Source: a virus
Virus record (IMG/VR): IMGVR_UViG_3300021091_000106
Coordinates: 1-52,646 of that record
Length of the DNA stretch: 52,646 bases
Strand: one strand, 5' to 3'
This document shows, piece after piece, positions 1 to 52,646 of the stretch. The number at the start of each line of letters is the position of its first letter. Within the stretch, counting starts at the first letter, position 1. The notes beneath the pieces were generated by a model. That model saw nothing but the letters and a program-made list of their open reading frames with translations. It ran no database searches and was not told the DNA's origin. The translations under genes were made by a program, and so were the position numbers.

Positions 1-2
1 GA

Positions 3-2342
3 GGGTTTGATCGATCTGGTAGAAGAGTTAGTGATACCGCACAACGAAGATACCAAAGAAGATTTGGTGATCGCCAATATTCTGATAGATTTGGTAATAA
101 AAATTTAAAACGATTTAAGGGACAAACACCTAGACCTGCTCAAGGATTAGATCAGAGACTAGTTCAACGGGGAGTAACCAAAGTTGCTGGTAAAAATGTT
201 GGTAGAATTGCGGGTAGAATCCCAATTGTAGGACCTATAATTGATTTTAGTATTCGTCGTTTTGTTTTTGAAGAACCTTTAGGTAAAGCAGCAGCAGGAG
301 CAGTTGGTGCTGGAGTTGGACAGGCTCTTGGTGCATGGGTAGGAGGTACTATTGGTGGTATTGCTGGATCTGTAGTTCCAGTTATTGGCAACCTTCTTGC
401 GGGTGCTGCAGGAGCTACGATTGGTGGATTAATAGGAGGATTAATTGGAGATCAAATTGGAGTAAGTCTTTATAATGTTTTGGCAAACTCAAAACAAGGA
501 AAGATTGAAGGAAGATCTTCAGGTGGAAAAATTAAACAAAGAACTGGTAGAGACCCAGGTAAAACTGCAAAGAAAAAGAAACCAAAACCACTTCGTATTA
601 AAAAATTAAAGATTAGTAAAGTTAGTGTTGGTCAATCAAGTGGTGCTAAATCCATTCAAGATTTGTATGGAACAAAAGATGTAAAACAAAAACCCCTTTC
701 AACTTTACTTGCCACTTCAGAACGTCTAAAGAGATCTGGAAGTTCTATTATGGCTAAAATTATGTCATTGGGTGTTGATTACGTGTTGGGGCAAAAACCA
801 TCTAAGTCAACTAAAAAGGACATTGCTAAAAGTTTTGCTTCTTTAATGTCAATGGTATCTGAATATCCAGACGCTGCTGGTGCTGATATTACAAAATCAT
901 TCCAAGCACTTGCTGGTGGTGGAGAAGTTTTGCGTAGAGATGTAAAGATAAGAAGAAAAAATGAACAGATGGCGGGATTTATGCGAGGCATAGAAAAAGC
1001 CTTGGATAAAGATATTGGAAGTTTAGGTTCTTTAGCATCTATTATTAAATACGGTGATAGACCATTTAATGATCCTTATGGTGGTGGTGGTGGGGCACCT
1101 TTGGATGCAGATCAACAAGCAGCATTTGAAAAAATTAGAAAAATTGCTGAAAAAGTTAAATCGCCCAATCCATCAGTAACTGCTGCAATTGCTATGCTTG
1201 AAAGTGGGTGGTTGGCAAATCCTGATAGTGTATATTTTGCAAGTGGAAAAACAAATCCTTTTGGTCAACAAGGAAGAGGTCCAAAAGGATTTGTAATTGG
1301 TAAGGACGGACACCAACATGCAGTCTATAATGACCTTGAAGAAGGCGTTAAAGCACACGTTGATCGTTGGAAACAATCTTATAAGGGAAAAGATGATAGA
1401 GAAGTTATTGAAAGTATACGACAAGGATTACATGGTGGACCTGGACAGTACAATACAGATCCCAACTGGACTAATAAGGTCATGTCTGTATTGCAAAGTT
1501 CTAAAGCACCAAAACCAAGTACATTAACTAGTGCCCAATTCAAAGCTGTATTACCAGAGGGAAATCCTCAACTAACAAGTGGATTTGGATTTAGGAATAC
1601 TGGTATTCCTGGAGCTTCTACGAATCATCAGGGAATTGATATTGGTGTTGATCCAAATTCTAAGGTTACTGCATTAGAAGATGGTAAGGTAGTTGATATC
1701 TATCCAAATTTTGGCACACATGGCGATGGAGTTGTTGTTCAACATGCAGATGGAAATGTAATGGTATATGGACATGTTATTAGTAAAGTAAAGATCGGTG
1801 ATAAAGTTAAGAAGGGGCAGGTAATAGCACTAGTAAAACTATGGAAAGATCCTCGTTATCCAGGTCCTGGTAGTAGAACACACTTACACTTAGAAAGACG
1901 TATGGGTAGTGCAACTGGGACTGCCATAGATCCGACTAATTATTTGAAATCAGTAGCACCAAAACCAGCAGCAAGACCTACGACAACTGCAGCAAATACT
2001 CAAAACAAAGGGGTGGTATATAGAGATGGTCAATTTGTTAAATTGGGTAGTGGTTTCTTAGGATCTGGACAAGCAATTACTGTAACAAATACTAAAAATA
2101 CAAGTCTTAGAGCAGCAGTTAAGGGATTTGGACTGGGAATCGGTAAAACGGAAGGAGAAACCAAGCGAGCAGCAGATGGTCAGTATTATACGTGGACTGG
2201 AGGTAAGTGGATAACAGGAGGTAGTGCTTCATTAGCACCATCAACAGGTAGATCAGGAAGATCTCAAGATGTTGCATCATTAAGTCAACGTACATCATAT
2301 GATAATGGTGTTGATCGTGTTTTGATTGTTGAAGTTGGTTAA
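3..2342 (+). CDS. Tail lysin / baseplate structural protein with glucosaminidase and M23 peptidase domains (5' partial)
   Basis: The frame is open from the left edge, so the true start lies outside; the TTG at 480 is internal. About 779 residues are visible. The first part is Arg/Gln-rich, followed by a Gly/Ala/Ile-rich, membrane-like stretch (roughly nt 180-470), then a basic linker. Around nt 1160-1500 lies a FlgJ-like glucosaminidase domain with the catalytic-type LESGW motif and a Tyr/Asn-rich end. Around nt 1550-1950 lies a zinc metallopeptidase domain of the M23 (LytM) type: GFGFRN, NHQGIDIG, YGH and the HLHLE ligand pair are all present. Both domains cut peptidoglycan (sugar chain and peptide), so this is probably the virion enzyme that opens the cell wall at injection. 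It directly precedes hub genes. The glycine-rich stretch resembles a pore or tape-like segment, but its role is unknown. Confidence 0.85.
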   Translation, partial: GFDRSGRRVSDTAQRRYQRRFGDRQYSDRFGNKNLKRFKGQTPRPAQGLDQRLVQRGVTKVAGKNVGRIAGRIPIVGPIIDFSIRRFVFEEPLGKAAAGAVGAGVGQALGAWVGGTIGGIAGSVVPVIGNLLAGAAGATIGGLIGGLIGDQIGVSLYNVLANSKQGKIEGRSSGGKIKQRTGRDPGKTAKKKKPKPLRIKKLKISKVSVGQSSGAKSIQDLYGTKDVKQKPLSTLLATSERLKRSGSSIMAKIMSLGVDYVLGQKPSKSTKKDIAKSFASLMSMVSEYPDAAGADITKSFQALAGGGEVLRRDVKIRRKNEQMAGFMRGIEKALDKDIGSLGSLASIIKYGDRPFNDPYGGGGGAPLDADQQAAFEKIRKIAEKVKSPNPSVTAAIAMLESGWLANPDSVYFASGKTNPFGQQGRGPKGFVIGKDGHQHAVYNDLEEGVKAHVDRWKQSYKGKDDREVIESIRQGLHGGPGQYNTDPNWTNKVMSVLQSSKAPKPSTLTSAQFKAVLPEGNPQLTSGFGFRNTGIPGASTNHQGIDIGVDPNSKVTALEDGKVVDIYPNFGTHGDGVVVQHADGNVMVYGHVISKVKIGDKVKKGQVIALVKLWKDPRYPGPGSRTHLHLERRMGSATGTAIDPTNYLKSVAPKPAARPTTTAANTQNKGVVYRDGQFVKLGSGFLGSGQAITVTNTKNTSLRAAVKGFGLGIGKTEGETKRAADGQYYTWTGGKWITGGSASLAPSTGRSGRSQDVASLSQRTSYDNGVDRVLIVEVG

Positions 2343-2364
2343 ATAGTAAATATAAGTTCTAAAA

Positions 2365-3660
2365 ATGGCAGCAACCGCAAATACAAAAGGATTATCTGGC
2401 AATATAACAAAGTGTGTTGTTACCTCTAATAGGGGTGGCGGTTCTCAAGATATATCGGCATTAATTCAAGATCTCTCTTATTTTGAAAGTGTTTTGGATA
2501 CATCTGTGCGGTTTAGGTTGATAATTTTAGAGACAGGTCATAGTACTGCGGGAAATGATATTGCAGTTTTATATAAATTAAAATTATCTGGATTTGAAAA
2601 AGTTGAATTAAGTTTTGAAGATAATAATAATAATAAATTAAAATTTGCTGGTAGTAATGCACTTTATATTAGTAAAATTGAAAATGTTATTTCATCATCA
2701 GAGACTGTTCTTTATACGATAGACCTTTGCTCAATGGAGGATTTAGCAAGTGATTTTTTAAAGTGTGAAGTTTATCAAAAATTTGATGGTGAATTATCTC
2801 AGTCTGTTAGTATTATTTTAAAAGAAGTTTTAAAAACTAAAAAGAAGATTATTAGAGATCAAACATCAAATCAGATCGGTCTCTATGGTTCTGGTAAACC
2901 AGCATTTGAGTTTTGTGCAGAAATAGCAACATTAGCAATTCCAGTGGGATCGAAGTCTTCTGCTGGATATTTTCTTTTTGAAACTTATGATGGATTTAAT
3001 TTTAAATCAATTGATAAATTATTTGAAGGATCTCCTAAAAAATCATTTATTTACAATAATAGTACTTTACTACCATCTGGATATGATTCAAAAATTATTA
3101 GTTACAGGTCTATAAAAACAATAGATGTTAAAACAAATCTAAATGCTGGAACATATGGTGGAAGACTAACAGCATATGATCCATATAATCAAGTTTATAC
3201 TCCCAAAGCAAAAGAAGTAAAGAGTGAAGAACAAAAACCAAGAGGTGGACAAGAATTACCTAAAATATCCCCAGATTTTAATGTCTACGGCGATTTAAGT
3301 AAAAGATTTACTTATAGGAAAGATACGGGACAAGTTGCTCCAGGTAATAGAGGTAGGCAACTGGAGAAAAAGACTGAAGAGAATTTAAAACCTGCAGATA
3401 TTTTAATTCAATCTGCAATGACATATAATAAAATATTTAATTTATCTGTTGAAATTGCAGTTGTTGGAGATTTGTCTTTAAGAGCAGGACAACTGGTTCA
3501 TTGTGATTTTCCAGAGCAATCTTCTAAGAAAGAAATTATTGCCAATAAGGAATTAAGTGGTATATATATCATACAGGATATTTGCCATCATTTGACACCT
3601 AAACAATGTATGACTAAAATGATTTTAATTAGAGATTCTTACGGCAGAAAACCAAAGTAG
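2365..3660 (+). CDS. Putative baseplate hub protein (gp27-like candidate)
   Basis: 431 residues, beginning 22 bases after the lysin stop; ATG chosen because no upstream start fits and the N-terminus (MAATANTKGLSG) looks like a soluble structural protein. It is rich in Lys, Ser and beta-prone segments and has no signal peptide or membrane segment. No catalytic motif was recognised. T4 gp27 (391 residues) pairs with gp5 in the hub, and here the gene lies between the tail lysin and the gp5-like gene, so position and size support a gp27-type hub protein. This is an inference from context, not from a recognised motif. It is late-expressed by location; an imperfect late box may lie in the short gap upstream. 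Confidence 0.6.
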   Translation: MAATANTKGLSGNITKCVVTSNRGGGSQDISALIQDLSYFESVLDTSVRFRLIILETGHSTAGNDIAVLYKLKLSGFEKVELSFEDNNNNKLKFAGSNALYISKIENVISSSETVLYTIDLCSMEDLASDFLKCEVYQKFDGELSQSVSIILKEVLKTKKKIIRDQTSNQIGLYGSGKPAFEFCAEIATLAIPVGSKSSAGYFLFETYDGFNFKSIDKLFEGSPKKSFIYNNSTLLPSGYDSKIISYRSIKTIDVKTNLNAGTYGGRLTAYDPYNQVYTPKAKEVKSEEQKPRGGQELPKISPDFNVYGDLSKRFTYRKDTGQVAPGNRGRQLEKKTEENLKPADILIQSAMTYNKIFNLSVEIAVVGDLSLRAGQLVHCDFPEQSSKKEIIANKELSGIYIIQDICHHLTPKQCMTKMILIRDSYGRKPK

Positions 3661-3669
3661 GTTAATTCC

Positions 3670-3882
3670 ATGGATAACATTCAACAACATATTGATAATG
3701 ACAAACGAATTCTTGATGATCCAACGATTTCCCCACAGATGCGTCGTCATACTGAAGAAGAATTGAGGGATTTGGAATCTTATCAGATACGTCATCCTGA
3801 AGATAATCATGATCCAACATCTTTAGAGTTGTTTTGTGATTCTCATCCAAGTGCATCAGAATGTAAAGTTTACGATGATTGA
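3670..3882 (+). CDS. Small hypothetical protein in the baseplate operon
   Basis: 70 residues, His/Asp/Glu-rich and acidic, probably helical (MDNIQQHIDNDKRILDD start). It begins 9 bases after the hub-candidate stop and ends 4 bases before the gp5-like gene, so it is cotranscribed with both. No known domain was recognised. A small assembly factor for the hub is possible but unsupported beyond context. Confidence 0.7.
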   Translation: MDNIQQHIDNDKRILDDPTISPQMRRHTEEELRDLESYQIRHPEDNHDPTSLELFCDSHPSASECKVYDD

Positions 3883-3886
3883 ATAG

Positions 3887-6652
3887 ATGTCAGATATAAA
3901 ATTAACTGCAAGCGATTTTCATAACGTACCATATAATATTATTGATGATCCAGCAATGGATTATATTAGATGGAGGGGAACAGTTGCCCCAAGAGAAAGT
4001 TGGTCTACAAATGAACAAGAGGAGGGAACAGCAAACCCTCAAGTTTGTGCAAGAGGTAATTGGGGCACACATGTTAAAGTTAGGATAGATGATATTCATC
4101 CAGTTAAAGATTTACTTCCAGATGAAAAACTTCCAGATGTAGAAGTGTGTTTAAGTCCTATGTCTGGCCACGGTGGAGCCGTTTTGATTGGTGGTCCAAC
4201 GCAAGGATCTAGAGTTTATGGATTTTGGTCCGATCCTGTGCGTAAGACTGGTCCAATACTTACGGGGGTATATCCCACTAATGAACATGTTGCTTTACCA
4301 CGAACCCAAAAAACTGGGTTTGAGATATCCAGTGGATATACTTTTAGAGACTACATTGCTGGATTTAATGTTTCGTTAAGTAGCACTTACAAATATCCTT
4401 TAGAGGGTGGAAATTTAATGAATCTTTGGGGGGTATCCGATAAATCCCTTATGCAAGAATATCTTTTTGGTATTGGTTCCCCAACTGAATGTGAAAAGGT
4501 TCCATTAAATGGAATTATGAAGTCAATGCAGGAGTTAATTCAGCAAATTGAAAAGGCACAAAAACAATTAAATGAATGGGAAACTGCTGCTCAAGGTTGG
4601 ATTGGTGACAAGCAAAAATGGATTCAAGAAAAAACTCAAAAAGCACAAGACTTTATTACTCAAGGAATTAAATGGGTATTTAAAGAAATTCGTAAACATA
4701 TTGAAGAAGAAATAAACAAACAGACAAAAAAATTATATGAGCTTATAAATCCTCCAGACAGAGATAAAGCAAAAGTTGGTCATGATGCTTTAATGGAGTT
4801 GATTACTTGTTTGTTTAACAAGTTGATCCAAAATCTTTTCAAAATGGTTGGTAATTTTCTTAGTCAGATGTTTGATCGTTACATCAATGTTCCAGCTTGT
4901 GCAGTCGCAAATTTTATTGCAGACCTTTTGGGCAATACCATAGGAAGAATTGCTGGAGCAATTGATGCAATCATTAGTTCAGTATCTGGATTGATTGGTG
5001 GTGTGTTTAGTCTTGCAGGTTCTATTTTAAATATTTTAAAAGCACTTGCTGGGTTTTTTGCTTGTGAGGAAGATCAAGAATGTCCAGAAACAAAAGAATG
5101 GAATATTTTTGAAGGTGGAAAACCATCAGCAATTTTTGATATTGATTCGATTATAAATTCCGCTAAAGGAGTTGCGGATCAAGCGTTGGGTCTTGTTGGA
5201 AGTGCTTCTGGATTAATTGATACAGTTGCCGCTGCAGTAGATTTTAGTAACTTAATTAATAGTGCTATTAGTGCAACTAATGGTTGTAATATTGGTCCTG
5301 TTTTTTGTGGTCCTCCACAAGTTACTTTTTGGGGTGGCGGTGGTGGAAGTGGAGCGAGAGGTAATGCAATTGTAAGTGCTGCTGGAGATATTTTGGGTGT
5401 AGATATTATTGCTAGAGGTCTTGGGTATACTAAAGCTCCTTTTGTTGATATAACTGATAATTGTGGTAAGGGGTCGGGTGTTAATCCAATTGCAATTATG
5501 GAACCAGATGGTGGGACAGATCCAGATACTGGATTGCCAACTCAACAAGTTCGACAGGTTGTAATAGAAAGTCCTGGAGGTGATTATCCAACAAGACCAA
5601 ATGGTGATTTGGGTGGAGATGGCAGAGTTTGGGCTCCAGCAGAAAATACTGTTATTAGAACTCCAGATGGACGCTGGGAACAATATCCACCAGGAGCAGA
5701 AATTCCTCAGCGCCCTGGTGATACTGTAATTAGACCCGAAGATCGTCAAGTTTTAGAGGGTGGATTGCCTGTAATTGGACCAGGGGGTAATGTTACTCCA
5801 GGATTTGGTCCTGATAATGATGCTAATCAACCAATTCAAGATCAAATTGCTAATGTTAGGGGAATAACTAGAATACCTGGAACAGGGGTAAATGGTGCAA
5901 CTGAATTCGATGCATTCCCAGTAATTAATATTGGTAGTTATCCTGCTTTACTATATTTGTGTGATTTGTATATTGACAATTATGGGTTAAACTATTCTGA
6001 AGGGGATCAAGTTGTTATTGAACCCAATCTTGGTGGTGCTGAGGTTGAAGTAAAATTTGGACCTTTTGGTACAGTGGCTTCTCTTAGAATTATAAATTCT
6101 GGTAATGGGTTTACAGAAAGACCAGAAGTTTACATTAAATCTGAAACAGGTTATAATGCAATTATTGCTCCAGTTTTTTGTGTGCGGAGAATTGGTGATG
6201 ATACCGAAGGTGAATTAACTGATGAAGATAAGTTTAAAGTTATTAGAATCGTAGATTGTGTAGGTACTCCCGATACTCCTTCACAATCCACTACTGGAAC
6301 GTCATTAATATCAAAAACTGCCATAGCGACCATCGATGATTTTACATCCACGCCGATACCAACACCAACACCAACATCAATGGTAATTCCTTCACCAACC
6401 CCTACACCAACTCCTTCACCAACCCCTACACTAACTCCTTCACCAACCCCTACACCAACTCCTACCCCAACTCCTACCCCAACTCCTTCACCAACTCCTA
6501 CCCCAACCCCTTCACCAACGCCTACACCAACCCCTATGCCAACCCCTACACCAACACCACCAACTCCACCACCAGCTCCACCACCAGCTCCACCACCATC
6601 TCCACCACCATCTCCACCACCATCTCCACCATCTTATTATGGTTACCCCTAG
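3887..6652 (+). CDS. gp5-like baseplate hub protein: OB-fold domain, helical middle, Pro/Thr-rich tail
   Basis: 921 residues. Residues about 45-135 match the T4 gp5 N-terminal OB-fold: [38 protein letters not shown] and GVYPTN occur in the same order as in gp5. T4 gp5 then carries a lysozyme domain and a beta-helix needle; no lysozyme motif is seen here. Instead there is a charged, coiled-coil-like helical part (residues about 205-300), a hydrophobic Gly/Ala-rich part (about 340-450), Gly-rich beta segments (about 480-800) and a tail of Pro-Thr and Pro-Pro-Ser repeats. The lytic domains sit in the upstream gene and the needle-like beta-helix in the downstream gene, so gp5 functions seem split over three genes. 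A strong Shine-Dalgarno for the next gene overlaps this stop codon. Late structural gene. Confidence 0.85.
6351..6640 (+). repeat. Proline-rich coding repeat (PT)n then (PPS/PPA)n
   Basis: Tandem repeats of about 6 bases (ccaaca, cctaca, ccttca) encode Pro-Thr, Pro-Ser and Pro-Ala runs at the C-terminus of the gp5-like protein, ending in a short Tyr-rich tip. The unit varies in the third codon base, which suggests selection on the protein as well as slippage. Such tails are usually extended and flexible. Copy number probably varies between relatives. Confidence 0.9.
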
Positions 6653-6665
6653 GAGGAGTTGACTA

Positions 6666-7256
6666 ATGGGAAAACCAAAACTCCATAACCCAGTAGAACT
6701 GGGCAGTAATTACGGACATTTAAAATTGGGTCATGTTAATCTTAATAATACTTATGCAGGGGTTTTATTAAGAAATGGTCCACATGGAATGCCATGTGAA
6801 CAATATTTGATGTTTGGATCTTCTGGTAAAATGAAGGGCAGTACGATTAATCGTTGTCCAGGCGTTTATCAGATACATTGTGGAATGAAACCCGTAGATA
6901 ATATGGGATTTATGTTAAGATCTTCCGATGGTGACATTTCAATATCTGCCCCTTTGGGCAGAATTAGATTAGAGGCAAAAATGATTGACATTCTTGCCAA
7001 TGGAAGTGGTAATAAAACAGGATATGTCAACATTGAGGGTAATGAAAAAATTAAGTTGACAACAAAGAATTTTGAAGCAAATGTTGATTCTGTTGCCAAA
7101 TTTTTATGCTCTGGGATACTTGAATTAGTAGGAAACGGATCTCTTAATTTTTATGGTGGACTAATTGATTGTGCTGATTCTTGTACAACCTTGAAACCAT
7201 CTAAAGGGATCTCAAAATTTGAATCACAACAAAAAACTGGAGGAATTTTAGGATGA
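6666..7256 (+). CDS. Structural protein, beta-helix-like (candidate gp5 needle part)
   Basis: 196 residues preceded by a very strong Shine-Dalgarno (AGGAGGAG, 8 bases upstream), which overlaps the stop of the gp5-like gene. The middle (residues about 70-165) has short repeated beta strands such as GDISISAPLGRIRLEAK, INIEG-type turns and GSLNFYGG, similar in style to the triple-stranded beta-helix that ends gp5 and VgrG spikes. A role as the separately encoded central needle or spike is inferred from that pattern and from position. It overlaps the next gene by ATGA. Confidence 0.65.
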   Translation: MGKPKLHNPVELGSNYGHLKLGHVNLNNTYAGVLLRNGPHGMPCEQYLMFGSSGKMKGSTINRCPGVYQIHCGMKPVDNMGFMLRSSDGDISISAPLGRIRLEAKMIDILANGSGNKTGYVNIEGNEKIKLTTKNFEANVDSVAKFLCSGILELVGNGSLNFYGGLIDCADSCTTLKPSKGISKFESQQKTGGILG

Positions 7257-8026
7257 AGGTTCCTGATTTAGAGATAAAAAAGACTTTTTATTGTGGTAGT
7301 GGTGATCCTAGTTTAGTTTTGGGTAAAGGACCCTTGCAAACTAGAGGTGGATTTTATTGTGAAGGACCAGGAATTTTTGGTTCAATTCCACCATTTCTTA
7401 CTGCCACATTGATGGTTGGTCCACTTGAGAACTCAGATGTAATAATTCCTCCTTTAATTCCTGGAGCATTATGCACTGGAATCAATAATCCTTATTCAAT
7501 AGCTGTTGATGGACCATCAGCATTTTTGGGAGTTATTGATACAAATAATAATGTAAATGTTGGTGGTAATCTAATTACTCAAGGTGAAGTCATGTCCCGT
7601 TGTGGTGGACATATCCTTTCCGCTAAAAAGAATTTTGATATTCCTCACCCAACAAAAGATGGTTGGAGATTACGTCATACTTGCCCAGAAGGGCCATCTA
7701 ATGATGTATACATAAGGGGTAAATTACAAAATAAAAGCATAATTGAACTTCCAGAATACTGGAGAGAGTTGGTAGATTCTAATAGTATTACAGTCTCAAT
7801 TACTCCAGTAGGAACGCATCAAAATATTATTGTTAGAGAAATCTCAGATAATAAAGTATACCTTCATGCATCTACACCGATAAATTGTCATTATCATGTT
7901 TTTGGTGAGCGTAAAGACGGAGAAAAGTTGATTCCAGAATATGAAGGGTCAACACCAGCAGATTATCCTGGCAATAATGATGAATATTCTGTATCTGGAT
8001 TTCATTATGATACCAAGAGGATTTAA
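7253..8026 (+). CDS. Virion structural protein, paralogous C-terminal domain with next gene
   Basis: 257 residues starting at the ATGA overlap with the previous stop, with GGAGG upstream. The N-terminal half is unrelated to its neighbour; the C-terminal half (residues about 120-250) has KKNFDIPHPTKDGWRLRH, EGPSNDVYIRGK, ELPEYW, a INCHYHVFGERKDG block and STPADYPGN. The same blocks occur in the following gene, so the two share a domain that I read as a conserved cyanophage structural or fiber-tip domain. Its biochemical role is unknown. The rapid change of the N-terminal half suggests different attachment points for a common receptor- or trimer-forming domain. Confidence 0.75.
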   Translation: MKVPDLEIKKTFYCGSGDPSLVLGKGPLQTRGGFYCEGPGIFGSIPPFLTATLMVGPLENSDVIIPPLIPGALCTGINNPYSIAVDGPSAFLGVIDTNNNVNVGGNLITQGEVMSRCGGHILSAKKNFDIPHPTKDGWRLRHTCPEGPSNDVYIRGKLQNKSIIELPEYWRELVDSNSITVSITPVGTHQNIIVREISDNKVYLHASTPINCHYHVFGERKDGEKLIPEYEGSTPADYPGNNDEYSVSGFHYDTKRI

Positions 8027-8028
8027 TT

Positions 8029-8679
8029 ATGGCAGATATTTTTGTAGCAGATTTTACTAATAAAAGTACCTGTCTTGATGAGGGTATTACTGGACCTTTT
8101 TCTGCTAAGTTTGATTATATTTTAAAATCAACTACAGGAGATCCTGATTATCCAGCAGAAGCATGTACTCCTTGGATTCACTATAATGTTAAGGTTGGTA
8201 ATCTTAAGGCAGATGCACTTGTTCAAGCACAAGATGTTAAAACCGCTGTGGTTGGATCTTTGAATGCAAAATCTGCTATTTGGGATGCCAAAAAGTCATT
8301 TGATATTCAGCATCCCACTAAAAAAGACCATCGTCTTAGATATATTTGTTTAGAAGGACCAACTGCAGATGTGTATCTAAAGGGTAAATTGGTAGAGCAG
8401 TCCTATATTCAACTTCCAGATTATTGGAAAGACTTTGTTGATATGGAGACTCTTGTTATCAATCTCACTCCAAATGGACATTGGCAAGAATTATTTGTAG
8501 ATCGTATTGAATGGGGTGATAAAATTTACGTTAAGAATAATGCAGGGACTGCTATTAACTGCGATTACGTAGTCTATGGTGAACGTATTGATACTTCAAA
8601 GAATATTTCTGAATATCAGGGCTTGACACCAGCAGACTATCCAGGAGATAATAGGGAATATAATATCAACGGTAAGTGA
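8029..8679 (+). CDS. Virion structural protein, paralog of upstream gene
   Basis: 216 residues, AGAGG Shine-Dalgarno, 2 bases after the previous stop. It carries the same C-terminal domain: KKSFDIQHPTKKDHRLRY, EGPTADVYLKGK, QLPDYW, INCDYVVYGERID and LTPADYPGDN. The N-terminal 80 residues are distinct. Likely a short tail fiber or baseplate decoration protein made with its neighbour. The stop overlaps the start of the oxygenase gene by one base. Confidence 0.75.
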   Translation: MADIFVADFTNKSTCLDEGITGPFSAKFDYILKSTTGDPDYPAEACTPWIHYNVKVGNLKADALVQAQDVKTAVVGSLNAKSAIWDAKKSFDIQHPTKKDHRLRYICLEGPTADVYLKGKLVEQSYIQLPDYWKDFVDMETLVINLTPNGHWQELFVDRIEWGDKIYVKNNAGTAINCDYVVYGERIDTSKNISEYQGLTPADYPGDNREYNINGK

Positions 8680-9353
8680 TGCACCGAGTACATGAAGCGT
8701 TCCCTCTGATTGTTTACCAGGGGATGGTGGAGTGTCATGAACAAATCAAAAATCATCTTGATGAACTTCGTGACTATTGGTTTGATGGGTATCAGAACGA
8801 GAGTCCAGAATATTCTGGAAGAATTTTTGCACACCAAAAAGAGTCATGCAAACCATTCTTTCAAGAACTTCGGACTCATGTTGATAATTACTTTGATTAT
8901 TTGAGTGTTGATCACTCAAAATTAGATTATCATATCATTAAATCCTGGGTTGGTTATCACAAAGATGATGAAACCCCATCAGTAAAACCGCACAATCATA
9001 ACGCTTCAGATCTGAGTTTTGTTTATTATGTAAGTACAGGTGAGACATCCGATAAGTTTTGTATTGCCCAAGAAAAAAATCCCAATGAATGTGTTGGTGA
9101 TATGTTTACTGAAGCAATTCAAAAGAATTTAATTACTGGGTATAACCGATATAATTGTAATGTTTATAGTATTACTCCTATTGAGGGTAGTGTTTTAATT
9201 TTTCCGAGTAAAACTGGACATTTTACTCAAAAGTTTGCTGAAAGAAAAGAAGAAAGACTGGTTATTCCTGGAGACATTAGAGTTACTTTAAATCCATTTA
9301 ATCCAGACTACCATCAAGGATCTACTCACCCTTCTCAGTGGTTACAACTTTAA
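8679..9353 (+). CDS. 2OG-Fe(II) oxygenase-like protein
   Basis: 224 residues; ATG at 8679 is preferred over the adjacent in-frame GTG at 8676. Residues near 105-120 have the PHNHNASDLSFVYYV pattern, and near 170-185 GSVLIFPSKTGHFTQ, followed by basic residues: this is the His-x-His...His-plus-Arg layout of the phage oxygenase family that recalls PF13759. Members use 2-oxoglutarate and iron to hydroxylate substrates; the substrate here is unknown. It lies at the end of the baseplate operon, so it may modify a virion protein. It converges with, and overlaps by 32 bases, the minus-strand glycosyltransferase-like gene. Confidence 0.75.
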   Translation: MHRVHEAFPLIVYQGMVECHEQIKNHLDELRDYWFDGYQNESPEYSGRIFAHQKESCKPFFQELRTHVDNYFDYLSVDHSKLDYHIIKSWVGYHKDDETPSVKPHNHNASDLSFVYYVSTGETSDKFCIAQEKNPNECVGDMFTEAIQKNLITGYNRYNCNVYSITPIEGSVLIFPSKTGHFTQKFAERKEERLVIPGDIRVTLNPFNPDYHQGSTHPSQWLQL

Positions 9354-10062
9354 TAGGATCATATTTTTTATAAATGCTTTGAACCTCAGACATCCAAGGT
9401 TCATCTCTCATTTTCCAATCCATATCATAATCTAATGTGATATGTTCGGAACCAATATACCTATCAATGTATGATTTGATTAGAGTCTCTCCTAGCGAGA
9501 CATCACCCCAATCATTATCGTGCATCTCTTTTGTTCGTTCATATAATTTGAGATATTTCTTCATCCAATATCCATTTCCATGTGCAAAATAATCCACATA
9601 AGAGTCTTCTGGATTACATGGACCTGGATGAACCTTCCATACTGGTAAAACCAGATCTTGATCTAATTGTAATTTAAAATTTCTAATTGAAAAATCGGAT
9701 CTACATTTAATGACAGTATTATAATCTCTAGGATCGAATAATCGTAATCCGAGATAATTTGTATACCATTGTCTTAATATTCTGTAAGACCATTCTCTAC
9801 CACTAATTTCTAATCCATCATCTTTAAAGTTAAATGGCGGCAATGTCTCTACATCTCTAAAAAGATATTCTTTTGGTTTATATGCCTCTATGACTTTTTT
9901 AGTGTCAATTTGTATTATTCCAGAACCCATGTAAAGTTCTGAGTAACTATATGAACTGATATAAACGTCGGCGTTATATTTTTTTATAATATTTTCCTGG
10001 ATATTTGAGAAGTGGTCTTCCCAATTCCTCATGTATCCAGTTAATAATAGAGCAATTTTCAC
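9322..10062 (-). CDS. Glycosyltransferase-like protein on the opposite strand
   Basis: 246 residues with a GTG start at 10062, giving VKIALLLTGYMRNWEDHF; longer upstream starts would overlap the next gene's leader. The N-terminus (beta strand then a 'G-x-RxW' turn), a NADVYISSYSY block, a WYTNYLGLRLF block and a VIKCRSDFSI block match the pattern of LPS/capsule-type (WavE-like) glycosyltransferases, in which the Arg-x-Asp region acts like a sugar-nucleotide site. This is pattern recognition, and the family assignment is moderate. It is one of only two minus-strand genes and interrupts the late + strand series, as expected of an inserted accessory gene. Target: host LPS or virion glycan, unknown. 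Confidence 0.65.
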   Translation of the reverse strand: MKIALLLTGYMRNWEDHFSNIQENIIKKYNADVYISSYSYSELYMGSGIIQIDTKKVIEAYKPKEYLFRDVETLPPFNFKDDGLEISGREWSYRILRQWYTNYLGLRLFDPRDYNTVIKCRSDFSIRNFKLQLDQDLVLPVWKVHPGPCNPEDSYVDYFAHGNGYWMKKYLKLYERTKEMHDNDWGDVSLGETLIKSYIDRYIGSEHITLDYDMDWKMRDEPWMSEVQSIYKKYDPIKVVTTEKGE

Positions 10063-10070
10063 AATAAATA
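10063..10070 (+). promoter_or_regulatory. Candidate T4-like late promoter box
   Basis: AATAAATA, one base from the T4 late consensus TATAAATA, 22 bases before the ATG at 10093. It begins one base beyond the first base of the minus-strand GTG start. The same spacing class is seen at other boxes in the window. Confidence 0.5.
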
Positions 10071-10092
10071 TAAAAAACACATATAATGATTT

Positions 10093-10845
10093 ATGGGAAT
10101 TGTAATAGATAGGTTGCAAGCAGATCGACAGATGTATCTGCTTCAACAACAAAAATTACCACCAAGAATTGCTATAGCTAGTTCTTTGAGGGATTCATTT
10201 ACTGGTCCTGCTAGGGAAGCGACAAGTCAAACACTTACTAGTATAAATTCCGCAAATAGTTTAAAGAGTCAGATTATTGCTATTGGTGGAAATACTGGAT
10301 TAACAACTACAAGATATGGTGCTAGCACTTCAAATATAACCTCTCAATATGGGAGTATAGTATCTGGAGTTGCAACTGCTACTGGAGCAAGTCTTGGAAT
10401 TTCTGGTTTGGGAACTGTTATTATTGCATATGGGACCTTAACATCAGATCAGGCAAGAGTGTATGATTATCCCAAAGTATCTGGAGGAGATTATAGTTCA
10501 GATTTTCCATTTATTGGAGAAGGATTTGTTGTCCTGACAAGCTCCAACCTTGGTGCTGGGGTTAGCACTAGACTGTTCCAATCTAGTGGATCTGAAATTG
10601 GTAAAGTATTTGATATTACTGGACCAGCAGTAAATGTAAGTTCTTTAATCAATCAATATAATTCAACATGGTCTACCGCTGGTAGTCAAGCAACAGCATC
10701 AACCGCAGCACAAGAAGTAAAGGGTGATTATGAATTGCAGGTGTGGGGACTTAACCGACAAAAGCAAGAGAATATTGAAAAACTTGTTGATATTGAAGAA
10801 GCAATTGGAATCTCATCAAACCCTGCTTATGGGGGACCTTGGTAG
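10093..10845 (+). CDS. Hypothetical structural-type protein
   Basis: 250 residues, small-residue rich (Gly, Ser, Thr, Ala), no cysteine-rich or catalytic motif. The N-terminal 40 residues are helical and basic (GIVIDRLQADRQMYLLQQQK), the middle is beta-like and Gly/Ser-rich, and the C-terminal 60 residues are a charged helix (EVKGDYELQVWGLNRQKQEN). It has its own late-type box. I read it as a virion or assembly protein because of its composition and late-type box; no family was recognised. Confidence 0.7.
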   Translation: MGIVIDRLQADRQMYLLQQQKLPPRIAIASSLRDSFTGPAREATSQTLTSINSANSLKSQIIAIGGNTGLTTTRYGASTSNITSQYGSIVSGVATATGASLGISGLGTVIIAYGTLTSDQARVYDYPKVSGGDYSSDFPFIGEGFVVLTSSNLGAGVSTRLFQSSGSEIGKVFDITGPAVNVSSLINQYNSTWSTAGSQATASTAAQEVKGDYELQVWGLNRQKQENIEKLVDIEEAIGISSNPAYGGPW

Positions 10846-10850
10846 GGGGG

Positions 10851-10863
10851 GGGTTGACAACCC
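10851..10863 (+). repeat. Palindrome containing the -35 box
   Basis: GGGTT-GAC-AACCC, a 5-base-pair stem with a 3-base loop, within a run of Gs. The -35 hexamer TTGACA (10854-10859) is inside it. There is no T tract after it, so termination is uncertain. The same palindrome, lengthened, recurs at 18950-18968. Confidence 0.75.
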
Positions 10864-10882
10864 AGAAGCAACTTCGTATAAT
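10854..10882 (+). promoter_or_regulatory. Perfect sigma70-type promoter before the tRNA cluster
   Basis: TTGACA (10854-10859), a 17-base spacer and TATAAT (10877-10882) match the consensus exactly. The expected start is near 10889. It drives at least tRNA-Gly and perhaps the tRNA/small gene cluster, and would be read by host RNA polymerase, in contrast with the late boxes nearby. Confidence 0.85.
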
Positions 10883-10888
10883 ATATGA

Positions 10889-10941
10889 GTAATCAGTTGA
10901 GGGGTCGCCCAAGTCTCAGCCTAGATCTTCTCTCTGATTAC
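10889..10941 (+). other. Structured leader at the predicted transcript start
   Basis: A perfect 8-base inverted repeat GTAATCAG (10889-10896) and CTGATTAC (10934-10941) encloses smaller pairs (TGAG/CTCA, GGG/CCC). It begins where transcription should start. It may protect the 5' end or guide processing of tRNA-Gly, which starts 8 bases later. No function is proven. Confidence 0.55.
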
Positions 10942-10948
10942 CCCACAC

Positions 10949-11019
10949 GCGAATGTGGTGTAGCGGTAACATCCCATCCTTCCAAGTTGGTGTCACGGGT
11001 TCGATCCCCGTCATTCGCT
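10949..11019 (+). tRNA. tRNA-Gly (anticodon UCC)
   Basis: 71 nt cloverleaf: acceptor GCGAATG pairs with CATTCGC; D arm GTGT/ACAT (one G-U pair); anticodon loop CTTCCAA with UCC at its centre; T stem ACGGG/CCCGT with loop TTCGATC; discriminator U. CCA is not encoded. The anticodon stem has one T-T mismatch. It reads GGA codons, which are frequent in this phage. Confidence 0.9.
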
Positions 11020-11020
11020 T

Positions 11021-11034
11021 CCCCTTTACTGGGG
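11021..11034 (+). terminator. Short hairpin after tRNA-Gly
   Basis: CCCC-TTTACT-GGGG hairpin with a weak T-rich tail (ATTTGC). It may be a weak terminator or a processing signal. The stem is only four pairs. Confidence 0.35.
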
Positions 11035-11053
11035 ATTTGCAAATTAAATAACC

Positions 11054-11251
11054 ATGATAAAAAAACCTCTTTATTCTGACCTGATTAAAATGCCTGTAAA
11101 GACAACTCCAGAGAATGTCAAGGAAGCAAACCAAGGTCTTTTTAATTGTATGATGACACTTCCTGCCGCAGCAAAACACTGTGGAATGACCCAAAAAGAA
11201 ATGAAAATGACTTTTAGGGAATATTTGAAGTATCATCCACCTACTTACTAA
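11054..11251 (+). CDS. Small hypothetical protein, helical
   Basis: 65 residues between tRNA-Gly and tRNA-Leu. A central segment (AAAKHCGMTQKEMKMTFREY) resembles a helix-turn-helix, typical of small DNA-binding proteins, but the rest is too short to place in a family. It lies downstream of the sigma70-type promoter, so it is probably transcribed with the tRNAs. Confidence 0.65.
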   Translation: MIKKPLYSDLIKMPVKTTPENVKEANQGLFNCMMTLPAAAKHCGMTQKEMKMTFREYLKYHPPTY

Positions 11252-11265
11252 GAGTAAGTTCTTAT

Positions 11266-11348
11266 GGGGCGGTGGTGGAATCGGTAGACACACCAGACTT
11301 AAAATCTGTCGGGCATTGCCTGTGGGGGTTCAAGTCCCCCTCGCCCTA
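11266..11348 (+). tRNA. tRNA-Leu (anticodon UAA)
   Basis: 83 nt with the long variable arm expected for leucine. Acceptor GGGGCGG pairs with TCGCCCT (two G-U pairs at the ends); anticodon stem CCAGA/TCTGT (one terminal G-C lost) with loop CTTAAAA, giving UAA; T stem GGGGG/CCCCC with loop TTCAAGT; discriminator A. It decodes UUA, a common codon in this AT-rich phage. Confidence 0.92.
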
Positions 11349-11396
11349 CTGGAAGGAATAATAAAGGGATTGAGTATAACTCTCCGCCTTCCTTAA

Positions 11397-11404
11397 ACTA
11401 AATA
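11397..11404 (+). promoter_or_regulatory. Candidate late promoter box (CTAAATA type)
   Basis: ACTAAATA, 18 bases before the ATG at 11423. It differs from TATAAATA at the second position but matches other CTAAATA boxes found before 35151 and 49512 and on the minus strand near 52305. Confidence 0.4.
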
Positions 11405-11422
11405 TAAAAAAAGGTGTAGAGA

Positions 11423-11710
11423 ATGAAGCTTAGACTCACCAAAGCTTATTGTTGGCATTCTCCAGAAAAGAGTATAAAAAACGTTGTTGTGATGTACTTC
11501 GTTAATTCTATACCGTTTACATGGGATGATTTAACCGAAGAAGAAGAAGCAGATCCATCTGTTGTTATTGAAGCTAACAATAACCGCATATATACTGCAG
11601 AAGACTTATTCAGGTCATCTGCATATTTAATAATGGAAGAAGCACATCCATGCTTCTTTGAGATGGAGTTAGAAAATCCAGAAGTTTTAGCAGAATTAGA
11701 CGATTATTAA
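11423..11710 (+). CDS. Hypothetical acidic protein
   Basis: 95 residues, acidic (EEEEAD stretch, many Glu/Asp). Ends just 1 base before tRNA-Thr, so the transcript must be processed between them. No family recognised. Confidence 0.7.
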   Translation: MKLRLTKAYCWHSPEKSIKNVVVMYFVNSIPFTWDDLTEEEEADPSVVIEANNNRIYTAEDLFRSSAYLIMEEAHPCFFEMELENPEVLAELDDY

Positions 11711-11711
11711 T

Positions 11712-11783
11712 GCCCTTGTAGCTCAGTGGTAGAGCAACGGTTTTGTAAACCGTTGGTCGCTGGTTCAAATCCAGTCGGGGGCT
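11712..11783 (+). tRNA. tRNA-Thr (anticodon UGU)
   Basis: 72 nt. Acceptor GCCCTTG pairs with CGGGGGC (two G-U pairs); D stem GCTC/GAGC; anticodon stem ACGGT/ACCGT with loop TTTGTAA, giving UGU; T stem GCTGG/CCAGT (one G-U pair) with loop TTCAAAT; discriminator U. CCA is not encoded. It decodes ACA. Confidence 0.92.
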
Positions 11784-11799
11784 TAGAGTAAAGATAGAT

Positions 11800-12906
11800 A
11801 TGAGTATATTTGATGCTACACATAACCAATATGATATGAACAAATATCCTTTTGGGGATATTTTATTGTCTTTAGTTCAAAAGTATTATCCAGAAGTAAA
11901 AGAACTTCAATACCTTCATGAACATGTTCCTTCACATTCTGTTGGTGAACTAGTAAAACATCTAACTAAAGATCTTGTTGATACTGATTTTTATGTGTTG
12001 TTTGATAAAATGGTGGAGGAGTATGTCGTTCCTCAATTAGATACAGATATTCTTATACAAAAGTTTGGTAACATCAGAGCAACAATTCCAGACCAAGATA
12101 AGAATGGAACAGTTCTCCCATTCCATCAAGGTAGATGGGTTGGTAATGGACTTGGATTGAGAACTGTTTGGTTGCCTTTTACAGAAACTTTTGATACTAA
12201 TTCACTTCAGATTATTGGAATTGATAAGAGTAGGGAAATTACTCGTAGATCTGAGGAGGAAAAATGGTCTCATGAAAAATTAGAAGAAGTCTGTGCTCAA
12301 GAATGTTATCCAGTAAGCATGTCTCCAGGGACATTCTTACTTTTTACTCAAGAGAATATTCATGGTGGAATTCCAAATAGAACTGGTAAAACCAGAATGA
12401 GTATTGACGTTAGGTTGTTATTGAGAGATGGTCAACCACATAGAAAATGGCCAGGAGCATATTTTAGACGGTTACATGATACTGATATTCAATCCCGTAA
12501 AGTTGAGATTCTTCCACATGAAAATGTTATAACTTATGCTGAGTATGAGGGATTTAAAACCAAATATATTGACTTATATTTTCAAACATTAACCGTTAGA
12601 GAATATTGCTCTAGAATGGGATATAAGTTCCCACATCAAACTGGAGATAATGAAGGAAGAAATCACTCATTCTTGGAGTATTCTATAAAGTATACTAATC
12701 TGGACCATATCATTTTGTTTAGTATTTTCTCTTTACCAGATGACAAATTCAGGAGATCCTATATAATGAATCTTGCATTAGAATACAACTGCAAACTTCA
12801 TTTTGCTAATGAAGAATTTGTTCTTGATAGTCAAGAAATGCTAGAAAAAATAGAGTATCTTAGATCTTTTACTAACGATTGGAGTAGTCCTGTAAATGAA
12901 AATTAA
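11800..12906 (+). CDS. Probable fusion: 2OG-type oxygenase + sporadic-carbohydrate-cluster (LIC12192-like) domain
   Basis: 368 residues. Residues about 85-225 look like the 2OG/Fe(II) oxygenase that accompanies 'sporadic carbohydrate cluster' genes (TIGR04322-like): IQKFGNIRATIP, LPFHQGRWVGNGLGLRT, WLPFTETFDTNSLQII, QENIHGGIPNRTGKTRMSID. The usual His-x-Asp appears as HQG. Residues about 265-350 look like the LIC12192 family (TIGR04323): REYCSRMGYKFPHQ, FLEYSIKYT, IILFSIFSLPDD, KLHFANEEF. In cellular genomes these two are separate genes in surface-polysaccharide clusters. Here they are joined, which supports a shared role in building or modifying a sugar; the reaction is unknown. The family names are my reading of the pattern. 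Confidence 0.7.
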   Translation: MSIFDATHNQYDMNKYPFGDILLSLVQKYYPEVKELQYLHEHVPSHSVGELVKHLTKDLVDTDFYVLFDKMVEEYVVPQLDTDILIQKFGNIRATIPDQDKNGTVLPFHQGRWVGNGLGLRTVWLPFTETFDTNSLQIIGIDKSREITRRSEEEKWSHEKLEEVCAQECYPVSMSPGTFLLFTQENIHGGIPNRTGKTRMSIDVRLLLRDGQPHRKWPGAYFRRLHDTDIQSRKVEILPHENVITYAEYEGFKTKYIDLYFQTLTVREYCSRMGYKFPHQTGDNEGRNHSFLEYSIKYTNLDHIILFSIFSLPDDKFRRSYIMNLALEYNCKLHFANEEFVLDSQEMLEKIEYLRSFTNDWSSPVNEN

Positions 12907-13060
12907 TCTGTGGTATTGTAAAGAAATGCAGCAATGGAGATGGATATTATGCGATGATTCAAGACCAATTATAAAGCAGGAATCGGGACAAAGACCAGAT
13001 CTTAGAGATGCTATGAAGGATGTTGCAAATACTGTAGAATATATTTTGGCAGGAAAATAA
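12896..13060 (+). CDS. Small conserved-type hypothetical protein
   Basis: 54 residues starting with ATG at 12896, overlapping the previous stop by 11 bases. Sequence begins MKINLWYCKEMQQWRW and contains QESGQRPDLRDAM and NTVEYI, a pattern I recall from short cyanophage proteins. Function unknown. Confidence 0.7.
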   Translation: MKINLWYCKEMQQWRWILCDDSRPIIKQESGQRPDLRDAMKDVANTVEYILAGK

Positions 13061-13085
13061 ACCTCTGATTATGGTTTTTAGTATG

Positions 13086-13093
13086 AATAAATA
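13086..13093 (+). promoter_or_regulatory. T4-like late promoter box for the S74 protein
   Basis: AATAAATA inside GAATAAATAAATC, 29 bases before the ATG at 13123. Fits the T4 late -10-like element. Confidence 0.6.
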
Positions 13094-13122
13094 AATCATA
13101 ATAGCCATCCTAGAGTAATAAA

Positions 13123-16100
13123 ATGGGTCTTAGTCGCTTAGATAATTTTTTGAAGAATAGTAGAGGCGATATTCTATACGTCGATCCCTCCTGTATAGAC
13201 TCTACAGATAGTATTGAAAACCAAGGTAACTCATTAGTTAGACCTTTTAAAACAATTCAAAGGGCGCTGATTGAAGCAGCAAGATTTTCATATCAAAAAG
13301 GATTTGATAATGATAGATTTAGTAGAACAACTATCATTGTTTATCCTGGTGAACATATCATCGATAATAGACCAGGATGGATACCAATACATAATGCACC
13401 AATCTCTGGTAATAACTGGTTAACTAGAGGTGGTGCAACTTCTAATGACCTTACAGAATTTACTTTAAATTCTGATTTTGATATTGACTCGCCAGAAAAT
13501 GATCTTTATAAGATGAACTCTGTCTACGGTGGAGTTATCATTCCCCGTGGTACATCAATCGTTGGTATGGATCTTCGTAAAACAAAGATTCGCCCAAGAT
13601 TTGTTCCAAGTCCTTTAGATAATACTGTTGATTCTACTTGTTTATTCCGTGTAACTGGTACTTGTTACTTCTATCAGTTTACCTTCTTTGATGCAGATCC
13701 AAACTCAAACGTATATAAAGATTATGGAACATCAAAGTTTGTTCCTAACTTCTCTCACCATAAGTTAACCTGTTTTGAGTATGCTGATGGCGTTAATCCT
13801 GTAAAATTTAACGATACTTATTTAAATTATAATACAACCAGAACTGATCTTGATATTTACTATCAAAAAATTGGATTAGTTTATGGTCCTTCTAGTGGAA
13901 GAGATATTAGTCCAGACTTTCCAAGTGCTTCTCTTGATGTTCAATCAAAGATTGATGAATTTAGAATCGTTGGTTCTAAGGGTCAAAACGTAGGAATTTC
14001 CAGTATTAGGGCTGGAGATGGTTCAGTCTCAAGTAAAAAAATTACTGTTGATATTGTTGAATCTGTTGGTGGACTAGATGTAGATACTCCAATTAGAATT
14101 GAGGGTATTCCTAGTGGCGGTTATAATGGATCATTTGTTATTAAAACGGTAGAAAGTTCAACCAGAATTACTTACGAAGTATCCTCTGCTCCTTCAAATC
14201 CCCTTCCTGCAATTGTATCTGGAGCACCAACTCTTAATATTGTCGTTGATAGCGTTACTTCTGCTTCTCCATATATCTTCAACTGTTCCCTACGTTCCGT
14301 CTACGGAATGTGTGGACTTCATGCTGATGGTAGCAAAGCTGATGGATTTAAATCCATGGTTGTTGCTCAGTTTACTGGCATTGGTTTACAGAAGGACGAT
14401 AATGCATTTGTAAAATATAATGCAGTGTCTGGCGTTTATGAGGATTCTACTGCTATTGCAAACCTTCATACCAATTCTTCTGCAGTATACAAACCAGCAT
14501 ACGAAAACTTTCACATTAAAGCATCAAACGATGCCTTCTTGCAGTTGGTATCTGTGTTTGCCATTGGTTATGCAAATCACTTTGTTGCAGAATCTGGTGG
14601 AGACCATTCTATTACAAACTCTAACTCAAACTTTGGTGCAAGGGCACTTGTTTGTAGAGGATTCAGAAATGATGCTTTCCCAAGAGATGATACTGGATAT
14701 CTTACTCACATCTTACCCCCACAACGAGTTGAAAATAATGAGGTAACAATTGAGTTTGCTCCTATCGACGTTGAAAAAACTATTTCGGTAGGTAATACTT
14801 CAAGACTTTACTTATATAACGAGTTTAACGGAAATATTCCTCCTAAGTCTGTATTAGAAGGTTATCGAATTGGCGCAAAACACCAAGACAAGTTAAAAGT
14901 CGTCATCAACATTGGTAACGTTGGTGTGACTAAAGAAGCAGTCATTGTAATGCCAAATACCCAAGGAACTGGGAATTATGAGGTAACTGCCACCAAATTA
15001 TCTACAGTAGGTAGAACAGCTATTGGTATTAATAGTATTACATCCAATATATTTACCGCAACTGAACCACACCAATTTATTAATGGTGAATCAGTTCGTA
15101 TTTTGAGTGATGATGGTGAACTTCCTGATGGATTAAGACATAATCAAGTTTATTATGCAATCACTTCGGGAATTAATACTGATCAAATTAAATTAGCACA
15201 AACCTTTAATGATACTGTAAGTTTGTCTGCCATTACTGTTAATAGTAAGGGTGGTATTCTTCAAATTGAGTCTAGAGTATCTGATAAAAAGTCTGGAGAT
15301 GTTGGACACCCCATCCAATATGATAGTACTATTGGTCAATGGTTTATTACAGTAAGTGCTAGCAATAATTCAATCTACAGCACGATTGTTGGATTGGGAA
15401 CCGCATCTTTAGGTAGGGCAACTCCAAAAACATTTATTACTAGAACTCCTGACAACAGATCTCTTGAGGATAGAATTTATAAAGTCAGATATGTTATTCC
15501 AAGAGATTCTACCGTTCTTGGCAGACCTCCAGAGGATGCATTTATCATGCAAGAATCTGGCACTACTTCTGGATTCACTAATCCTGAGATTGCTAAATTT
15601 AAGAGTATTGCTCCAGTAGTTTTATCAAATACCTCTGAGTTAAGGAATCCTAGATTTATTTCTAATGCAAATTGGGATGGTAATGTTGGATTAGCATCTT
15701 TTACAACTGAAGTCCCACATGAACTGTCAGTTGGATCTAAGGTTCAAATCTTTAACGTTGTATCGACCGCAAATACTGTTGGTTTAGCTAATACTGGATA
15801 TAATGGAGTCTATACTGTTGTATCTAGATCTCATAGAAGAGAATTTACCGTTGGAATGACAACAAACCCAGGTTTGTTTGCCAATAATATTGATCAAAGA
15901 AATACAAACCTTCCGAGGTATGAAAGAAAAGAATTTAATAATACCTTCTACATTTATAGAAAGGAAACAGTTCAGGAATATGTTCCAAATGCAAAAGATG
16001 GTGTTTATCACCTAACACTCCTTGATTCATCATCATCACCACAAGTTGCACCATTCCAAAATCTTAGATTCTCTCAACCAGTCAAAAATCTATATCCACA

Positions 16101-18942
16101 ACTTGATAGAGATAATCCAGATTCTGATCCAGACCAAACCAGAACATTTGCTCTTCCATCACCACTGGGTCTGACAGAAATTAATAATCCACAAAATAGT
16201 ATTACTAAAGAGGTTATTAATAAAAATATTCGTGATTTTGTTGTTGGATTTGGAATTGTTGAAATTCAATCAAGTTCTGGAACAGCACATACTATTAGAA
16301 CTCAAAAAGATCATGGTTTAAACTTTATCACAAGAGTTGGAATTACTAGTGCTGGATCAAATTATGGTGATGGGTCTGGAAGTATTCAAACCCTATACAA
16401 CGCAAGACTTGTTGGATTTGCTGGATCTACCGCTGGTAAATATGCAACTGCAAACATCGAAATTGATTCTGCTGGATCAATATCAGCAATTAAAATTGTA
16501 GAAGGTGGTTCTGCATTTGGTATTGGTAATACTTTATCCGTTGTCGGTGTTGCTACTACTGCTGGGTGGGTCCCAGGATATGTTACCGTACTCAATATTC
16601 ATAATAGTGTTGGTGACGTAATTAAAATTGATGGTATTCGTGATAGTAGATTTACTGATTATAATAATGTTTACAGAATTCAAAGTATTGCAACAGGTGA
16701 TGATGAAAATATACAAGTATCGTCATCGTCAACCATTTACGCTAGGTATCAGTATACTGGCATACAAGAAATTACTGGAATTAATACCAATGGTCTTAGC
16801 AATGTAAATGCCACTGTTTTATCTGATGTAACTGCTTATGTTACTGGAGAGTCTATAGGAATTTCCTCACTTACATATAATAATGTTACTGGTATTGCTA
16901 GTGTAATTACAAACAAATCTCATGGATACTTAGTTGGAAATAGAATTAAATTCGGTGGATTTAATCAAGGAATTTATAATGGTGAATTTACTATTTCGGA
17001 AGTTTATAATGTAACAAGTTTTGCAGTAAATGTTGGCGTAGGTACAACAACAGCAATTGCTTCTGGATCTGGATTAGTTTACCCAATTGGATTTACTGCT
17101 CAGAACAGTGCAATAGATTTTGCAGATGAAGCATCATCTTCAAGACTTGTTTATCAATATGCTGGTATTACGACAACATTAAATGTTGCTTTAACTGATC
17201 CTACCATTAATACCTTAACGGTAACTAATGCAACTCACATGGGTTGGGATCTTGGTGATTATTTAATTGTAGATAATGAGATTATGCGTATTAGTGATTC
17301 TATCACTTCTAATACTGCAATTGATGTCTTCCGTGGATTATTTGGAACTCAGAAGCAAACTCATGTTGTTGGTGCGGTTGTTAGAAAAGTTAGATTCAAA
17401 CCAGTAGAATTTAGAAGAAACTCTATCATTCGTGCATCTGGACATACCTTTGAATATCTTGGTTTTGGACCTGGTAACTACTCAACGGCATTACCAGAAA
17501 GACAAGATAGACAATTTAGAAGTGTTGAGAGAATTCTATCTCAGTCTGTATCTGATAATGGTGGAACTCCATTCTATAATGGACTCGATGATAAGGGTAA
17601 TGCTTATACAGTAACCAAGTTTACTAGTGGTGCAACTGGTCAGGATTTAATTACCAATGCCCCAATTCCAACGGTAAGAGGTGAAGACCTCACCAGTAAT
17701 AGTGAAGCTATTGGTTTTGATGTTGATTTAACTGAACAATTAACTGTTAGCAGAGGTCTTAAAGTTGATGGTGGCAAAGACAATAATATTGTCTCAGAAT
17801 TTAATGGTCCAGCAGTATTCAATGAAAAAGTAACAATTAATGATTCTGTTGAAGCAAACAGTTTGCTTGTCCAAGGTGATCAAATTATTGCTAGAGAATA
17901 CACAATTGGAATTGCAACACCAGCAATTGCTGGTAACGTTGGTAACGTTGTATTTGATGCAGAGCCACCATCTGGTGGAGAACTTGGATGGGTTTATACT
18001 AATGATAATGCTTGGAAGAAATTTGGACCTATTCAATCTGAACCAGACAACTATTATGTTGGTCTGTGGAGTGGAACATTCCAGGGAGATGGATCTGGTC
18101 TATTCAACGTGTCTGACGTTTGGGTATTTGATGGTGTTGGTATTTCCACAATTACAAATGTGGGTATTGAGACCACTCAAGCAAAAGTTGGATATTCTCT
18201 TTATGTTGCTGGTCCAACATTATTTGAGAATAACGTTGAGTTTAGGGCACAATCATTAACTTGGAACATTACCAATGGATTCCTAGTTAATACTGGTATC
18301 AGCACGTTTAACCAACAAGTTAATCTTAATACCTTAAAGGTAATTGGTATCTCAACATTCCAAAATGATGTTCTGATTACAACTAATGCTGATACAACTG
18401 GTGATGTTAATGGTAATTATCTAAGATTCCAGCAAACTGACCTTGCTCTCAATGCATCATATTTCTATGGTGGATTGAAGTTTGAGGGTAGAGATGTTGG
18501 TAACGATGGAGAGCGTGGATACATCAAGGGTGCATCTGAAGGAACTTCAGGTCAATTTGCTCTTATCTTTGGTACACAGGGTTCTGGTCCTTCTGCACCA
18601 CAAGAGAGACTAAGGATCAACAATGCTGGTAATGCTACGTTCTCTGGTACAGTTACTGCAAACTCTGATGAGAAACTTAAGGAGAATATTGTTGGTATTA
18701 GTAATGCACTTAGCAAAGTGCTTGATCTCAGAGGTGTATACTTTAACCGTATTGGTCAAACTGAACGTGAGATTGGGGTTATTGCACAAGAAGTTGAAAA
18801 GGTCCTACCAGAACTGGTGCATGAGGGTCCTAATGGCACTAAATCTGTTGCATACCAGAATATGGTTGCGGTTCTGATTGAAGCCATTAAGGAGCAGCAG
18901 CAGCAAATCAACGAACTCAAAGAACGACTGGACAATCTTTGA
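13123..18942 (+). CDS. Very large fiber-like structural protein with C-terminal S74 chaperone domain
   Basis: 1939 residues. The N-terminus (LDNFLKNSRGDILYVDPS, PFKTIQRALIEAARFSY, IIVYPGEHI) starts like a pectate-lyase-type parallel beta-helix adhesin. A long beta-rich body with repeated Asn/Gly/Thr-rich segments follows, consistent with a tail or collar fiber shaft. The last 110 residues form an S74 (endosialidase) intramolecular chaperone: SDEKLKENIVGI, GVIAQEVEKVLPEL, YQNMVAVLIEAIKEQQQQI. That domain trimerises the fiber and is then self-cleaved at the Ser before its DEKLKE motif. Probable host-recognition fiber. Late box upstream; a strong terminator lies 8 bases after the stop. Confidence 0.9.
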   Translation: MGLSRLDNFLKNSRGDILYVDPSCIDSTDSIENQGNSLVRPFKTIQRALIEAARFSYQKGFDNDRFSRTTIIVYPGEHIIDNRPGWIPIHNAPISGNNWLTRGGATSNDLTEFTLNSDFDIDSPENDLYKMNSVYGGVIIPRGTSIVGMDLRKTKIRPRFVPSPLDNTVDSTCLFRVTGTCYFYQFTFFDADPNSNVYKDYGTSKFVPNFSHHKLTCFEYADGVNPVKFNDTYLNYNTTRTDLDIYYQKIGLVYGPSSGRDISPDFPSASLDVQSKIDEFRIVGSKGQNVGISSIRAGDGSVSSKKITVDIVESVGGLDVDTPIRIEGIPSGGYNGSFVIKTVESSTRITYEVSSAPSNPLPAIVSGAPTLNIVVDSVTSASPYIFNCSLRSVYGMCGLHADGSKADGFKSMVVAQFTGIGLQKDDNAFVKYNAVSGVYEDSTAIANLHTNSSAVYKPAYENFHIKASNDAFLQLVSVFAIGYANHFVAESGGDHSITNSNSNFGARALVCRGFRNDAFPRDDTGYLTHILPPQRVENNEVTIEFAPIDVEKTISVGNTSRLYLYNEFNGNIPPKSVLEGYRIGAKHQDKLKVVINIGNVGVTKEAVIVMPNTQGTGNYEVTATKLSTVGRTAIGINSITSNIFTATEPHQFINGESVRILSDDGELPDGLRHNQVYYAITSGINTDQIKLAQTFNDTVSLSAITVNSKGGILQIESRVSDKKSGDVGHPIQYDSTIGQWFITVSASNNSIYSTIVGLGTASLGRATPKTFITRTPDNRSLEDRIYKVRYVIPRDSTVLGRPPEDAFIMQESGTTSGFTNPEIAKFKSIAPVVLSNTSELRNPRFISNANWDGNVGLASFTTEVPHELSVGSKVQIFNVVSTANTVGLANTGYNGVYTVVSRSHRREFTVGMTTNPGLFANNIDQRNTNLPRYERKEFNNTFYIYRKETVQEYVPNAKDGVYHLTLLDSSSSPQVAPFQNLRFSQPVKNLYPQLDRDNPDSDPDQTRTFALPSPLGLTEINNPQNSITKEVINKNIRDFVVGFGIVEIQSSSGTAHTIRTQKDHGLNFITRVGITSAGSNYGDGSGSIQTLYNARLVGFAGSTAGKYATANIEIDSAGSISAIKIVEGGSAFGIGNTLSVVGVATTAGWVPGYVTVLNIHNSVGDVIKIDGIRDSRFTDYNNVYRIQSIATGDDENIQVSSSSTIYARYQYTGIQEITGINTNGLSNVNATVLSDVTAYVTGESIGISSLTYNNVTGIASVITNKSHGYLVGNRIKFGGFNQGIYNGEFTISEVYNVTSFAVNVGVGTTTAIASGSGLVYPIGFTAQNSAIDFADEASSSRLVYQYAGITTTLNVALTDPTINTLTVTNATHMGWDLGDYLIVDNEIMRISDSITSNTAIDVFRGLFGTQKQTHVVGAVVRKVRFKPVEFRRNSIIRASGHTFEYLGFGPGNYSTALPERQDRQFRSVERILSQSVSDNGGTPFYNGLDDKGNAYTVTKFTSGATGQDLITNAPIPTVRGEDLTSNSEAIGFDVDLTEQLTVSRGLKVDGGKDNNIVSEFNGPAVFNEKVTINDSVEANSLLVQGDQIIAREYTIGIATPAIAGNVGNVVFDAEPPSGGELGWVYTNDNAWKKFGPIQSEPDNYYVGLWSGTFQGDGSGLFNVSDVWVFDGVGISTITNVGIETTQAKVGYSLYVAGPTLFENNVEFRAQSLTWNITNGFLVNTGISTFNQQVNLNTLKVIGISTFQNDVLITTNADTTGDVNGNYLRFQQTDLALNASYFYGGLKFEGRDVGNDGERGYIKGASEGTSGQFALIFGTQGSGPSAPQERLRINNAGNATFSGTVTANSDEKLKENIVGISNALSKVLDLRGVYFNRIGQTEREIGVIAQEVEKVLPELVHEGPNGTKSVAYQNMVAVLIEAIKEQQQQINELKERLDNL

Positions 18943-18949
18943 ATTGGAC

Positions 18950-18974
18950 GGGGGGTTGACAACCCCCCTTTTTT
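18950..18974 (+). terminator. Rho-independent terminator after the S74 fiber gene
   Basis: GGGGGGTT-GAC-AACCCCCC stem (8 pairs, 3-base loop) followed by six Ts. It ends the late operon. The loop and right arm contain the -35 hexamer of the following promoter. Confidence 0.9.
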
Positions 18975-18986
18975 ATGGTGTATAAT
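18956..18986 (+). promoter_or_regulatory. Sigma70-type promoter embedded in the terminator
   Basis: TTGACA (18956-18961) sits in the terminator hairpin; TATAAT is at 18981-18986, a spacer of 19 bases, preceded by TG. Predicted start near 18993, 22 bases before the ATG at 19015. The -35 sequence is the same palindrome as at 10851. Confidence 0.8.
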
Positions 18987-19014
18987 ACTTGAGTAGTTCA
19001 CAAGCATACTATTC

Positions 19015-22000
19015 ATGGCTCTGGTCAACATTTATATTGACACTCTTAAGAGCGGCGTTAATTCATTTAATTGTGGTCAAACTCAATTTAGTTATGAACA
19101 ACGCCATAAAGACAGTGACTATGGTAAAGCAAAGCAAACTCTTGCTCAAACCAAGGATGCATATGTTCAATGTGGATGGTGGGAAAAGGTATCAACACGT
19201 AAAGATGGTAAAGACCGTGGTCATGATAAGGTAATCCATTCTTTTTTTGATACTCTTCCTGGAATTAAAAGGCTTGGCGGTCCTAATAGTGAGACCTTTG
19301 AGTTTGATCCTGAACTTTATACTCTTGATATGATTGTTCAGATGGTTCAAGAAAAATTCTTCTCTAATAAAGTACAAAAGTATGAAATATTTAACCCATT
19401 TCCTTTTCAGAATGAATTTTTGAAAAAAATTTCCAATGCATGGAAGCAAAAGAAATATCTAGAGTTTCTTCTTTTTGCTAAATGTCGTGCTGGCAAATCA
19501 GTGATGGTTTTAAAGCACATTGTAGATAGTAATTATAAACTTTCGGTAATTTGTTCGCGTCAAAAGTCTCCTGAGGAATCTTGGAAGAAAGATTCTAAGC
19601 GGTTCTTTCCTACAATCAAGTATATTTCTGTTAAAGATCTTTCTTGGGAAGTTCAACTTGAATATTGGATGAAGCGCGATGTTAATATTGTTCTTTGGGG
19701 AACAGTTCAAAGTATTATTAAGCGTCTTGATAAGATTTCTAATGTTGATTATCTTGCTTTTGATGAGTGTCATGTTGGTGGAACCGCCTCTCAATTTATA
19801 AAGGTTCGTGATACACTTAATACTCGTACTTGTTACATCTCTGGTACTGCTCATAAAGTTTCTTGGATGTTCCCTGAAGATGACCAGAAGTTTGTTTATA
19901 CTTATTTTGATGAACAACTTGATAGTCAAAAAGGAGTATTTGAACGTCCACGTCCTAAAATGAATGTTGCTTTTGCAAAATATCAAACTTCTGCATATAA
20001 AGAATTGTTTGGTGATGATCCTGATGCGATGAAAAATATCTTTATCATGAAAGATGATAAGTTCCTTTATGAGTCTCTTGTTCGTGAGTTTATTCATAAT
20101 TATTTTGGTCCTCAACGGGAGATTCGCATTGGAGAACGTCTTTTTAAAGGAACCTATCATATGATGGCAATGCCTAATGTTAAAGCATGTCACGCTTTCC
20201 AAGAATTGGTAAATTGTTATTACCCCGCTCTGGTTGTTACATCCGATACTACAAATGGACCAGATGATATCAATCGTTTTTTGAAAGAACATTCTAAAGC
20301 ATTAATTCTTACACAATCTGCAAATGTTCTTGGTTTAACCGCGAAAAAAATTGATACTGTTATTAATTGTCGTGGAGGAGATTCAATTGAGTTCTGGACT
20401 CAGTTTGCCTTTCGTGGTGGTTCTGGTGACCATGATTGGTGGGTAATTGATTTTGATGCTCAACGTTGTCTTCGTGTAATTCATGAGGCTTTTCAACTTG
20501 CATGTGACAATAATCCAACGCTTTCACAATATAGCGTGGTTGATTTTACTAATATTCATGAATGGAACAATGGATTTCAACTGCTTTCCAAAGAGATGCT
20601 TCAAGATGCCCTCTCTGCAGACACTGAAGTAACTATTTCTACTATTACTAGCATCCTGGAATCTTTGGATTTTACTAAACTTAATGATTTTAATTTGAAG
20701 ATTAAGTCTGCTATTACTACCATGATGAAGGAATCGCAACTCAATGATCAAGGTGCTAATAACAAGAGTTGTATTGTTCGGGAGATTGAACGGGTAAAAA
20801 AGATTGATGATTTTGATGAGTTGAAGAAACAAACCGTCAAGGCATTACTTGAGTCTATTCCTTTGACTATTTTCTACATTATCCGTAATGGACAAAACGT
20901 GTATTCAATTAATGATGTGATTGGTTCTGAAATTTATCCTTTTGTTACTGGTGATTATGAAGGTATTTTAGAAGAAGTCGTTCGCCAAAATTCGCATATT
21001 GTTCAAACTCTTACTCGTCGTATTGGTGTTGTTTCTAATATCATTCAAACAAGTATGAGGGATTCTGTATCTAATACAATTAATGAATTTTCAGTATCTT
21101 CACAAACTCAAAAGCATATCCCCACAAATCTTTTGGATTCTATGATTGATGACTGTAAGGATTTGTCTCAAACTTATATGTTTGGTGATCCCAGCGGATC
21201 TCATACTGCCCGTCTTCTTGAGCGTGGAATTGATTCTCAGGATCTTACTGTTTGGGAGAGTTGCGATAGTCATCGAAATCGTGTAAAATATATTGATAAT
21301 CGTGTAAAAGTGGTTGATTCTCATCCGAATATGAAATTTACTACTATTCTTGCTAATCCCCCATATAATGATCCTGCCGCTAAGGCAAAGAACAATAAAC
21401 TCTGGCCTAAAATTGTTAAACAACACCTTGAGTTGCTTGCTCCTGGTGGAGATCTGTGTGAGGTAACTCCTGCTTCTGTTCTTGGCATCACTGGAGAGTT
21501 TAAAAAGTTTCTTAAACTCTTCTCTACGGTTTATAATCTTAAACTGATTGATTATACTGCAGATGATTATTTTACTGAAAAAGTATCTATTTGTCGTTGG
21601 CATCTTGTCAATGAACCTTATCAAGGTAAAACTACTGTAATTACTAAAGAAGGTACGTTTGAATGGGATCTTCGTGATGGAGTTCCTATGTTTGGTGATG
21701 ATGTTCTTAAAAAATCTATTCTTCTAAAAATTGCTAATTCAAATCATCCTCGGATTCCTTTGAAGATGGGTCAAGCAATCGCCAAAGAAGACCATACCCC
21801 TGACGGAAAATATGAAGTATTTCACACTTCTAAAAAAATAGCGAGGACTGATATAGTTCCTACAACTGGGGATATATTGAAATTTATTGTTCCATTCTCC
21901 TCCACTTATAAGAAAGGAGGTATTTTTATCTCTAATGGACATGTAGGTATGCTTAATTGTTGGTGCCCTATCCCTTCTGAAGAAGAAGGAAATCGTCTAA

Positions 22001-22182
22001 GCAAAATCTTTGATCTTAAAATCATTCAATTTTATATTGATAATTATAAAAAAACCACTGGATTCACTGCTGCCATTAAAAATGGTGAAGTGCCTGAAAT
22101 TACAGACTATAATAATCTGTCTGAACAGTTTGGGTTTACTGGAGAAGAAGTTGATTATCTGAAGCGTATTAATGTCCTCTAA
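19015..22182 (+). CDS. Fused SF2 helicase / N6-adenine DNA methyltransferase-like protein
   Basis: 1055 residues. Helicase half: Walker A AKCRAGKS near residue 156, DECH box near 248, then ISGTAHK (motif III-like) near 280; C-terminal helicase motifs around 390-480 include a QSAN...GLTAK and QFAFRGGSGD block. This is the layout of helicase subunits of Type I/III and ISP restriction systems. Methyltransferase half: a degenerate motif I (MFGDPSGS, near 722) and a clear catalytic NPPY (near 781), followed by a beta-rich C-terminus (about 870-1055) that could be target recognition. No nuclease motif was recognised in the 110-residue N-terminus, which I cannot assign. Sigma70-type promoter upstream; the stop overlaps the next gene by 11 bases. 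Probable function: site-specific modification, with translocation; it may protect phage DNA or interfere with host restriction. Confidence 0.75.
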   Translation: MALVNIYIDTLKSGVNSFNCGQTQFSYEQRHKDSDYGKAKQTLAQTKDAYVQCGWWEKVSTRKDGKDRGHDKVIHSFFDTLPGIKRLGGPNSETFEFDPELYTLDMIVQMVQEKFFSNKVQKYEIFNPFPFQNEFLKKISNAWKQKKYLEFLLFAKCRAGKSVMVLKHIVDSNYKLSVICSRQKSPEESWKKDSKRFFPTIKYISVKDLSWEVQLEYWMKRDVNIVLWGTVQSIIKRLDKISNVDYLAFDECHVGGTASQFIKVRDTLNTRTCYISGTAHKVSWMFPEDDQKFVYTYFDEQLDSQKGVFERPRPKMNVAFAKYQTSAYKELFGDDPDAMKNIFIMKDDKFLYESLVREFIHNYFGPQREIRIGERLFKGTYHMMAMPNVKACHAFQELVNCYYPALVVTSDTTNGPDDINRFLKEHSKALILTQSANVLGLTAKKIDTVINCRGGDSIEFWTQFAFRGGSGDHDWWVIDFDAQRCLRVIHEAFQLACDNNPTLSQYSVVDFTNIHEWNNGFQLLSKEMLQDALSADTEVTISTITSILESLDFTKLNDFNLKIKSAITTMMKESQLNDQGANNKSCIVREIERVKKIDDFDELKKQTVKALLESIPLTIFYIIRNGQNVYSINDVIGSEIYPFVTGDYEGILEEVVRQNSHIVQTLTRRIGVVSNIIQTSMRDSVSNTINEFSVSSQTQKHIPTNLLDSMIDDCKDLSQTYMFGDPSGSHTARLLERGIDSQDLTVWESCDSHRNRVKYIDNRVKVVDSHPNMKFTTILANPPYNDPAAKAKNNKLWPKIVKQHLELLAPGGDLCEVTPASVLGITGEFKKFLKLFSTVYNLKLIDYTADDYFTEKVSICRWHLVNEPYQGKTTVITKEGTFEWDLRDGVPMFGDDVLKKSILLKIANSNHPRIPLKMGQAIAKEDHTPDGKYEVFHTSKKIARTDIVPTTGDILKFIVPFSSTYKKGGIFISNGHVGMLNCWCPIPSEEEGNRLSKIFDLKIIQFYIDNYKKTTGFTAAIKNGEVPEITDYNNLSEQFGFTGEEVDYLKRINVL

Positions 22183-22588
22183 AAATAAACACAATAAACT
22201 TTATGGATCTAAATTAGATAGATCTGACGAACGGATTAAGAAGACTCAGGAGGTTTTTACTCCTCCTGAGTTGATTGATAAAATGATTGCTGAGATACCA
22301 GAAGAAGTTCTTAGGAATCCAAATTCTACTTTTATTGATAACTGTGCTGGAGATGGTAACTTCTTAATTCAACTACTTAAAGCTCTTAGGAAGTATCATT
22401 CAGAGCAACATATTGTCGATAATATGTTATATGCTGTGGAGTTGATGGAAGACAATCATAAAGAGTTGTGTCGTAGACTTGACGTTCCAACAGATCACCC
22501 GCATTATGTGTGCTATAATGCCCTTGAGTATCATTATCGATTTGATGGTACAATGGGCCCAATCACCATTGACCAATTCTTGAACTGA
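22172..22588 (+). CDS. Methyltransferase fragment with motifs X and I but no catalytic motif
   Basis: 138 residues, starting inside the stop region of the helicase-methyltransferase gene. TQEVFTPPELIDKMI resembles the 'TPxEL' motif X of gamma-class N6-adenine methyltransferases, and FIDNCAGDGNFL is a good motif I (SAM binding). It ends after about one more strand and has no NPPY. The partner NPPY is in the upstream gene, whose own motif I is degenerate, so the two proteins may form one split enzyme. A decayed or truncated gene is the alternative. Confidence 0.65.
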   Translation: MSSKNKHNKLYGSKLDRSDERIKKTQEVFTPPELIDKMIAEIPEEVLRNPNSTFIDNCAGDGNFLIQLLKALRKYHSEQHIVDNMLYAVELMEDNHKELCRRLDVPTDHPHYVCYNALEYHYRFDGTMGPITIDQFLN

Positions 22589-22622
22589 CCACTCATCAGA
22601 GGTTGGTCGGTAATTTTTGCTG

Positions 22623-22628
22623 TATAAT
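22623..22628 (+). promoter_or_regulatory. -10 box before the GC-richer helicase
   Basis: Perfect TATAAT. The best -35 candidate (TTGGTC at 22603-22608) is only 14 bases away and weak. A small inverted repeat GACCA/TGGTC (about 22587-22608) precedes it, possibly a terminator. Start near 22635 leaves a leader of only a few bases. Confidence 0.5.
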
Positions 22629-22640
22629 ATTCCTATCGTT

Positions 22641-23879
22641 ATGACACCCATGCAACTCCGTCCTCACCAGTCCGAAGCACTTGCCATCATGGAGCGCATC
22701 CTCAAGGGGATGATCGTAATCCCCACTGGCGGTGGTAAGTCCCTGGTGGCGATCATGGATGCTGTTCGTCAGTTCATGTCTGGCGATAAGACTATCGTGG
22801 TCGTTGCACCTAGGTTGATGCTCGCTCGTCAGTTGTCTGCCGAGTTTGCTGAGCATATTACTAATGCATCGATTATGCATGTTCACTCTAATGCCGATCT
22901 TCCCTATTTTACAACGACTAAACCAAATCAAATCTTCTCCTGGTGCTATCACACCAAAGGTAACAAGTTGATCTTTACTACCTATCAGTCTTTGCATCGC
23001 ATTCAGGAGGCAAACATTGCTGTAGATACGATTTACTATGATGAAGCGCACAATTCAGTCAAAAAAAGTTTTTATCCTTTCGTCAAGTATTTCTCTTCTG
23101 CTGCTAACCGCAGTTATTTCTTCACTGCTACTCCTAAGTATTCTGCCACTGCTTCCAAACCTGGAATGAACGACACTGATGTGTATGGTGGCATTATCTA
23201 CAATGTTCCTGCTCCACGCCTGGTTAATAACGGTTCCATTCTTCCTCCCAAGATCAATGCCATCAACGTTGGCAGCATCCGTCTGAAGGGCGAGGAAGCA
23301 GCAGAGAGGGACTGTATGACCCTTCTGGACACTATTTACAATGAAGACCACATGGAGAAGGTTCTGATTGCTGCTCCTAACACCAAGGTGATGATCCGTA
23401 TGCTTGCTGAGACTGACTTCATGAAGGAAGTTCAGTCCATGGGATATGATCTCCTTTGGATCACCAGCAAGCATGGTGCATTCTTGAATGATCAGAAGAT
23501 TACTCGTGAGCACTTCTTCCAACTCATCAAAGAGTTTGGTGCTGACCCTGACAAAAAGTTCATTGTTCTGCACTATTCTATTCTGAGTGAAGGTATCTCT
23601 GTCCCTGGTTTGACTTCTCTGGTGCTTATGCGTCAGATGAACGTCATTGAGATGTGTCAGTCTGTTGGTCGTGTTATTCGTCTTCATCTTGATGACGTAA
23701 AGCGTATTCAACAAGGCACTCTTACTCCTGGTAAACTCCAGGATTACACTAAGTCCTTTGGTCTTGTCCATGTTCCTGTTTACAGCAACGTGGGTATTGC
23801 CACGGTCAAGCGTCTACAAAACGTTGTGGACACCGTGTTTGTTGAAGGTCAACCTGCTATTGCTACTATTAAACGATGA
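22641..23879 (+). CDS. SF2 DEAH-type helicase
   Basis: 412 residues from ATG 22641, the first ATG after the -10 box; an upstream TTG lies before the -10 box and is unlikely. Motifs: LRPHQSEAL (Q-like), IPTGGGKSL (Walker A), YYDEAHNS (DEAH), FFTATP (motif III), SILSEGISVPGLTSL and QSVGRVIRLH (motifs V, VI). These are standard for SF2 ATPases of the restriction-subunit/UvsW type, but it is shorter than T4 UvsW and its Walker A differs, so I do not give that name. Probable role: branched DNA processing or remodelling. Base use is visibly GC-richer than its neighbours, especially the first 250 bases. It ends in an ATGA overlap. Confidence 0.8.
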   Translation: MTPMQLRPHQSEALAIMERILKGMIVIPTGGGKSLVAIMDAVRQFMSGDKTIVVVAPRLMLARQLSAEFAEHITNASIMHVHSNADLPYFTTTKPNQIFSWCYHTKGNKLIFTTYQSLHRIQEANIAVDTIYYDEAHNSVKKSFYPFVKYFSSAANRSYFFTATPKYSATASKPGMNDTDVYGGIIYNVPAPRLVNNGSILPPKINAINVGSIRLKGEEAAERDCMTLLDTIYNEDHMEKVLIAAPNTKVMIRMLAETDFMKEVQSMGYDLLWITSKHGAFLNDQKITREHFFQLIKEFGADPDKKFIVLHYSILSEGISVPGLTSLVLMRQMNVIEMCQSVGRVIRLHLDDVKRIQQGTLTPGKLQDYTKSFGLVHVPVYSNVGIATVKRLQNVVDTVFVEGQPAIATIKR

Positions 23880-24049
23880 AAGAAGGATTTATTACTGACG
23901 ATGGATACGCTGCTGTTCCATTTGGCAATCAATTGATGATTATTTACAATGGGCAGCAATTGGATGTTTGTAGAACTGTTCAATCTGCACACAATTATAT
24001 TAAAAAACATCGAACACAACCTCAATCTGGAACGGTATTTGTAAAATGA
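23876..24049 (+). CDS. Small hypothetical protein
   Basis: 57 residues, beginning at an ATGA overlap with the helicase stop and ending at an ATGA overlap with the next gene. Starts MKEGFITDDGYAAVPFG. No family recognised; translationally coupled small early gene. Confidence 0.65.
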   Translation: MKEGFITDDGYAAVPFGNQLMIIYNGQQLDVCRTVQSAHNYIKKHRTQPQSGTVFVK

Positions 24050-24240
24050 AAACAAAATTTATTTGCTTATCTCCAATCAGTAAGGAAGCAAAATCTCAGT
24101 TTACTCTTGATATGCTACGGTTCCATTCTTGCAGAGTTAAAAATGAAGATGATGATCGCTACTATGTTGAATCTTTGAATAAAACGTGCTATTTTTGGGT
24201 AAATAAAGTATCTGATCCAAACTGGAGGATCGAAAAATGA
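24046..24240 (+). CDS. Small hypothetical protein with CYFWVN block
   Basis: 64 residues, ATGA overlaps on both sides. The ending CYFWVNKVSDPNWRIE resembles KYFFWVNVSEDCHWETEW in the product at 40025, so the two belong to one small family. Function unknown. Confidence 0.7.
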   Translation: MKTKFICLSPISKEAKSQFTLDMLRFHSCRVKNEDDDRYYVESLNKTCYFWVNKVSDPNWRIEK

Positions 24241-24461
24241 AAATGGAACCAATCTCAGATCCAACTGCTCTGGTTAAAATTACAGTTGACAAAGAAGGAC
24301 TCAAGACGATGATTCAAGCTGCTATCTGTGCAATCAGATATGCTGAAGATTGGAACTTTGGGGATGAATATGATATGGCAGTAACTCCATATCATGATAT
24401 GAGAGATCGTCTGATTGAAAAATATAAAGAGGTTTATGCTGATGAAAATTTCACAATCTGA
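24237..24461 (+). CDS. Small hypothetical protein
   Basis: 74 residues (MKMEPISDPTALVKITV start), overlapping both neighbours. One central hydrophobic helix (AICAIRYAEDW). No known family. Confidence 0.65.
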   Translation: MKMEPISDPTALVKITVDKEGLKTMIQAAICAIRYAEDWNFGDEYDMAVTPYHDMRDRLIEKYKEVYADENFTI

Positions 24462-24627
24462 ACTGATACATCTAAAGATTCAAGCAGCAATGCGCGAAAA
24501 GTATTTTGATGAAGAACAAATGAAATATTTGGGAGTTCGTGATGGAGAACATTGGTATCTTGTTGCCAATGAGCACGAGGTTCCAGTATCAGCAATTGAA
24601 GAGTTTGATCAAGTTGAAGATGAATGA
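24442..24627 (+). CDS. Small hypothetical protein
   Basis: 61 residues from ATG 24442, preferred over an in-frame TTG at 24415 because AGAGG lies about ten bases upstream. Acidic C-terminus. It overlaps both neighbours. Unknown function. Confidence 0.6.
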   Translation: MKISQSELIHLKIQAAMREKYFDEEQMKYLGVRDGEHWYLVANEHEVPVSAIEEFDQVEDE

Positions 24628-25102
24628 ATTTTTAGTAGAGGATGAAGTAAGTAATTACTTTAATCTTCTACTTGAATTTGTTTCTAATTATCCAGAAGTT
24701 TTTAGAGATGAGAAGCAGAGTTCTTTGATTGGAAACTGTTTTTATACTTTAAATCTTTTGAATTATATTGATACGGAAATCTTTTATAACTATATTGATA
24801 AACTTCGTTTGTTATGTGAGGATTTTTCAAATAGACAATTAAAGTATTTTTACGTTCATATGATTAATTACGAAAATGGTGGTAGAATGCACGTACATAA
24901 ACATGATCATAATGAAGATTATAGTTTTATACTTTACTTGAATTCTTGTAATGATGGAGAAACCATCCTTCATACAACTGAAGGTGAATATAAAGTTACT
25001 CCTGAAAGAAATAAAGTATTGCTATTTCCTTCAAACATACCACATTCAGCAGCATACTCTAAATCTAAAAGAGTTCTTGTTGGTGGATTAAAAATTAACT
25101 AA
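24620..25102 (+). CDS. 2OG-Fe(II) oxygenase-like protein
   Basis: 160 residues from ATG 24620, overlapping the previous stop; longer frames upstream do not fit the family start. HVHKHDHNEDYSFILYL near residue 90 gives metal-binding histidines, and KVLLFPSNIPHSAAYSK then a basic residue near 140-150 supplies the third histidine and the Arg/Lys that binds 2-oxoglutarate. It opens the radical-SAM/oxygenase island. Substrate unknown. Confidence 0.75.
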   Translation: MNEFLVEDEVSNYFNLLLEFVSNYPEVFRDEKQSSLIGNCFYTLNLLNYIDTEIFYNYIDKLRLLCEDFSNRQLKYFYVHMINYENGGRMHVHKHDHNEDYSFILYLNSCNDGETILHTTEGEYKVTPERNKVLLFPSNIPHSAAYSKSKRVLVGGLKIN

Positions 25103-25108
25103 AAAATT

Positions 25109-25285
25109 ATGGAAAAACAACAAAAAAGACGCGATGCATTTAATCTTTTTTATGAAAGCGTCTTAAAACCAGATCATGAGTTGCGTGAAGTTGCTCATGA
25201 GCAACAGTGTTATTATGAGTTGATGGATTGGAGACAAGAAATACTTACATATTTGGATAAACGAAGAATAGAAGAATTTAATTGA
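25109..25285 (+). CDS. Small hypothetical protein
   Basis: 58 residues, basic N-terminus (MEKQQKRRD), highly helical. It sits between an oxygenase and a radical-SAM gene with gaps of 6 and 1 bases, so it is in the same transcript. No family recognised. Confidence 0.65.
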   Translation: MEKQQKRRDAFNLFYESVLKPDHELREVAHEQQCYYELMDWRQEILTYLDKRRIEEFN

Positions 25286-25286
25286 T

Positions 25287-26105
25287 ATGTTAAAAGTACC
25301 TCACGAGATACAATTACATGTTACTCACTCTTGCAATTTAACTTGTGAGGGATGTACACATTATATGAATCAGGGGCACTCTGGATCTATTACTTTAGAG
25401 GAAGCTGCAAAGTGGATGAGTAATTGGAATGATAAAATTCTTCCGATGAGATTTACTTTAATGGGTGGCGAACCAGCATTACATCCAGATCTGACGGAAT
25501 TCGTATATCTTGCTAGGGAGATGTGGCCTAACTCTTATACAGAAGTTATTTCTAATGGATTTCATTTACATAAACATCCACATTTGTGGAAGGCTTTAAA
25601 GAGAACAAATACTATTCTCGGAGTATCTGTTCACTCTGATGGTGATCTTCAATACAGAGAAAAATTTGAGTCTGTATATGCGTTAATGAAAGAGTGGATT
25701 ACAAAAGGTGCTCCTGTAGAAATACGACCATCAATTATACATTGGATTAGGCAATATAAGGGTTTCGGTGATAAAATGGAACCATTTGAAGACAATGATC
25801 CGAAATCCAGTTGGAAGTGCTGTGTCTCTAAATTGTGTGTTCAATTACATGAGGGAAAACTTTGGAAGTGTCCAGCACTTGCATACTTACCAATGCAGGC
25901 ACAAAAGTATAATTTGTCTGAAAAATGGGATCCATATTTAAAATATGTTCCTTTAGATCATACCTGTAGTAAAGATGAACTAAAGCAATTTTTCACTAAA
26001 AAGGAAGAATCTTTTTGTTCAATGTGCCCCGCAAAAGAAGAATACTTTACTCCTGAGAATCCTCTCCTACCTCTAAGTCATTGGAAAAAGTTGTATGATA
26101 CCTGA
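25287..26105 (+). CDS. Radical SAM protein with C-terminal cysteine motifs
   Basis: 272 residues. CNLTCEGC near residue 16-23 is the CxxxCxxC 4Fe-4S/SAM motif; MGGEPALH and ISNGF are the further SAM-binding and barrel segments. After residue 180 come further cysteines (WKCCVSKLC, WKCPAL, FCSMCP), the pattern of an auxiliary cluster (SPASM-like). Such enzymes make peptide- or sugar-modifying radicals; the substrate is unknown. It has a clear paralog at 28746, and oxygenase genes lie beside both. Confidence 0.85.
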   Translation: MLKVPHEIQLHVTHSCNLTCEGCTHYMNQGHSGSITLEEAAKWMSNWNDKILPMRFTLMGGEPALHPDLTEFVYLAREMWPNSYTEVISNGFHLHKHPHLWKALKRTNTILGVSVHSDGDLQYREKFESVYALMKEWITKGAPVEIRPSIIHWIRQYKGFGDKMEPFEDNDPKSSWKCCVSKLCVQLHEGKLWKCPALAYLPMQAQKYNLSEKWDPYLKYVPLDHTCSKDELKQFFTKKEESFCSMCPAKEEYFTPENPLLPLSHWKKLYDT

Positions 26106-26748
26106 AGAGTTTGTGGAATATCCAGAAGATCCCCGAAACGTAGAGCACTTTGATTTCTGTGGCAATACAATTTACAGGGCTTATAATATGCTAAGTAAAT
26201 ATGATCAATCTAATTTATTAAAAGAGATTGATAATGAACTTGAAGTATGTGATGATAAGTGGGATTCCAGTGTAGAAGCAACAAATAGACTTCAAGATCG
26301 AAAATTATGGTATAAGACTAGTTGGACTAATTTTTTTAAATTAGTTAAGTCTCATTTGTATAACTATGCGGAGATAACCAACAATCCCAGGATCAAAGAA
26401 TATCATGTTCAATCATACTGGGCGAAGAGAATGAAGGGAGTGAGTGAAGAGAATTATACTCACGAGTTATACATCAATTATGGGAATAGTCACAGTCATG
26501 AGCACTTTGATTTGGGTATGATATATTATCTTAAGAATCCATCCAGAATATATGGAACTTTAATAGAAAACAAGGATAGAGAGATAATTATTCCTGGTGA
26601 TGAGAATTCTCTTTTGATTCATCATTCTCATATAAATCACCAACCAGTGATGCCACCACCAGTGGTTGCACAAAAGTATTATCGTTGTGTTATTGTGGTT
26701 GATTTTATGCACCCATCAAAGTTAAAAGCATATGAACGCAGCAGATAA
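26095..26748 (+). CDS. 2OG-Fe(II) oxygenase-like protein
   Basis: 217 residues starting 11 bases inside the radical-SAM gene. SHEHFDLGMIYYLKN near residue 140-155 has the His..Asp pair; LLIHHSHINHQP near 180-190 has the distal histidine and RCVIVV a basic residue. It directly follows a radical-SAM gene, as 28746 is directly preceded by two oxygenases, so the pair probably acts on one substrate. Confidence 0.75.
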   Translation: MIPEEFVEYPEDPRNVEHFDFCGNTIYRAYNMLSKYDQSNLLKEIDNELEVCDDKWDSSVEATNRLQDRKLWYKTSWTNFFKLVKSHLYNYAEITNNPRIKEYHVQSYWAKRMKGVSEENYTHELYINYGNSHSHEHFDLGMIYYLKNPSRIYGTLIENKDREIIIPGDENSLLIHHSHINHQPVMPPPVVAQKYYRCVIVVDFMHPSKLKAYERSR

Positions 26749-26965
26749 AATACAATACGCAAGTATTTTGACTAAAATCAATAAGGGGAAAATATCTGAG
26801 TTGACCGAAGATGATTATCTATGGTTAAAACAACATCCCACAATCATACCCGAAATCAGATGGCAAAGAAAAAAGTCTGAAGTAATGGAAATTAACAAAG
26901 ATTGTAAGGGAACCATCAACGAGATATTGCATAATTTAGATTTATCAGATAGAATGATGAGGTGA
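26732..26965 (+). CDS. Small hypothetical protein
   Basis: 77 residues overlapping the oxygenase by 17 bases. Helical, Lys/Glu-rich, with a TEDDYLWLKQHP block. Unknown function. Confidence 0.65.
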   Translation: MNAADKIQYASILTKINKGKISELTEDDYLWLKQHPTIIPEIRWQRKKSEVMEINKDCKGTINEILHNLDLSDRMMR

Positions 26966-26971
26966 TATAAT
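26966..26971 (+). promoter_or_regulatory. Candidate -10 box
   Basis: TATAAT after the stop at 26965; only a weak -35 (TTATCA) lies at 26942-26947, 18 bases upstream. Possible weak internal promoter for the HNH gene region. Confidence 0.35.
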
Positions 26972-26985
26972 TAGTATTGGTTCTG

Positions 26986-27180
26986 ATGCTTTCTATTTTT
27001 GATATTATGCACGACGAACGTCGTTATGGTTGGGTTGTTGATAAACGATATGATTGGATCAATATGCTTCATAAGATGGAAAAGTATAATCCAAAAAGAT
27101 TTGATGAATTTCAATATTCTAAGGAGACAATTTATCATCACTTAGACAGAATACAGCAAGAGCAAAATGTTTATGACTAA
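26986..27180 (+). CDS. Small hypothetical protein
   Basis: 64 residues from ATG 26986, preferred over an in-frame TTG at 26977. Rich in Tyr, Arg and Asp (MHDERRYGWVVDKRYDW). Ends two bases before the HNH gene. Unknown function. Confidence 0.6.
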   Translation: MLSIFDIMHDERRYGWVVDKRYDWINMLHKMEKYNPKRFDEFQYSKETIYHHLDRIQQEQNVYD

Positions 27181-27182
27181 GT

Positions 27183-27662
27183 ATGGAACATTTAAAGATT
27201 AAACCAAACCAAACTATTCTTGTTCTCAATTCAAGTTATGAACCAATCAATTTTACTAATTGGAAGAGGGCGGTTATTTTAGTTTTAAAGGAAAAGGTTC
27301 AAGTCATATCTGAAAGAGTAATTAGATTACTGAGTTATATTAAAGTCCCGATTAATTATGCTGCCAGGTGCCGACCATCAAGATCAATGATTTATAAAAG
27401 AGATCGTAATACCTGCCAATATTGTGGATCAACGCATAGATTAACTATAGATCATGTTCTTCCCCGTAGTAAAGGTGGTGAGGATAATTGGGAAAATTTA
27501 GTTGTTGCATGTTCTACATGCAATACTAAAAAGGGGAATAGACTATTAGAACATACTAATATGAGATTAGTTCGTCAACCACGAGCACCTTGGAATAAAG
27601 TTGCATTTGATTTGGCAAATTGTAACGTGCCTGAATGGAAAGAATATTCTTACGCTGACTAG
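27183..27662 (+). CDS. HNH endonuclease
   Basis: 159 residues. The HNH fold is clear: zinc-binding CQYCG and CSTC pairs, the LTIDHVLPRSKGG block (metal-binding Asp-His), NWENLVVAC with the central Asn, and a basic tail (RAPWNK). A standalone HNH nuclease with an N-terminal 70-residue part, common in cyanophages, and often a homing or mobile nuclease. It interrupts the radical-SAM/oxygenase island, so it may have brought or split flanking genes. Confidence 0.9.
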   Translation: MEHLKIKPNQTILVLNSSYEPINFTNWKRAVILVLKEKVQVISERVIRLLSYIKVPINYAARCRPSRSMIYKRDRNTCQYCGSTHRLTIDHVLPRSKGGEDNWENLVVACSTCNTKKGNRLLEHTNMRLVRQPRAPWNKVAFDLANCNVPEWKEYSYAD

Positions 27663-27672
27663 GAGATTTTAA

Positions 27673-28224
27673 ATGTTTTTTCGTAAATTAAATAGACAAT
27701 TTTTTGTAGGTTCCTATCTTAAAACTGGTAAAAAAATTGAATATGGAATGGATACTCCATTTGGATTTGCTGGAATTAAATATTCATATATCAACACTAA
27801 AGATGAAAGCGGTCTTCTTGAGGTAATTCCAGAATCTTATAGGGACAACTGCACACTATCTTTGATGGAATTGAATTATAAGATTCCTCCTCATACTGAT
27901 AGTAACATTGAGGCAATCATCAACTTTTATATTAAGACAGATAGATGTGTAACTCAATTTTATTATCCACAAGAGGAAGCGTCCACAACTAAAATTGCAA
28001 ATCAAACAGATGGTGCAATCTTCCATGAAGGTCATCTAAAAAAATCTGTAAGATTTATGGCACACCCTGGAGATGCATATCTCCTTGATGTATCTAAACC
28101 ACACTCGGTCTATCCTATGGAAGCAGGACTCCCTGATCGTAAAGCAATTTGTTTACAAATTCTTTATAAGTCTTTTGATGAAGCAGTAGAGATGTTAAAA
28201 GAGACAGGATACATTGATGAATAA
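27673..28224 (+). CDS. Oxygenase-fold protein, aspartyl hydroxylase-like
   Basis: 183 residues with a good Shine-Dalgarno (AGGAG, 7 bases upstream). IPPHTDSN near residue 76 gives a His-x-Asp pair; SKPHSVYP near 145 gives the second His, and DRKAICLQILY the anchoring basic residue. The layout recalls aspartyl/asparaginyl beta-hydroxylase-type cupins. A divergent non-catalytic member cannot be ruled out. It overlaps the next oxygenase by 8 bases. Confidence 0.65.
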   Translation: MFFRKLNRQFFVGSYLKTGKKIEYGMDTPFGFAGIKYSYINTKDESGLLEVIPESYRDNCTLSLMELNYKIPPHTDSNIEAIINFYIKTDRCVTQFYYPQEEASTTKIANQTDGAIFHEGHLKKSVRFMAHPGDAYLLDVSKPHSVYPMEAGLPDRKAICLQILYKSFDEAVEMLKETGYIDE

Positions 28225-28759
28225 TATAGAAGTTATTGATAATTATCTCCACAAAAGAGAACATCAATTAATTTATGATTACTTTACTGGTGCCTTAGAT
28301 AAGGGAGATACCGCAAATTCTTGTACATGGACTTTTTTCCCTGGATGTAGTATGTTGGGTGATGAAGATAATTGGTTTCACTTTACACAATTAATTTTTG
28401 CCTCACATACTATTTTAAGTCCATCTTTTGATTTGATGCGACCCATTATACAAAAAGAAAACATGTCAGCAATTGCTAGAATTAAGGCAAATTGTATGAT
28501 AATGACTGAACAACTAAAGGTTTTTACTAATGGATTTCACTGTGATTTTAGGGGACATTTAACAACAGGAATTTATTATATAAATTCAAATGATGGATAT
28601 ACTTTGTTTGAAAATGGAACAAAAGTTAAAAGTGTTGCAAATAGATTCTGCAAATTCGATTGTAATTTAAAACACACTGCAACTACGTGTACAAATTCAA
28701 CCACACGCTTATTAATTAATTTTAATTATCATTCTCATCCTAAAGATGAAACAGTTTGA
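28217..28759 (+). CDS. 2OG-Fe(II) oxygenase
   Basis: 180 residues from ATG 28217; an in-frame TTG immediately before it is less likely. FHCDFRGHLTTGIYYIN near residue 100-115 has the His-x-Asp pair, and LKHTATTCTNSTTRLLINF the distal His and Arg. Full set of oxygenase residues. Starts inside the previous stop and ends inside the following radical-SAM start, so translation is coupled. Confidence 0.8.
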   Translation: MNNIEVIDNYLHKREHQLIYDYFTGALDKGDTANSCTWTFFPGCSMLGDEDNWFHFTQLIFASHTILSPSFDLMRPIIQKENMSAIARIKANCMIMTEQLKVFTNGFHCDFRGHLTTGIYYINSNDGYTLFENGTKVKSVANRFCKFDCNLKHTATTCTNSTTRLLINFNYHSHPKDETV

Positions 28760-29597
28760 TACCAAACAGATAGAACTGCATGTTACTCATGCATGTAATT
28801 TTTCATGTGAGGGATGCTCTCATTACTCTAATCATGGACACTCTGGCACACTAAATCTAGAAACTGCAAAAGAATGGCTATATATTTGGGGTCAAAGAGT
28901 CAAACCTAAAACATTTGTTATACTTGGTGGAGAACCAACTCTTAATAAAGAATTGGTCGATCTTGTATATTTGGTGAGGATGATATATCCAGATCCATAT
29001 ACTCAAATTGATTTAGTTTCAAATGCTAGTTTTTTGCACTTACATCCCAAGTTACCAAAAGCTTTGATTGCGACTCAAACTAATCTTGCAATATCAATTC
29101 ATAGTACAACACATAAGGACTACGTAAAAAAGTTTAAAACGGGATATAATCTTGCCAAACAGTGGAAGCATGATCTTGGAGTTCATGTTGAATTTTGGGA
29201 TTATACTAACGAACATTGGACTCCACAATATAAAGGGTTCGGTTCAAACATGATTCCTTACGAGGATAATAATTCTCGTAAAAGTTGGGAAATTTGTATC
29301 TCTAAACATGCTATTCAGTTGCATGAAAATAAACTTTGGAAGTGCCCAGCATTAGCATATTTGCCAATGCAATCTAAAAAATATAATCTTAGTGCTAAAT
29401 GGGAACCATATTTAAAATATGCTCCATTAGATGTAAGTTGCACAGACGATGAATTGGAAGAATTTTTAGGTAGAGAAGATGAATCATATTGTTCAATGTG
29501 TCCCGCAAATAAGGTTAAAAATTTTGTAAAAGAAGATCCAACACTACCAGTAAGTTATTGGGAGAAAAGATATGATAACATGGGGAATATCATCTAA
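28746..29597 (+). CDS. Radical SAM protein, paralog of 25287
   Basis: 283 residues, coupled to the preceding oxygenase (14-base overlap). CNFSCEGC near residue 17, LGGEPTLN, and the C-terminal WKCPALAYLPMQ and YCSMCP blocks mirror the protein at 25287 but the middle region differs. Same inferred chemistry with probably a different substrate. It overlaps the carbamoyltransferase start by 26 bases. Confidence 0.85.
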   Translation: MKQFDTKQIELHVTHACNFSCEGCSHYSNHGHSGTLNLETAKEWLYIWGQRVKPKTFVILGGEPTLNKELVDLVYLVRMIYPDPYTQIDLVSNASFLHLHPKLPKALIATQTNLAISIHSTTHKDYVKKFKTGYNLAKQWKHDLGVHVEFWDYTNEHWTPQYKGFGSNMIPYEDNNSRKSWEICISKHAIQLHENKLWKCPALAYLPMQSKKYNLSAKWEPYLKYAPLDVSCTDDELEEFLGREDESYCSMCPANKVKNFVKEDPTLPVSYWEKRYDNMGNII

Positions 29598-30996
29598 TAG
29601 TCATAATGCTGCTATGTCAGTATTTGTAAAAGACAAATTGGTATTCGCCAGTGAGAGTGAACGATTTAGTAAAATTAAAAATGACCCATATATATCGGAC
29701 TCATTGTTAAATTATGCTTTGAGATATGGAAAACCAGAATTAATCTGCTGGTATGAGAATCCTCTAAAAAAGAGGATGAGGCAAATTTATGCTGGTCAAG
29801 GACCATTTGTTAATAATTTTGAGAGATATTACGAATGTGAACATAAATTCTTTAACCACCACTATACACATGCATGTGGTGGTTATTTTACCAGTAAATT
29901 TAAACATGCTGCTGTTCTTGTTATTGATGCTATTGGTGAATTCCAAACACTTACAATTTGGGAAGCATCTGGTAAAGACTTAAAGTTAAAATATGAATTA
30001 AAATATCCAAATAGTATTGGTTTATTATATTCTGCAATGACTCAAAGATGCGGATTAAAACCTAATGAAGAAGAATATATCTTAATGGCATTATCTGCTT
30101 TAGGTGATAAGAGCAAGTTAAAAGATGCTATCTTTGATGATTTTATAACTGATGATTTTAAATGTAAGGTCAATTTACATCGTGGATGTAAGAATTGGAG
30201 ACCAGAAGAATCTAAAGAAGATATTGCAGCTGCTACTCAAGAAGTATATGAAATACTTTTTAATAATGCATTGAGATTGACTAAAAAATTAGTTCATACT
30301 AATAATCTTGTATTGATGGGTGGATGTGCTTTAAATTGTGTTGCTAATCGACATGCATATAACCACTTTAAGAACGTGTGGATAATGCCAGCACCTGGAG
30401 ATAGTGGTTCTGCGATTGGTGCAGTGTTAGCACATAAAAAGAAACATATCAAATTTACTCCATATCTTGGATATTATTTGCCACATAAGCATACAAATAT
30501 TCAAATAGTAAATTATTTGTATGAACATAAAGTTTGTGGTCTTGCGCGAGGTCGAGCAGAATTTGGACCAAGGGCATTGGGAGCAAGAAGTCTTATTGCA
30601 GATCCAACGGATCCAAATATAAAAGATAAGGTTAATAAGATAAAAAATAGAGAATCTTATAGACCATTCTCTCCAGTTGTTCCAATAGAGTTTGCAAATA
30701 CTTATTTTGATATGCATCATGATTTAGTGGAGAGTCCATTTATGCAACATGCTGTTAGATGTAAGTATCCAGAAAAGTTTCCTGGGATCGTGCATGTTGA
30801 TGGGACAAGTCGATTGCAGACTGTTAAAAAAAGTGATGCTCCTAGACTTTATAATCTTTTATATCAGTGGAAGGAAAAAACTGGACATCCTATGCTATTG
30901 AATACTAGTTTAAATATTAAAGGACAACCAATACTAAATGATGAAATAGATTGTGATAAGTGGTCTAGACTTTACAATATTCAAATATTTTCATGA
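29572..30996 (+). CDS. Carbamoyltransferase, NodU/CmcH family
   Basis: 474 residues. N-terminal Kae1-like part: SSNSHNAAMSVF, FNHHYTHACGGY (metal/phosphate histidines) and VIDAIGE. C-terminal YrdC-like part: GRAEFGPRALGARSL, KNRESYRPFSPVVP and SRLQTV. These are all signature blocks of the family that moves a carbamoyl group from carbamoyl phosphate to a hydroxyl (as in NodU, TobZ). It is somewhat shorter than usual and its C-terminal tail is trimmed. Sugar carbamoylation is the usual role; carbamoylation of a hydroxymethyl base in phage DNA is an alternative known for some phages. It overlaps the SGNH hydrolase by ATGA. Confidence 0.9.
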   Translation: MITWGISSNSHNAAMSVFVKDKLVFASESERFSKIKNDPYISDSLLNYALRYGKPELICWYENPLKKRMRQIYAGQGPFVNNFERYYECEHKFFNHHYTHACGGYFTSKFKHAAVLVIDAIGEFQTLTIWEASGKDLKLKYELKYPNSIGLLYSAMTQRCGLKPNEEEYILMALSALGDKSKLKDAIFDDFITDDFKCKVNLHRGCKNWRPEESKEDIAAATQEVYEILFNNALRLTKKLVHTNNLVLMGGCALNCVANRHAYNHFKNVWIMPAPGDSGSAIGAVLAHKKKHIKFTPYLGYYLPHKHTNIQIVNYLYEHKVCGLARGRAEFGPRALGARSLIADPTDPNIKDKVNKIKNRESYRPFSPVVPIEFANTYFDMHHDLVESPFMQHAVRCKYPEKFPGIVHVDGTSRLQTVKKSDAPRLYNLLYQWKEKTGHPMLLNTSLNIKGQPILNDEIDCDKWSRLYNIQIFS

Positions 30997-31775
30997 CAAT
31001 ATTAAAATTAACTGAAAGAATTGATAATAAATTATTACTTCCAAATAAAGAATTACTTGTTGGAGTTTGCAAGTGGTTTGATCAAGATAGTGAAGTATTA
31101 TATCAAAAAAATTTAAAAGAACTTCCAAAAGAGTGGAGATTTAGGACAAAAACCGTTGAATATAATATTAACAGTGCTGGTTATCGAACAAAAGAATTTG
31201 ATAAAATTAATTGGGCAAAATCGATTGTAGTTTTTGGAGATTCTTGCGTTTTTGGTGTTGGGTTGCCTGAGGAAGATACATTATGCTATAAAATACAGAA
31301 AGCACTTAATATTCCTGTAGTTAATTTGGGTGCTGCAGGGTCGTCTTCACTATATACTCTTCATAATGCTGCATTATTAAGTGAATCATATCCAACACCA
31401 AGAGCAATTGTAAGTTTGTGGACCTCTCCATATAGACTACCATATTACACCAATGATAGAGTTATGAACTGTGGTAATTGGAATTATGATCGATTTAAAA
31501 TTGGTTATTATTGGAATGAAAACAAGGATAATGCGATAATCCAATTAAAATTAAATGCCATAGCATTTAGAGAAATGTGGAAGAATAGGACTAATTATTT
31601 TGAACTAAGTTTATTCCCAGATACCGCTCAGATTTTACAATGTAATTTTGTAAATCAAATTGATTTTGCCAGAGATATGAGGAAGCAAAAGTCTGGATAT
31701 TATTCCGCACATCCAGGAGAGAAGACAAATCAATTTGCCGCAGAAAAGGTAATTGCTGGGTTGCAGATTGGGTGA
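30993..31775 (+). CDS. SGNH-hydrolase-like protein
   Basis: 260 residues. VVFGDSCVFGVG near residue 75 is a GDS block with the nucleophile Ser; NLGAAGSSS is the glycine block; SAHPGEKTN is the His block. SGNH proteins act as esterases or acyltransferases on carbohydrates. A block V Asp three residues before the His is not visible. It overlaps the carbamoyltransferase by ATGA, so a shared sugar target is likely. A paralog lies at 32757. Confidence 0.75.
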   Translation: MTILKLTERIDNKLLLPNKELLVGVCKWFDQDSEVLYQKNLKELPKEWRFRTKTVEYNINSAGYRTKEFDKINWAKSIVVFGDSCVFGVGLPEEDTLCYKIQKALNIPVVNLGAAGSSSLYTLHNAALLSESYPTPRAIVSLWTSPYRLPYYTNDRVMNCGNWNYDRFKIGYYWNENKDNAIIQLKLNAIAFREMWKNRTNYFELSLFPDTAQILQCNFVNQIDFARDMRKQKSGYYSAHPGEKTNQFAAEKVIAGLQIG

Positions 31776-31789
31776 TTCTGTGTTATCAT
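31761..31789 (+). promoter_or_regulatory. Candidate weak promoter
   Basis: TTGCAG, 17-base spacer, TATCAT. It overlaps the end of the SGNH gene and could serve the small genes from 31812. Confidence 0.35.
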
Positions 31790-31811
31790 AATAAGAGATG
31801 CTATAGAGGAC

Positions 31812-31961
31812 ATGGCAATCCGCACATTTTCTGACAAAAATTCAAATGATTGGAGTTGGGAAGAGACTCCAGAAACAATTGAAGCATTAAAGCAACTTCA
31901 TAATACTGTAACTCAGGTAAATGAGAATAAAGTTCTGAAACCAAAGCCTGTAAAGAAATGA
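31812..31961 (+). CDS. Small hypothetical protein
   Basis: 49 residues, AGAGGA upstream. Lys/Glu-rich and helical. Overlaps the next gene by ATGA. Unknown function. Confidence 0.6.
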   Translation: MAIRTFSDKNSNDWSWEETPETIEALKQLHNTVTQVNENKVLKPKPVKK

Positions 31962-32131
31962 CAGAAGATAAGAAGTTGATTGATGATTGCTTTTACGTTG
32001 ATTCAAAAAAATATGGACTCTGGTATTCAACAGACAAAGAAGGTAACGGACTTATCACGGCTCTCACTGAAAAGTCATGTATATCAGGAACCCGTTTTTA
32101 TCTTAAAGGACGGCAGGAAGGTTGGTCTTAG
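31958..32131 (+). CDS. Small hypothetical protein
   Basis: 57 residues (starts MTEDKKLIDDCFYVD). Part of the small-gene chain between the two SGNH genes. No family recognised. Confidence 0.6.
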   Translation: MTEDKKLIDDCFYVDSKKYGLWYSTDKEGNGLITALTEKSCISGTRFYLKGRQEGWS

Positions 32132-32156
32132 ACCAAAACCTATGAAGGTAATGTAG

Positions 32157-32324
32157 ATGGAAAACTCTAAAGAATATCCATATCATGAATTAGACCCAAC
32201 AACTCCTTGGTATGAGTGGTTGATGTATTGTGAGATATGTCATCAATTAAACGTTGTTGGGCAACCATCTTTAGGTAGATTCGCTGCATATAGACGTTAT
32301 TTAAAATCGGTAGGTGTTTTATGA
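32157..32324 (+). CDS. Small hypothetical protein
   Basis: 55 residues (MENSKEYPYHELDP start), Tyr- and Arg-rich C-terminus. Overlaps the next start by ATGA. Unknown function. Confidence 0.6.
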   Translation: MENSKEYPYHELDPTTPWYEWLMYCEICHQLNVVGQPSLGRFAAYRRYLKSVGVL

Positions 32325-32587
32325 TGATTAAAAGATTTGTTGACTGGTTCTTTGCATCAGACAAAGAGAAGAAAGTGATTGTAGATTGTGCTGACAACTT
32401 TGTTGGAAGTAAGTTTACTTTACTTGACCTTATCCAGTCTTTGGAAACAAGATTGGAGAGACTTGAACGGGAAAACGTAGAGACAACAAATGCTCTCTAT
32501 GAGATGGAGAATAGACTTCAAGCACAAATCGATGCTCATTGCCCACCAATATATAGTATGAATGATTATTCTTTGGGAGACAAGTAA
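32321..32587 (+). CDS. Small coiled-coil hypothetical protein
   Basis: 88 residues starting ATGATG; ETRLERLERENVETTNALYEM gives a strong heptad-like coiled coil. N-terminal part is hydrophobic and basic (KRFVDWFFAS), possibly membrane-associated. Unknown function. Confidence 0.65.
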   Translation: MMIKRFVDWFFASDKEKKVIVDCADNFVGSKFTLLDLIQSLETRLERLERENVETTNALYEMENRLQAQIDAHCPPIYSMNDYSLGDK

Positions 32588-32760
32588 TGTACGAACTTGA
32601 TGATTTTGAAAAAGCACTTGCTCATTTCGGAACTCGTGTTGATGTTATCATTGCTATGGAAATGGGTGGTAAAATTGATGGTCAATCTGCATATAAAGAA
32701 ATTAAGGCAGAATTAAAAGAACTTAAAAGAGCAAAAAAGCAATACGCTAAAGAACAGTGA
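32587..32760 (+). CDS. Small hypothetical protein
   Basis: 57 residues overlapping the upstream stop; Lys/Glu-rich helical end. It overlaps the second SGNH gene start by GTGA. Confidence 0.6.
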   Translation: MYELDDFEKALAHFGTRVDVIIAMEMGGKIDGQSAYKEIKAELKELKRAKKQYAKEQ

Positions 32761-33533
32761 AGGTTAATCCCAATATCATAAGATCTATCAATTCTTCTGA
32801 TTTTATTCCTCTTCCAAACATAACAGTTCAAAATTTTGAACAATTCAAATGGAAAGGTGATGATATATCTGGATCTTGGGATTTTTTTGGATCAGATGAT
32901 TATAATAATTATCAAAATAATTTAAAAATACAACCATTAAATTGGTATTATCGACGCAATCAAATAAAATATACTCTTAATTCGCATGGGTATAGAGCGA
33001 AGGAATTTAAAGATATTAATTGGAAAGATTCTATAGTTATTTTTGGTTGCTCATATATCTTTGGGACTGGTGTGGATGATTCACATACAATACCTGCAGT
33101 CTTAGAAAAACTTTGTAAAACACCTGTAATTAATTTGGGAATGGGTGGGTCATCTATACAATTTGCCTTACATAATTCTTTAATGCTTTATAAAAAGTAT
33201 GGTTCTCCAAAATGTGTCATTTATGGGATGCCAGGTATTACAAGATATTTGATGTATCAAAGAAATCATGTAGAATTAAAACTTGATTGTGATAATACTA
33301 AACTTGTAGATCATTTGGTTCCTTTTAATCTTGTAAATGTTGAGTTAATTAGGAATTTATGGGAAAATAAGAGTCAATATTATGAATTTTCATTATTTCC
33401 AACAACATCAAAAATATTAGGATGTGATTTGTTTCATCCTATACCCGAGGATTATGCTAGGGACATGAGTCATCCTGGTATTGAATCCAACAAATTAATC
33501 GCACAAAAGATTTACAACACCTTCAGTTTATGA
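32757..33533 (+). CDS. SGNH-hydrolase-like protein, paralog of 30993
   Basis: 258 residues from a GTG start at 32757 inside the upstream GTGA. VIFGCSYIFGTG has GCS in place of GDS, keeping the Ser; NLGMGGSSI and SHPGIESN follow. About the same length and layout as the protein at 30993. The changed block I may alter or abolish activity. Probably acts with the carbamoyltransferase on a sugar. Confidence 0.7.
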   Translation: MKVNPNIIRSINSSDFIPLPNITVQNFEQFKWKGDDISGSWDFFGSDDYNNYQNNLKIQPLNWYYRRNQIKYTLNSHGYRAKEFKDINWKDSIVIFGCSYIFGTGVDDSHTIPAVLEKLCKTPVINLGMGGSSIQFALHNSLMLYKKYGSPKCVIYGMPGITRYLMYQRNHVELKLDCDNTKLVDHLVPFNLVNVELIRNLWENKSQYYEFSLFPTTSKILGCDLFHPIPEDYARDMSHPGIESNKLIAQKIYNTFSL

Positions 33534-33643
33534 TTAAATATGTTAAGAAGATATTCAATACATTTGTAGAATATCTTGAAAATCAAAAAAGTAAAAAATT
33601 GGCCAAGCAATTAAGTAAAGAAGATCCTTTTATTTACAAGTAA
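33530..33643 (+). CDS. Very short hypothetical protein
   Basis: 37 residues (MIKYVKKIFNTFVEYLENQK start), basic and amphipathic. Starts at an ATGA overlap with the SGNH stop. Could be a peptide or not expressed. Confidence 0.45.
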   Translation: MIKYVKKIFNTFVEYLENQKSKKLAKQLSKEDPFIYK

Positions 33644-33645
33644 TC

Positions 33646-33948
33646 ATGACAAAAATTTATGAGTCTCCTGATAAAGGAGAGACTATTAGAGAAAGAGAAT
33701 TTAATCAGGCATCTGAACCTAAAAAGACCTGGACTTTAGAAGTTGAGAAGGTTCATGAAGAATATTTTATTAGTCTCCCAGATGATCTGCTTGATGCTGC
33801 CAACTTAAAAGAGGGTGACAATGTAGAATGGGTTGACAATGGAGATGGTTCATTTATTATGAAAAAACTTCCTCCAATGACTTATGATGATATGATTGCT
33901 GAGGGTTGGACAATGACTGCAGATGGATTTTGGATAAAGGATAAATAA
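33646..33948 (+). CDS. AbrB/MazE-like small protein
   Basis: 100 residues. Residues about 35-75 (YFISLPDDLLDAANLKEGD then VEWVDNGDGSFIMKK) resemble the swapped-hairpin AbrB fold of transition-state regulators and antitoxins; a C-terminal addition (YDDMIAEGWTMTADGFW) follows. No toxin gene is adjacent, so a DNA-binding or host-regulatory role is inferred. A late box overlaps its stop. Confidence 0.6.
   Translation: MTKIYESPDKGETIREREFNQASEPKKTWTLEVEKVHEEYFISLPDDLLDAANLKEGDNVEWVDNGDGSFIMKKLPPMTYDDMIAEGWTMTADGFWIKDK
33940..33947 (+). promoter_or_regulatory. T4-like late promoter box for collar genes
   Basis: GATAAATA, at the stop of the AbrB-like gene, 27 bases before the ATG at 33975. Confidence 0.55.
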
Positions 33949-33974
33949 GTAAATAAAAGAAATATTATTGTAAG

Positions 33975-34538
33975 ATGGCAGCAACATTAACCGCTACTGG
34001 TTTAACCTTTGATGACGGAACTTCATTAAATTCAAAGTATGGAGTTTTGGCACAAGGAACAGTATCGGTATTTTTTCAATCCTCAGCACCAACTGGATGG
34101 ACACAAGTTACCACTCATAATGATAAAGCACTGAGAGTTGTGTCTGGAACTGGTGGTGATTTTGGATTTGGTGGAGTATCTGGTGCTGGTGGATTATCAT
34201 TTAGTACAGTATTTCCAAGTAGCACTTCTCCAGTTAGTGTTAATTTTAATGCAAATGTTCCTGTTAGTGGAACTGTTGGAGATACAACATTAACAACTTC
34301 ACAAATACCGAATCATACTCATAACTCTCTTACTGGTGGAAGCGCAAATGCTGCTAGTGGAGGATCTAGTTTTTTGGTAAGTGGAACAAATAATACTGGT
34401 GGAGTTGTGTCTCCTGGGGGAATTGGAGGATCACATAATCACCCATTCAGTGGTAATATAAATTTTACTGCAACTGGTAGTGGAACAATTGACCTGAGAC
34501 TACAGTATATCGACGTTATTCTCTGCTCTTTTAATTAA
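33975..34538 (+). CDS. Tail-collar / microcystin-dependent-protein-like fiber protein
   Basis: 187 residues. The N-terminal part is TLTATGLTFDDGT; then VFFQSSAPTGWTQV and DKALRVVSGTGG (collar-domain blocks), TSQIPNHTHN, GGSHNHPFSG, IDLRLQYIDVILCS. This is the phage tail collar (T4 gp12/short fiber-like) domain. Late box upstream. Paired with the next gene, one base after its stop. Confidence 0.8.
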   Translation: MAATLTATGLTFDDGTSLNSKYGVLAQGTVSVFFQSSAPTGWTQVTTHNDKALRVVSGTGGDFGFGGVSGAGGLSFSTVFPSSTSPVSVNFNANVPVSGTVGDTTLTTSQIPNHTHNSLTGGSANAASGGSSFLVSGTNNTGGVVSPGGIGGSHNHPFSGNINFTATGSGTIDLRLQYIDVILCSFN

Positions 34539-34539
34539 T

Positions 34540-35115
34540 ATGGCAAGACTAACTTCTACTGGCATTTTGTTTGATATTGCAGATACTGCAAATTCTATTA
34601 ATAGTTTTTATTGGTTGTATCCTGCTGGTACTGTAAAAGTCTTTTATCAGTCGGCAGCACCAACGGGATGGACTAAAATTGCTACTCAAAATAATAAAGC
34701 ATTAAGGGTTGTTTCTGGAACAGGTGGTGGATCTGGAGGAACAACAAATTTTACAACAGTGTTGTCATCAGCAGCTGGTAATTTATCTGTAAATGTTAAT
34801 AATACATTTCCAGTTCAAGTTGTCTCTGGACTTGGACAAAACGTTGGCGATACAACATTATCTTTATCCCAATTACCAGATCACGTTCACTTTGGACTCA
34901 CTGGATCACCAGGAGGATCTGGTGCTACACCTTTTAGTAATACTGGTGGTAGACTTGTTTTTGGTAGTACAGCTACAGGTCAAATGATAGAAAACACTGG
35001 TGGTGGTTCTCATACACACCCCTTTAGTGGATCTGCAACCATGAATGAGACAAGAACTTTTGGATTGGATTTGTCGGTGCAATACATAGACACCATCATT
35101 TGCTCATTAAACTAA
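34540..35115 (+). CDS. Tail-collar protein, paralog of upstream gene
   Basis: 191 residues. Same blocks: VFYQSAAPTGWTKI, NKALRVVSGTGG, LSQLPDHVHFG, GGGSHTHPFSG, LSVQYIDTIICSLN. N-terminal 30 residues differ. Two adjacent collar proteins may form heterotrimers or be alternative tips; both are needed or redundant. Confidence 0.8.
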   Translation: MARLTSTGILFDIADTANSINSFYWLYPAGTVKVFYQSAAPTGWTKIATQNNKALRVVSGTGGGSGGTTNFTTVLSSAAGNLSVNVNNTFPVQVVSGLGQNVGDTTLSLSQLPDHVHFGLTGSPGGSGATPFSNTGGRLVFGSTATGQMIENTGGGSHTHPFSGSATMNETRTFGLDLSVQYIDTIICSLN

Positions 35116-35127
35116 ATATGTTATAAT
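35100..35127 (+). promoter_or_regulatory. Overlapping early-type promoter and late-type box
   Basis: TATAAT at 35122-35127 with a weak -35 (TTGCTC at 35100-35105, 16-base spacer), and an ACTAAATA late-type box at 35111-35118. They share the same leader of the gene at 35151, so it may be made at two times. Confidence 0.45.
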
Positions 35128-35150
35128 ACAATTACTATTTTGATTTAATC

Positions 35151-35486
35151 ATGGCTCAAATCAAACCTGGAAACTTTTGTCCTCTTATTCAATCCGATTG
35201 TAAAGGTCTTGAATGCTCTTGGTATACCCAAATTAGAGGAACTAATCCAAATACAGGTGAACCAGTGGATGAATGGGCATGTGCTATTAATTGGTTACCA
35301 ATGTTAATGATTGAAAATTCTCAACAACAACGTTCGACTGGTGCAGCGGTAGAATCGTTTAGAAATGAGATGGTAAAAGCAAATGAAAGTAATATTAATG
35401 TTTTGTCCGCTGCTGCTCAAATGCTGCAACATGCAAGAGAGAATAAAGTTCTAACTGCTAACGTTCAAGAGGTAACAGAAGAATGA
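35151..35486 (+). CDS. Hypothetical protein with conserved cysteines
   Basis: 111 residues. Four cysteines in the first 50 residues (FCPLIQSDCKGLEC and WACAIN) suggest metal or iron-sulfur binding; a helical, Gln/Asn-rich second half follows. I recall similar short cyanophage proteins. Overlaps the next gene by ATGA. Confidence 0.65.
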   Translation: MAQIKPGNFCPLIQSDCKGLECSWYTQIRGTNPNTGEPVDEWACAINWLPMLMIENSQQQRSTGAAVESFRNEMVKANESNINVLSAAAQMLQHARENKVLTANVQEVTEE

Positions 35487-36283
35487 AAAAATTTACATTA
35501 ATTGAACAGGATCGATACATTGGTATTGATGGCATAGGTATTTTCTTCGATGAAAATAATTGGCCATTTGCAGATATAGAACATCTTTGGGCTATTCAAT
35601 GGAAAGATAATGGGACTGAGGATGGTGATGGATGGATTGAATATGATTCTCCTGTTCCAAACACTCCATGCACTCTTGCTGATGTTCAAAAGTATGTAAA
35701 TCATTTTGATGCTGAATATGAGCGTCAAATGGATACTAAAAGGAAGAAAGAAGAGGAAGACGCTAGAAAAGCAATTTCATGGCAGGATGCTATGAGAGAA
35801 CTGGAAGAGCAGATGGAAAAGATGCAACAACGTCATGAGAAGACGATTGAAACTATCAAAGAAGATCATGATGCTCAGATGCAAAAAGTGCATCAAAGAG
35901 TTGCAGAATCTCACGAGAATCTGTTCTATTCCGCTGGTGTGATGCAGGATAATATTGAGGAAAGTAAGAATGCATTCCAAGTTGAAGCGGGATATGATAA
36001 TTTAACTATCTTTGATGGTAATGTTGATCCATCGCTGTTTGATGAGTCTATTGACGAATCATTCTTTGATGATACAACCATATCTGAAGAAATGTTATTG
36101 AGCAATCCAGATTTGGGCAATCGAAATGTTATTGAAAACTTTAACAACATTGATTTAAGTGTATTGGATAGTGAGTTTAATCTTGAACTGTTGTTTGAGG
36201 AAGATCCAACTGAGCAAGTTGTAAATGAAATTGAAGAACTGATTGAAGAAGTTGAAAATGAGGAGGATTCCGCTGCTAAATGA
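35483..36283 (+). CDS. Hypothetical coiled-coil acidic protein
   Basis: 266 residues. The N-terminal 70 residues are globular (FTLIEQDRYIGIDGIGIFF). Residues about 95-150 form a long charged coiled coil, and the C-terminal third is very acidic (many Glu/Asp). Ends at an ATGA overlap with the tandem oxygenase. Function unknown; a scaffold or DNA-mimic role is speculative. Confidence 0.65.
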   Translation: MKKFTLIEQDRYIGIDGIGIFFDENNWPFADIEHLWAIQWKDNGTEDGDGWIEYDSPVPNTPCTLADVQKYVNHFDAEYERQMDTKRKKEEEDARKAISWQDAMRELEEQMEKMQQRHEKTIETIKEDHDAQMQKVHQRVAESHENLFYSAGVMQDNIEESKNAFQVEAGYDNLTIFDGNVDPSLFDESIDESFFDDTTISEEMLLSNPDLGNRNVIENFNNIDLSVLDSEFNLELLFEEDPTEQVVNEIEELIEEVENEEDSAAK

Positions 36284-37434
36284 TTTCTAAATTATTTGAA
36301 GACAACTATCTGGTTGTTCCTAACTTTATATCATCAGACAAAGCAAAGCAATTAGCAGAAGATTTTAAACAATATGCAGATACTTATGATCTAAAAGAAG
36401 ATCCTCAAGTATCTGATTGTAAAAGTAAGTATGATCACATTTCTTTTGTTGAATTGTTGTGTGAAAAAACAACCACAGTATCTCAGTTAATTGGAGAGAC
36501 TGTGGTTCCAACATATTCTTATGCAAGAATATATCAACATGGCAATGAATTAAAGCCTCATGTTGATAAGTGTCAGTGTGAGATATCATTGACTGTTAAT
36601 TTAGATTGCGATGAACCATGGGCAATATGGATTGAGACTCCTAAAAAGATAAAGAAAGAGGTAGTTTTAAATCCAGGTGATGCAATGCTTTACTTGGGTA
36701 TGGAAGGTCTTCATTGGAGAGAACCATTCAAAGGAACATATTGTAATCAGGTGTTCTTACATTATGTAAGAAGTCGTGGACCTTATTTTGCTAGTTACTT
36801 TGATAAAGACCGCAAAATAACCAATGATACTATTAAATCAGTTGAGAATAAAGTTACTGTGTCTAAAAGTTTGAATAGAGTTGCAAGTTATATTAAAATC
36901 TATGATGATATTCTTACAAAAGAAGAATGTGACTTCATCATAGGAGAATATAAGAATGCAGTGGAGTGGAGAACGTCAGAAATTGGTGTGAGTGGTAATC
37001 AAAATACTTCAGTCAGAAATTGTGATATTATTAATATATCTCTGGGTCATGTAATTGATGCCAATCAAGATATTAGAAAGAGAATAGATGATATTCTTTT
37101 TAATAAATCTGCACTTGCTGCAAAAAAGTATATTGCAGACTTTCCTGATTGTTTTTTACAGTCTGATAGTGGATATGACCTTTTAAGATATCAAGAGGGT
37201 GGGTATTATATTCAGCACACTGATAACTTTAAGACACAACCTAGAACGGTGTCTATGTCATTTAATTTGAATGATGATTATATTGGTGGTGAGTTTGCAT
37301 TCTTTGATAGAGAGATGCAAATTAGAACAAGACCAGGTTCTGTTGTTGTATTCCCATCCAACTTCATGTATCCTCATGAGGTTATGCCTGTTATTAAAGG
37401 AACACGATACTCAATTGTCACCTGGTTCACTTGA
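36280..37434 (+). CDS. Tandem 2OG-Fe(II) oxygenase protein
   Basis: 384 residues with two oxygenase-like halves. First: KPHVDKCQCEISL (His-x-Asp near residue 94), GDAMLYLGMEGLHWREP (His). Second: YYIQHTDNFKTQ near residue 313, SMSFNLNDDYIGGEFAF, GSVVVFPSNFMYPHEV, KGTRYSIVTWF, a full prolyl-4-hydroxylase-like set with His, Asp, His and Arg. So at least the second half should be active. Two linked domains suggest one hydroxylates and the other binds, or sequential oxidation of one substrate. Confidence 0.8.
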   Translation: MISKLFEDNYLVVPNFISSDKAKQLAEDFKQYADTYDLKEDPQVSDCKSKYDHISFVELLCEKTTTVSQLIGETVVPTYSYARIYQHGNELKPHVDKCQCEISLTVNLDCDEPWAIWIETPKKIKKEVVLNPGDAMLYLGMEGLHWREPFKGTYCNQVFLHYVRSRGPYFASYFDKDRKITNDTIKSVENKVTVSKSLNRVASYIKIYDDILTKEECDFIIGEYKNAVEWRTSEIGVSGNQNTSVRNCDIINISLGHVIDANQDIRKRIDDILFNKSALAAKKYIADFPDCFLQSDSGYDLLRYQEGGYYIQHTDNFKTQPRTVSMSFNLNDDYIGGEFAFFDREMQIRTRPGSVVVFPSNFMYPHEVMPVIKGTRYSIVTWFT

Positions 37435-37459
37435 CAACAATTGCGCTTGCTGGTATATT
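37431..37459 (+). promoter_or_regulatory. Sigma70-type promoter
   Basis: TTGACA (37431-37436), 17-base spacer, TATATT (37454-37459). The TTGACAA arm is repeated in inverse orientation as TTGTCAA at 37458-37464, so the promoter is flanked by an operator-like inverted repeat. Starts the small early gene 37483. Confidence 0.7.
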
Positions 37460-37482
37460 GTCAATAGTTGTTATTTTATTCG

Positions 37483-37704
37483 ATGGCACTGTCTCAATCT
37501 GTTGAAACAAGTCTGAAGGAAGCAGAATCTTCTCTTCGTAATGCTTTGTCCTATGCTGCTCGTCAGGAACGTCCTGTGGTTTGCAACGCAATCTCAAAGC
37601 TGATTTTGGATATTGACCATATCATGAGCTTTGATGGTCTTTTGGACAAACTGGAACAGAGAGCGGAGGGAGACAAAGGAACTTGGGGTCCGTTTGGTTC
37701 GTAA
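37483..37704 (+). CDS. Small conserved-type hypothetical protein
   Basis: 73 residues from ATG 37483, placed after the promoter. SLKEAESSLRNALSYAARQERPVV is a helical start, with a LGP-like end (GTWGPFGS). I recall short proteins of this type in cyanophage early regions. Function unknown. Confidence 0.7.
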   Translation: MALSQSVETSLKEAESSLRNALSYAARQERPVVCNAISKLILDIDHIMSFDGLLDKLEQRAEGDKGTWGPFGS

Positions 37705-37800
37705 AGTTTTGTTACAACACTCTAAAAACAATATTAAGGAATCACACTTTATGATTAAATAATGTTAGAATATGCTGACAATTCACAGGAGCAATCCATA

Positions 37801-37965
37801 ATGACAATTTCCACCAATTCAAGCAGCAAACTCACTGATGATGAATGGCAGGAGATGATCGCCCTTAGGGATGCAATTAACACCAATCCAGCAACAGTTC
37901 ACCCAGAAAAAATGGAGCAGTTTACTAAGTATCTTGTTCGTAGTATGAGGGAGATGGGAGCATAA
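37801..37965 (+). CDS. Small hypothetical protein
   Basis: 54 residues from ATG 37801, chosen because AGGAG lies about nine bases upstream. Acidic/helical (LTDDEWQEMIALRDAINT). Unknown function. Confidence 0.65.
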   Translation: MTISTNSSSKLTDDEWQEMIALRDAINTNPATVHPEKMEQFTKYLVRSMREMGA

Positions 37966-37997
37966 GATTATAGATAATATATCTTATCTCAGCTAAA

Positions 37998-38486
37998 ATG
38001 GATTCTGATTTACTTGAATTATACAACAAAGGTGTAAAAACAAAGGAAGATATAGAGTCGGATTATAAGAGCAGACTGGAAGAAAAAGAACGTGTTAAAA
38101 GCACGATTCTCCTTAAAACTGGTCTGCTTTGTCTTAGATTAACTGAAGACTATTTTAGAGAGACTCGTTATATTTTAAGTAGAAGAGAGTTGGAAGAGGG
38201 TGAAACAGTAGAGATTAAGTATAAAAGAAGAGAACTTGATAATAACTTGGATATTGGTTCTTTTGTTATAGATGATGACAATAGAAAATATTATCGAATC
38301 TTACAATTAACTGATACTGATACTCCAAAAACACATTGTTTTGTTGACATGAAGACTGGTATTGTGTATAAAGCACGTAACTCTACATCTGCAAATAAAA
38401 AACTGGCATGGGATATTGATGAATGCATTAGGGTAGCAGATTGGAGAGGATATTACTTAAATGAGGATCCAAAAATAGGAGAATAA
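37998..38486 (+). CDS. Hypothetical protein, family shared with 46320
   Basis: 162 residues. The C-terminal half (THCFVDMKTGIVYKAR and ADWRGYYLN) matches the end of the 153-residue protein at 46320 (VHCFIDKKTGEVYKSA, ADWAGHYLY). So the phage has two members of one cyanophage family of unknown function. Confidence 0.7.
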   Translation: MDSDLLELYNKGVKTKEDIESDYKSRLEEKERVKSTILLKTGLLCLRLTEDYFRETRYILSRRELEEGETVEIKYKRRELDNNLDIGSFVIDDDNRKYYRILQLTDTDTPKTHCFVDMKTGIVYKARNSTSANKKLAWDIDECIRVADWRGYYLNEDPKIGE

Positions 38487-38488
38487 TC

Positions 38489-38890
38489 ATGGGAATGTTT
38501 GACACAGTTAAAAGTTCTTACGATCTTGGTCCAGGTTATCAAAAGGAATTACAAACAAAAGATCTAGATTGTGTAATGCATCATTACTGGATTGATCCAG
38601 TTGGTAGATTGTTTTTGATTGATGATTCTCATACTGCCGACTTTGTAGAAATAAATGAGGGTGATGATGAATATGATCCTAAAAGATTATATTTAAATTA
38701 TAAATGGGTTCCAAATGGTATTCATGGTAAAGTGAGACCAGTTTATCATTATGGTGTTGTGGAGGTTTATCCTGCTATGTGGGATTCCAAATATTCACCT
38801 TGGCCTAGTTGTCAATTATATTTTAGATATGGTATTATTGAGAAGGTAGTTCAAGAAACAGAACGATTTCAACTAGCAAGAGGTTATTGA
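38489..38890 (+). CDS. Hypothetical protein, MGMFDT-type family
   Basis: 133 residues with GGAGAA upstream. Starts MGMFDTVKSSYDLGPGYQKE and has LQTKDLDCVMHHYWIDP, a pattern seen in a small phage/prophage family of unknown function. Ends directly at the next start. Confidence 0.7.
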   Translation: MGMFDTVKSSYDLGPGYQKELQTKDLDCVMHHYWIDPVGRLFLIDDSHTADFVEINEGDDEYDPKRLYLNYKWVPNGIHGKVRPVYHYGVVEVYPAMWDSKYSPWPSCQLYFRYGIIEKVVQETERFQLARGY

Positions 38891-39283
38891 ATGTTCACCA
38901 ATAGAGTACTGGGAACAGATAATAAGAGACTCACCCTGAATTGGTGGGAGTATTGGATTGGACACTGCTGGATGACTGGTTGGCAAAGCATTCGTGGAGC
39001 ATTCCGCATTTGGAGTGACCTTATGACAGACAACTATAAGGATTATACTCTTCTTCATGATGATGATCCTTTTACTGAATGTTATGAATGGTTTTGGGTT
39101 ACTCTTGGTGAAGATGAGGTTTATCCAAAAGCATTTCTTGAACATTTGATGCAACTTGCAGATGACGTTGAGACTGGTAAAGAGAAGGTTTATCCACTGG
39201 ATGAGGACTTTTTTGAACGATTAAAAGAACTTACTGATGGTGTTGATGTAAATTTATTTGGAGAAGACGATGAAACTAATTAA
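38891..39283 (+). CDS. Hypothetical Trp-rich protein
   Basis: 130 residues. N-terminus is Trp-rich (NWWEYWIGHCWMTGWQ) and the C-terminal part acidic. Starts 0 bases after the previous stop. Unknown function. Confidence 0.65.
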   Translation: MFTNRVLGTDNKRLTLNWWEYWIGHCWMTGWQSIRGAFRIWSDLMTDNYKDYTLLHDDDPFTECYEWFWVTLGEDEVYPKAFLEHLMQLADDVETGKEKVYPLDEDFFERLKELTDGVDVNLFGEDDETN

Positions 39284-39569
39284 ATTTAAGCACAGAGTTG
39301 ACTTTGGACATGACTGGTATGTTCAAATTTTGAATACTGGAAGACACTTTCCTAAGTTCATTAAAAACTATTCATTAATCCAATTGTCTGTAAGTTGGAA
39401 TGATAGTGCTGGATGGCCTTATTTGCAAATTAGTTCTGGAGCTAATGGTCTTCTTAGTATTCTTTTTTGGGTTTATAAGTTTGGATTTGATATTGATATT
39501 CTCTCACGCACTTGGAATTTTGGTTACTTGGAAAAATTAGATGAAGAATCTCCCAGAAACCAGTATTGA
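39270..39569 (+). CDS. Small hypothetical protein, family shared with 42854
   Basis: 99 residues from ATG 39270 (GGAGAAG upstream), overlapping the previous gene. DWYVQILNTGRHFPKF and the Trp-rich middle match EWFLQILPHGRYALLD in the 89-residue protein at 42854, so they are paralogs. Unknown function. Confidence 0.65.
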   Translation: MKLIKFKHRVDFGHDWYVQILNTGRHFPKFIKNYSLIQLSVSWNDSAGWPYLQISSGANGLLSILFWVYKFGFDIDILSRTWNFGYLEKLDEESPRNQY

Positions 39570-39586
39570 AACTGTCACACCCACCC

Positions 39587-39614
39587 TTGACTCTGCCCCA
39601 CCCTGCCCTATAAT
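39587..39614 (+). promoter_or_regulatory. Sigma70-type promoter with upstream GTCACAC element
   Basis: TTGACT (39587-39592), 16-base spacer, TATAAT (39609-39614). GTCACAC lies 28 bases upstream of TATAAT. Precedes the gene at 39636. Confidence 0.65.
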
Positions 39615-39635
39615 ATTCTCATACACAACAAACCA

Positions 39636-40043
39636 ATGACTTACAAAGCAACTCTCAAGGTTAAGTTTGATACTGAATGGACTTCCACTTCTTATAGTAG
39701 TGGATATGATCTTAGTATGCTTCCTGAAGAGCATTATACTTTTCAGGTTCCTGCTGAAGACCTTAATGTTCATCAACTGTTTCGTTTCTTCGCAACTGTT
39801 GCCCGTGCAATGGGTCATAATGACATCAACATTATGAAAGGTGCTTGTAGTGTTGCATTTAGTGAGGAAAGAAGTTACGAAGATATGCGTAAGGTTGCTG
39901 ATGAGTTTGAACTGACTTTGGGTGAAGACCTAAAAACGAAGTTTGATGATATGCAGCAAGCAGAAGAAGAGTGGGAACGACTTAAGAAAGGTCCTATGGG
40001 AACTGTCCTGACTGATGAGGAACAATGCGAAGAGTCACTGTAA
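39636..40043 (+). CDS. Hypothetical protein
   Basis: 135 residues, acidic end (KKGPMGTVLTDEEQCEE). Central LNVHQLFRFFATVARAMGH is hydrophobic and helical. First gene of a run of short early genes with strong promoter; unknown function. Confidence 0.7.
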   Translation: MTYKATLKVKFDTEWTSTSYSSGYDLSMLPEEHYTFQVPAEDLNVHQLFRFFATVARAMGHNDINIMKGACSVAFSEERSYEDMRKVADEFELTLGEDLKTKFDDMQQAEEEWERLKKGPMGTVLTDEEQCEESL

Positions 40044-40225
40044 AACCTAAATCTAGCAAGGCAAAGAACCGTCTTGCTAACTCTATGGATGGTAATCCTA
40101 TCTGTGTTGTTGAGCAAGACAAAGGAGATGGTATGTTGTTTCTTGCTAGTGAAAACCAGAAATACTTCTTCTGGGTCAATGTAAGTGAAGACTGCCATTG
40201 GGAAACTGAATGGGAAGTATTATGA
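40025..40225 (+). CDS. Small hypothetical protein, family shared with 24046
   Basis: 66 residues, overlapping the previous gene by 19 bases. KYFFWVNVSEDCHWETEW matches the end of the 64-residue product at 24046. Basic N-terminus (MRRVTVKPKSSKAKNR). Unknown function. Confidence 0.65.
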   Translation: MRRVTVKPKSSKAKNRLANSMDGNPICVVEQDKGDGMLFLASENQKYFFWVNVSEDCHWETEWEVL

Positions 40226-40425
40226 CTAAAGCCCAGCAGATTATGAAGTCCTATGATAGAAAGTGGGCAAGTATGAGAAACAAAAACTGCTATGATAGGA
40301 AATATGCTATCGCACACCTTATTCGTGAGACGGCACATCAAATCCTCCCACACAATCCCAGTCACCCATTTACTGCCTGGAAACAGGAAATGCTACAAAT
40401 TGCTGATGAAATTGAGGCATTATGA
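40222..40425 (+). CDS. Small hypothetical protein
   Basis: 67 residues from ATG 40222 (ATGA overlap), GGGAAG upstream; the ATG at 40210 is less likely. Basic, helical. Overlaps the next gene by ATGA. Confidence 0.6.
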   Translation: MTKAQQIMKSYDRKWASMRNKNCYDRKYAIAHLIRETAHQILPHNPSHPFTAWKQEMLQIADEIEAL

Positions 40426-40604
40426 AACCTAAAATGCGTGTCATTCTTGAGATGGCGATTGAAGAAGGTGTGCGTCGTGGGTATGCACGAGCACACAAAC
40501 ATGTAGAGAATCCTACTGAAGGTGCTATAATAGAGCACATTGAGGAGGCAGTGATGTCTTCTATCTACGAATACTTTACTTTTGACGAGGAGGATTATCA
40601 ATGA
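40422..40604 (+). CDS. Small hypothetical protein
   Basis: 60 residues, coupled by ATGA on both sides; helical with an acidic C-terminus. No family recognised. Confidence 0.6.
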   Translation: MKPKMRVILEMAIEEGVRRGYARAHKHVENPTEGAIIEHIEEAVMSSIYEYFTFDEEDYQ

Positions 40605-40840
40605 GCTTGATTGATACGCTAGAATACTTCATCGATGATACCAGGGCACGTTGTTCTGATATTGAATGGGAGATCCGTGAGGAAGGAAACTATGCTCATG
40701 AAGAAGATCACACAGCACGATTTGATTACTTCTGTGAAGAGTATGATGAAGCAAAAGCACGGTTAGATGATCTGCTACAAATCAAATCCATTATTGAGGC
40801 ACAACTTCATCAATGGATGGAAACAGGGGACGGCGTATGA
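40601..40840 (+). CDS. Small hypothetical protein
   Basis: 79 residues with coiled-coil-like charge pattern (YCEEYDEAKARLDDLLQ region, starting near residue 47). ATGA overlaps. Unknown function. Confidence 0.6.
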   Translation: MSLIDTLEYFIDDTRARCSDIEWEIREEGNYAHEEDHTARFDYFCEEYDEAKARLDDLLQIKSIIEAQLHQWMETGDGV

Positions 40841-41007
40841 CTACTAAACCACAAACATTCAAGCATATCTCCCGTGCGATTGATAAACACGGAGTTCATC
40901 ATCTTGATGCTCTGGATGAATTTGGACGGCACTGGTATGCTACAATGGAACAGAAAGAAGAACCTTGGCTCACTTATGTTCAACACTGGACTTTGAGGAC
41001 ACACTGA
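40837..41007 (+). CDS. Small hypothetical protein
   Basis: 56 residues from ATG 40837. Contains HLDALDEFGRHWYATMEQ, a Trp/Tyr-rich centre. Unknown function. Confidence 0.6.
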   Translation: MTTKPQTFKHISRAIDKHGVHHLDALDEFGRHWYATMEQKEEPWLTYVQHWTLRTH

Positions 41008-41009
41008 TT

Positions 41010-41195
41010 ATGTTATTTGACGAACCACTACTAAATTCACTACAAGGAACTATGGCTACGATTGACCCCTATTCAGTAAAGAAAGAAGCAATTGATGAGT
41101 ATCGTATGGATACTATTGAGGAACGACTTACTCGTATTGAAGATAAACTTGATTTACTTATTATGCAACTAAAAATAGAGTTTTACAAAAAATGA
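41010..41195 (+). CDS. Small hypothetical protein
   Basis: 61 residues from ATG 41010, just after the previous stop. The second half (YRMDTIEERLTRIEDKLD) is a coiled coil. Overlaps the next gene by ATGA. Confidence 0.6.
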   Translation: MLFDEPLLNSLQGTMATIDPYSVKKEAIDEYRMDTIEERLTRIEDKLDLLIMQLKIEFYKK

Positions 41196-41365
41196 TTGAC
41201 CTTATCAAAACACTACTCAAATCAGCACTTGCCACCTCCCGTTGGGGTCCGCTAACAGAGGCAGATGAAGAACTTGTATGGGACTCTTCTTTTGCTAAAA
41301 TATTCAAAGCATCATCTATCCGCCGAACACCGTCAACACCACGCACTGCAATTACACTTGAATGA
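41192..41365 (+). CDS. Small hypothetical protein
   Basis: 57 residues, coupled by ATGA on both sides. Starts MIDLIKTLLKSALATSRWGP (amphipathic helix). Unknown function. Confidence 0.55.
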   Translation: MIDLIKTLLKSALATSRWGPLTEADEELVWDSSFAKIFKASSIRRTPSTPRTAITLE

Positions 41366-41592
41366 CTCAACTTATTGATCCTTCTGATCCACGCTATTTC
41401 CGTCAAACATCTGACGAACCATATCTCCGTCACGATTATAAATTAGTAACAAGCACTGGCGAATCTGTTATCTTTGATAATTATGAAGATGTGCAGCGTA
41501 GGTGGTTTGAGCGTGGTGGTAATTTTTTAAGTCACGTTGAGGTTCTAGATCACAAAGAACCGAAAAAAAGCAAAAAGACAAAGGGTTTCTGA
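41362..41592 (+). CDS. Small hypothetical protein
   Basis: 76 residues with a basic tail (KKSKKTKGF). Contains EDVQRRWFERGG. Unknown function. Confidence 0.6.
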   Translation: MTQLIDPSDPRYFRQTSDEPYLRHDYKLVTSTGESVIFDNYEDVQRRWFERGGNFLSHVEVLDHKEPKKSKKTKGF

Positions 41593-41594
41593 TT

Positions 41595-42056
41595 ATGATT
41601 GACTGGACAACGAGATTTGAAGCTCTGCCCGATGTAGAAAAAGATAAGATTGCTCTGTTGCGAGTGATTGAATGTACGAATGGTATTATTCAACACACCT
41701 ATCGTGCTGGTGAAGATGATACACTGACTGTTGATGAAGTCAGAGATGCCATGAAGTTCTCTATGGGATGTATGAAGCGTATGGAAATACCTGTAGGAGA
41801 TAAAGTGGTTACATTTGCACCTGAAACTGCGGAACTCTTCACTGAAATGAGACGATTGTATATCTCTGGTGCGAAACAAAACAATCAAGAAGATTTTAAT
41901 GAGTTTCTCAAAGGATCTAAAGCAAATCTACTTGCAATAGGTAAAGAACGCATCCTGGAAGCAAGACGACTTGCATTTGAACATATTGACGAATTACCAC
42001 CTCATACACTAGAATGGGGACTTGAATACATCTTTAGTTTTGCTGGGTGGGTATGA
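41595..42056 (+). CDS. Hypothetical protein
   Basis: 153 residues, mostly helical, with many Glu and Arg. Overlaps the next gene's start. No catalytic motif seen. Confidence 0.65.
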   Translation: MIDWTTRFEALPDVEKDKIALLRVIECTNGIIQHTYRAGEDDTLTVDEVRDAMKFSMGCMKRMEIPVGDKVVTFAPETAELFTEMRRLYISGAKQNNQEDFNEFLKGSKANLLAIGKERILEARRLAFEHIDELPPHTLEWGLEYIFSFAGWV

Positions 42057-42358
42057 TGACTGACAAAATTACACTTGAACTCACACTTGAAGAACTCAAA
42101 CTGATTGATAAGTATGTTGAGTTAAATGATGAGACCCAGAGTGTATTTGATAAAATCAAGTATGCTTATCCTAAACCAGAAACTCTCTATGATGTTTGTA
42201 TGACTTGGTGGGGGAGAGTGTTTGATAATAATGATGATATGGAAACTTGCATTGATGATTTGGTAGATAATATTGACTATTGGTTGCCGAAAGAACACGA
42301 CACTAACAGTTATAAATGGAATGAGTGTATCCGAACAATTAGGAAGAAACTACGATAA
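42053..42358 (+). CDS. Hypothetical protein
   Basis: 101 residues from ATG 42053 (ATGATGA). LTLEELKLIDKYVELNDE start is helical; MTWWGRVFDNNDD block mid-protein. Unknown function. Confidence 0.65.
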   Translation: MMTDKITLELTLEELKLIDKYVELNDETQSVFDKIKYAYPKPETLYDVCMTWWGRVFDNNDDMETCIDDLVDNIDYWLPKEHDTNSYKWNECIRTIRKKLR

Positions 42359-42552
42359 TGCCTTTTTTTCCTGACTGCTATGATGAGTGGGGATTGTATC
42401 AGATCACCTACGATGGAGACCACAAAATGTATGAAATGCTATTTGAGGGCACTGAAGAAGAGTGTCGTCAATATGCCTATGACAACTACACTGACAAGGA
42501 GCAAACTAACATGTGCTTGATGGATTGGGAAGCAAGGGAGTGGGATGTATGA
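42358..42552 (+). CDS. Small hypothetical protein
   Basis: 64 residues starting directly at the previous stop (base shared). Acidic/aromatic; unknown function. Confidence 0.6.
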   Translation: MPFFPDCYDEWGLYQITYDGDHKMYEMLFEGTEEECRQYAYDNYTDKEQTNMCLMDWEAREWDV

Positions 42553-42857
42553 CTAACATAATCAACAAACTACTTGCCATTTTTAATCTCAAACTTGTAT
42601 CCACTAAACCAGATACAAGTTTGGCAAAAGAAACTGTAAAGTTCTTGGAACGACATAAAGATTATTGGAATGGTGATGTTTTTTTCCCTTCTTATGTTGG
42701 AGATATTAACTATGTCCAAGAATGGGTGGAAGGTGAGTTTCCGCAAGTTTCTGGTGGGATTTATATTTGCGAACGAGTATTAGGAACAGAAGACAAGTAT
42801 TATGATTATAATGGAGATACTTATACAGCAGAGCAACTTCAAGAAAAACTAAAATGA
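42549..42857 (+). CDS. Hypothetical protein
   Basis: 102 residues coupled to both neighbours by ATGA. Hydrophobic N-terminus (TNIINKLLAIFNLKLV), an ENGD-like Gly/Tyr-rich end. Unknown function. Confidence 0.6.
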   Translation: MTNIINKLLAIFNLKLVSTKPDTSLAKETVKFLERHKDYWNGDVFFPSYVGDINYVQEWVEGEFPQVSGGIYICERVLGTEDKYYDYNGDTYTAEQLQEKLK

Positions 42858-43123
42858 AACTTTTTGACTACGAAACTTACGAGGATTATGGTAAGGAATG
42901 GTTCTTACAAATCCTTCCGCACGGTAGATATGCCCTATTAGATTTTTCACTACAGTGGGATGAATATCATGGTGAGGAATGGTTCCCACGGATTGCTATT
43001 CATATTGGTGATACTACTGTGTGTGGATTTTTCATTCGTTATAGACGATTGTATTTTAGTTGTGATATAATTTGTATCAAACGTGATTTTAGCTGGTATA
43101 GAAATAGGAGTAGTTATGTCTGA
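42854..43123 (+). CDS. Small hypothetical protein, paralog of 39270
   Basis: 89 residues. EWFLQILPHGRYALLD and the aromatic centre match the 39270 product. Overlaps the next gene. Unknown function. Confidence 0.6.
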   Translation: MKLFDYETYEDYGKEWFLQILPHGRYALLDFSLQWDEYHGEEWFPRIAIHIGDTTVCGFFIRYRRLYFSCDIICIKRDFSWYRNRSSYV

Positions 43124-43460
43124 ACCATACCCTGATGAAATGTTTGAGGAAGCAGCACGAAGAGAAAAAGAAAACAAAGTCCTAGACATCGCAAAGAACC
43201 TTATGGAAGAACATAAGGAAGCATTCCAACATCTTGCTGCGATTGAAAGAAAAGAACTTGCCGAAAAAGGATTTGAAGAACTCACCACAAATGAGAAAAT
43301 TCAACTTGCCCTTGAAGAGATTGATTGGATTGTGATTGGTGGTCAAGATGGTGAAGAGTTTTATGGTTCTATTCAGTTTCTTCGTAAGGTGTTGAGGAGC
43401 CTTGTGATACCTGAACAACCGTCACAAGGACACACCAGAACCGACCTGGATGCCCTATAA
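43116..43460 (+). CDS. Hypothetical protein
   Basis: 114 residues from ATG 43116 with AGGAG about seven bases upstream. Lys/Glu-rich helical first half; LRKVLRSLVIPEQPSQ later. Unknown function. Confidence 0.65.
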   Translation: MSEPYPDEMFEEAARREKENKVLDIAKNLMEEHKEAFQHLAAIERKELAEKGFEELTTNEKIQLALEEIDWIVIGGQDGEEFYGSIQFLRKVLRSLVIPEQPSQGHTRTDLDAL

Positions 43461-43461
43461 T
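43456..43461 (+). promoter_or_regulatory. -10 box with upstream GTCACA element
   Basis: TATAAT at 43456-43461 without a clear -35. GTCACAA ends 28 bases before it, the same spacing as at 39587-39614. Leader of about 17 bases to the ATG 43485. Confidence 0.5.
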
Positions 43462-43484
43462 ACACTTGTACACACAGAACTCTA

Positions 43485-43724
43485 ATGTCTAACTTCTACA
43501 CTTTACTTCCTGGAACTGATGTGCTCCGCAGTAAGATTGATGTCTTTACTTGGACTAATCCCGAAAATGAAAATGAAACTGAACGAGTAGAACTCACAGT
43601 AGATAATGCTGGTATTTTCATTACTTCTTGTTCTGGTGGTGCTCGTGAAGATATGAGTATTTCACAGAAGGATTTGGCGATTGCTCTTGCTCGTGGAATT
43701 CTTGAAGCATATGGAGTTGGTTGA
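43485..43724 (+). CDS. Small hypothetical protein
   Basis: 79 residues (MSNFYTLLPGTDVL start); beta-type first half and helical end (ISQKDLAIALARGILEAYG). First gene after the -10 box. Unknown function. Confidence 0.65.
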   Translation: MSNFYTLLPGTDVLRSKIDVFTWTNPENENETERVELTVDNAGIFITSCSGGAREDMSISQKDLAIALARGILEAYGVG

Positions 43725-44048
43725 ATGACTGACATTTCTAAACTTTCTTATAAAGAACTCCAAAAACTTGCAAAACAAATTGATGAACGCAAAGAGGTAT
43801 TGCGTAAGTCAAAAGACTGTGTTGAAGGTTATAAAATCACCTTCTGTGTAAAGTTCAATCCTGCTGAACACCAATTTGATGAATTGAAAAGTCCAGAAGA
43901 TTTTGGTGATTATTTGGCAAATGATGTGGCAAATATGATTATCAAAGATTTGGGTCTTCTGCAATCTGATGTAAGTGCTTTTATCATTGAAGAAATGACT
44001 GATGAAGATAAGGTAGAATGGAAGAACTTCTGGGAGGATGATGAATGA
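43725..44048 (+). CDS. Hypothetical protein
   Basis: 107 residues starting immediately after the previous stop. Helical basic start (LSYKELQKLAKQIDERKE), acidic end. Overlaps the next gene by ATGA. Unknown function. Confidence 0.65.
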   Translation: MTDISKLSYKELQKLAKQIDERKEVLRKSKDCVEGYKITFCVKFNPAEHQFDELKSPEDFGDYLANDVANMIIKDLGLLQSDVSAFIIEEMTDEDKVEWKNFWEDDE

Positions 44049-44344
44049 CTTACAAACTTGATCCAGAAGCAAAAGCATTCTCATACACTCGTGAAGAGTT
44101 GTTTGAGTGCATCAAAAAGATTGTAGCACACCCACACACTGCGATCACGAAGCACGACCAATCCCGTGCTCTTGCGATTATGATGGTGTTTGATGATTAC
44201 TTCACCAATTACACTGAAAGTGATAACAATGGTGGGCATTATGTTTATGAACAAGATGCAATTGACTTTATTTCTTTTGTAAGATTTAAACTTGGTATTG
44301 CTGGATTACCTGATGGTATTGATGTTGATGAGGTGTTGAAGTGA
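44045..44344 (+). CDS. Hypothetical protein
   Basis: 99 residues coupled to both neighbours. Contains LAIMMVFDDYF and FISFVRFKLG hydrophobic segments. Unknown function. Confidence 0.6.
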   Translation: MTYKLDPEAKAFSYTREELFECIKKIVAHPHTAITKHDQSRALAIMMVFDDYFTNYTESDNNGGHYVYEQDAIDFISFVRFKLGIAGLPDGIDVDEVLK

Positions 44345-44529
44345 GCAGATTTACTGAAAATCCTGATGAGATTGTGCTTCAAGACATTCAGATGTTTCAT
44401 CTGGAAAGTATGAATGAGAGGACACTCTGGATTGGTGTCTATACAGAGAGTGATAAAATCTATCACTTGAATATTTCTGCTGTTGGTGATAAACTGAGCT
44501 ATTGGTGGAGTGATGAAACCTGTGACTGA
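44341..44529 (+). CDS. Small hypothetical protein
   Basis: 62 residues from a GTG start that overlaps the previous stop (GTGA). Unknown function; confidence is reduced by the rare start. Confidence 0.5.
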   Translation: MSRFTENPDEIVLQDIQMFHLESMNERTLWIGVYTESDKIYHLNISAVGDKLSYWWSDETCD

Positions 44530-44728
44530 CGAACAAAAACTTACATTTCTACTTAAAGAACTTAAAATTTTAGCAAGAGAAACTCATTGTTATGATGGTA
44601 AAGGTGGTGGAGATTATTATGAATATCCACCACATGATTATGATGTATTTGCTGATGGTGAAAAGTATGGACTGGTTTCCTTCGCTCGCAGTATTTTAGA
44701 GAGTATGGGTGAGAGTTGTGAGATTTGA
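44513..44728 (+). CDS. Small hypothetical protein
   Basis: 71 residues from ATG 44513, GGTGGAG upstream; an in-frame GTG at 44510 is adjacent. Contains a Gly/Tyr-rich middle (DGKGGGDYYEYPPHD). Unknown function. Confidence 0.55.
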   Translation: MKPVTDEQKLTFLLKELKILARETHCYDGKGGGDYYEYPPHDYDVFADGEKYGLVSFARSILESMGESCEI

Positions 44729-45074
44729 AGAACCTACAAAATGGGAACTCTTCCTTGATGGATTCCATAACTTCTGGAACTGTCTGGATTGTTATAATGA
44801 TGGTGATACTTGGGGTTATGATGAGTTCTGGGAAGGACTATCTCTGGGATGGTATATGGAATACATCTATCCTTATGATGACCCATATAATATCACCATT
44901 TCCCCTGAGCGTAAGTTGAGAATTGACCAAAGACCACCAGTAATTTATGTTTCAGAAGAGGCATATGATAGACTGGTAGAGGCAATCAATTCACCACCAG
45001 ACCCAGAATCTGTAGAGAAACTTCGTAAACTGTTAGAACGTAAAGCACCATGGGATGACGATTATGGCAATTGA
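44709..45074 (+). CDS. Hypothetical protein with DUF1778-like C-terminus
   Basis: 121 residues from GTG 44709. The C-terminal PPVIYVSEEAYDRLVEAI and EKLRKLLERKAPWD match the C-terminal tail of DUF1778-type antitoxins (small, often ribbon-helix-helix). The aromatic N-terminal 60 residues are different. A regulatory or antitoxin-like role is plausible but no toxin is adjacent. Confidence 0.55.
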   Translation: MRVVRFEEPTKWELFLDGFHNFWNCLDCYNDGDTWGYDEFWEGLSLGWYMEYIYPYDDPYNITISPERKLRIDQRPPVIYVSEEAYDRLVEAINSPPDPESVEKLRKLLERKAPWDDDYGN

Positions 45075-45312
45075 TGTAAAAGAAGAACAAGACGGATCAT
45101 TTACTATTTCATGGGATGAGAATGATCCAGAGGAGTCTATGTTTAACACATGGACAGAACAAGACTTTGTAGATGCTATTCTTGAGCATTGCAATAGGGT
45201 CTTGGGACAGTATGAAGAGTGTCCACCAGAGGCAGAGGATTCCCTGGATTTGGCAGTAGACTTACAGAGTCCTTCAGAAGACAACCATGAAACCCTACCC
45301 CCTGGGTCTTGA
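45064..45312 (+). CDS. Small hypothetical acidic protein
   Basis: 82 residues from ATG 45064, chosen over 45055 because it matches the EDGSFTISWDENDP-type start of this small phage family as I recall it. Very acidic. Overlaps the previous stop and the next start. Confidence 0.6.
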   Translation: MAIDVKEEQDGSFTISWDENDPEESMFNTWTEQDFVDAILEHCNRVLGQYEECPPEAEDSLDLAVDLQSPSEDNHETLPPGS

Positions 45313-45463
45313 CAATCCTTACGTTATCCGTGGTATCCATGGCAGCACACGTTGGGGATTGTATCATCGTGACACCTATCAGAAGATAGCAGAGTTTGCT
45401 TCTCAGACTCAAGCTTATGATGCTCGTCGTGCTATCCTAAAGGTTCAGGGGTATGATGCATGA
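45287..45463 (+). CDS. Small hypothetical protein
   Basis: 58 residues overlapping the previous gene by 26 bases; Arg-rich. Missed by simple length cut-offs. Ends in an ATGA overlap. Confidence 0.5.
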   Translation: MKPYPLGLDNPYVIRGIHGSTRWGLYHRDTYQKIAEFASQTQAYDARRAILKVQGYDA

Positions 45464-45528
45464 AGGTATTCAAGTTCATGTTTTACGTTATTCTTGGAAT
45501 GCTAGTTTACTCTCTTTTTAAAAAATGA
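45460..45528 (+). CDS. Very short membrane peptide
   Basis: 22 residues (MKVFKFMFYVILGMLVYSLF start), one hydrophobic helix. Coupled by ATGA on both sides, which supports translation. It is the first of a series of small membrane proteins. Confidence 0.5.
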   Translation: MKVFKFMFYVILGMLVYSLFKK

Positions 45529-45716
45529 AAACTTCTACTGCTCTTGGTGTTGCTTTTGGTGCTCTTGTTTTTGCCACTGCTATTCTATTATTTGAAGCGT
45601 GGTTAGTTGGGATGATTTTGTCTTGGTTTGGAGTAACCTTGTCATTCTGGCAGAACTTTGTTATGATTGTACTTGCTAATATGATTTTCAAACCCTCTGG
45701 AGTTTCTTCTAAATGA
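45525..45716 (+). CDS. Small membrane protein
   Basis: 63 residues with two hydrophobic segments (about residues 8-30 and 33-55). ATGA coupling on both sides. Unknown function. Confidence 0.6.
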   Translation: MKTSTALGVAFGALVFATAILLFEAWLVGMILSWFGVTLSFWQNFVMIVLANMIFKPSGVSSK

Positions 45717-45835
45717 TTACCACAATTATGGCAGGATTTGCCTTTGGTTATTGTGTGATGGATATTATCCAAAACTATCGTGCTCGACGCACTATGGATG
45801 AACTGCTCAAATCTACTATCGAAGGTGACAAATGA
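45713..45835 (+). CDS. Very short membrane-anchored peptide
   Basis: 40 residues, hydrophobic N-terminus (MITTIMAGFAFGYCVMD) then a charged tail. ATGA coupled to its neighbours. Confidence 0.5.
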   Translation: MITTIMAGFAFGYCVMDIIQNYRARRTMDELLKSTIEGDK

Positions 45836-46239
45836 ACAAACAAAACGGATTTATTGACCCTGCAGTTGCTGCTATTGCTGTAGGTGTGGTAGTGATTGGT
45901 GGTCTCATCTTTATTGGTGGTCCCCAATACAATGTGTGGCAACAATCTCTTGCTGGTAAAGCAGAACTGCAAAAAGCAGAATATACCCGCCAGGTAGCAG
46001 TTCTGGAAGCACAAGCAAAAAAAGATAGTGCTCAACAACTTGCTGATGCTGAAATCATTCGTGCCACTGGTGTTGCTAAGGCAAACCAAATCATCGGTGA
46101 TTCGCTGAAAGATAACCGTGAGTATCTTCAGTATCTGTATATCACTGGTATCGAAGATGGTTCTAAGAATGGTAATGTAACCATCTATGTGCCCACTGAA
46201 GGTGGTATGCCTGTTCCTACTCTTCAGATGAACAAGTGA
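45832..46239 (+). CDS. SPFH/band-7-like membrane protein
   Basis: 135 residues. An N-terminal transmembrane segment (AVAAIAVGVVVIGGLIFI) is followed by a charged helix (KAELQKAEYTRQVAVLEAQ) and DAEIIRATGVAKANQIIG, like the end of an SPFH (prohibitin/stomatin) domain, then a YITGIE...VTIYVPTEGG tail. Probably membrane-scaffolding; the role in infection is unknown. Followed by a strong terminator. Confidence 0.6.
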   Translation: MNKQNGFIDPAVAAIAVGVVVIGGLIFIGGPQYNVWQQSLAGKAELQKAEYTRQVAVLEAQAKKDSAQQLADAEIIRATGVAKANQIIGDSLKDNREYLQYLYITGIEDGSKNGNVTIYVPTEGGMPVPTLQMNK

Positions 46240-46258
46240 CACTTTGAAGACTGTCCAC

Positions 46259-46283
46259 ACCACCCCTTCTGGGGTGGTTTTTT
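46259..46283 (+). terminator. Rho-independent terminator
   Basis: ACCACCCC-TTCT-GGGGTGGT stem (8 pairs) and a run of Ts. Closes the membrane-protein group. Downstream TATACT at 46288-46293 lies 27 bases after a CCACAC element. Confidence 0.9.
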
Positions 46284-46287
46284 GCTT

Positions 46288-46293
46288 TATACT
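46288..46293 (+). promoter_or_regulatory. Candidate -10 box after the terminator
   Basis: TATACT, 27 bases after the CCACAC element that overlaps the terminator stem; leader to the ATG 46320 is about 20 bases. Confidence 0.4.
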
Positions 46294-46319
46294 GACTTCA
46301 GTTCAAACAAACACCTCTC

Positions 46320-46781
46320 ATGACTGCTTCCACCTTTGACCAGTATGTTGCTGAGCAGGATGCCCGCAACACAATCCAACTCAATGTGACCAAGTGGACT
46401 TGGTTGTTGTGTGATGCTCTGCGGCAGAATTATATTGACTATTCCATTCGTAGTCACTATAATGCTCTTCAGCGTGGGGAAGATACTAACTATCACGAAG
46501 CATGTATTGTTGACTTGAAGAATGGTCATTGTGGTTATGACTTTACTTTTGAGAGTGGTAAAAAATATCACAAAGTTATCATGAGCATTGACAATGGTGG
46601 CAAACTGCCCAACTCTCGTAGTGTGCATTGCTTCATTGACAAGAAGACTGGTGAAGTCTACAAGTCTGCATCTTGGAAGTCTCCTGCCAAAGGTGTTCGC
46701 TACGATCTGCGTATTCTCAATCAGCGTGAATGGTTACTTGCCAACGCTGATTGGGCAGGTCATTATCTCTACGCTCGATGA
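46320..46781 (+). CDS. Hypothetical protein, family shared with 37998
   Basis: 153 residues. VHCFIDKKTGEVYKSA and the ADWAGHYLY end match the 37998 product. N-terminal part is different. First gene after the terminator; unknown function. GC-richer codon use than the 24-37 kb region. Confidence 0.7.
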   Translation: MTASTFDQYVAEQDARNTIQLNVTKWTWLLCDALRQNYIDYSIRSHYNALQRGEDTNYHEACIVDLKNGHCGYDFTFESGKKYHKVIMSIDNGGKLPNSRSVHCFIDKKTGEVYKSASWKSPAKGVRYDLRILNQREWLLANADWAGHYLYAR

Positions 46782-46882
46782 TCTATGCACTGATCATCCT
46801 AGCAGGATTTGCATGGGGAGGATTTGTCCTATTCTCCCCCTTCTTTAATTACCTTGATGAACAAAAACATGACAAAGACTGA
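46778..46882 (+). CDS. Very short membrane peptide
   Basis: 34 residues, hydrophobic (MIYALIILAGFAWGGFVLFS start), then charged. ATGA overlap with the upstream stop and overlap with the next gene. Confidence 0.5.
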   Translation: MIYALIILAGFAWGGFVLFSPFFNYLDEQKHDKD

Positions 46883-46967
46883 TAAACTTATCTTTGTGGG
46901 GTCATTCATTTGGTTCTTGCACTGGGGAACACGTCTTACACAGGTGGTTTTTGATGTTTTACTATGA
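46869..46967 (+). CDS. Very short membrane peptide
   Basis: 32 residues, one hydrophobic segment (LIFVGSFIWFLHW). It overlaps both neighbours, which supports coupling. Confidence 0.45.
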   Translation: MTKTDKLIFVGSFIWFLHWGTRLTQVVFDVLL

Positions 46968-47391
46968 AATCAATGGGTATGGTGCCCATAAAAAGCTTTG
47001 CGAGGACATTTTGATTTGGTTTATCACCAAATTCTATCCTCGTCACAAGATTGATATTACTGTGAGTCATCGCGGTATGAAGAGAGAGGGTGCATATGGA
47101 TATTGTGATATTATGGGTGGAGAACGCTATCCACGCACCTTTTTGATTGAAATGCAGTCTAATATGAATAAAAGACTGTATGCATCAACTTTGCTGCATG
47201 AATTGATTCATGTAAAGCAGTGGATTGATGGAACAATGAAACTCAATAAAGGGAAAAGGATTTATAAGGGAATTAATGTGGAGGAGTTGGATTATTCTGA
47301 CCAACCACATGAGGTGGAAGCACATGAGAATGAGGAGAAGTATCTACTCACATTCATGTGTGATAGTGGTAGAGTGTGGACAGGTCTCTAG
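46954..47391 (+). CDS. Putative zinc metallopeptidase (zincin)
   Basis: 145 residues from ATG 46954; an earlier in-frame start overlaps too much. LLHELIHVKQW is a clear HExxH zinc motif, and EVEAHENEEKYLL supplies a downstream Glu in the SprT-like pattern. Small intracellular protease of unknown target; early location fits an anti-host role. A hairpin follows. Confidence 0.7.
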   Translation: MFYYEINGYGAHKKLCEDILIWFITKFYPRHKIDITVSHRGMKREGAYGYCDIMGGERYPRTFLIEMQSNMNKRLYASTLLHELIHVKQWIDGTMKLNKGKRIYKGINVEELDYSDQPHEVEAHENEEKYLLTFMCDSGRVWTGL

Positions 47392-47392
47392 C

Positions 47393-47436
47393 TGGCACAC
47401 TACCACCCCACGTAGGGGTGGTTCTACCCCTATAAT
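47393..47436 (+). promoter_or_regulatory. TGGCACAC + hairpin + TATAAT module
   Basis: TGGCACAC (47393-47400), hairpin CCACCCC-ACGTA-GGGGTGG (47403-47421) then TATAAT at 47431-47436, 30 bases after the 8-mer. An alternative hairpin (GGGGT-GGTTCT-ACCCC) overlaps the same bases. Precedes the gene at 47462. Confidence 0.55.
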
Positions 47437-47461
47437 GAGTATGTTCCAAACAGGTTCAACC

Positions 47462-47647
47462 ATGACTTCCATTCAAGACCACTTCAAACTCTACGCTTCT
47501 GGTCTGTGGGCATGTCCTAGGACTGGTATGCTGCTGACTCTGGATCAGGCACCTCTCTGCTGGGAGGAGGTTGATGCCATGGAGCATGACTGCTTTGACT
47601 CTTACAATGAGTGGAGTGAGCACTGCTCCAATCTGTTTGCTGCTTGA
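47462..47647 (+). CDS. Small hypothetical protein
   Basis: 61 residues from ATG 47462. Trp/Cys-containing acidic end. Under its own promoter module. Unknown function. Confidence 0.6.
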   Translation: MTSIQDHFKLYASGLWACPRTGMLLTLDQAPLCWEEVDAMEHDCFDSYNEWSEHCSNLFAA

Positions 47648-47672
47648 CACACTGATTCTTTTCTTCTACAAT
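47644..47672 (+). promoter_or_regulatory. Sigma70-type promoter
   Basis: TTGACA (47644-47649), exactly 17 bases, TACAAT (47667-47672). Overlaps the stop of the upstream gene; start near 47679 before the ATG 47696. Confidence 0.7.
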
Positions 47673-47695
47673 TGAGGAGTTCTTTACTTACAACA

Positions 47696-47938
47696 ATGGC
47701 ACAAAAGTATTTTTACATCGTTGATCACTATGTTCCCTTCCCCTCATCTGAGTATGGTGGACTGTGGAATGTAATTGCAGAGAGTGATGATGAATGTTTT
47801 GACCTCATCGCTGCTGAGGATGATGGTAATTTTTATGAGCATCACTACAGTAACCTGCGAGAAAACATTATGAATGCTCGTGTGTATGCCATCGCAGAAG
47901 ATGTTGGTTCCTGTGTAGTGGAGCAATTTACCACATGA
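47696..47938 (+). CDS. Small hypothetical protein
   Basis: 80 residues from ATG 47696, after the promoter. Tyr/His/Asp-rich centre (DDGNFYEHHYSNLREN). Coupled by ATGA to the next. Unknown function. Confidence 0.6.
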   Translation: MAQKYFYIVDHYVPFPSSEYGGLWNVIAESDDECFDLIAAEDDGNFYEHHYSNLRENIMNARVYAIAEDVGSCVVEQFTT

Positions 47939-48078
47939 TCGCAATCAAAGACCCAGACTTTATCGCTGCTCAACAGCACAGGTTGACATATCTGGAATCC
48001 CAACTAGAATGCATCCTGAAGGAAATGACCCAAATTCAGGAGTTTTTAAATGAGTATCAAGTCAGACCTGATGCATGA
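47935..48078 (+). CDS. Small coiled-coil hypothetical protein
   Basis: 47 residues with a heptad-like helix (LTYLESQLECILKEMTQI). Coupled to both neighbours; overlaps the next by 29 bases. Confidence 0.5.
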   Translation: MIAIKDPDFIAAQQHRLTYLESQLECILKEMTQIQEFLNEYQVRPDA

Positions 48079-48238
48079 GAGATGCATCACTCACTGTGAG
48101 GAATTCTTCATGGATCGTGTAAGTCAACTTGTTGATAGTTACAATCTTGATGATGCAGATGCTCTTCACAGTGAATTTGTTGTTGATGGTGAGGAACCAG
48201 ATGATTGGTTGTTTATCAATGATTTGACCGATGTATGA
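48050..48238 (+). CDS. Small hypothetical protein
   Basis: 62 residues, acidic, overlaps neighbours. Unknown function. Confidence 0.55.
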   Translation: MSIKSDLMHERCITHCEEFFMDRVSQLVDSYNLDDADALHSEFVVDGEEPDDWLFINDLTDV

Positions 48239-48506
48239 ACCAGAAGTCAACGATTATGTTGAATGGACAAAGGGTGTAGAGGGATGGGTTTATTTTAAGG
48301 ACAGAGAGTATATCACAATTGAGGTATCTGTCCGCCCCAAAGATCGCACCAATTATAAGGCATGTAGTCTTCATAGAAATGATAGACTACTTGTTTTATG
48401 TTATGTTGATCAATGGAAGGAACTTAAATACATTACAACAAGAGAGTCCATTTATGAAGATTTGGAGACTTTGGGCAAAGGCGCTGGGGGAGAAAGCAAC
48501 CAGTGA
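48231..48506 (+). CDS. Hypothetical protein
   Basis: 91 residues. YVEWTKGVEGWVYFKDREY then VSVRPKD and HRNDRLLVLCY form a beta-rich, conserved-looking domain that I recall from cyanophages. Unknown function. Overlaps the next gene by 53 bases. Confidence 0.65.
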   Translation: MYEPEVNDYVEWTKGVEGWVYFKDREYITIEVSVRPKDRTNYKACSLHRNDRLLVLCYVDQWKELKYITTRESIYEDLETLGKGAGGESNQ

Positions 48507-48699
48507 TGACAAAGAATCAGACCACATTGCTTGTTTACGCACTTTTATATTCATCACTTATCTCATTACTAATATTTGCATTGTCGCGGGGGTCATAAGA
48601 CACTGGAACGACAAAACAGAGGTTTATGTTGAGATAATGATGGAGGAACCAGTTGTGCCAAATATTTTAATTAAAAATCAAAGAGGAGAGTTTGAATGA
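48454..48699 (+). CDS. Small single-pass membrane protein
   Basis: 81 residues from ATG 48454. FIFITYLITNICIVAGVI (about residues 30-48) is a transmembrane helix, with a charged tail. Starts KIWRLWAKALGEKATSDD. Unknown function. Overlaps the oxygenase start by ATGA. Confidence 0.6.
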   Translation: MKIWRLWAKALGEKATSDDKESDHIACLRTFIFITYLITNICIVAGVIRHWNDKTEVYVEIMMEEPVVPNILIKNQRGEFE

Positions 48700-49484
48700 T
48701 AACTGCAGGATACCTAGATGTATTGGATCAACAAGGAATTGATGCCACATTAGAACGAATTAATTTATTGGATGATTGGTGGATTCCAAGAGGAATTTAC
48801 TGTGCAAACACTGGGTTCTCTCCTGATGATGAGAATCCAGTGGATTTCTATACTCTAGGTCCTGCAACATATATTGATTGTATGGTTAACACTCAGGTGT
48901 ATACCATGATGACTATGCAGACAAATCCATTACTCAAAGACTATTTTGATTGGTTATATGATACTGTGATTTATCATTTGTATTATGAGATTGGTCCTTG
49001 TCGTCTAAATGAATCCTTAGCATACCCTGGATTTCATATATTTGGATGTAAACCTGGACAAGAACCAAAGCCAGCAACAAAAGAATATATGGAACGTCCA
49101 AGTGCAACTATTCATGTGGATCTTCAACAAGAGAGGCATGGTACAGTATGGAATCAATATAATGAGGTAGACCTTGAGAATTGCCTGTCATTTACTCTTT
49201 GTTTAGAGGTTCCTAAAACTGGTGCTGGTCTCAACACATGGAATGAAGAATCTATTAAATGCTATGAGGCAAATGATGACTATGCAAAAGCAATCAAATC
49301 GCTTGAGTATGGTGCATATGGAACACCAACTGTGATTCCTTATATTCCTGGTAAAATGTTTTATTTTATTGGTCCATTACAACACCAGATCGCTCCTGCA
49401 TATAATTTGGCATTAAATGATCGTAGGATCACACTACAGGGTCATGGTGTCAAATGTGATGGGGTTTGGGAGATATATTTCTAA
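48696..49484 (+). CDS. 2OG-Fe(II) oxygenase-like protein
   Basis: 262 residues. TIHVDLQQERHG gives a His-x-Asp pair near residue 140; FTLCLEVPKTGAG follows the strand; a QHQIAPAYN block and RRITLQGHGV provide the second His and Arg. Similar to cyanophage oxygenases. Coupled to the preceding membrane gene and followed by the fucosyltransferase, so a glycan target is possible. Confidence 0.7.
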   Translation: MITAGYLDVLDQQGIDATLERINLLDDWWIPRGIYCANTGFSPDDENPVDFYTLGPATYIDCMVNTQVYTMMTMQTNPLLKDYFDWLYDTVIYHLYYEIGPCRLNESLAYPGFHIFGCKPGQEPKPATKEYMERPSATIHVDLQQERHGTVWNQYNEVDLENCLSFTLCLEVPKTGAGLNTWNEESIKCYEANDDYAKAIKSLEYGAYGTPTVIPYIPGKMFYFIGPLQHQIAPAYNLALNDRRITLQGHGVKCDGVWEIYF

Positions 49485-49487
49485 ATA
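49480..49487 (+). promoter_or_regulatory. Late-type box (CTAAATA)
   Basis: TCTAAATA at the stop of the oxygenase, 24 bases before the ATG at 49512. Confidence 0.35.
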
Positions 49488-49511
49488 ATAACACTGGATA
49501 ATTTGCGCGAC

Positions 49512-50642
49512 ATGATTAAATTTCATCAAGATTTTGCTGCTACTGGAACTGGATTAGGATATCAAATATCTTCATATATGTTAATGCGTTCCATTGCAAA
49601 TAGAACGGGGTATAGTTATACTATCAATACAAATGGATTAAAAGCACTTAGAAATACATTTACCAATTTACAATTTAACAGCATTAAAGATGAACTTGAT
49701 GCGGATTTAAAACCAATTGAGTTTTTGGATGATAACTCTTTTGAAGAAGTTGTTGCAATGGTGGAGGATAATTGTGAATTATATGGTTATCCCACTGTTA
49801 AGAGTATGGTTGATCCTGCTAATTTTGAATCTGTTAAAAAAGAACTGCACTTTAGACCAGAGATTGTTGAGAAGTGCCAAAAGTTTATGTCCCAATTTGA
49901 TGGGCAAGAAGTAGTATCAATGCATCTACGTAGAGGTGACTTTGAAGATCTTCAATCTGGAATGTTTTTAATTGATGATGATTACTATAAAGAAGCATTA
50001 GAGTTGCTACCAAAAGATATTCCTGTTCTTATTTTTTGTAATGTAAAAGATTATATTTTAACTCATCCTATTCTAACTGCAAGTGATCCAGAGAGATTTA
50101 CTTTTGTTCTTGATATATTCAATGATAATGAATTTATTAATTGTGATGTAGGGCAAGAGTTGGATAGATTGGTTGATGCTTCTGGAGAGTGTAGATTTGA
50201 TTATAAAGCAGCATTAGCTAAACACGCTTATGATAATCTAATACCATCCACCCCGACTCAAGAGGAGTTAAATCAAGAGATGGTGAGACTTGCAAAAGAA
50301 TTACATCCATTATATAAAAAGAAGATTGCAAATAATCTTTATAATTATTCATTTGAACTTTGTTTAATGTCAATGTGTGATTATCATATTATGGCAAATA
50401 GTTCATTTGGTATGTGGGGCGTTCAATTGTCAAATACTAAGAAAGTAATATATCCTAAGTATTGGATGCAAGGTCATGATGAAGAGACAAGGAATGCTTT
50501 TGCAGAAATTGGTTTAGGTGCGATTAAAATAGATCTTGGTGGTTATGATCAAACCAGAGACCTTGCAGAATATATTATTGATAAACCACACTACATAGGA
50601 TTAGAGAATCCAGATCAACGTTCATTTACAATTGTTAGTTAA
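49512..50642 (+). CDS. GT11 family glycosyltransferase (fucosyltransferase-like)
   Basis: 376 residues from ATG 49512; an earlier TTG is in frame. VVSMHLRRGDFED (near residue 135) is the HxRRGD donor motif of family GT11, and CDYHIMANSSFGMWGVQL, near 295, is the second conserved block (SSFSWW-like). The family transfers fucose in alpha-1,2 linkage. The N-terminus (GYQISSYMLMRSIANRTG) matches the usual GNQMFQ-type start, though changed. A cyanophage glycosylation role is likely; host surface or virion target. Confidence 0.75.
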   Translation: MIKFHQDFAATGTGLGYQISSYMLMRSIANRTGYSYTINTNGLKALRNTFTNLQFNSIKDELDADLKPIEFLDDNSFEEVVAMVEDNCELYGYPTVKSMVDPANFESVKKELHFRPEIVEKCQKFMSQFDGQEVVSMHLRRGDFEDLQSGMFLIDDDYYKEALELLPKDIPVLIFCNVKDYILTHPILTASDPERFTFVLDIFNDNEFINCDVGQELDRLVDASGECRFDYKAALAKHAYDNLIPSTPTQEELNQEMVRLAKELHPLYKKKIANNLYNYSFELCLMSMCDYHIMANSSFGMWGVQLSNTKKVIYPKYWMQGHDEETRNAFAEIGLGAIKIDLGGYDQTRDLAEYIIDKPHYIGLENPDQRSFTIVS

Positions 50643-50643
50643 G

Positions 50644-50847
50644 ATGTCAACCAGAGCAAAAAGATTAGAACAAGAGTATTTGAGAACCATGAATATTCTG
50701 CTCAAAACTACTCATGATAAAAAAGATAAAATTGGCACAAAGGCATTGGCAGGATTTGTCAGAACGTTAATTGATGAATGTCCACAGATGAATCTTAAGA
50801 CTGCTCAGGAAATGTTCAAAATAGCAGAAGAACTGGAGAATCTATAG
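50644..50847 (+). CDS. Small hypothetical protein
   Basis: 67 residues from ATG 50644, basic and helical. Unknown function. Confidence 0.6.
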   Translation: MSTRAKRLEQEYLRTMNILLKTTHDKKDKIGTKALAGFVRTLIDECPQMNLKTAQEMFKIAEELENL

Positions 50848-50863
50848 TAGACAGCAAAACAAG

Positions 50864-50905
50864 TGGCACACAGGGGCACGGGGACGCCTCTGGTGAAGTT
50901 ATAAT
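50864..50905 (+). promoter_or_regulatory. TGGCACAC + hairpin + TATAAT module
   Basis: TGGCACAC (50864-50871), a short hairpin AGGGGC/GCCTCT (50872-50891, one G-U), TATAAT at 50900-50905, 28 bases after the 8-mer. The next gene's ATG at 50904 overlaps the -10 box, so its real start may be downstream or it is transcribed from further up. Confidence 0.45.
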
Positions 50906-51236
50906 GATTATGCGTTATTCACCAATCATGTCAATCATTGCTGGTCTCGCTTGTGGGATTGCCACTTTCTATGGTATAGGAGATGGATTTCATGGACAAA
51001 TTACGGCAAATGGTGAGCGGTTTGATGCTTATCGTTGGACTGCAGCTCATCCTTATCTACCTATGGGTACACGCATACGGGTAACCAACCAAGATAATGG
51101 TAAACAGGTAATTGTAAGAGTAAATGATCGTGGACCTTATTCACATGCTGATTTGGATTTGAGTTACGCTGCATTCTCTCACATCGAATCTGCCAAAAAA
51201 GGCAATGCTACCGTTTGTTGGAGAGTTGTGGTATAA
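50904..51236 (+). CDS. RlpA-like secreted double-psi beta-barrel protein
   Basis: 110 residues. Hydrophobic signal-like N-terminus (SIIAGLACGIATFYG), then GFHGQITANGERFDAYR, AAHPYLPMGTRIRV, IVRVNDRGPY, DLSYAAFSHIESAKK: the RlpA/DPBB pattern that acts on peptidoglycan glycan strands. Could help lysis or cell-wall remodelling. Start may be 50904, 50910 or 50928; the first overlaps the -10 box. Confidence 0.75.
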   Translation: MIMRYSPIMSIIAGLACGIATFYGIGDGFHGQITANGERFDAYRWTAAHPYLPMGTRIRVTNQDNGKQVIVRVNDRGPYSHADLDLSYAAFSHIESAKKGNATVCWRVVV

Positions 51237-51436
51237 TGTACTCTGCACTATTCACTCTGTTACAGTTATGTGTAAATGAGATTTACATCTGTGAGAGAGA
51301 TTATCCTAAACCAGCTCAGGTTTATTATGAACCAGAGAAGTCTTGTTATCGAGATGGTGTATTCTATCCCAGATGTAAAGACCTAGAAAACCCAGAAGTA
51401 TTACACTATCACAACTTATTCAAAAAAGATTCATGA
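51236..51436 (+). CDS. Small hypothetical protein with cysteines
   Basis: 66 residues from ATG 51236, overlapping the RlpA-like stop by one base. Several Cys and Tyr residues (ICERDYPKP, KSCYRDG, PRCKD) and a hydrophobic N-terminus. Possibly secreted. Coupled by ATGA to the next gene. Confidence 0.55.
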   Translation: MYSALFTLLQLCVNEIYICERDYPKPAQVYYEPEKSCYRDGVFYPRCKDLENPEVLHYHNLFKKDS

Positions 51437-51819
51437 TTAAGCAACTTCTTGCAATTTCTACCATTCTAATTGCTGCACCTGTATTTGCACAGACTGCACC
51501 ACCAAAACCAAAAACTTATCGTCCATTTGCATATGAGAGTCCATGTGTATTGGAGGCAGGACTTCAAACCTATCATGATACATGTAAGGTAGTAGAAACT
51601 CGTGAGACTGGTGGTGCTCTTCGCACTCGTAACATCTTCTCTAATAAGTTTGGTCTGACTATCAAAGGTCGATTTGATAAAGAGAAGGGTTATATGACTT
51701 GGGATAGTCATAACAAATATGAATATAAGTGGCAGTATAAGATTGGTGGTATTCAAGAATTTGGTGCATGGACATATGTAATGCCTGGATTCTTACTTCA
51801 AAATGTTTCTTGGGATTGA
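51433..51819 (+). CDS. Secreted hypothetical protein
   Basis: 128 residues. Signal peptide KQLLAISTILIAAPVFAQ with an AxA-like cleavage site. Aromatic beta-rich mature part (KYEYKWQYKIGGIQEF). No family recognised. Probably exported early. Confidence 0.65.
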   Translation: MIKQLLAISTILIAAPVFAQTAPPKPKTYRPFAYESPCVLEAGLQTYHDTCKVVETRETGGALRTRNIFSNKFGLTIKGRFDKEKGYMTWDSHNKYEYKWQYKIGGIQEFGAWTYVMPGFLLQNVSWD

Positions 51820-51822
51820 ATT

Positions 51823-52047
51823 ATGATTATGAAGGATTATGTGTTGTATCCAAGTTTTATCCTAACAGCGGTGCTTGGATTTATTACTGGTGGTGCATTT
51901 TATGCCCAATCGTCTTTTGACGATGCACTTAAACTATGCAATCAAAAACCATTAGAGTGTAAGTTTAAGTATGATATTATCAATTATCATGAGACTGGCA
52001 AGGTTCCCTATACTGCATCAGTAGCAAAACCAAAACCTCAACCTTGA
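51823..52047 (+). CDS. Small membrane or secreted protein
   Basis: 74 residues, hydrophobic N-terminus (FILTAVLGFITGGAFYAQ), Pro/Lys-rich end. Converges with the minus-strand gene, overlapping by 10 bases. Unknown function. Confidence 0.6.
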   Translation: MIMKDYVLYPSFILTAVLGFITGGAFYAQSSFDDALKLCNQKPLECKFKYDIINYHETGKVPYTASVAKPKPQP

Positions 52048-52283
52048 GATTGACGTTCTAATCTATCTAATCTCTGTTGTTTTATCTGTGCCGCCTTCTC
52101 TTTGGCGGCATTTTGTCTATCTAATGCTTTTTGTTTAAATTCTGCTTCTCTGTCTGCACTTGATGTACTTGCTGCTTGTCTTCTTGCAGTCATTCTGTTT
52201 TTTGGTGCTGATTGGCGATCAAGAGTTTGCAAGTCTCTTCTTAGTTGGTTTAGATCTTCATTAAACTCTTGAAAGGTCTTCAT
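52038..52283 (-). CDS. Small basic structural-type protein on the minus strand
   Basis: 81 residues. KTFQEFNEDLNQLRR start and a Lys/Arg/Gln-rich coiled-coil tail (EKAAQIKQQRLDRLERQ). Many T4-like cyanophage small structural proteins start with such KTFQEF segments. Late-type CTAAATA box on the minus strand lies about 21 bases upstream. Confidence 0.65.
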   Translation of the reverse strand: MKTFQEFNEDLNQLRRDLQTLDRQSAPKNRMTARRQAASTSSADREAEFKQKALDRQNAAKEKAAQIKQQRLDRLERQSQG

Positions 52284-52290
52284 TGTATGC

Positions 52291-52319
52291 TTGACATTTT
52301 TGAATATTTAGATTATAGT
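52291..52319 (+). promoter_or_regulatory. Sigma70-type promoter (overlaps a minus-strand late box)
   Basis: TTGACA (52291-52296), 17-base spacer, TATAGT (52314-52319). The spacer contains TATTTAG, which on the minus strand is CTAAATA, a late-type box for the 52038-52283 gene. An early and a late promoter thus share the same bases in opposite directions. Confidence 0.6.
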
Positions 52320-52366
52320 TATGTCTGAGTTTAATACACTCACACATCACACACAGGAGTAACACA

Positions 52367-52564
52367 ATGACACCTTACGAACTTCGATTCCAAATCTTCC
52401 AACAAGCGAATGGTTTGGCACAAGATGAATACCATGCTAATTTTGCATTAGTTGAACAGTGGAACAAAGAACATTCAGTTAAAATGGATTATCCTCAGTT
52501 CCCCTCATATACTGACATCGAAAGTCTTGCAGATAAAATCAACGCATTTGTAAGTTCTAAGTGA
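52367..52564 (+). CDS. Small conserved-type hypothetical protein
   Basis: 65 residues, AGGAG about nine bases upstream. MTPYELRFQIFQQANGLA start; helical and aromatic. I recall close relatives in other cyanophages. Unknown function. Confidence 0.75.
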   Translation: MTPYELRFQIFQQANGLAQDEYHANFALVEQWNKEHSVKMDYPQFPSYTDIESLADKINAFVSSK

Positions 52565-52576
52565 CACTTCAATAGC

Positions 52577-52619
52577 TGGCACACTGGGCACTCTGGTTCG
52601 CTGGAGTGCCCTTTATACT
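52577..52619 (+). promoter_or_regulatory. TGGCACAC + hairpin + TATACT module
   Basis: TGGCACAC (52577-52584), strong hairpin GGGCACTC (52586-52593) with GAGTGCCC (52604-52611), TATACT at 52614-52619, 29 bases after the 8-mer. The hairpin may also end the upstream transcript. The next gene lies past the window edge. Confidence 0.6.
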
Positions 52620-52646
52620 ATGAGGGTAGTCAACAAACACTGCATG

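Follow-up and report, generated by a model that had tools for sequence, protein, structure and literature searches.

A marine cyanophage carries a probable two-gene restriction-modification-like enzyme with a separately encoded methyltransferase half

Two overlapping genes of a marine cyanophage raise the question of whether an amino-methyltransferase can be divided between a large helicase-bearing protein and a small companion, with the catalytic motif in one and the cofactor motifs in the other. The window, by which we mean the whole stretch of DNA analyzed, is a virus record of 52.6 kb. Its gene order is T4-like, with a large tail-fibre-like gene before the pair and a uvsW-like helicase after it. 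A 1055-aa helicase-methyltransferase ORF (19015–22182) overlaps a 138-aa ORF (22172–22588) by 11 nt, both on the plus strand. We call the small cofactor-half gene S and the catalytic gene with NPPY M, and we number methyltransferase motifs with the roman numerals that we take to be customary. The initial annotation had reported AKCRAGKS, DECH, NPPY, and a weak motif I (GDPSGS) in the large protein, and TPPEL with a good motif I, without NPPY, in the overlapping gene. All of these were located: AKCRAGKS at residues 155–162, DECH at 250–253, GDPSGSHT at 724–731, and NPPY at 781–784 of M, with TPPEL and FIDNCAGDGNFL present in S, which contains no motif IV.

PHROGs profiles matched residues 14–711 of the window M to phrog_22930 (E = 2.9e-200), residues 724–1034 to phrog_3689, labeled 'DNA methyltransferase' (2.2e-31), and S to phrog_4376 (4.1e-61), and these three pieces are separate genes in other phages. 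The motif set read from the two ORFs is not due to chance. Pfam matches to the window M were weak (Eco57I, 1e-4; ResIII, 0.003; both below their cut-offs), whereas S exceeded the cut-off for N6_Mtase (1.6e-4); NCBIfam and PADLOC gave no matches for M. Taking the ORF, PHROGs, the predicted model, and VIA-align together, the large subunit appears to consist of an N-terminal GIY-YIG/T5orf172-like domain, an SF2 helicase, a helical linker, and then the methyltransferase parts, which would follow one another as a degenerate N-half, a catalytic half with NPPY, and a putative target-recognition region. The SF2 helicase/translocase, carrying the Walker A motif AKCRAGKS and DECH, covers residues ~120–525 (19372–20589, plus strand). 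Its best VIA-align match was RadD (8h5y; Z 25.6, 321 aligned residues, rmsd 3.4), helicases took up the whole match list for the 1055-aa model, and on this predicted structure the SF2 assignment is secure.

The initial annotation had seen no nuclease motif in the large protein. That statement is probably wrong, because residues 1–110 look T5orf172/GIY-YIG-like. Residues 1–115 (19015–19359, plus strand) keep the pattern NIY...GQT...R...D..K...D..IH.F...E.F in alignment with T5orf172 domains of relatives from the same helicase family, and hhalign, the kind of profile check that had been proposed for the first 110 residues, aligned the window N-terminal region with T5orf172/GIY-YIG-type domains (E = 5.9e-4, probability 29). 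Pfam returned no match for the N-terminal 115 aa, and a PDB sequence profile search with the N-terminal and helicase parts returned none; the alignment is to T5orf172/GIY-YIG-type domains, not to Mrr. Positional equivalents in five relatives scored above the Pfam T5orf172 cut-off of 20 (28.6 bits in L197, 39.1 in L247, 42.8 in L285, 37.6 in L287, and 25.3 in L289), and Klebsiella PKO111 gp114 scored 57.1 bits for LEM-3_GIY-YIG (cut-off 27). The window N-terminal domain is, judged from its sequence, probably a GIY-YIG/T5orf172-type nuclease. A 200-aa nuclease-like neighbour in ACG-2014f gave a non-significant Pfam Mrr_cat score (13 bits, E = 0.12).

The state of these domains bears on the possibility that the locus is an anti-restriction device, in which modification protects the phage DNA while cleavage by the helicase and N-terminal domain has been lost. 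Many relatives of the P-SSM2 type consist of M and S alone, with no nuclease or helicase fused, and therefore modification alone is often enough; the available text of PMC7824862 also states that phages commonly use methyltransferases against host restriction. The window gene, however, keeps a constrained helicase and a recognizable N-terminal domain, and in relatives this position is occupied by GIY-YIG-type domains that belong to different subfamilies, so we judge such a device rather unlikely, at about one chance in four.

S (22172–22588, plus strand), defined by its ORF, PHROGs match, and alignments, starts inside the large gene and is, by its sequence motifs, a defined methyltransferase half: motif X (EVFTPPEL, including FTP), motif I (FIDNCAGDGNFL, 22331–22366), motif II (AVELMEDN), and a III-like NALEY are present, and the protein ends before motif IV. 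In the PDB, its profile matched CamA, M.BseCI, and the M protein of EcoR124I. Among 50,697 phage records, tblastn found S in 67, of which 38 were from Synechococcus, 11 from Klebsiella, 8 from Aeromonas, 4 from Prochlorococcus, and the rest from others. A scan of viral contigs gave 367 loci with S relatives, and we retained the 80 best. These loci were collected by patterns over motifs I and II, and motif conservation in the viral and bacterial S-fetched sets is partly by construction because the patterns include motif I; the M side of the S-fetched loci was not selected by pattern. In the set fetched with M, S kept FTP in 66 of 66 cases and GxG in 65 of 66, the lone exception (L177) being a regular-expression miss with CGDG visible by eye. 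Comparison with five hand-picked relatives gave dN/dS values of 0.059 (L018), 0.080 (L019), and 0.064 (L025), with the two further comparisons saturated. S is under strong purifying selection, and no other part of the locus is as constrained.

Among the outcomes that would undo a split enzyme, the initial annotation had named the 138-residue gene being a broken copy in all relatives. The 367 viral loci, the dN/dS values, and the intact motifs rule out a broken gene copy. S is only a half-domain without the catalytic motif, as a functionless decayed remnant of a longer methyltransferase would be, but the number of viral loci encoding relatives, dN/dS values of 0.059–0.080, intact key motifs, and the wide occurrence of free-standing S forms in bacteria make such a remnant extremely improbable. 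The relatives in phages and bacteria equally rule out that S is unique to the window phage.

S and M are closely linked in viruses. M lay beside or just upstream of S in 79 of the 80 viral S loci (best 80 of 367), overlapping or abutting S in 75 and lying within 2.5 kb upstream in 4; in the remaining locus, S is too near the sequence start. The reverse scan, with M as the query, found S in 78 of the 80 loci kept, where it overlapped or abutted M (55 loci), lay within 2.5 kb downstream (22), or preceded M (1). S was not seen in 2 of these 80 loci, L170 and L201, the latter on a contig that ends there. Judged by contig names, the two scans had 26 of the 80 M-scan contigs in common. Both S and M were present in each of the 12 phage records that were searched whole. 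Within the window, no second M or S was found; an N-half profile match at 31776–31958 (E = 2e-4), covering only 32 residues, is chance-like.

The partner M varies in how much precedes its catalytic motif. Among 149 distinct M proteins, defined as those with a complete start, motif IV lies 20 residues or fewer from the start in 43, which is too short a stretch to contain a cofactor half, and this count is conservative because ORF starts were taken at the earliest ATG, GTG, or TTG. The stretch before motif IV was 21–45 residues in 1 protein, 46–140 in 71, and more than 140 in 32, and motif IV was not found in 2 of the 149. P-SSM2 gp036, which begins MKFTLAIGNPPYG and overlaps S, is such a bare M, as is ACG-2014f gp191. 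The 103 M proteins with a longer leader comprised 48 with DPxGxH, 44 with no recognizable motif I, and 11 with a GxG-type motif I, and the window M falls in the DPxGxH group. In the M-scan set, the N-half was without GxG in 59 of 82 M and was missing in 9. M of the L161, L157, and L178 types have a GxG-type motif I, and S is nonetheless present.

The window M retains a degenerate I-II-III-like segment ahead of motif IV, assigned from alignments and the model to residues ~718–772 (21166–21330, plus strand; GDPSGSHT at 21184–21207). Motif X is absent and motif I is without GxG, while the predicted model places strands and helices in methyltransferase-like order before motif IV. The catalytic half that follows (21331–22179, plus strand), recognized from phrog_3689, the Eco57I Pfam match, and alignment, contains motif IV, NPPY, at 21355–21366 and a C-terminal putative target-recognition region. 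The N-half (GDPSGSH) is conserved, with pN/pS of 0.14–0.35 against five relatives, and showed no detectable sequence similarity to S (hhalign probability 0.1). Motifs X, I, II, and III thus lie in one gene and motif IV onward in a linked gene, as in a split methyltransferase, with a degenerate N-half kept in the window M. This half rules out, for the window, a large protein merely missing motifs I–III. Since the N-half is conserved and has methyltransferase-like order, S is not filling an empty slot here, and the window case is less clean than that of the bare-M relatives; S could replace the N-half, pair beside it, or regulate it. The split modification enzyme of the initial annotation is, as an idea, well supported, and more so in relatives than in the window: S is conserved and is paired with an NPPY gene in nearly all viral loci, its partner is a bare M in many relatives, and natural fusions occur. 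As first worded it holds in part, since the window large protein is not simply without motifs I–III.

The retained N-half also leaves room for the large subunit to work as a methyltransferase by itself, through an atypical motif I (GDPSGSH), with S as a regulatory or DNA-contacting partner. As a spare cofactor half, S would then modulate activity or set the methylated strand and fill no gap. Constraint on the methyltransferase-like N-half of the window, the conservation of GDPxGxH in 48 of the 103 M having such a segment, and the L161-, L157-, and L178-type M, with both a GxG motif I and an S, fit this account. The initial annotation had regarded a large protein that alone folds into a complete active methyltransferase as fatal to a split; the predicted model, which bears on the fold, places strands and helices ahead of motif IV in the order expected of such an enzyme. 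The 43 M proteins without any N-half still stand beside S, and the bacterial motif I and natural fusions described below also argue against self-sufficiency; we consider both this account and the accompanying role for S unlikely, at about one chance in five.

Bacterial relatives were sought in 84,980 genomes with a motif I pattern, and the best 80 loci among the matches listed were used. A free-standing S followed by M was present in 68 of these 80, overlapping or within 30 nt in 64 pairs, 31–500 nt apart in 3, and further apart in 1; no S–M pair was found in the other 12 of the 80 best loci listed. In all 68 paired M (best 80 loci listed), motif I read DPxxK[ST]G[VI]F, in which the glycine that opens GxG is missing, whereas GxG is retained in S; this counts against a self-sufficient M. 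Homology between S and the N-halves of bacterial M is clear (hhalign 99.3, E = 1.2e-20). The pair on bacterial plasmids is annotated 'N-6 DNA methylase' and 'Eco57I restriction-modification methylase', and the arrangement is therefore not confined to the window phage. Cassettes carried by Rhizobium pRphaN671a, Lactococcus p1196B, Bifidobacterium, and Cohnella combine an S of ~220 aa ('N-6 DNA methylase') with an 'Eco57I restriction-modification methylase' and a 'GIY-YIG nuclease' helicase; the cassettes of L247, L285, L287, and L289 include a T5orf172-helicase gene. They resemble the window in that S stands alone and has an intact motif I, next to a large methyltransferase whose motif I is degenerate, and in having an SF2 helicase and a T5orf172-type N-terminal domain, the latter probable in the window. 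In Lactococcus p1196B, the helicase and methyltransferase are fused in a single 1456-aa protein beside S, a layout as in the window. Unlike in the phages, bacterial S precedes M, and the N-half retained in bacterial M (DPxxK[ST]G) is plainly a homologue of S, whereas the phage half is more decayed or lost.

In natural one-chain fusions, the parts united are precisely a bare M and S, which likewise speaks against self-sufficiency of M. Aeromonas phage Aeh1 p090 (415 aa) starts MHFDYMIANPPYS, with NPPY first and motifs X-I-II-III last, and the same permuted order is common to it and three relatives (loci L094–L097); the bare M of L181 is closely alignable to the Aeh1 M part. The predicted model of Aeh1 p090 had a mean pLDDT of 67 and a pTM of 0.58, with pLDDT mostly above 90 in the S half and variable at the start of the catalytic half (blocks of 44–94). 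Its first 19 PDB matches span both halves, led by M.MboIIA (Z 10.4, 143 aligned residues, rmsd 3.0); M.TaqI matched only residues 1–115 or so (22–24% identity), and CamA matched each half only separately. Because the first 19 matches span both halves, the two halves can, in the predicted model, come together as a single permuted methyltransferase fold, with IV at the start and X-I-II-III at the end. We take M.MboIIA, M.RsrI, CcrM, and PvuII to be of beta order and M.TaqI and CamA of gamma order. In the beta-order amino-methyltransferases M.MboIIA, M.RsrI, and CcrM, the best structural matches of the Aeh1 fusion, motif IV comes before X and I; unlike in these enzymes, each half's sequence similarity is to gamma-order enzymes (M.TaqI, CamA). 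A single chain ordered IV...X-I-II-III occurs only in L094–L097, and the window divides it between two genes.

Known systems share parts of this layout. Type ISP enzymes (LlaGI, LlaBIII) are single chains in which nuclease, SF2 helicase, linker, methyltransferase, and recognition domains follow one another, according to the available text of PMC4666363. The window large subunit, with its probable nuclease domain, follows this domain order, and the window M likewise has an SF2 helicase-like ATPase in the same chain. Type ISP enzymes have an Mrr-family nuclease, whereas the window has a T5orf172/GIY-YIG-like domain, and they have a complete methyltransferase in one chain, whereas in the window the cofactor half is in a second gene, intact motifs X and I being found only in S. 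M.AquI is a naturally split cytosine-5 methyltransferase of two polypeptides, as the accessible part of PMC5944983 describes. It is divided between motif VIII and the recognition domain, whereas the window amino-methyltransferase is divided between III and IV. DnmA-YeeB-YeeC of Bacillus places a methyltransferase, a helicase, and a T5orf172 protein in one cluster, as three separate proteins and with no free-standing cofactor half described in the available text of PMC9973331. Both the split C5 type (M.AquI) and the one-chain Type ISP architecture are already known. In line with the initial annotation, which knew of no such arrangement, no description of a III/IV-split amino-methyltransferase with a shared cofactor subunit was found in open-licence full texts.

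We think it probable, by odds of about two to one, that the two genes of this marine cyanophage form a single restriction-modification-type enzyme of two subunits, with S providing S-adenosylmethionine binding. In this two-subunit enzyme, S would be the S-adenosylmethionine-binding half (X, I, II, III) of an amino-methyltransferase, and the large subunit would contribute the catalytic half (NPPY) and putative target recognition, along with an SF2 translocase and what is probably a nuclease of the GIY-YIG type. We infer that S binds the window large protein, docking on the catalytic half to complete the methyltransferase. The completed enzyme would probably make N6-methyladenine at a site picked by the large subunit, through which the phage would mark its own DNA, and the translocase and nuclease may act on DNA without the mark, whether from the host or from a competing phage.

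Several loci hold more M than S. L181 has one S with three bare M carrying NPPY and a fourth M reading NIPF, L161 has five M and one S, and L157 has two M; 11 of the 80 M-scan loci hold at least two M, with L178–L180 having identical gene coordinates. In ACG-2014f, isolate C24 combines three M with a single S, and in isolate C90 the bare M gp191 lies ~104 kb from S. We offer tentatively, at somewhat below even odds, the reading that a single S is a shared cofactor module or switch for several interchangeable catalytic-plus-recognition subunits per phage. Jointly with it, and equally tentatively, the cofactor half of M may have decayed stepwise, from DPAIGGGQF to DPxxK[ST]G to GDPxGxH and then to nothing, as S took over, and the genes may represent a general class of two-subunit adenine methyltransferases of phages and bacteria.

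If the two-subunit enzyme is real, many phage and bacterial adenine methyltransferases annotated as a single 'N-6 DNA methylase' or 'Eco57I' would work only as two-part enzymes, and one small part may serve several large ones. This would change the assignment of methylomes to genes and would account for any failure of such genes when expressed alone. The family would also provide a natural series of an enzyme losing half its fold to a partner and a source of ready-made split methyltransferases, and T4-like marine phages would carry a compact restriction-modification-type machine.

The number and arrangement of the catalytic methyltransferase gene (M, carrying the motif IV NPPY) and the small gene proposed as its cofactor-binding half (S) varied among the relatives. 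In the related locus L181, three to four bare catalytic halves lay in tandem (4114-7534), together with one S gene (8403-8888). L210, a small contig binned as Paludibacteraceae and possibly of phage origin, encoded a permuted M-S fusion as one 448-aa protein (2755-4101). S-CAM7 0809CC03 carried a second S, and the M adjoining it had its own segment before motif IV, which resembled S (L006, 3-227; record MT586120.1, 42718-44132).

In the contigs L027, L029, L031-L034, L107, and L110, the large helicase-methyltransferase gene appeared in two pieces, one ORF for the helicase and one of 468 aa for M, the two overlapping (6001-7794 and 7740-9146, respectively, in L107), as if it had been broken at one shared place in many phages.

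The loci of phages Bellamy and ACG-2014f C90 encoded a protein of 187-200 aa with a D...[VI]QxK pattern (L005, 6445-7008; L004, 7482-8084), which lay next to S and M or separated the two and was adjoined by a second UvsW-like helicase. It may be a separate PD-(D/E)XK nuclease; the match of Pfam Mrr_cat to the 200-aa protein was below significance.

Elsewhere in the window, Pfam analysis revealed a cluster of two radical SAM proteins, a carbamoyltransferase, and two 2OG-Fe(II) oxygenases (24539-37434), with an HNH endonuclease within its span (27183-27662).

The predicted structure of the 1055-aa window protein matched, in BFVD, a 1324-aa 'adenine-specific methyltransferase' of the giant virus Hokovirus HKV1 (A0A1V0SG34), with 15% identity over 1170 alignment columns and a TMq of 0.60.

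Follow-up and report, generated by a model that had tools for sequence, protein, structure and literature searches.

A radical-SAM, oxygenase and carbamoyltransferase cassette of a T4-like cyanophage with a probable role in glycan tailoring

The DNA analysed here, a virus record of 52.6 kb (the window), encodes a tail lysozyme hub protein and tail genes, as well as a 1,939-aa protein bearing a Peptidase_S74 chaperone domain. The presence of psbA/psbD-type genes in the largest related contigs indicates that the lineage infects cyanobacteria; the window is a fragment of a T4-like cyanophage. Within 9 kb (24620-33533) we found nine named enzyme ORFs, all of them open (Table 1). They comprise every gene listed in the original prediction, namely two radical-SAM proteins, four oxygenase-fold proteins, a carbamoyltransferase (CT) and two SGNH-like proteins.

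Table 1. Genes of the cassette and of its downstream surroundings in the window
Feature	Assignment	Coordinates	Strand	Basis and remarks
oxA	2OG-Fe(II) oxygenase	24620..25102	+	PF13640; lies before the overlapping genes; start codon ATG at 24620
rS1	twitch-type radical SAM protein	25287..26105	+	PF04055, 5.9e-11
oxB	2OG-oxygenase-fold protein	26095..26748	+	AF2 model and Foldseek; overlaps rS1
Small conserved ORF		26732..26965	+	no family match
HNH endonuclease	HNH endonuclease	27183..27662	+	between oxB and oxC
oxC	DSBH (2OG/cupin-like) protein	27673..28224	+	AF2 model and Foldseek
oxD	2OG-oxygenase-like protein	28217..28759	+	phrog_274; relatives have 0-3 copies in tandem
rS2	twitch-type radical SAM protein, rS1 paralogue	28746..29597	+	PF04055
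CT	NodU/TobZ-type O-carbamoyltransferase	29572..30996	+	PF02543, PF16861, phrog_1601
SGNH1	SGNH-like hydrolase or acyltransferase	30993..31775	+	motifs, weak GDSL match
SGNH2	SGNH1 paralogue	32757..33533	+	present in some relatives only
Two tail-collar-like proteins	tail-collar-like	33975..35115	+	context; after the cassette in every relative reaching that far; no Pfam match
oxE	2OG oxygenase	36280..37434	+	PF13640; context

The genes had also been described as mostly coupled by stop-start overlaps. This holds for five junctions (rS1/oxB, oxC/oxD, oxD/rS2, rS2/CT and CT/SGNH1), all of which recur in relatives, but not for the gap of 184 bp between oxA and rS1, for oxB and oxC, which are separated by the HNH endonuclease and small ORFs, or for SGNH2, which is preceded by about 1 kb of small ORFs. 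A longer form of oxA, starting at a GTG at 24539, is possible. The HNH endonuclease is probably a passenger gene, since in the 33-contig comparison described below one subgroup showed no copy of it. No glycosyltransferase or sugar-nucleotide enzyme was found inside the cassette, and the sole sugar enzyme detected in the window is a GT11-like gene located 16 kb away. oxE adjoins tail-like genes in the window and radical-SAM/glycosyltransferase clusters in other phages.

A scan with rS1 yielded 33 related viral contigs, some of which are near duplicates and thus represent fewer independent observations. rS1, oxB and oxC are present in 33/33 contigs, rS2 and SGNH1 in 32/32 (leaving out L016, which ends early) and CT in 24 of 32. 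SGNH2 and the HNH endonuclease come and go, as does oxD with its 0 to 3 copies, and the small ORF at 26732-26965 was not found in several relatives. The order rS1-oxB-oxC-(oxD)-rS2-(CT)-SGNH1 is kept, with the same tail-like gene downstream in all 31 contigs that reach it. CT and SGNH1 overlap by 4 bases wherever this was counted, and in the contigs without CT the overlap is between rS2 and SGNH1 (8/8). Shared inheritance, which the original prediction had proposed to check by comparative genomics, was observed for the core rS1-oxB-oxC-rS2-SGNH1 in the 33 contigs, but not for the optional CT or for oxD with its varying copy number.

Values of dN/dS ranged from 0.01 to 0.4 overall and from 0.01 to 0.12 for most enzymes (rS1 0.03-0.07; oxD about 0.1-0.3; SGNH1 0.13-0.4), and the cassette genes are under purifying selection. 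Between L011 and the window, dS is 0.07 for CT and 1.79 for rS1, while CT and SGNH2 are nearly identical (dS <0.1), a pattern indicative of single-gene exchange and mosaic recombination inside the cassette. More distant variants are devoid of rS1 (L124, L125 and L127) or of the rS2-CT-SGNH half (L119 and L120). In two contigs (L012, 11907-13580; L119, 11935-14786) we found RNA-ligase-like, HAD/polynucleotide-kinase-like and HNH genes inside the cassette, identified by eye except for the HNH gene.

Both radical-SAM proteins score above the PF04055 cut-off and are 52% identical to each other. In an alignment of relatives, Cys16/20/23 of the CX3CX2C core and four C-terminal cysteines (179/195/244/247, in the pattern C179...G190x4C195...C244xxC247) are invariant. 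This Cys pattern predicts a twitch domain that holds a single auxiliary cluster, and the proposal of a paralogous pair with C-terminal cysteine clusters was confirmed. In a quick tree, the rS1 and rS2 clades are sisters (SH-aLRT 93) and their split predates the diversification of the lineage, which marks the duplication as old. The proteins are short (272-283 aa). They resemble BtrN, the 2-deoxy-scyllo-inosamine dehydrogenase of butirosin, which oxidises 2-deoxy-scyllo-inosamine (PMC9012708): the CX3CX2C motif is found at residues 16/20/23 in BtrN as well as in rS1 and rS2 (PMC9012708), and the four-Cys auxiliary cluster motif of the twitch domain and a similarly short length are common to them. 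They differ from it in that the phage cassette has two paralogues with oxygenase partners. BtrN was absent among the PDB profile matches up to E 0.1, and no sequence kinship with it was seen. The top NCBIfam match, viperin, was rejected at 47 bits against a cut-off of 180. The closest full-length bacterial relatives come from Planctomycetes, where several have glycosyltransferase-like ORFs as neighbours. In L042, L045 and L052 (~10000-11260; Rhodopirellula-type Planctomycetes), glycosyltransferase-like ORFs are followed by a full-length rS1 relative and then by a conserved proline-rich ORF.

The four 2OG-fold proteins named in the original prediction were upheld by different lines of evidence: a Pfam match for oxA (PF13640), structural models for oxB and oxC, neither of which matches any family, and phrog_274 together with a motif for oxD. 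The AF2 model of oxB (pLDDT 72) clearly predicts a 2OG oxygenase fold, with Foldseek matches to 3bvc (TM 0.61/0.65), PHD2 and vCPH. The oxC model (pLDDT 85) matched NO66, SnoN and cupins, which have DSBH/JmjC/cupin folds, at a modest TM of ~0.45. Alignments of oxA and oxB revealed a conserved His without an unambiguous HxD, and oxC keeps HTD...H in most relatives. The oxC of L021 (12315-12875) lacks both the HxD and the distal His, and that of L010 (13385-13801) is truncated by a deletion spanning the HxD region. In oxD, H108-x-D110, H153 and R164 are invariant and the iron triad is complete; its assignment as a DSBH protein rests on this motif and phrog_274. Because phrog_274, labelled 'DNA endonuclease V', matches both oxD and the Pfam 2OG protein oxA, this label is likely a misannotation. 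PDB sequence searches with oxC and oxD gave nothing convincing, and in the literature we found no paper tying PDB 7wzv to a known enzyme. Searches with oxB and oxC found close relatives solely in this cassette and its variants. Since the oxygenases do not form paralogous pairs, and paralogy is limited to the radical-SAM genes, with their old duplication, and the SGNH genes, we rejected the idea of a duplicated oxygenase-radical SAM-oxygenase pathway.

SGNH1 and SGNH2 are paralogues with 34% identity, in which a G-x-S block and a D/H block, with Ser84, D228 and H240, are invariant. The prediction of two SGNH hydrolases stands at the level of these motifs and of paralogy; the NCBIfam GDSL match is weak (E 1e-3), and no significant family or PDB match was found for the pair.

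CT carries complete Carbam_trans_N and Carbam_trans_C domains and the signature motifs HHxxHA and EFGPRALGxRS, in agreement with the NodU-type carbamoyltransferase proposed. It has both domains and motifs in common with TobZ, NovN, GdmN and NodU, but is shorter (474 aa), phage-borne and encoded downstream of a radical SAM gene. A PDB profile search identified NovN, GdmN and TobZ as solved relatives, the best ones being antibiotic O-carbamoyltransferases. CT also belongs to the same superfamily as the 5hmC carbamoyltransferase (Yang et al. 2021, PMC8670742), which is likewise phage-borne. We mapped three diagnostic positions by alignment to the sequence of that enzyme as printed in PMC8670742. 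At the position of TobZ W408 neither protein has Trp (Leu in CT, Ile in the 5hmC enzyme). At the positions of TobZ G421/R423, CT keeps Gly and Arg (G337/R339), whereas the proven 5hmC enzyme has Cys and Thr (PMC8670742); Gly and Arg are retained in all aligned CTs of the lineage. Moreover, the 5hmC enzyme co-occurs with thymidylate-synthase homologues (PMC8670742), whereas CT has no such partner: PF00303 (thymidylate synthase/dCMP hydroxymethylase) was found in 0/13 and 0/9 lineage records, two overlapping sets of fragments, among them the window and a contig of 246 kb. ThyX is the only thymidylate enzyme detected in the lineage.

Elsewhere, the CT genes of P-SSM2 and S-SCSM1 sit in sugar clusters, and the surroundings of those of S-CAM8 and S-SSM7 gave no sign of one. 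In the Mosig pelagiphage, the radical-SAM protein beside CT aligns over part of the core alone and so lends weak support. In a marine phage (MH319720.1; L003, 9905-12774), ThyX is followed by CT in two ORFs, the first of which encodes the C-terminal domain, and then by a twitch-like radical SAM gene; this is possibly a split or permuted CT beside a thymidylate enzyme.

Homologues of the cassette genes were found within glycan clusters. The phage of L012, a close relative, harbours a second locus (L161) with a twitch radical SAM gene, oxD-like and oxB-like genes and further oxygenases, together with a GDP-mannose 4,6-dehydratase, a GDP-fucose-synthase-like epimerase and glycosyltransferases that include a GT11 fucosyltransferase. 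In the 246-kb relative (G014), a GDP-mannose dehydratase, an epimerase and a GT11 gene adjoin a radical SAM gene. Another phage (L135) combines CT (61%), an SGNH protein and a twitch radical SAM protein with a GDP-mannose dehydratase and GT25/GT11-like genes. Because radical-SAM, oxB and oxD homologues occur in a GDP-fucose cluster, and CT, SGNH and radical-SAM homologues in a GDP-mannose cluster, a sugar substrate is favoured for the cassette, and these contexts support the sugar-tailoring product originally put forward. In an uncontrolled tally of ORFs around distant phage radical-SAM genes, the dominant families were radical SAM, epimerase/dehydratase, 2OG and aminotransferase, so that sugar-nucleotide enzymes are abundant there. 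In six contigs, radical-SAM genes with glycosyltransferases, an aminotransferase and an amidinotransferase lie beside tail-like genes and oxE. In L002 (13417-17081; the cultured phage S-SCSM2R, with a 44% radical-SAM homologue) and L138 (8909-11711), a short DegT-type aminotransferase, a 2OG oxygenase, a twitch radical SAM protein and an amidinotransferase adjoin glycosyltransferases, an arrangement suggestive of a cyanophage pathway to an aminocyclitol or a guanidino-sugar.

Taken together, the locus is probably a cassette for glycan tailoring in a T4-like cyanophage, situated in the tail/host-recognition region. Going by the enzyme families, the target of rS1 and rS2 would be a sugar or aminosugar, oxidised or epimerised at unactivated C-H positions much as BtrN oxidises its aminocyclitol, and the 2OG oxygenases would add hydroxyl groups to that sugar or to its carrier. 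CT would attach an O-carbamoyl group, in the manner of NovN and TobZ, and an O-acyl group would be removed or transferred by the SGNH proteins. The decorated glycan may then alter recognition of the infected host surface or of the phage tail. Counting against this reading, the cassette itself has no glycosyltransferase or sugar-nucleotide gene, the SGNH assignments are at motif level, and oxC is degenerate in L021 and truncated in L010. A more specific version, in which an undescribed sugar, oxidised by the radical-SAM enzymes, hydroxylated by the oxygenases and O-carbamoylated, is attached to the phage tail and alters host recognition, is unlikely; if true, it would place C-H chemistry that needs oxygen and C-H chemistry that is sensitive to it side by side in a single phage operon.

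The same enzymes might instead act directly on tail proteins, hydroxylating or oxidising side chains, with glycosylation or carbamoylation on top. The tail-like genes behind the cassette in each of the 31 relatives that extend this far, the radical-SAM/glycosyltransferase cluster of other phages that also borders tail-like genes and oxE, and the resemblance of the oxB model to protein prolyl hydroxylases are consistent with this reading, which we nevertheless regard as rather unlikely: the synteny may merely mirror the hypervariable host-recognition region (PMC7029224), and core and twitch fill radical-SAM proteins of this size, leaving no space for a domain that recognises peptides. Modification of a RiPP-like ribosomal peptide by radical-SAM and oxygenase maturases is very unlikely. 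In its favour, many SPASM/twitch radical-SAM proteins mature peptides, NCBIfam gave weak matches to maturases of this kind, and a small conserved ORF lies within the block; however, all NCBIfam scores are far under the cut-off, the four-Cys twitch pattern is typical of a small-molecule enzyme, the small ORF was not found in several relatives, and no core peptide is evident.

The variable presence of CT, oxD, SGNH2 and the HNH endonuclease, the recombination of CT apart from rS1 in L011 and the variants devoid of rS1 would also fit a hypervariable region that holds stuffer DNA or loosely linked auxiliary genes and encodes no single pathway. This is improbable, as the core genes are kept together in overlapping frames under strong purifying selection and the close relatives of oxB and oxC are confined to this cassette and its variants. 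Least credible is the hypermodified DNA base carbamoylated at a hydroxymethyl group that the original prediction gave as the other possible product. A phage 5hmC O-carbamoyltransferase is known (PMC8670742) and the marine phage described above has ThyX beside a split CT and a twitch-like radical SAM gene, but we rejected this reading because the lineage records searched yielded no thymidylate-synthase homologue and because CT keeps canonical residues at two diagnostic positions.

The preferred reading, a glycan-tailoring cassette, makes the locus a variant of phage surface-glycan clusters and not a new type of system. Cyanophage and pelagimyophage host-recognition clusters and cyanophage LPS clusters (PMC7029224, PMC3037559) likewise mix tail genes with sugar genes and contain variable radical-SAM cassettes. 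The exchange modules of Campylobacter phages CP220/CPt10 (PMC2853527) are similar in being swappable, unexplained clusters of several radical-SAM genes, but hold five of these genes and an amidinotransferase, whereas here two are combined with oxygenases, CT and SGNH proteins; the group of six contigs recalls these radical-SAM/amidinotransferase modules (PMC2853527). No description of the radical SAM-oxygenase-CT-SGNH combination was found in the literature searched.

Twitch radical-SAM genes of this family, for which a search gave >500 matches in viral contigs, are without explanation in the phage literature searched. The findings speak against assigning phage carbamoyltransferases by default to DNA modification or pyrimidine synthesis, the latter being an annotation given in at least one paper (PMC9146016). 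Together with the GDP-fucose companion locus, the cassette leads to a concrete hypothesis of sugar tailoring in the course of infection, with named enzymes.
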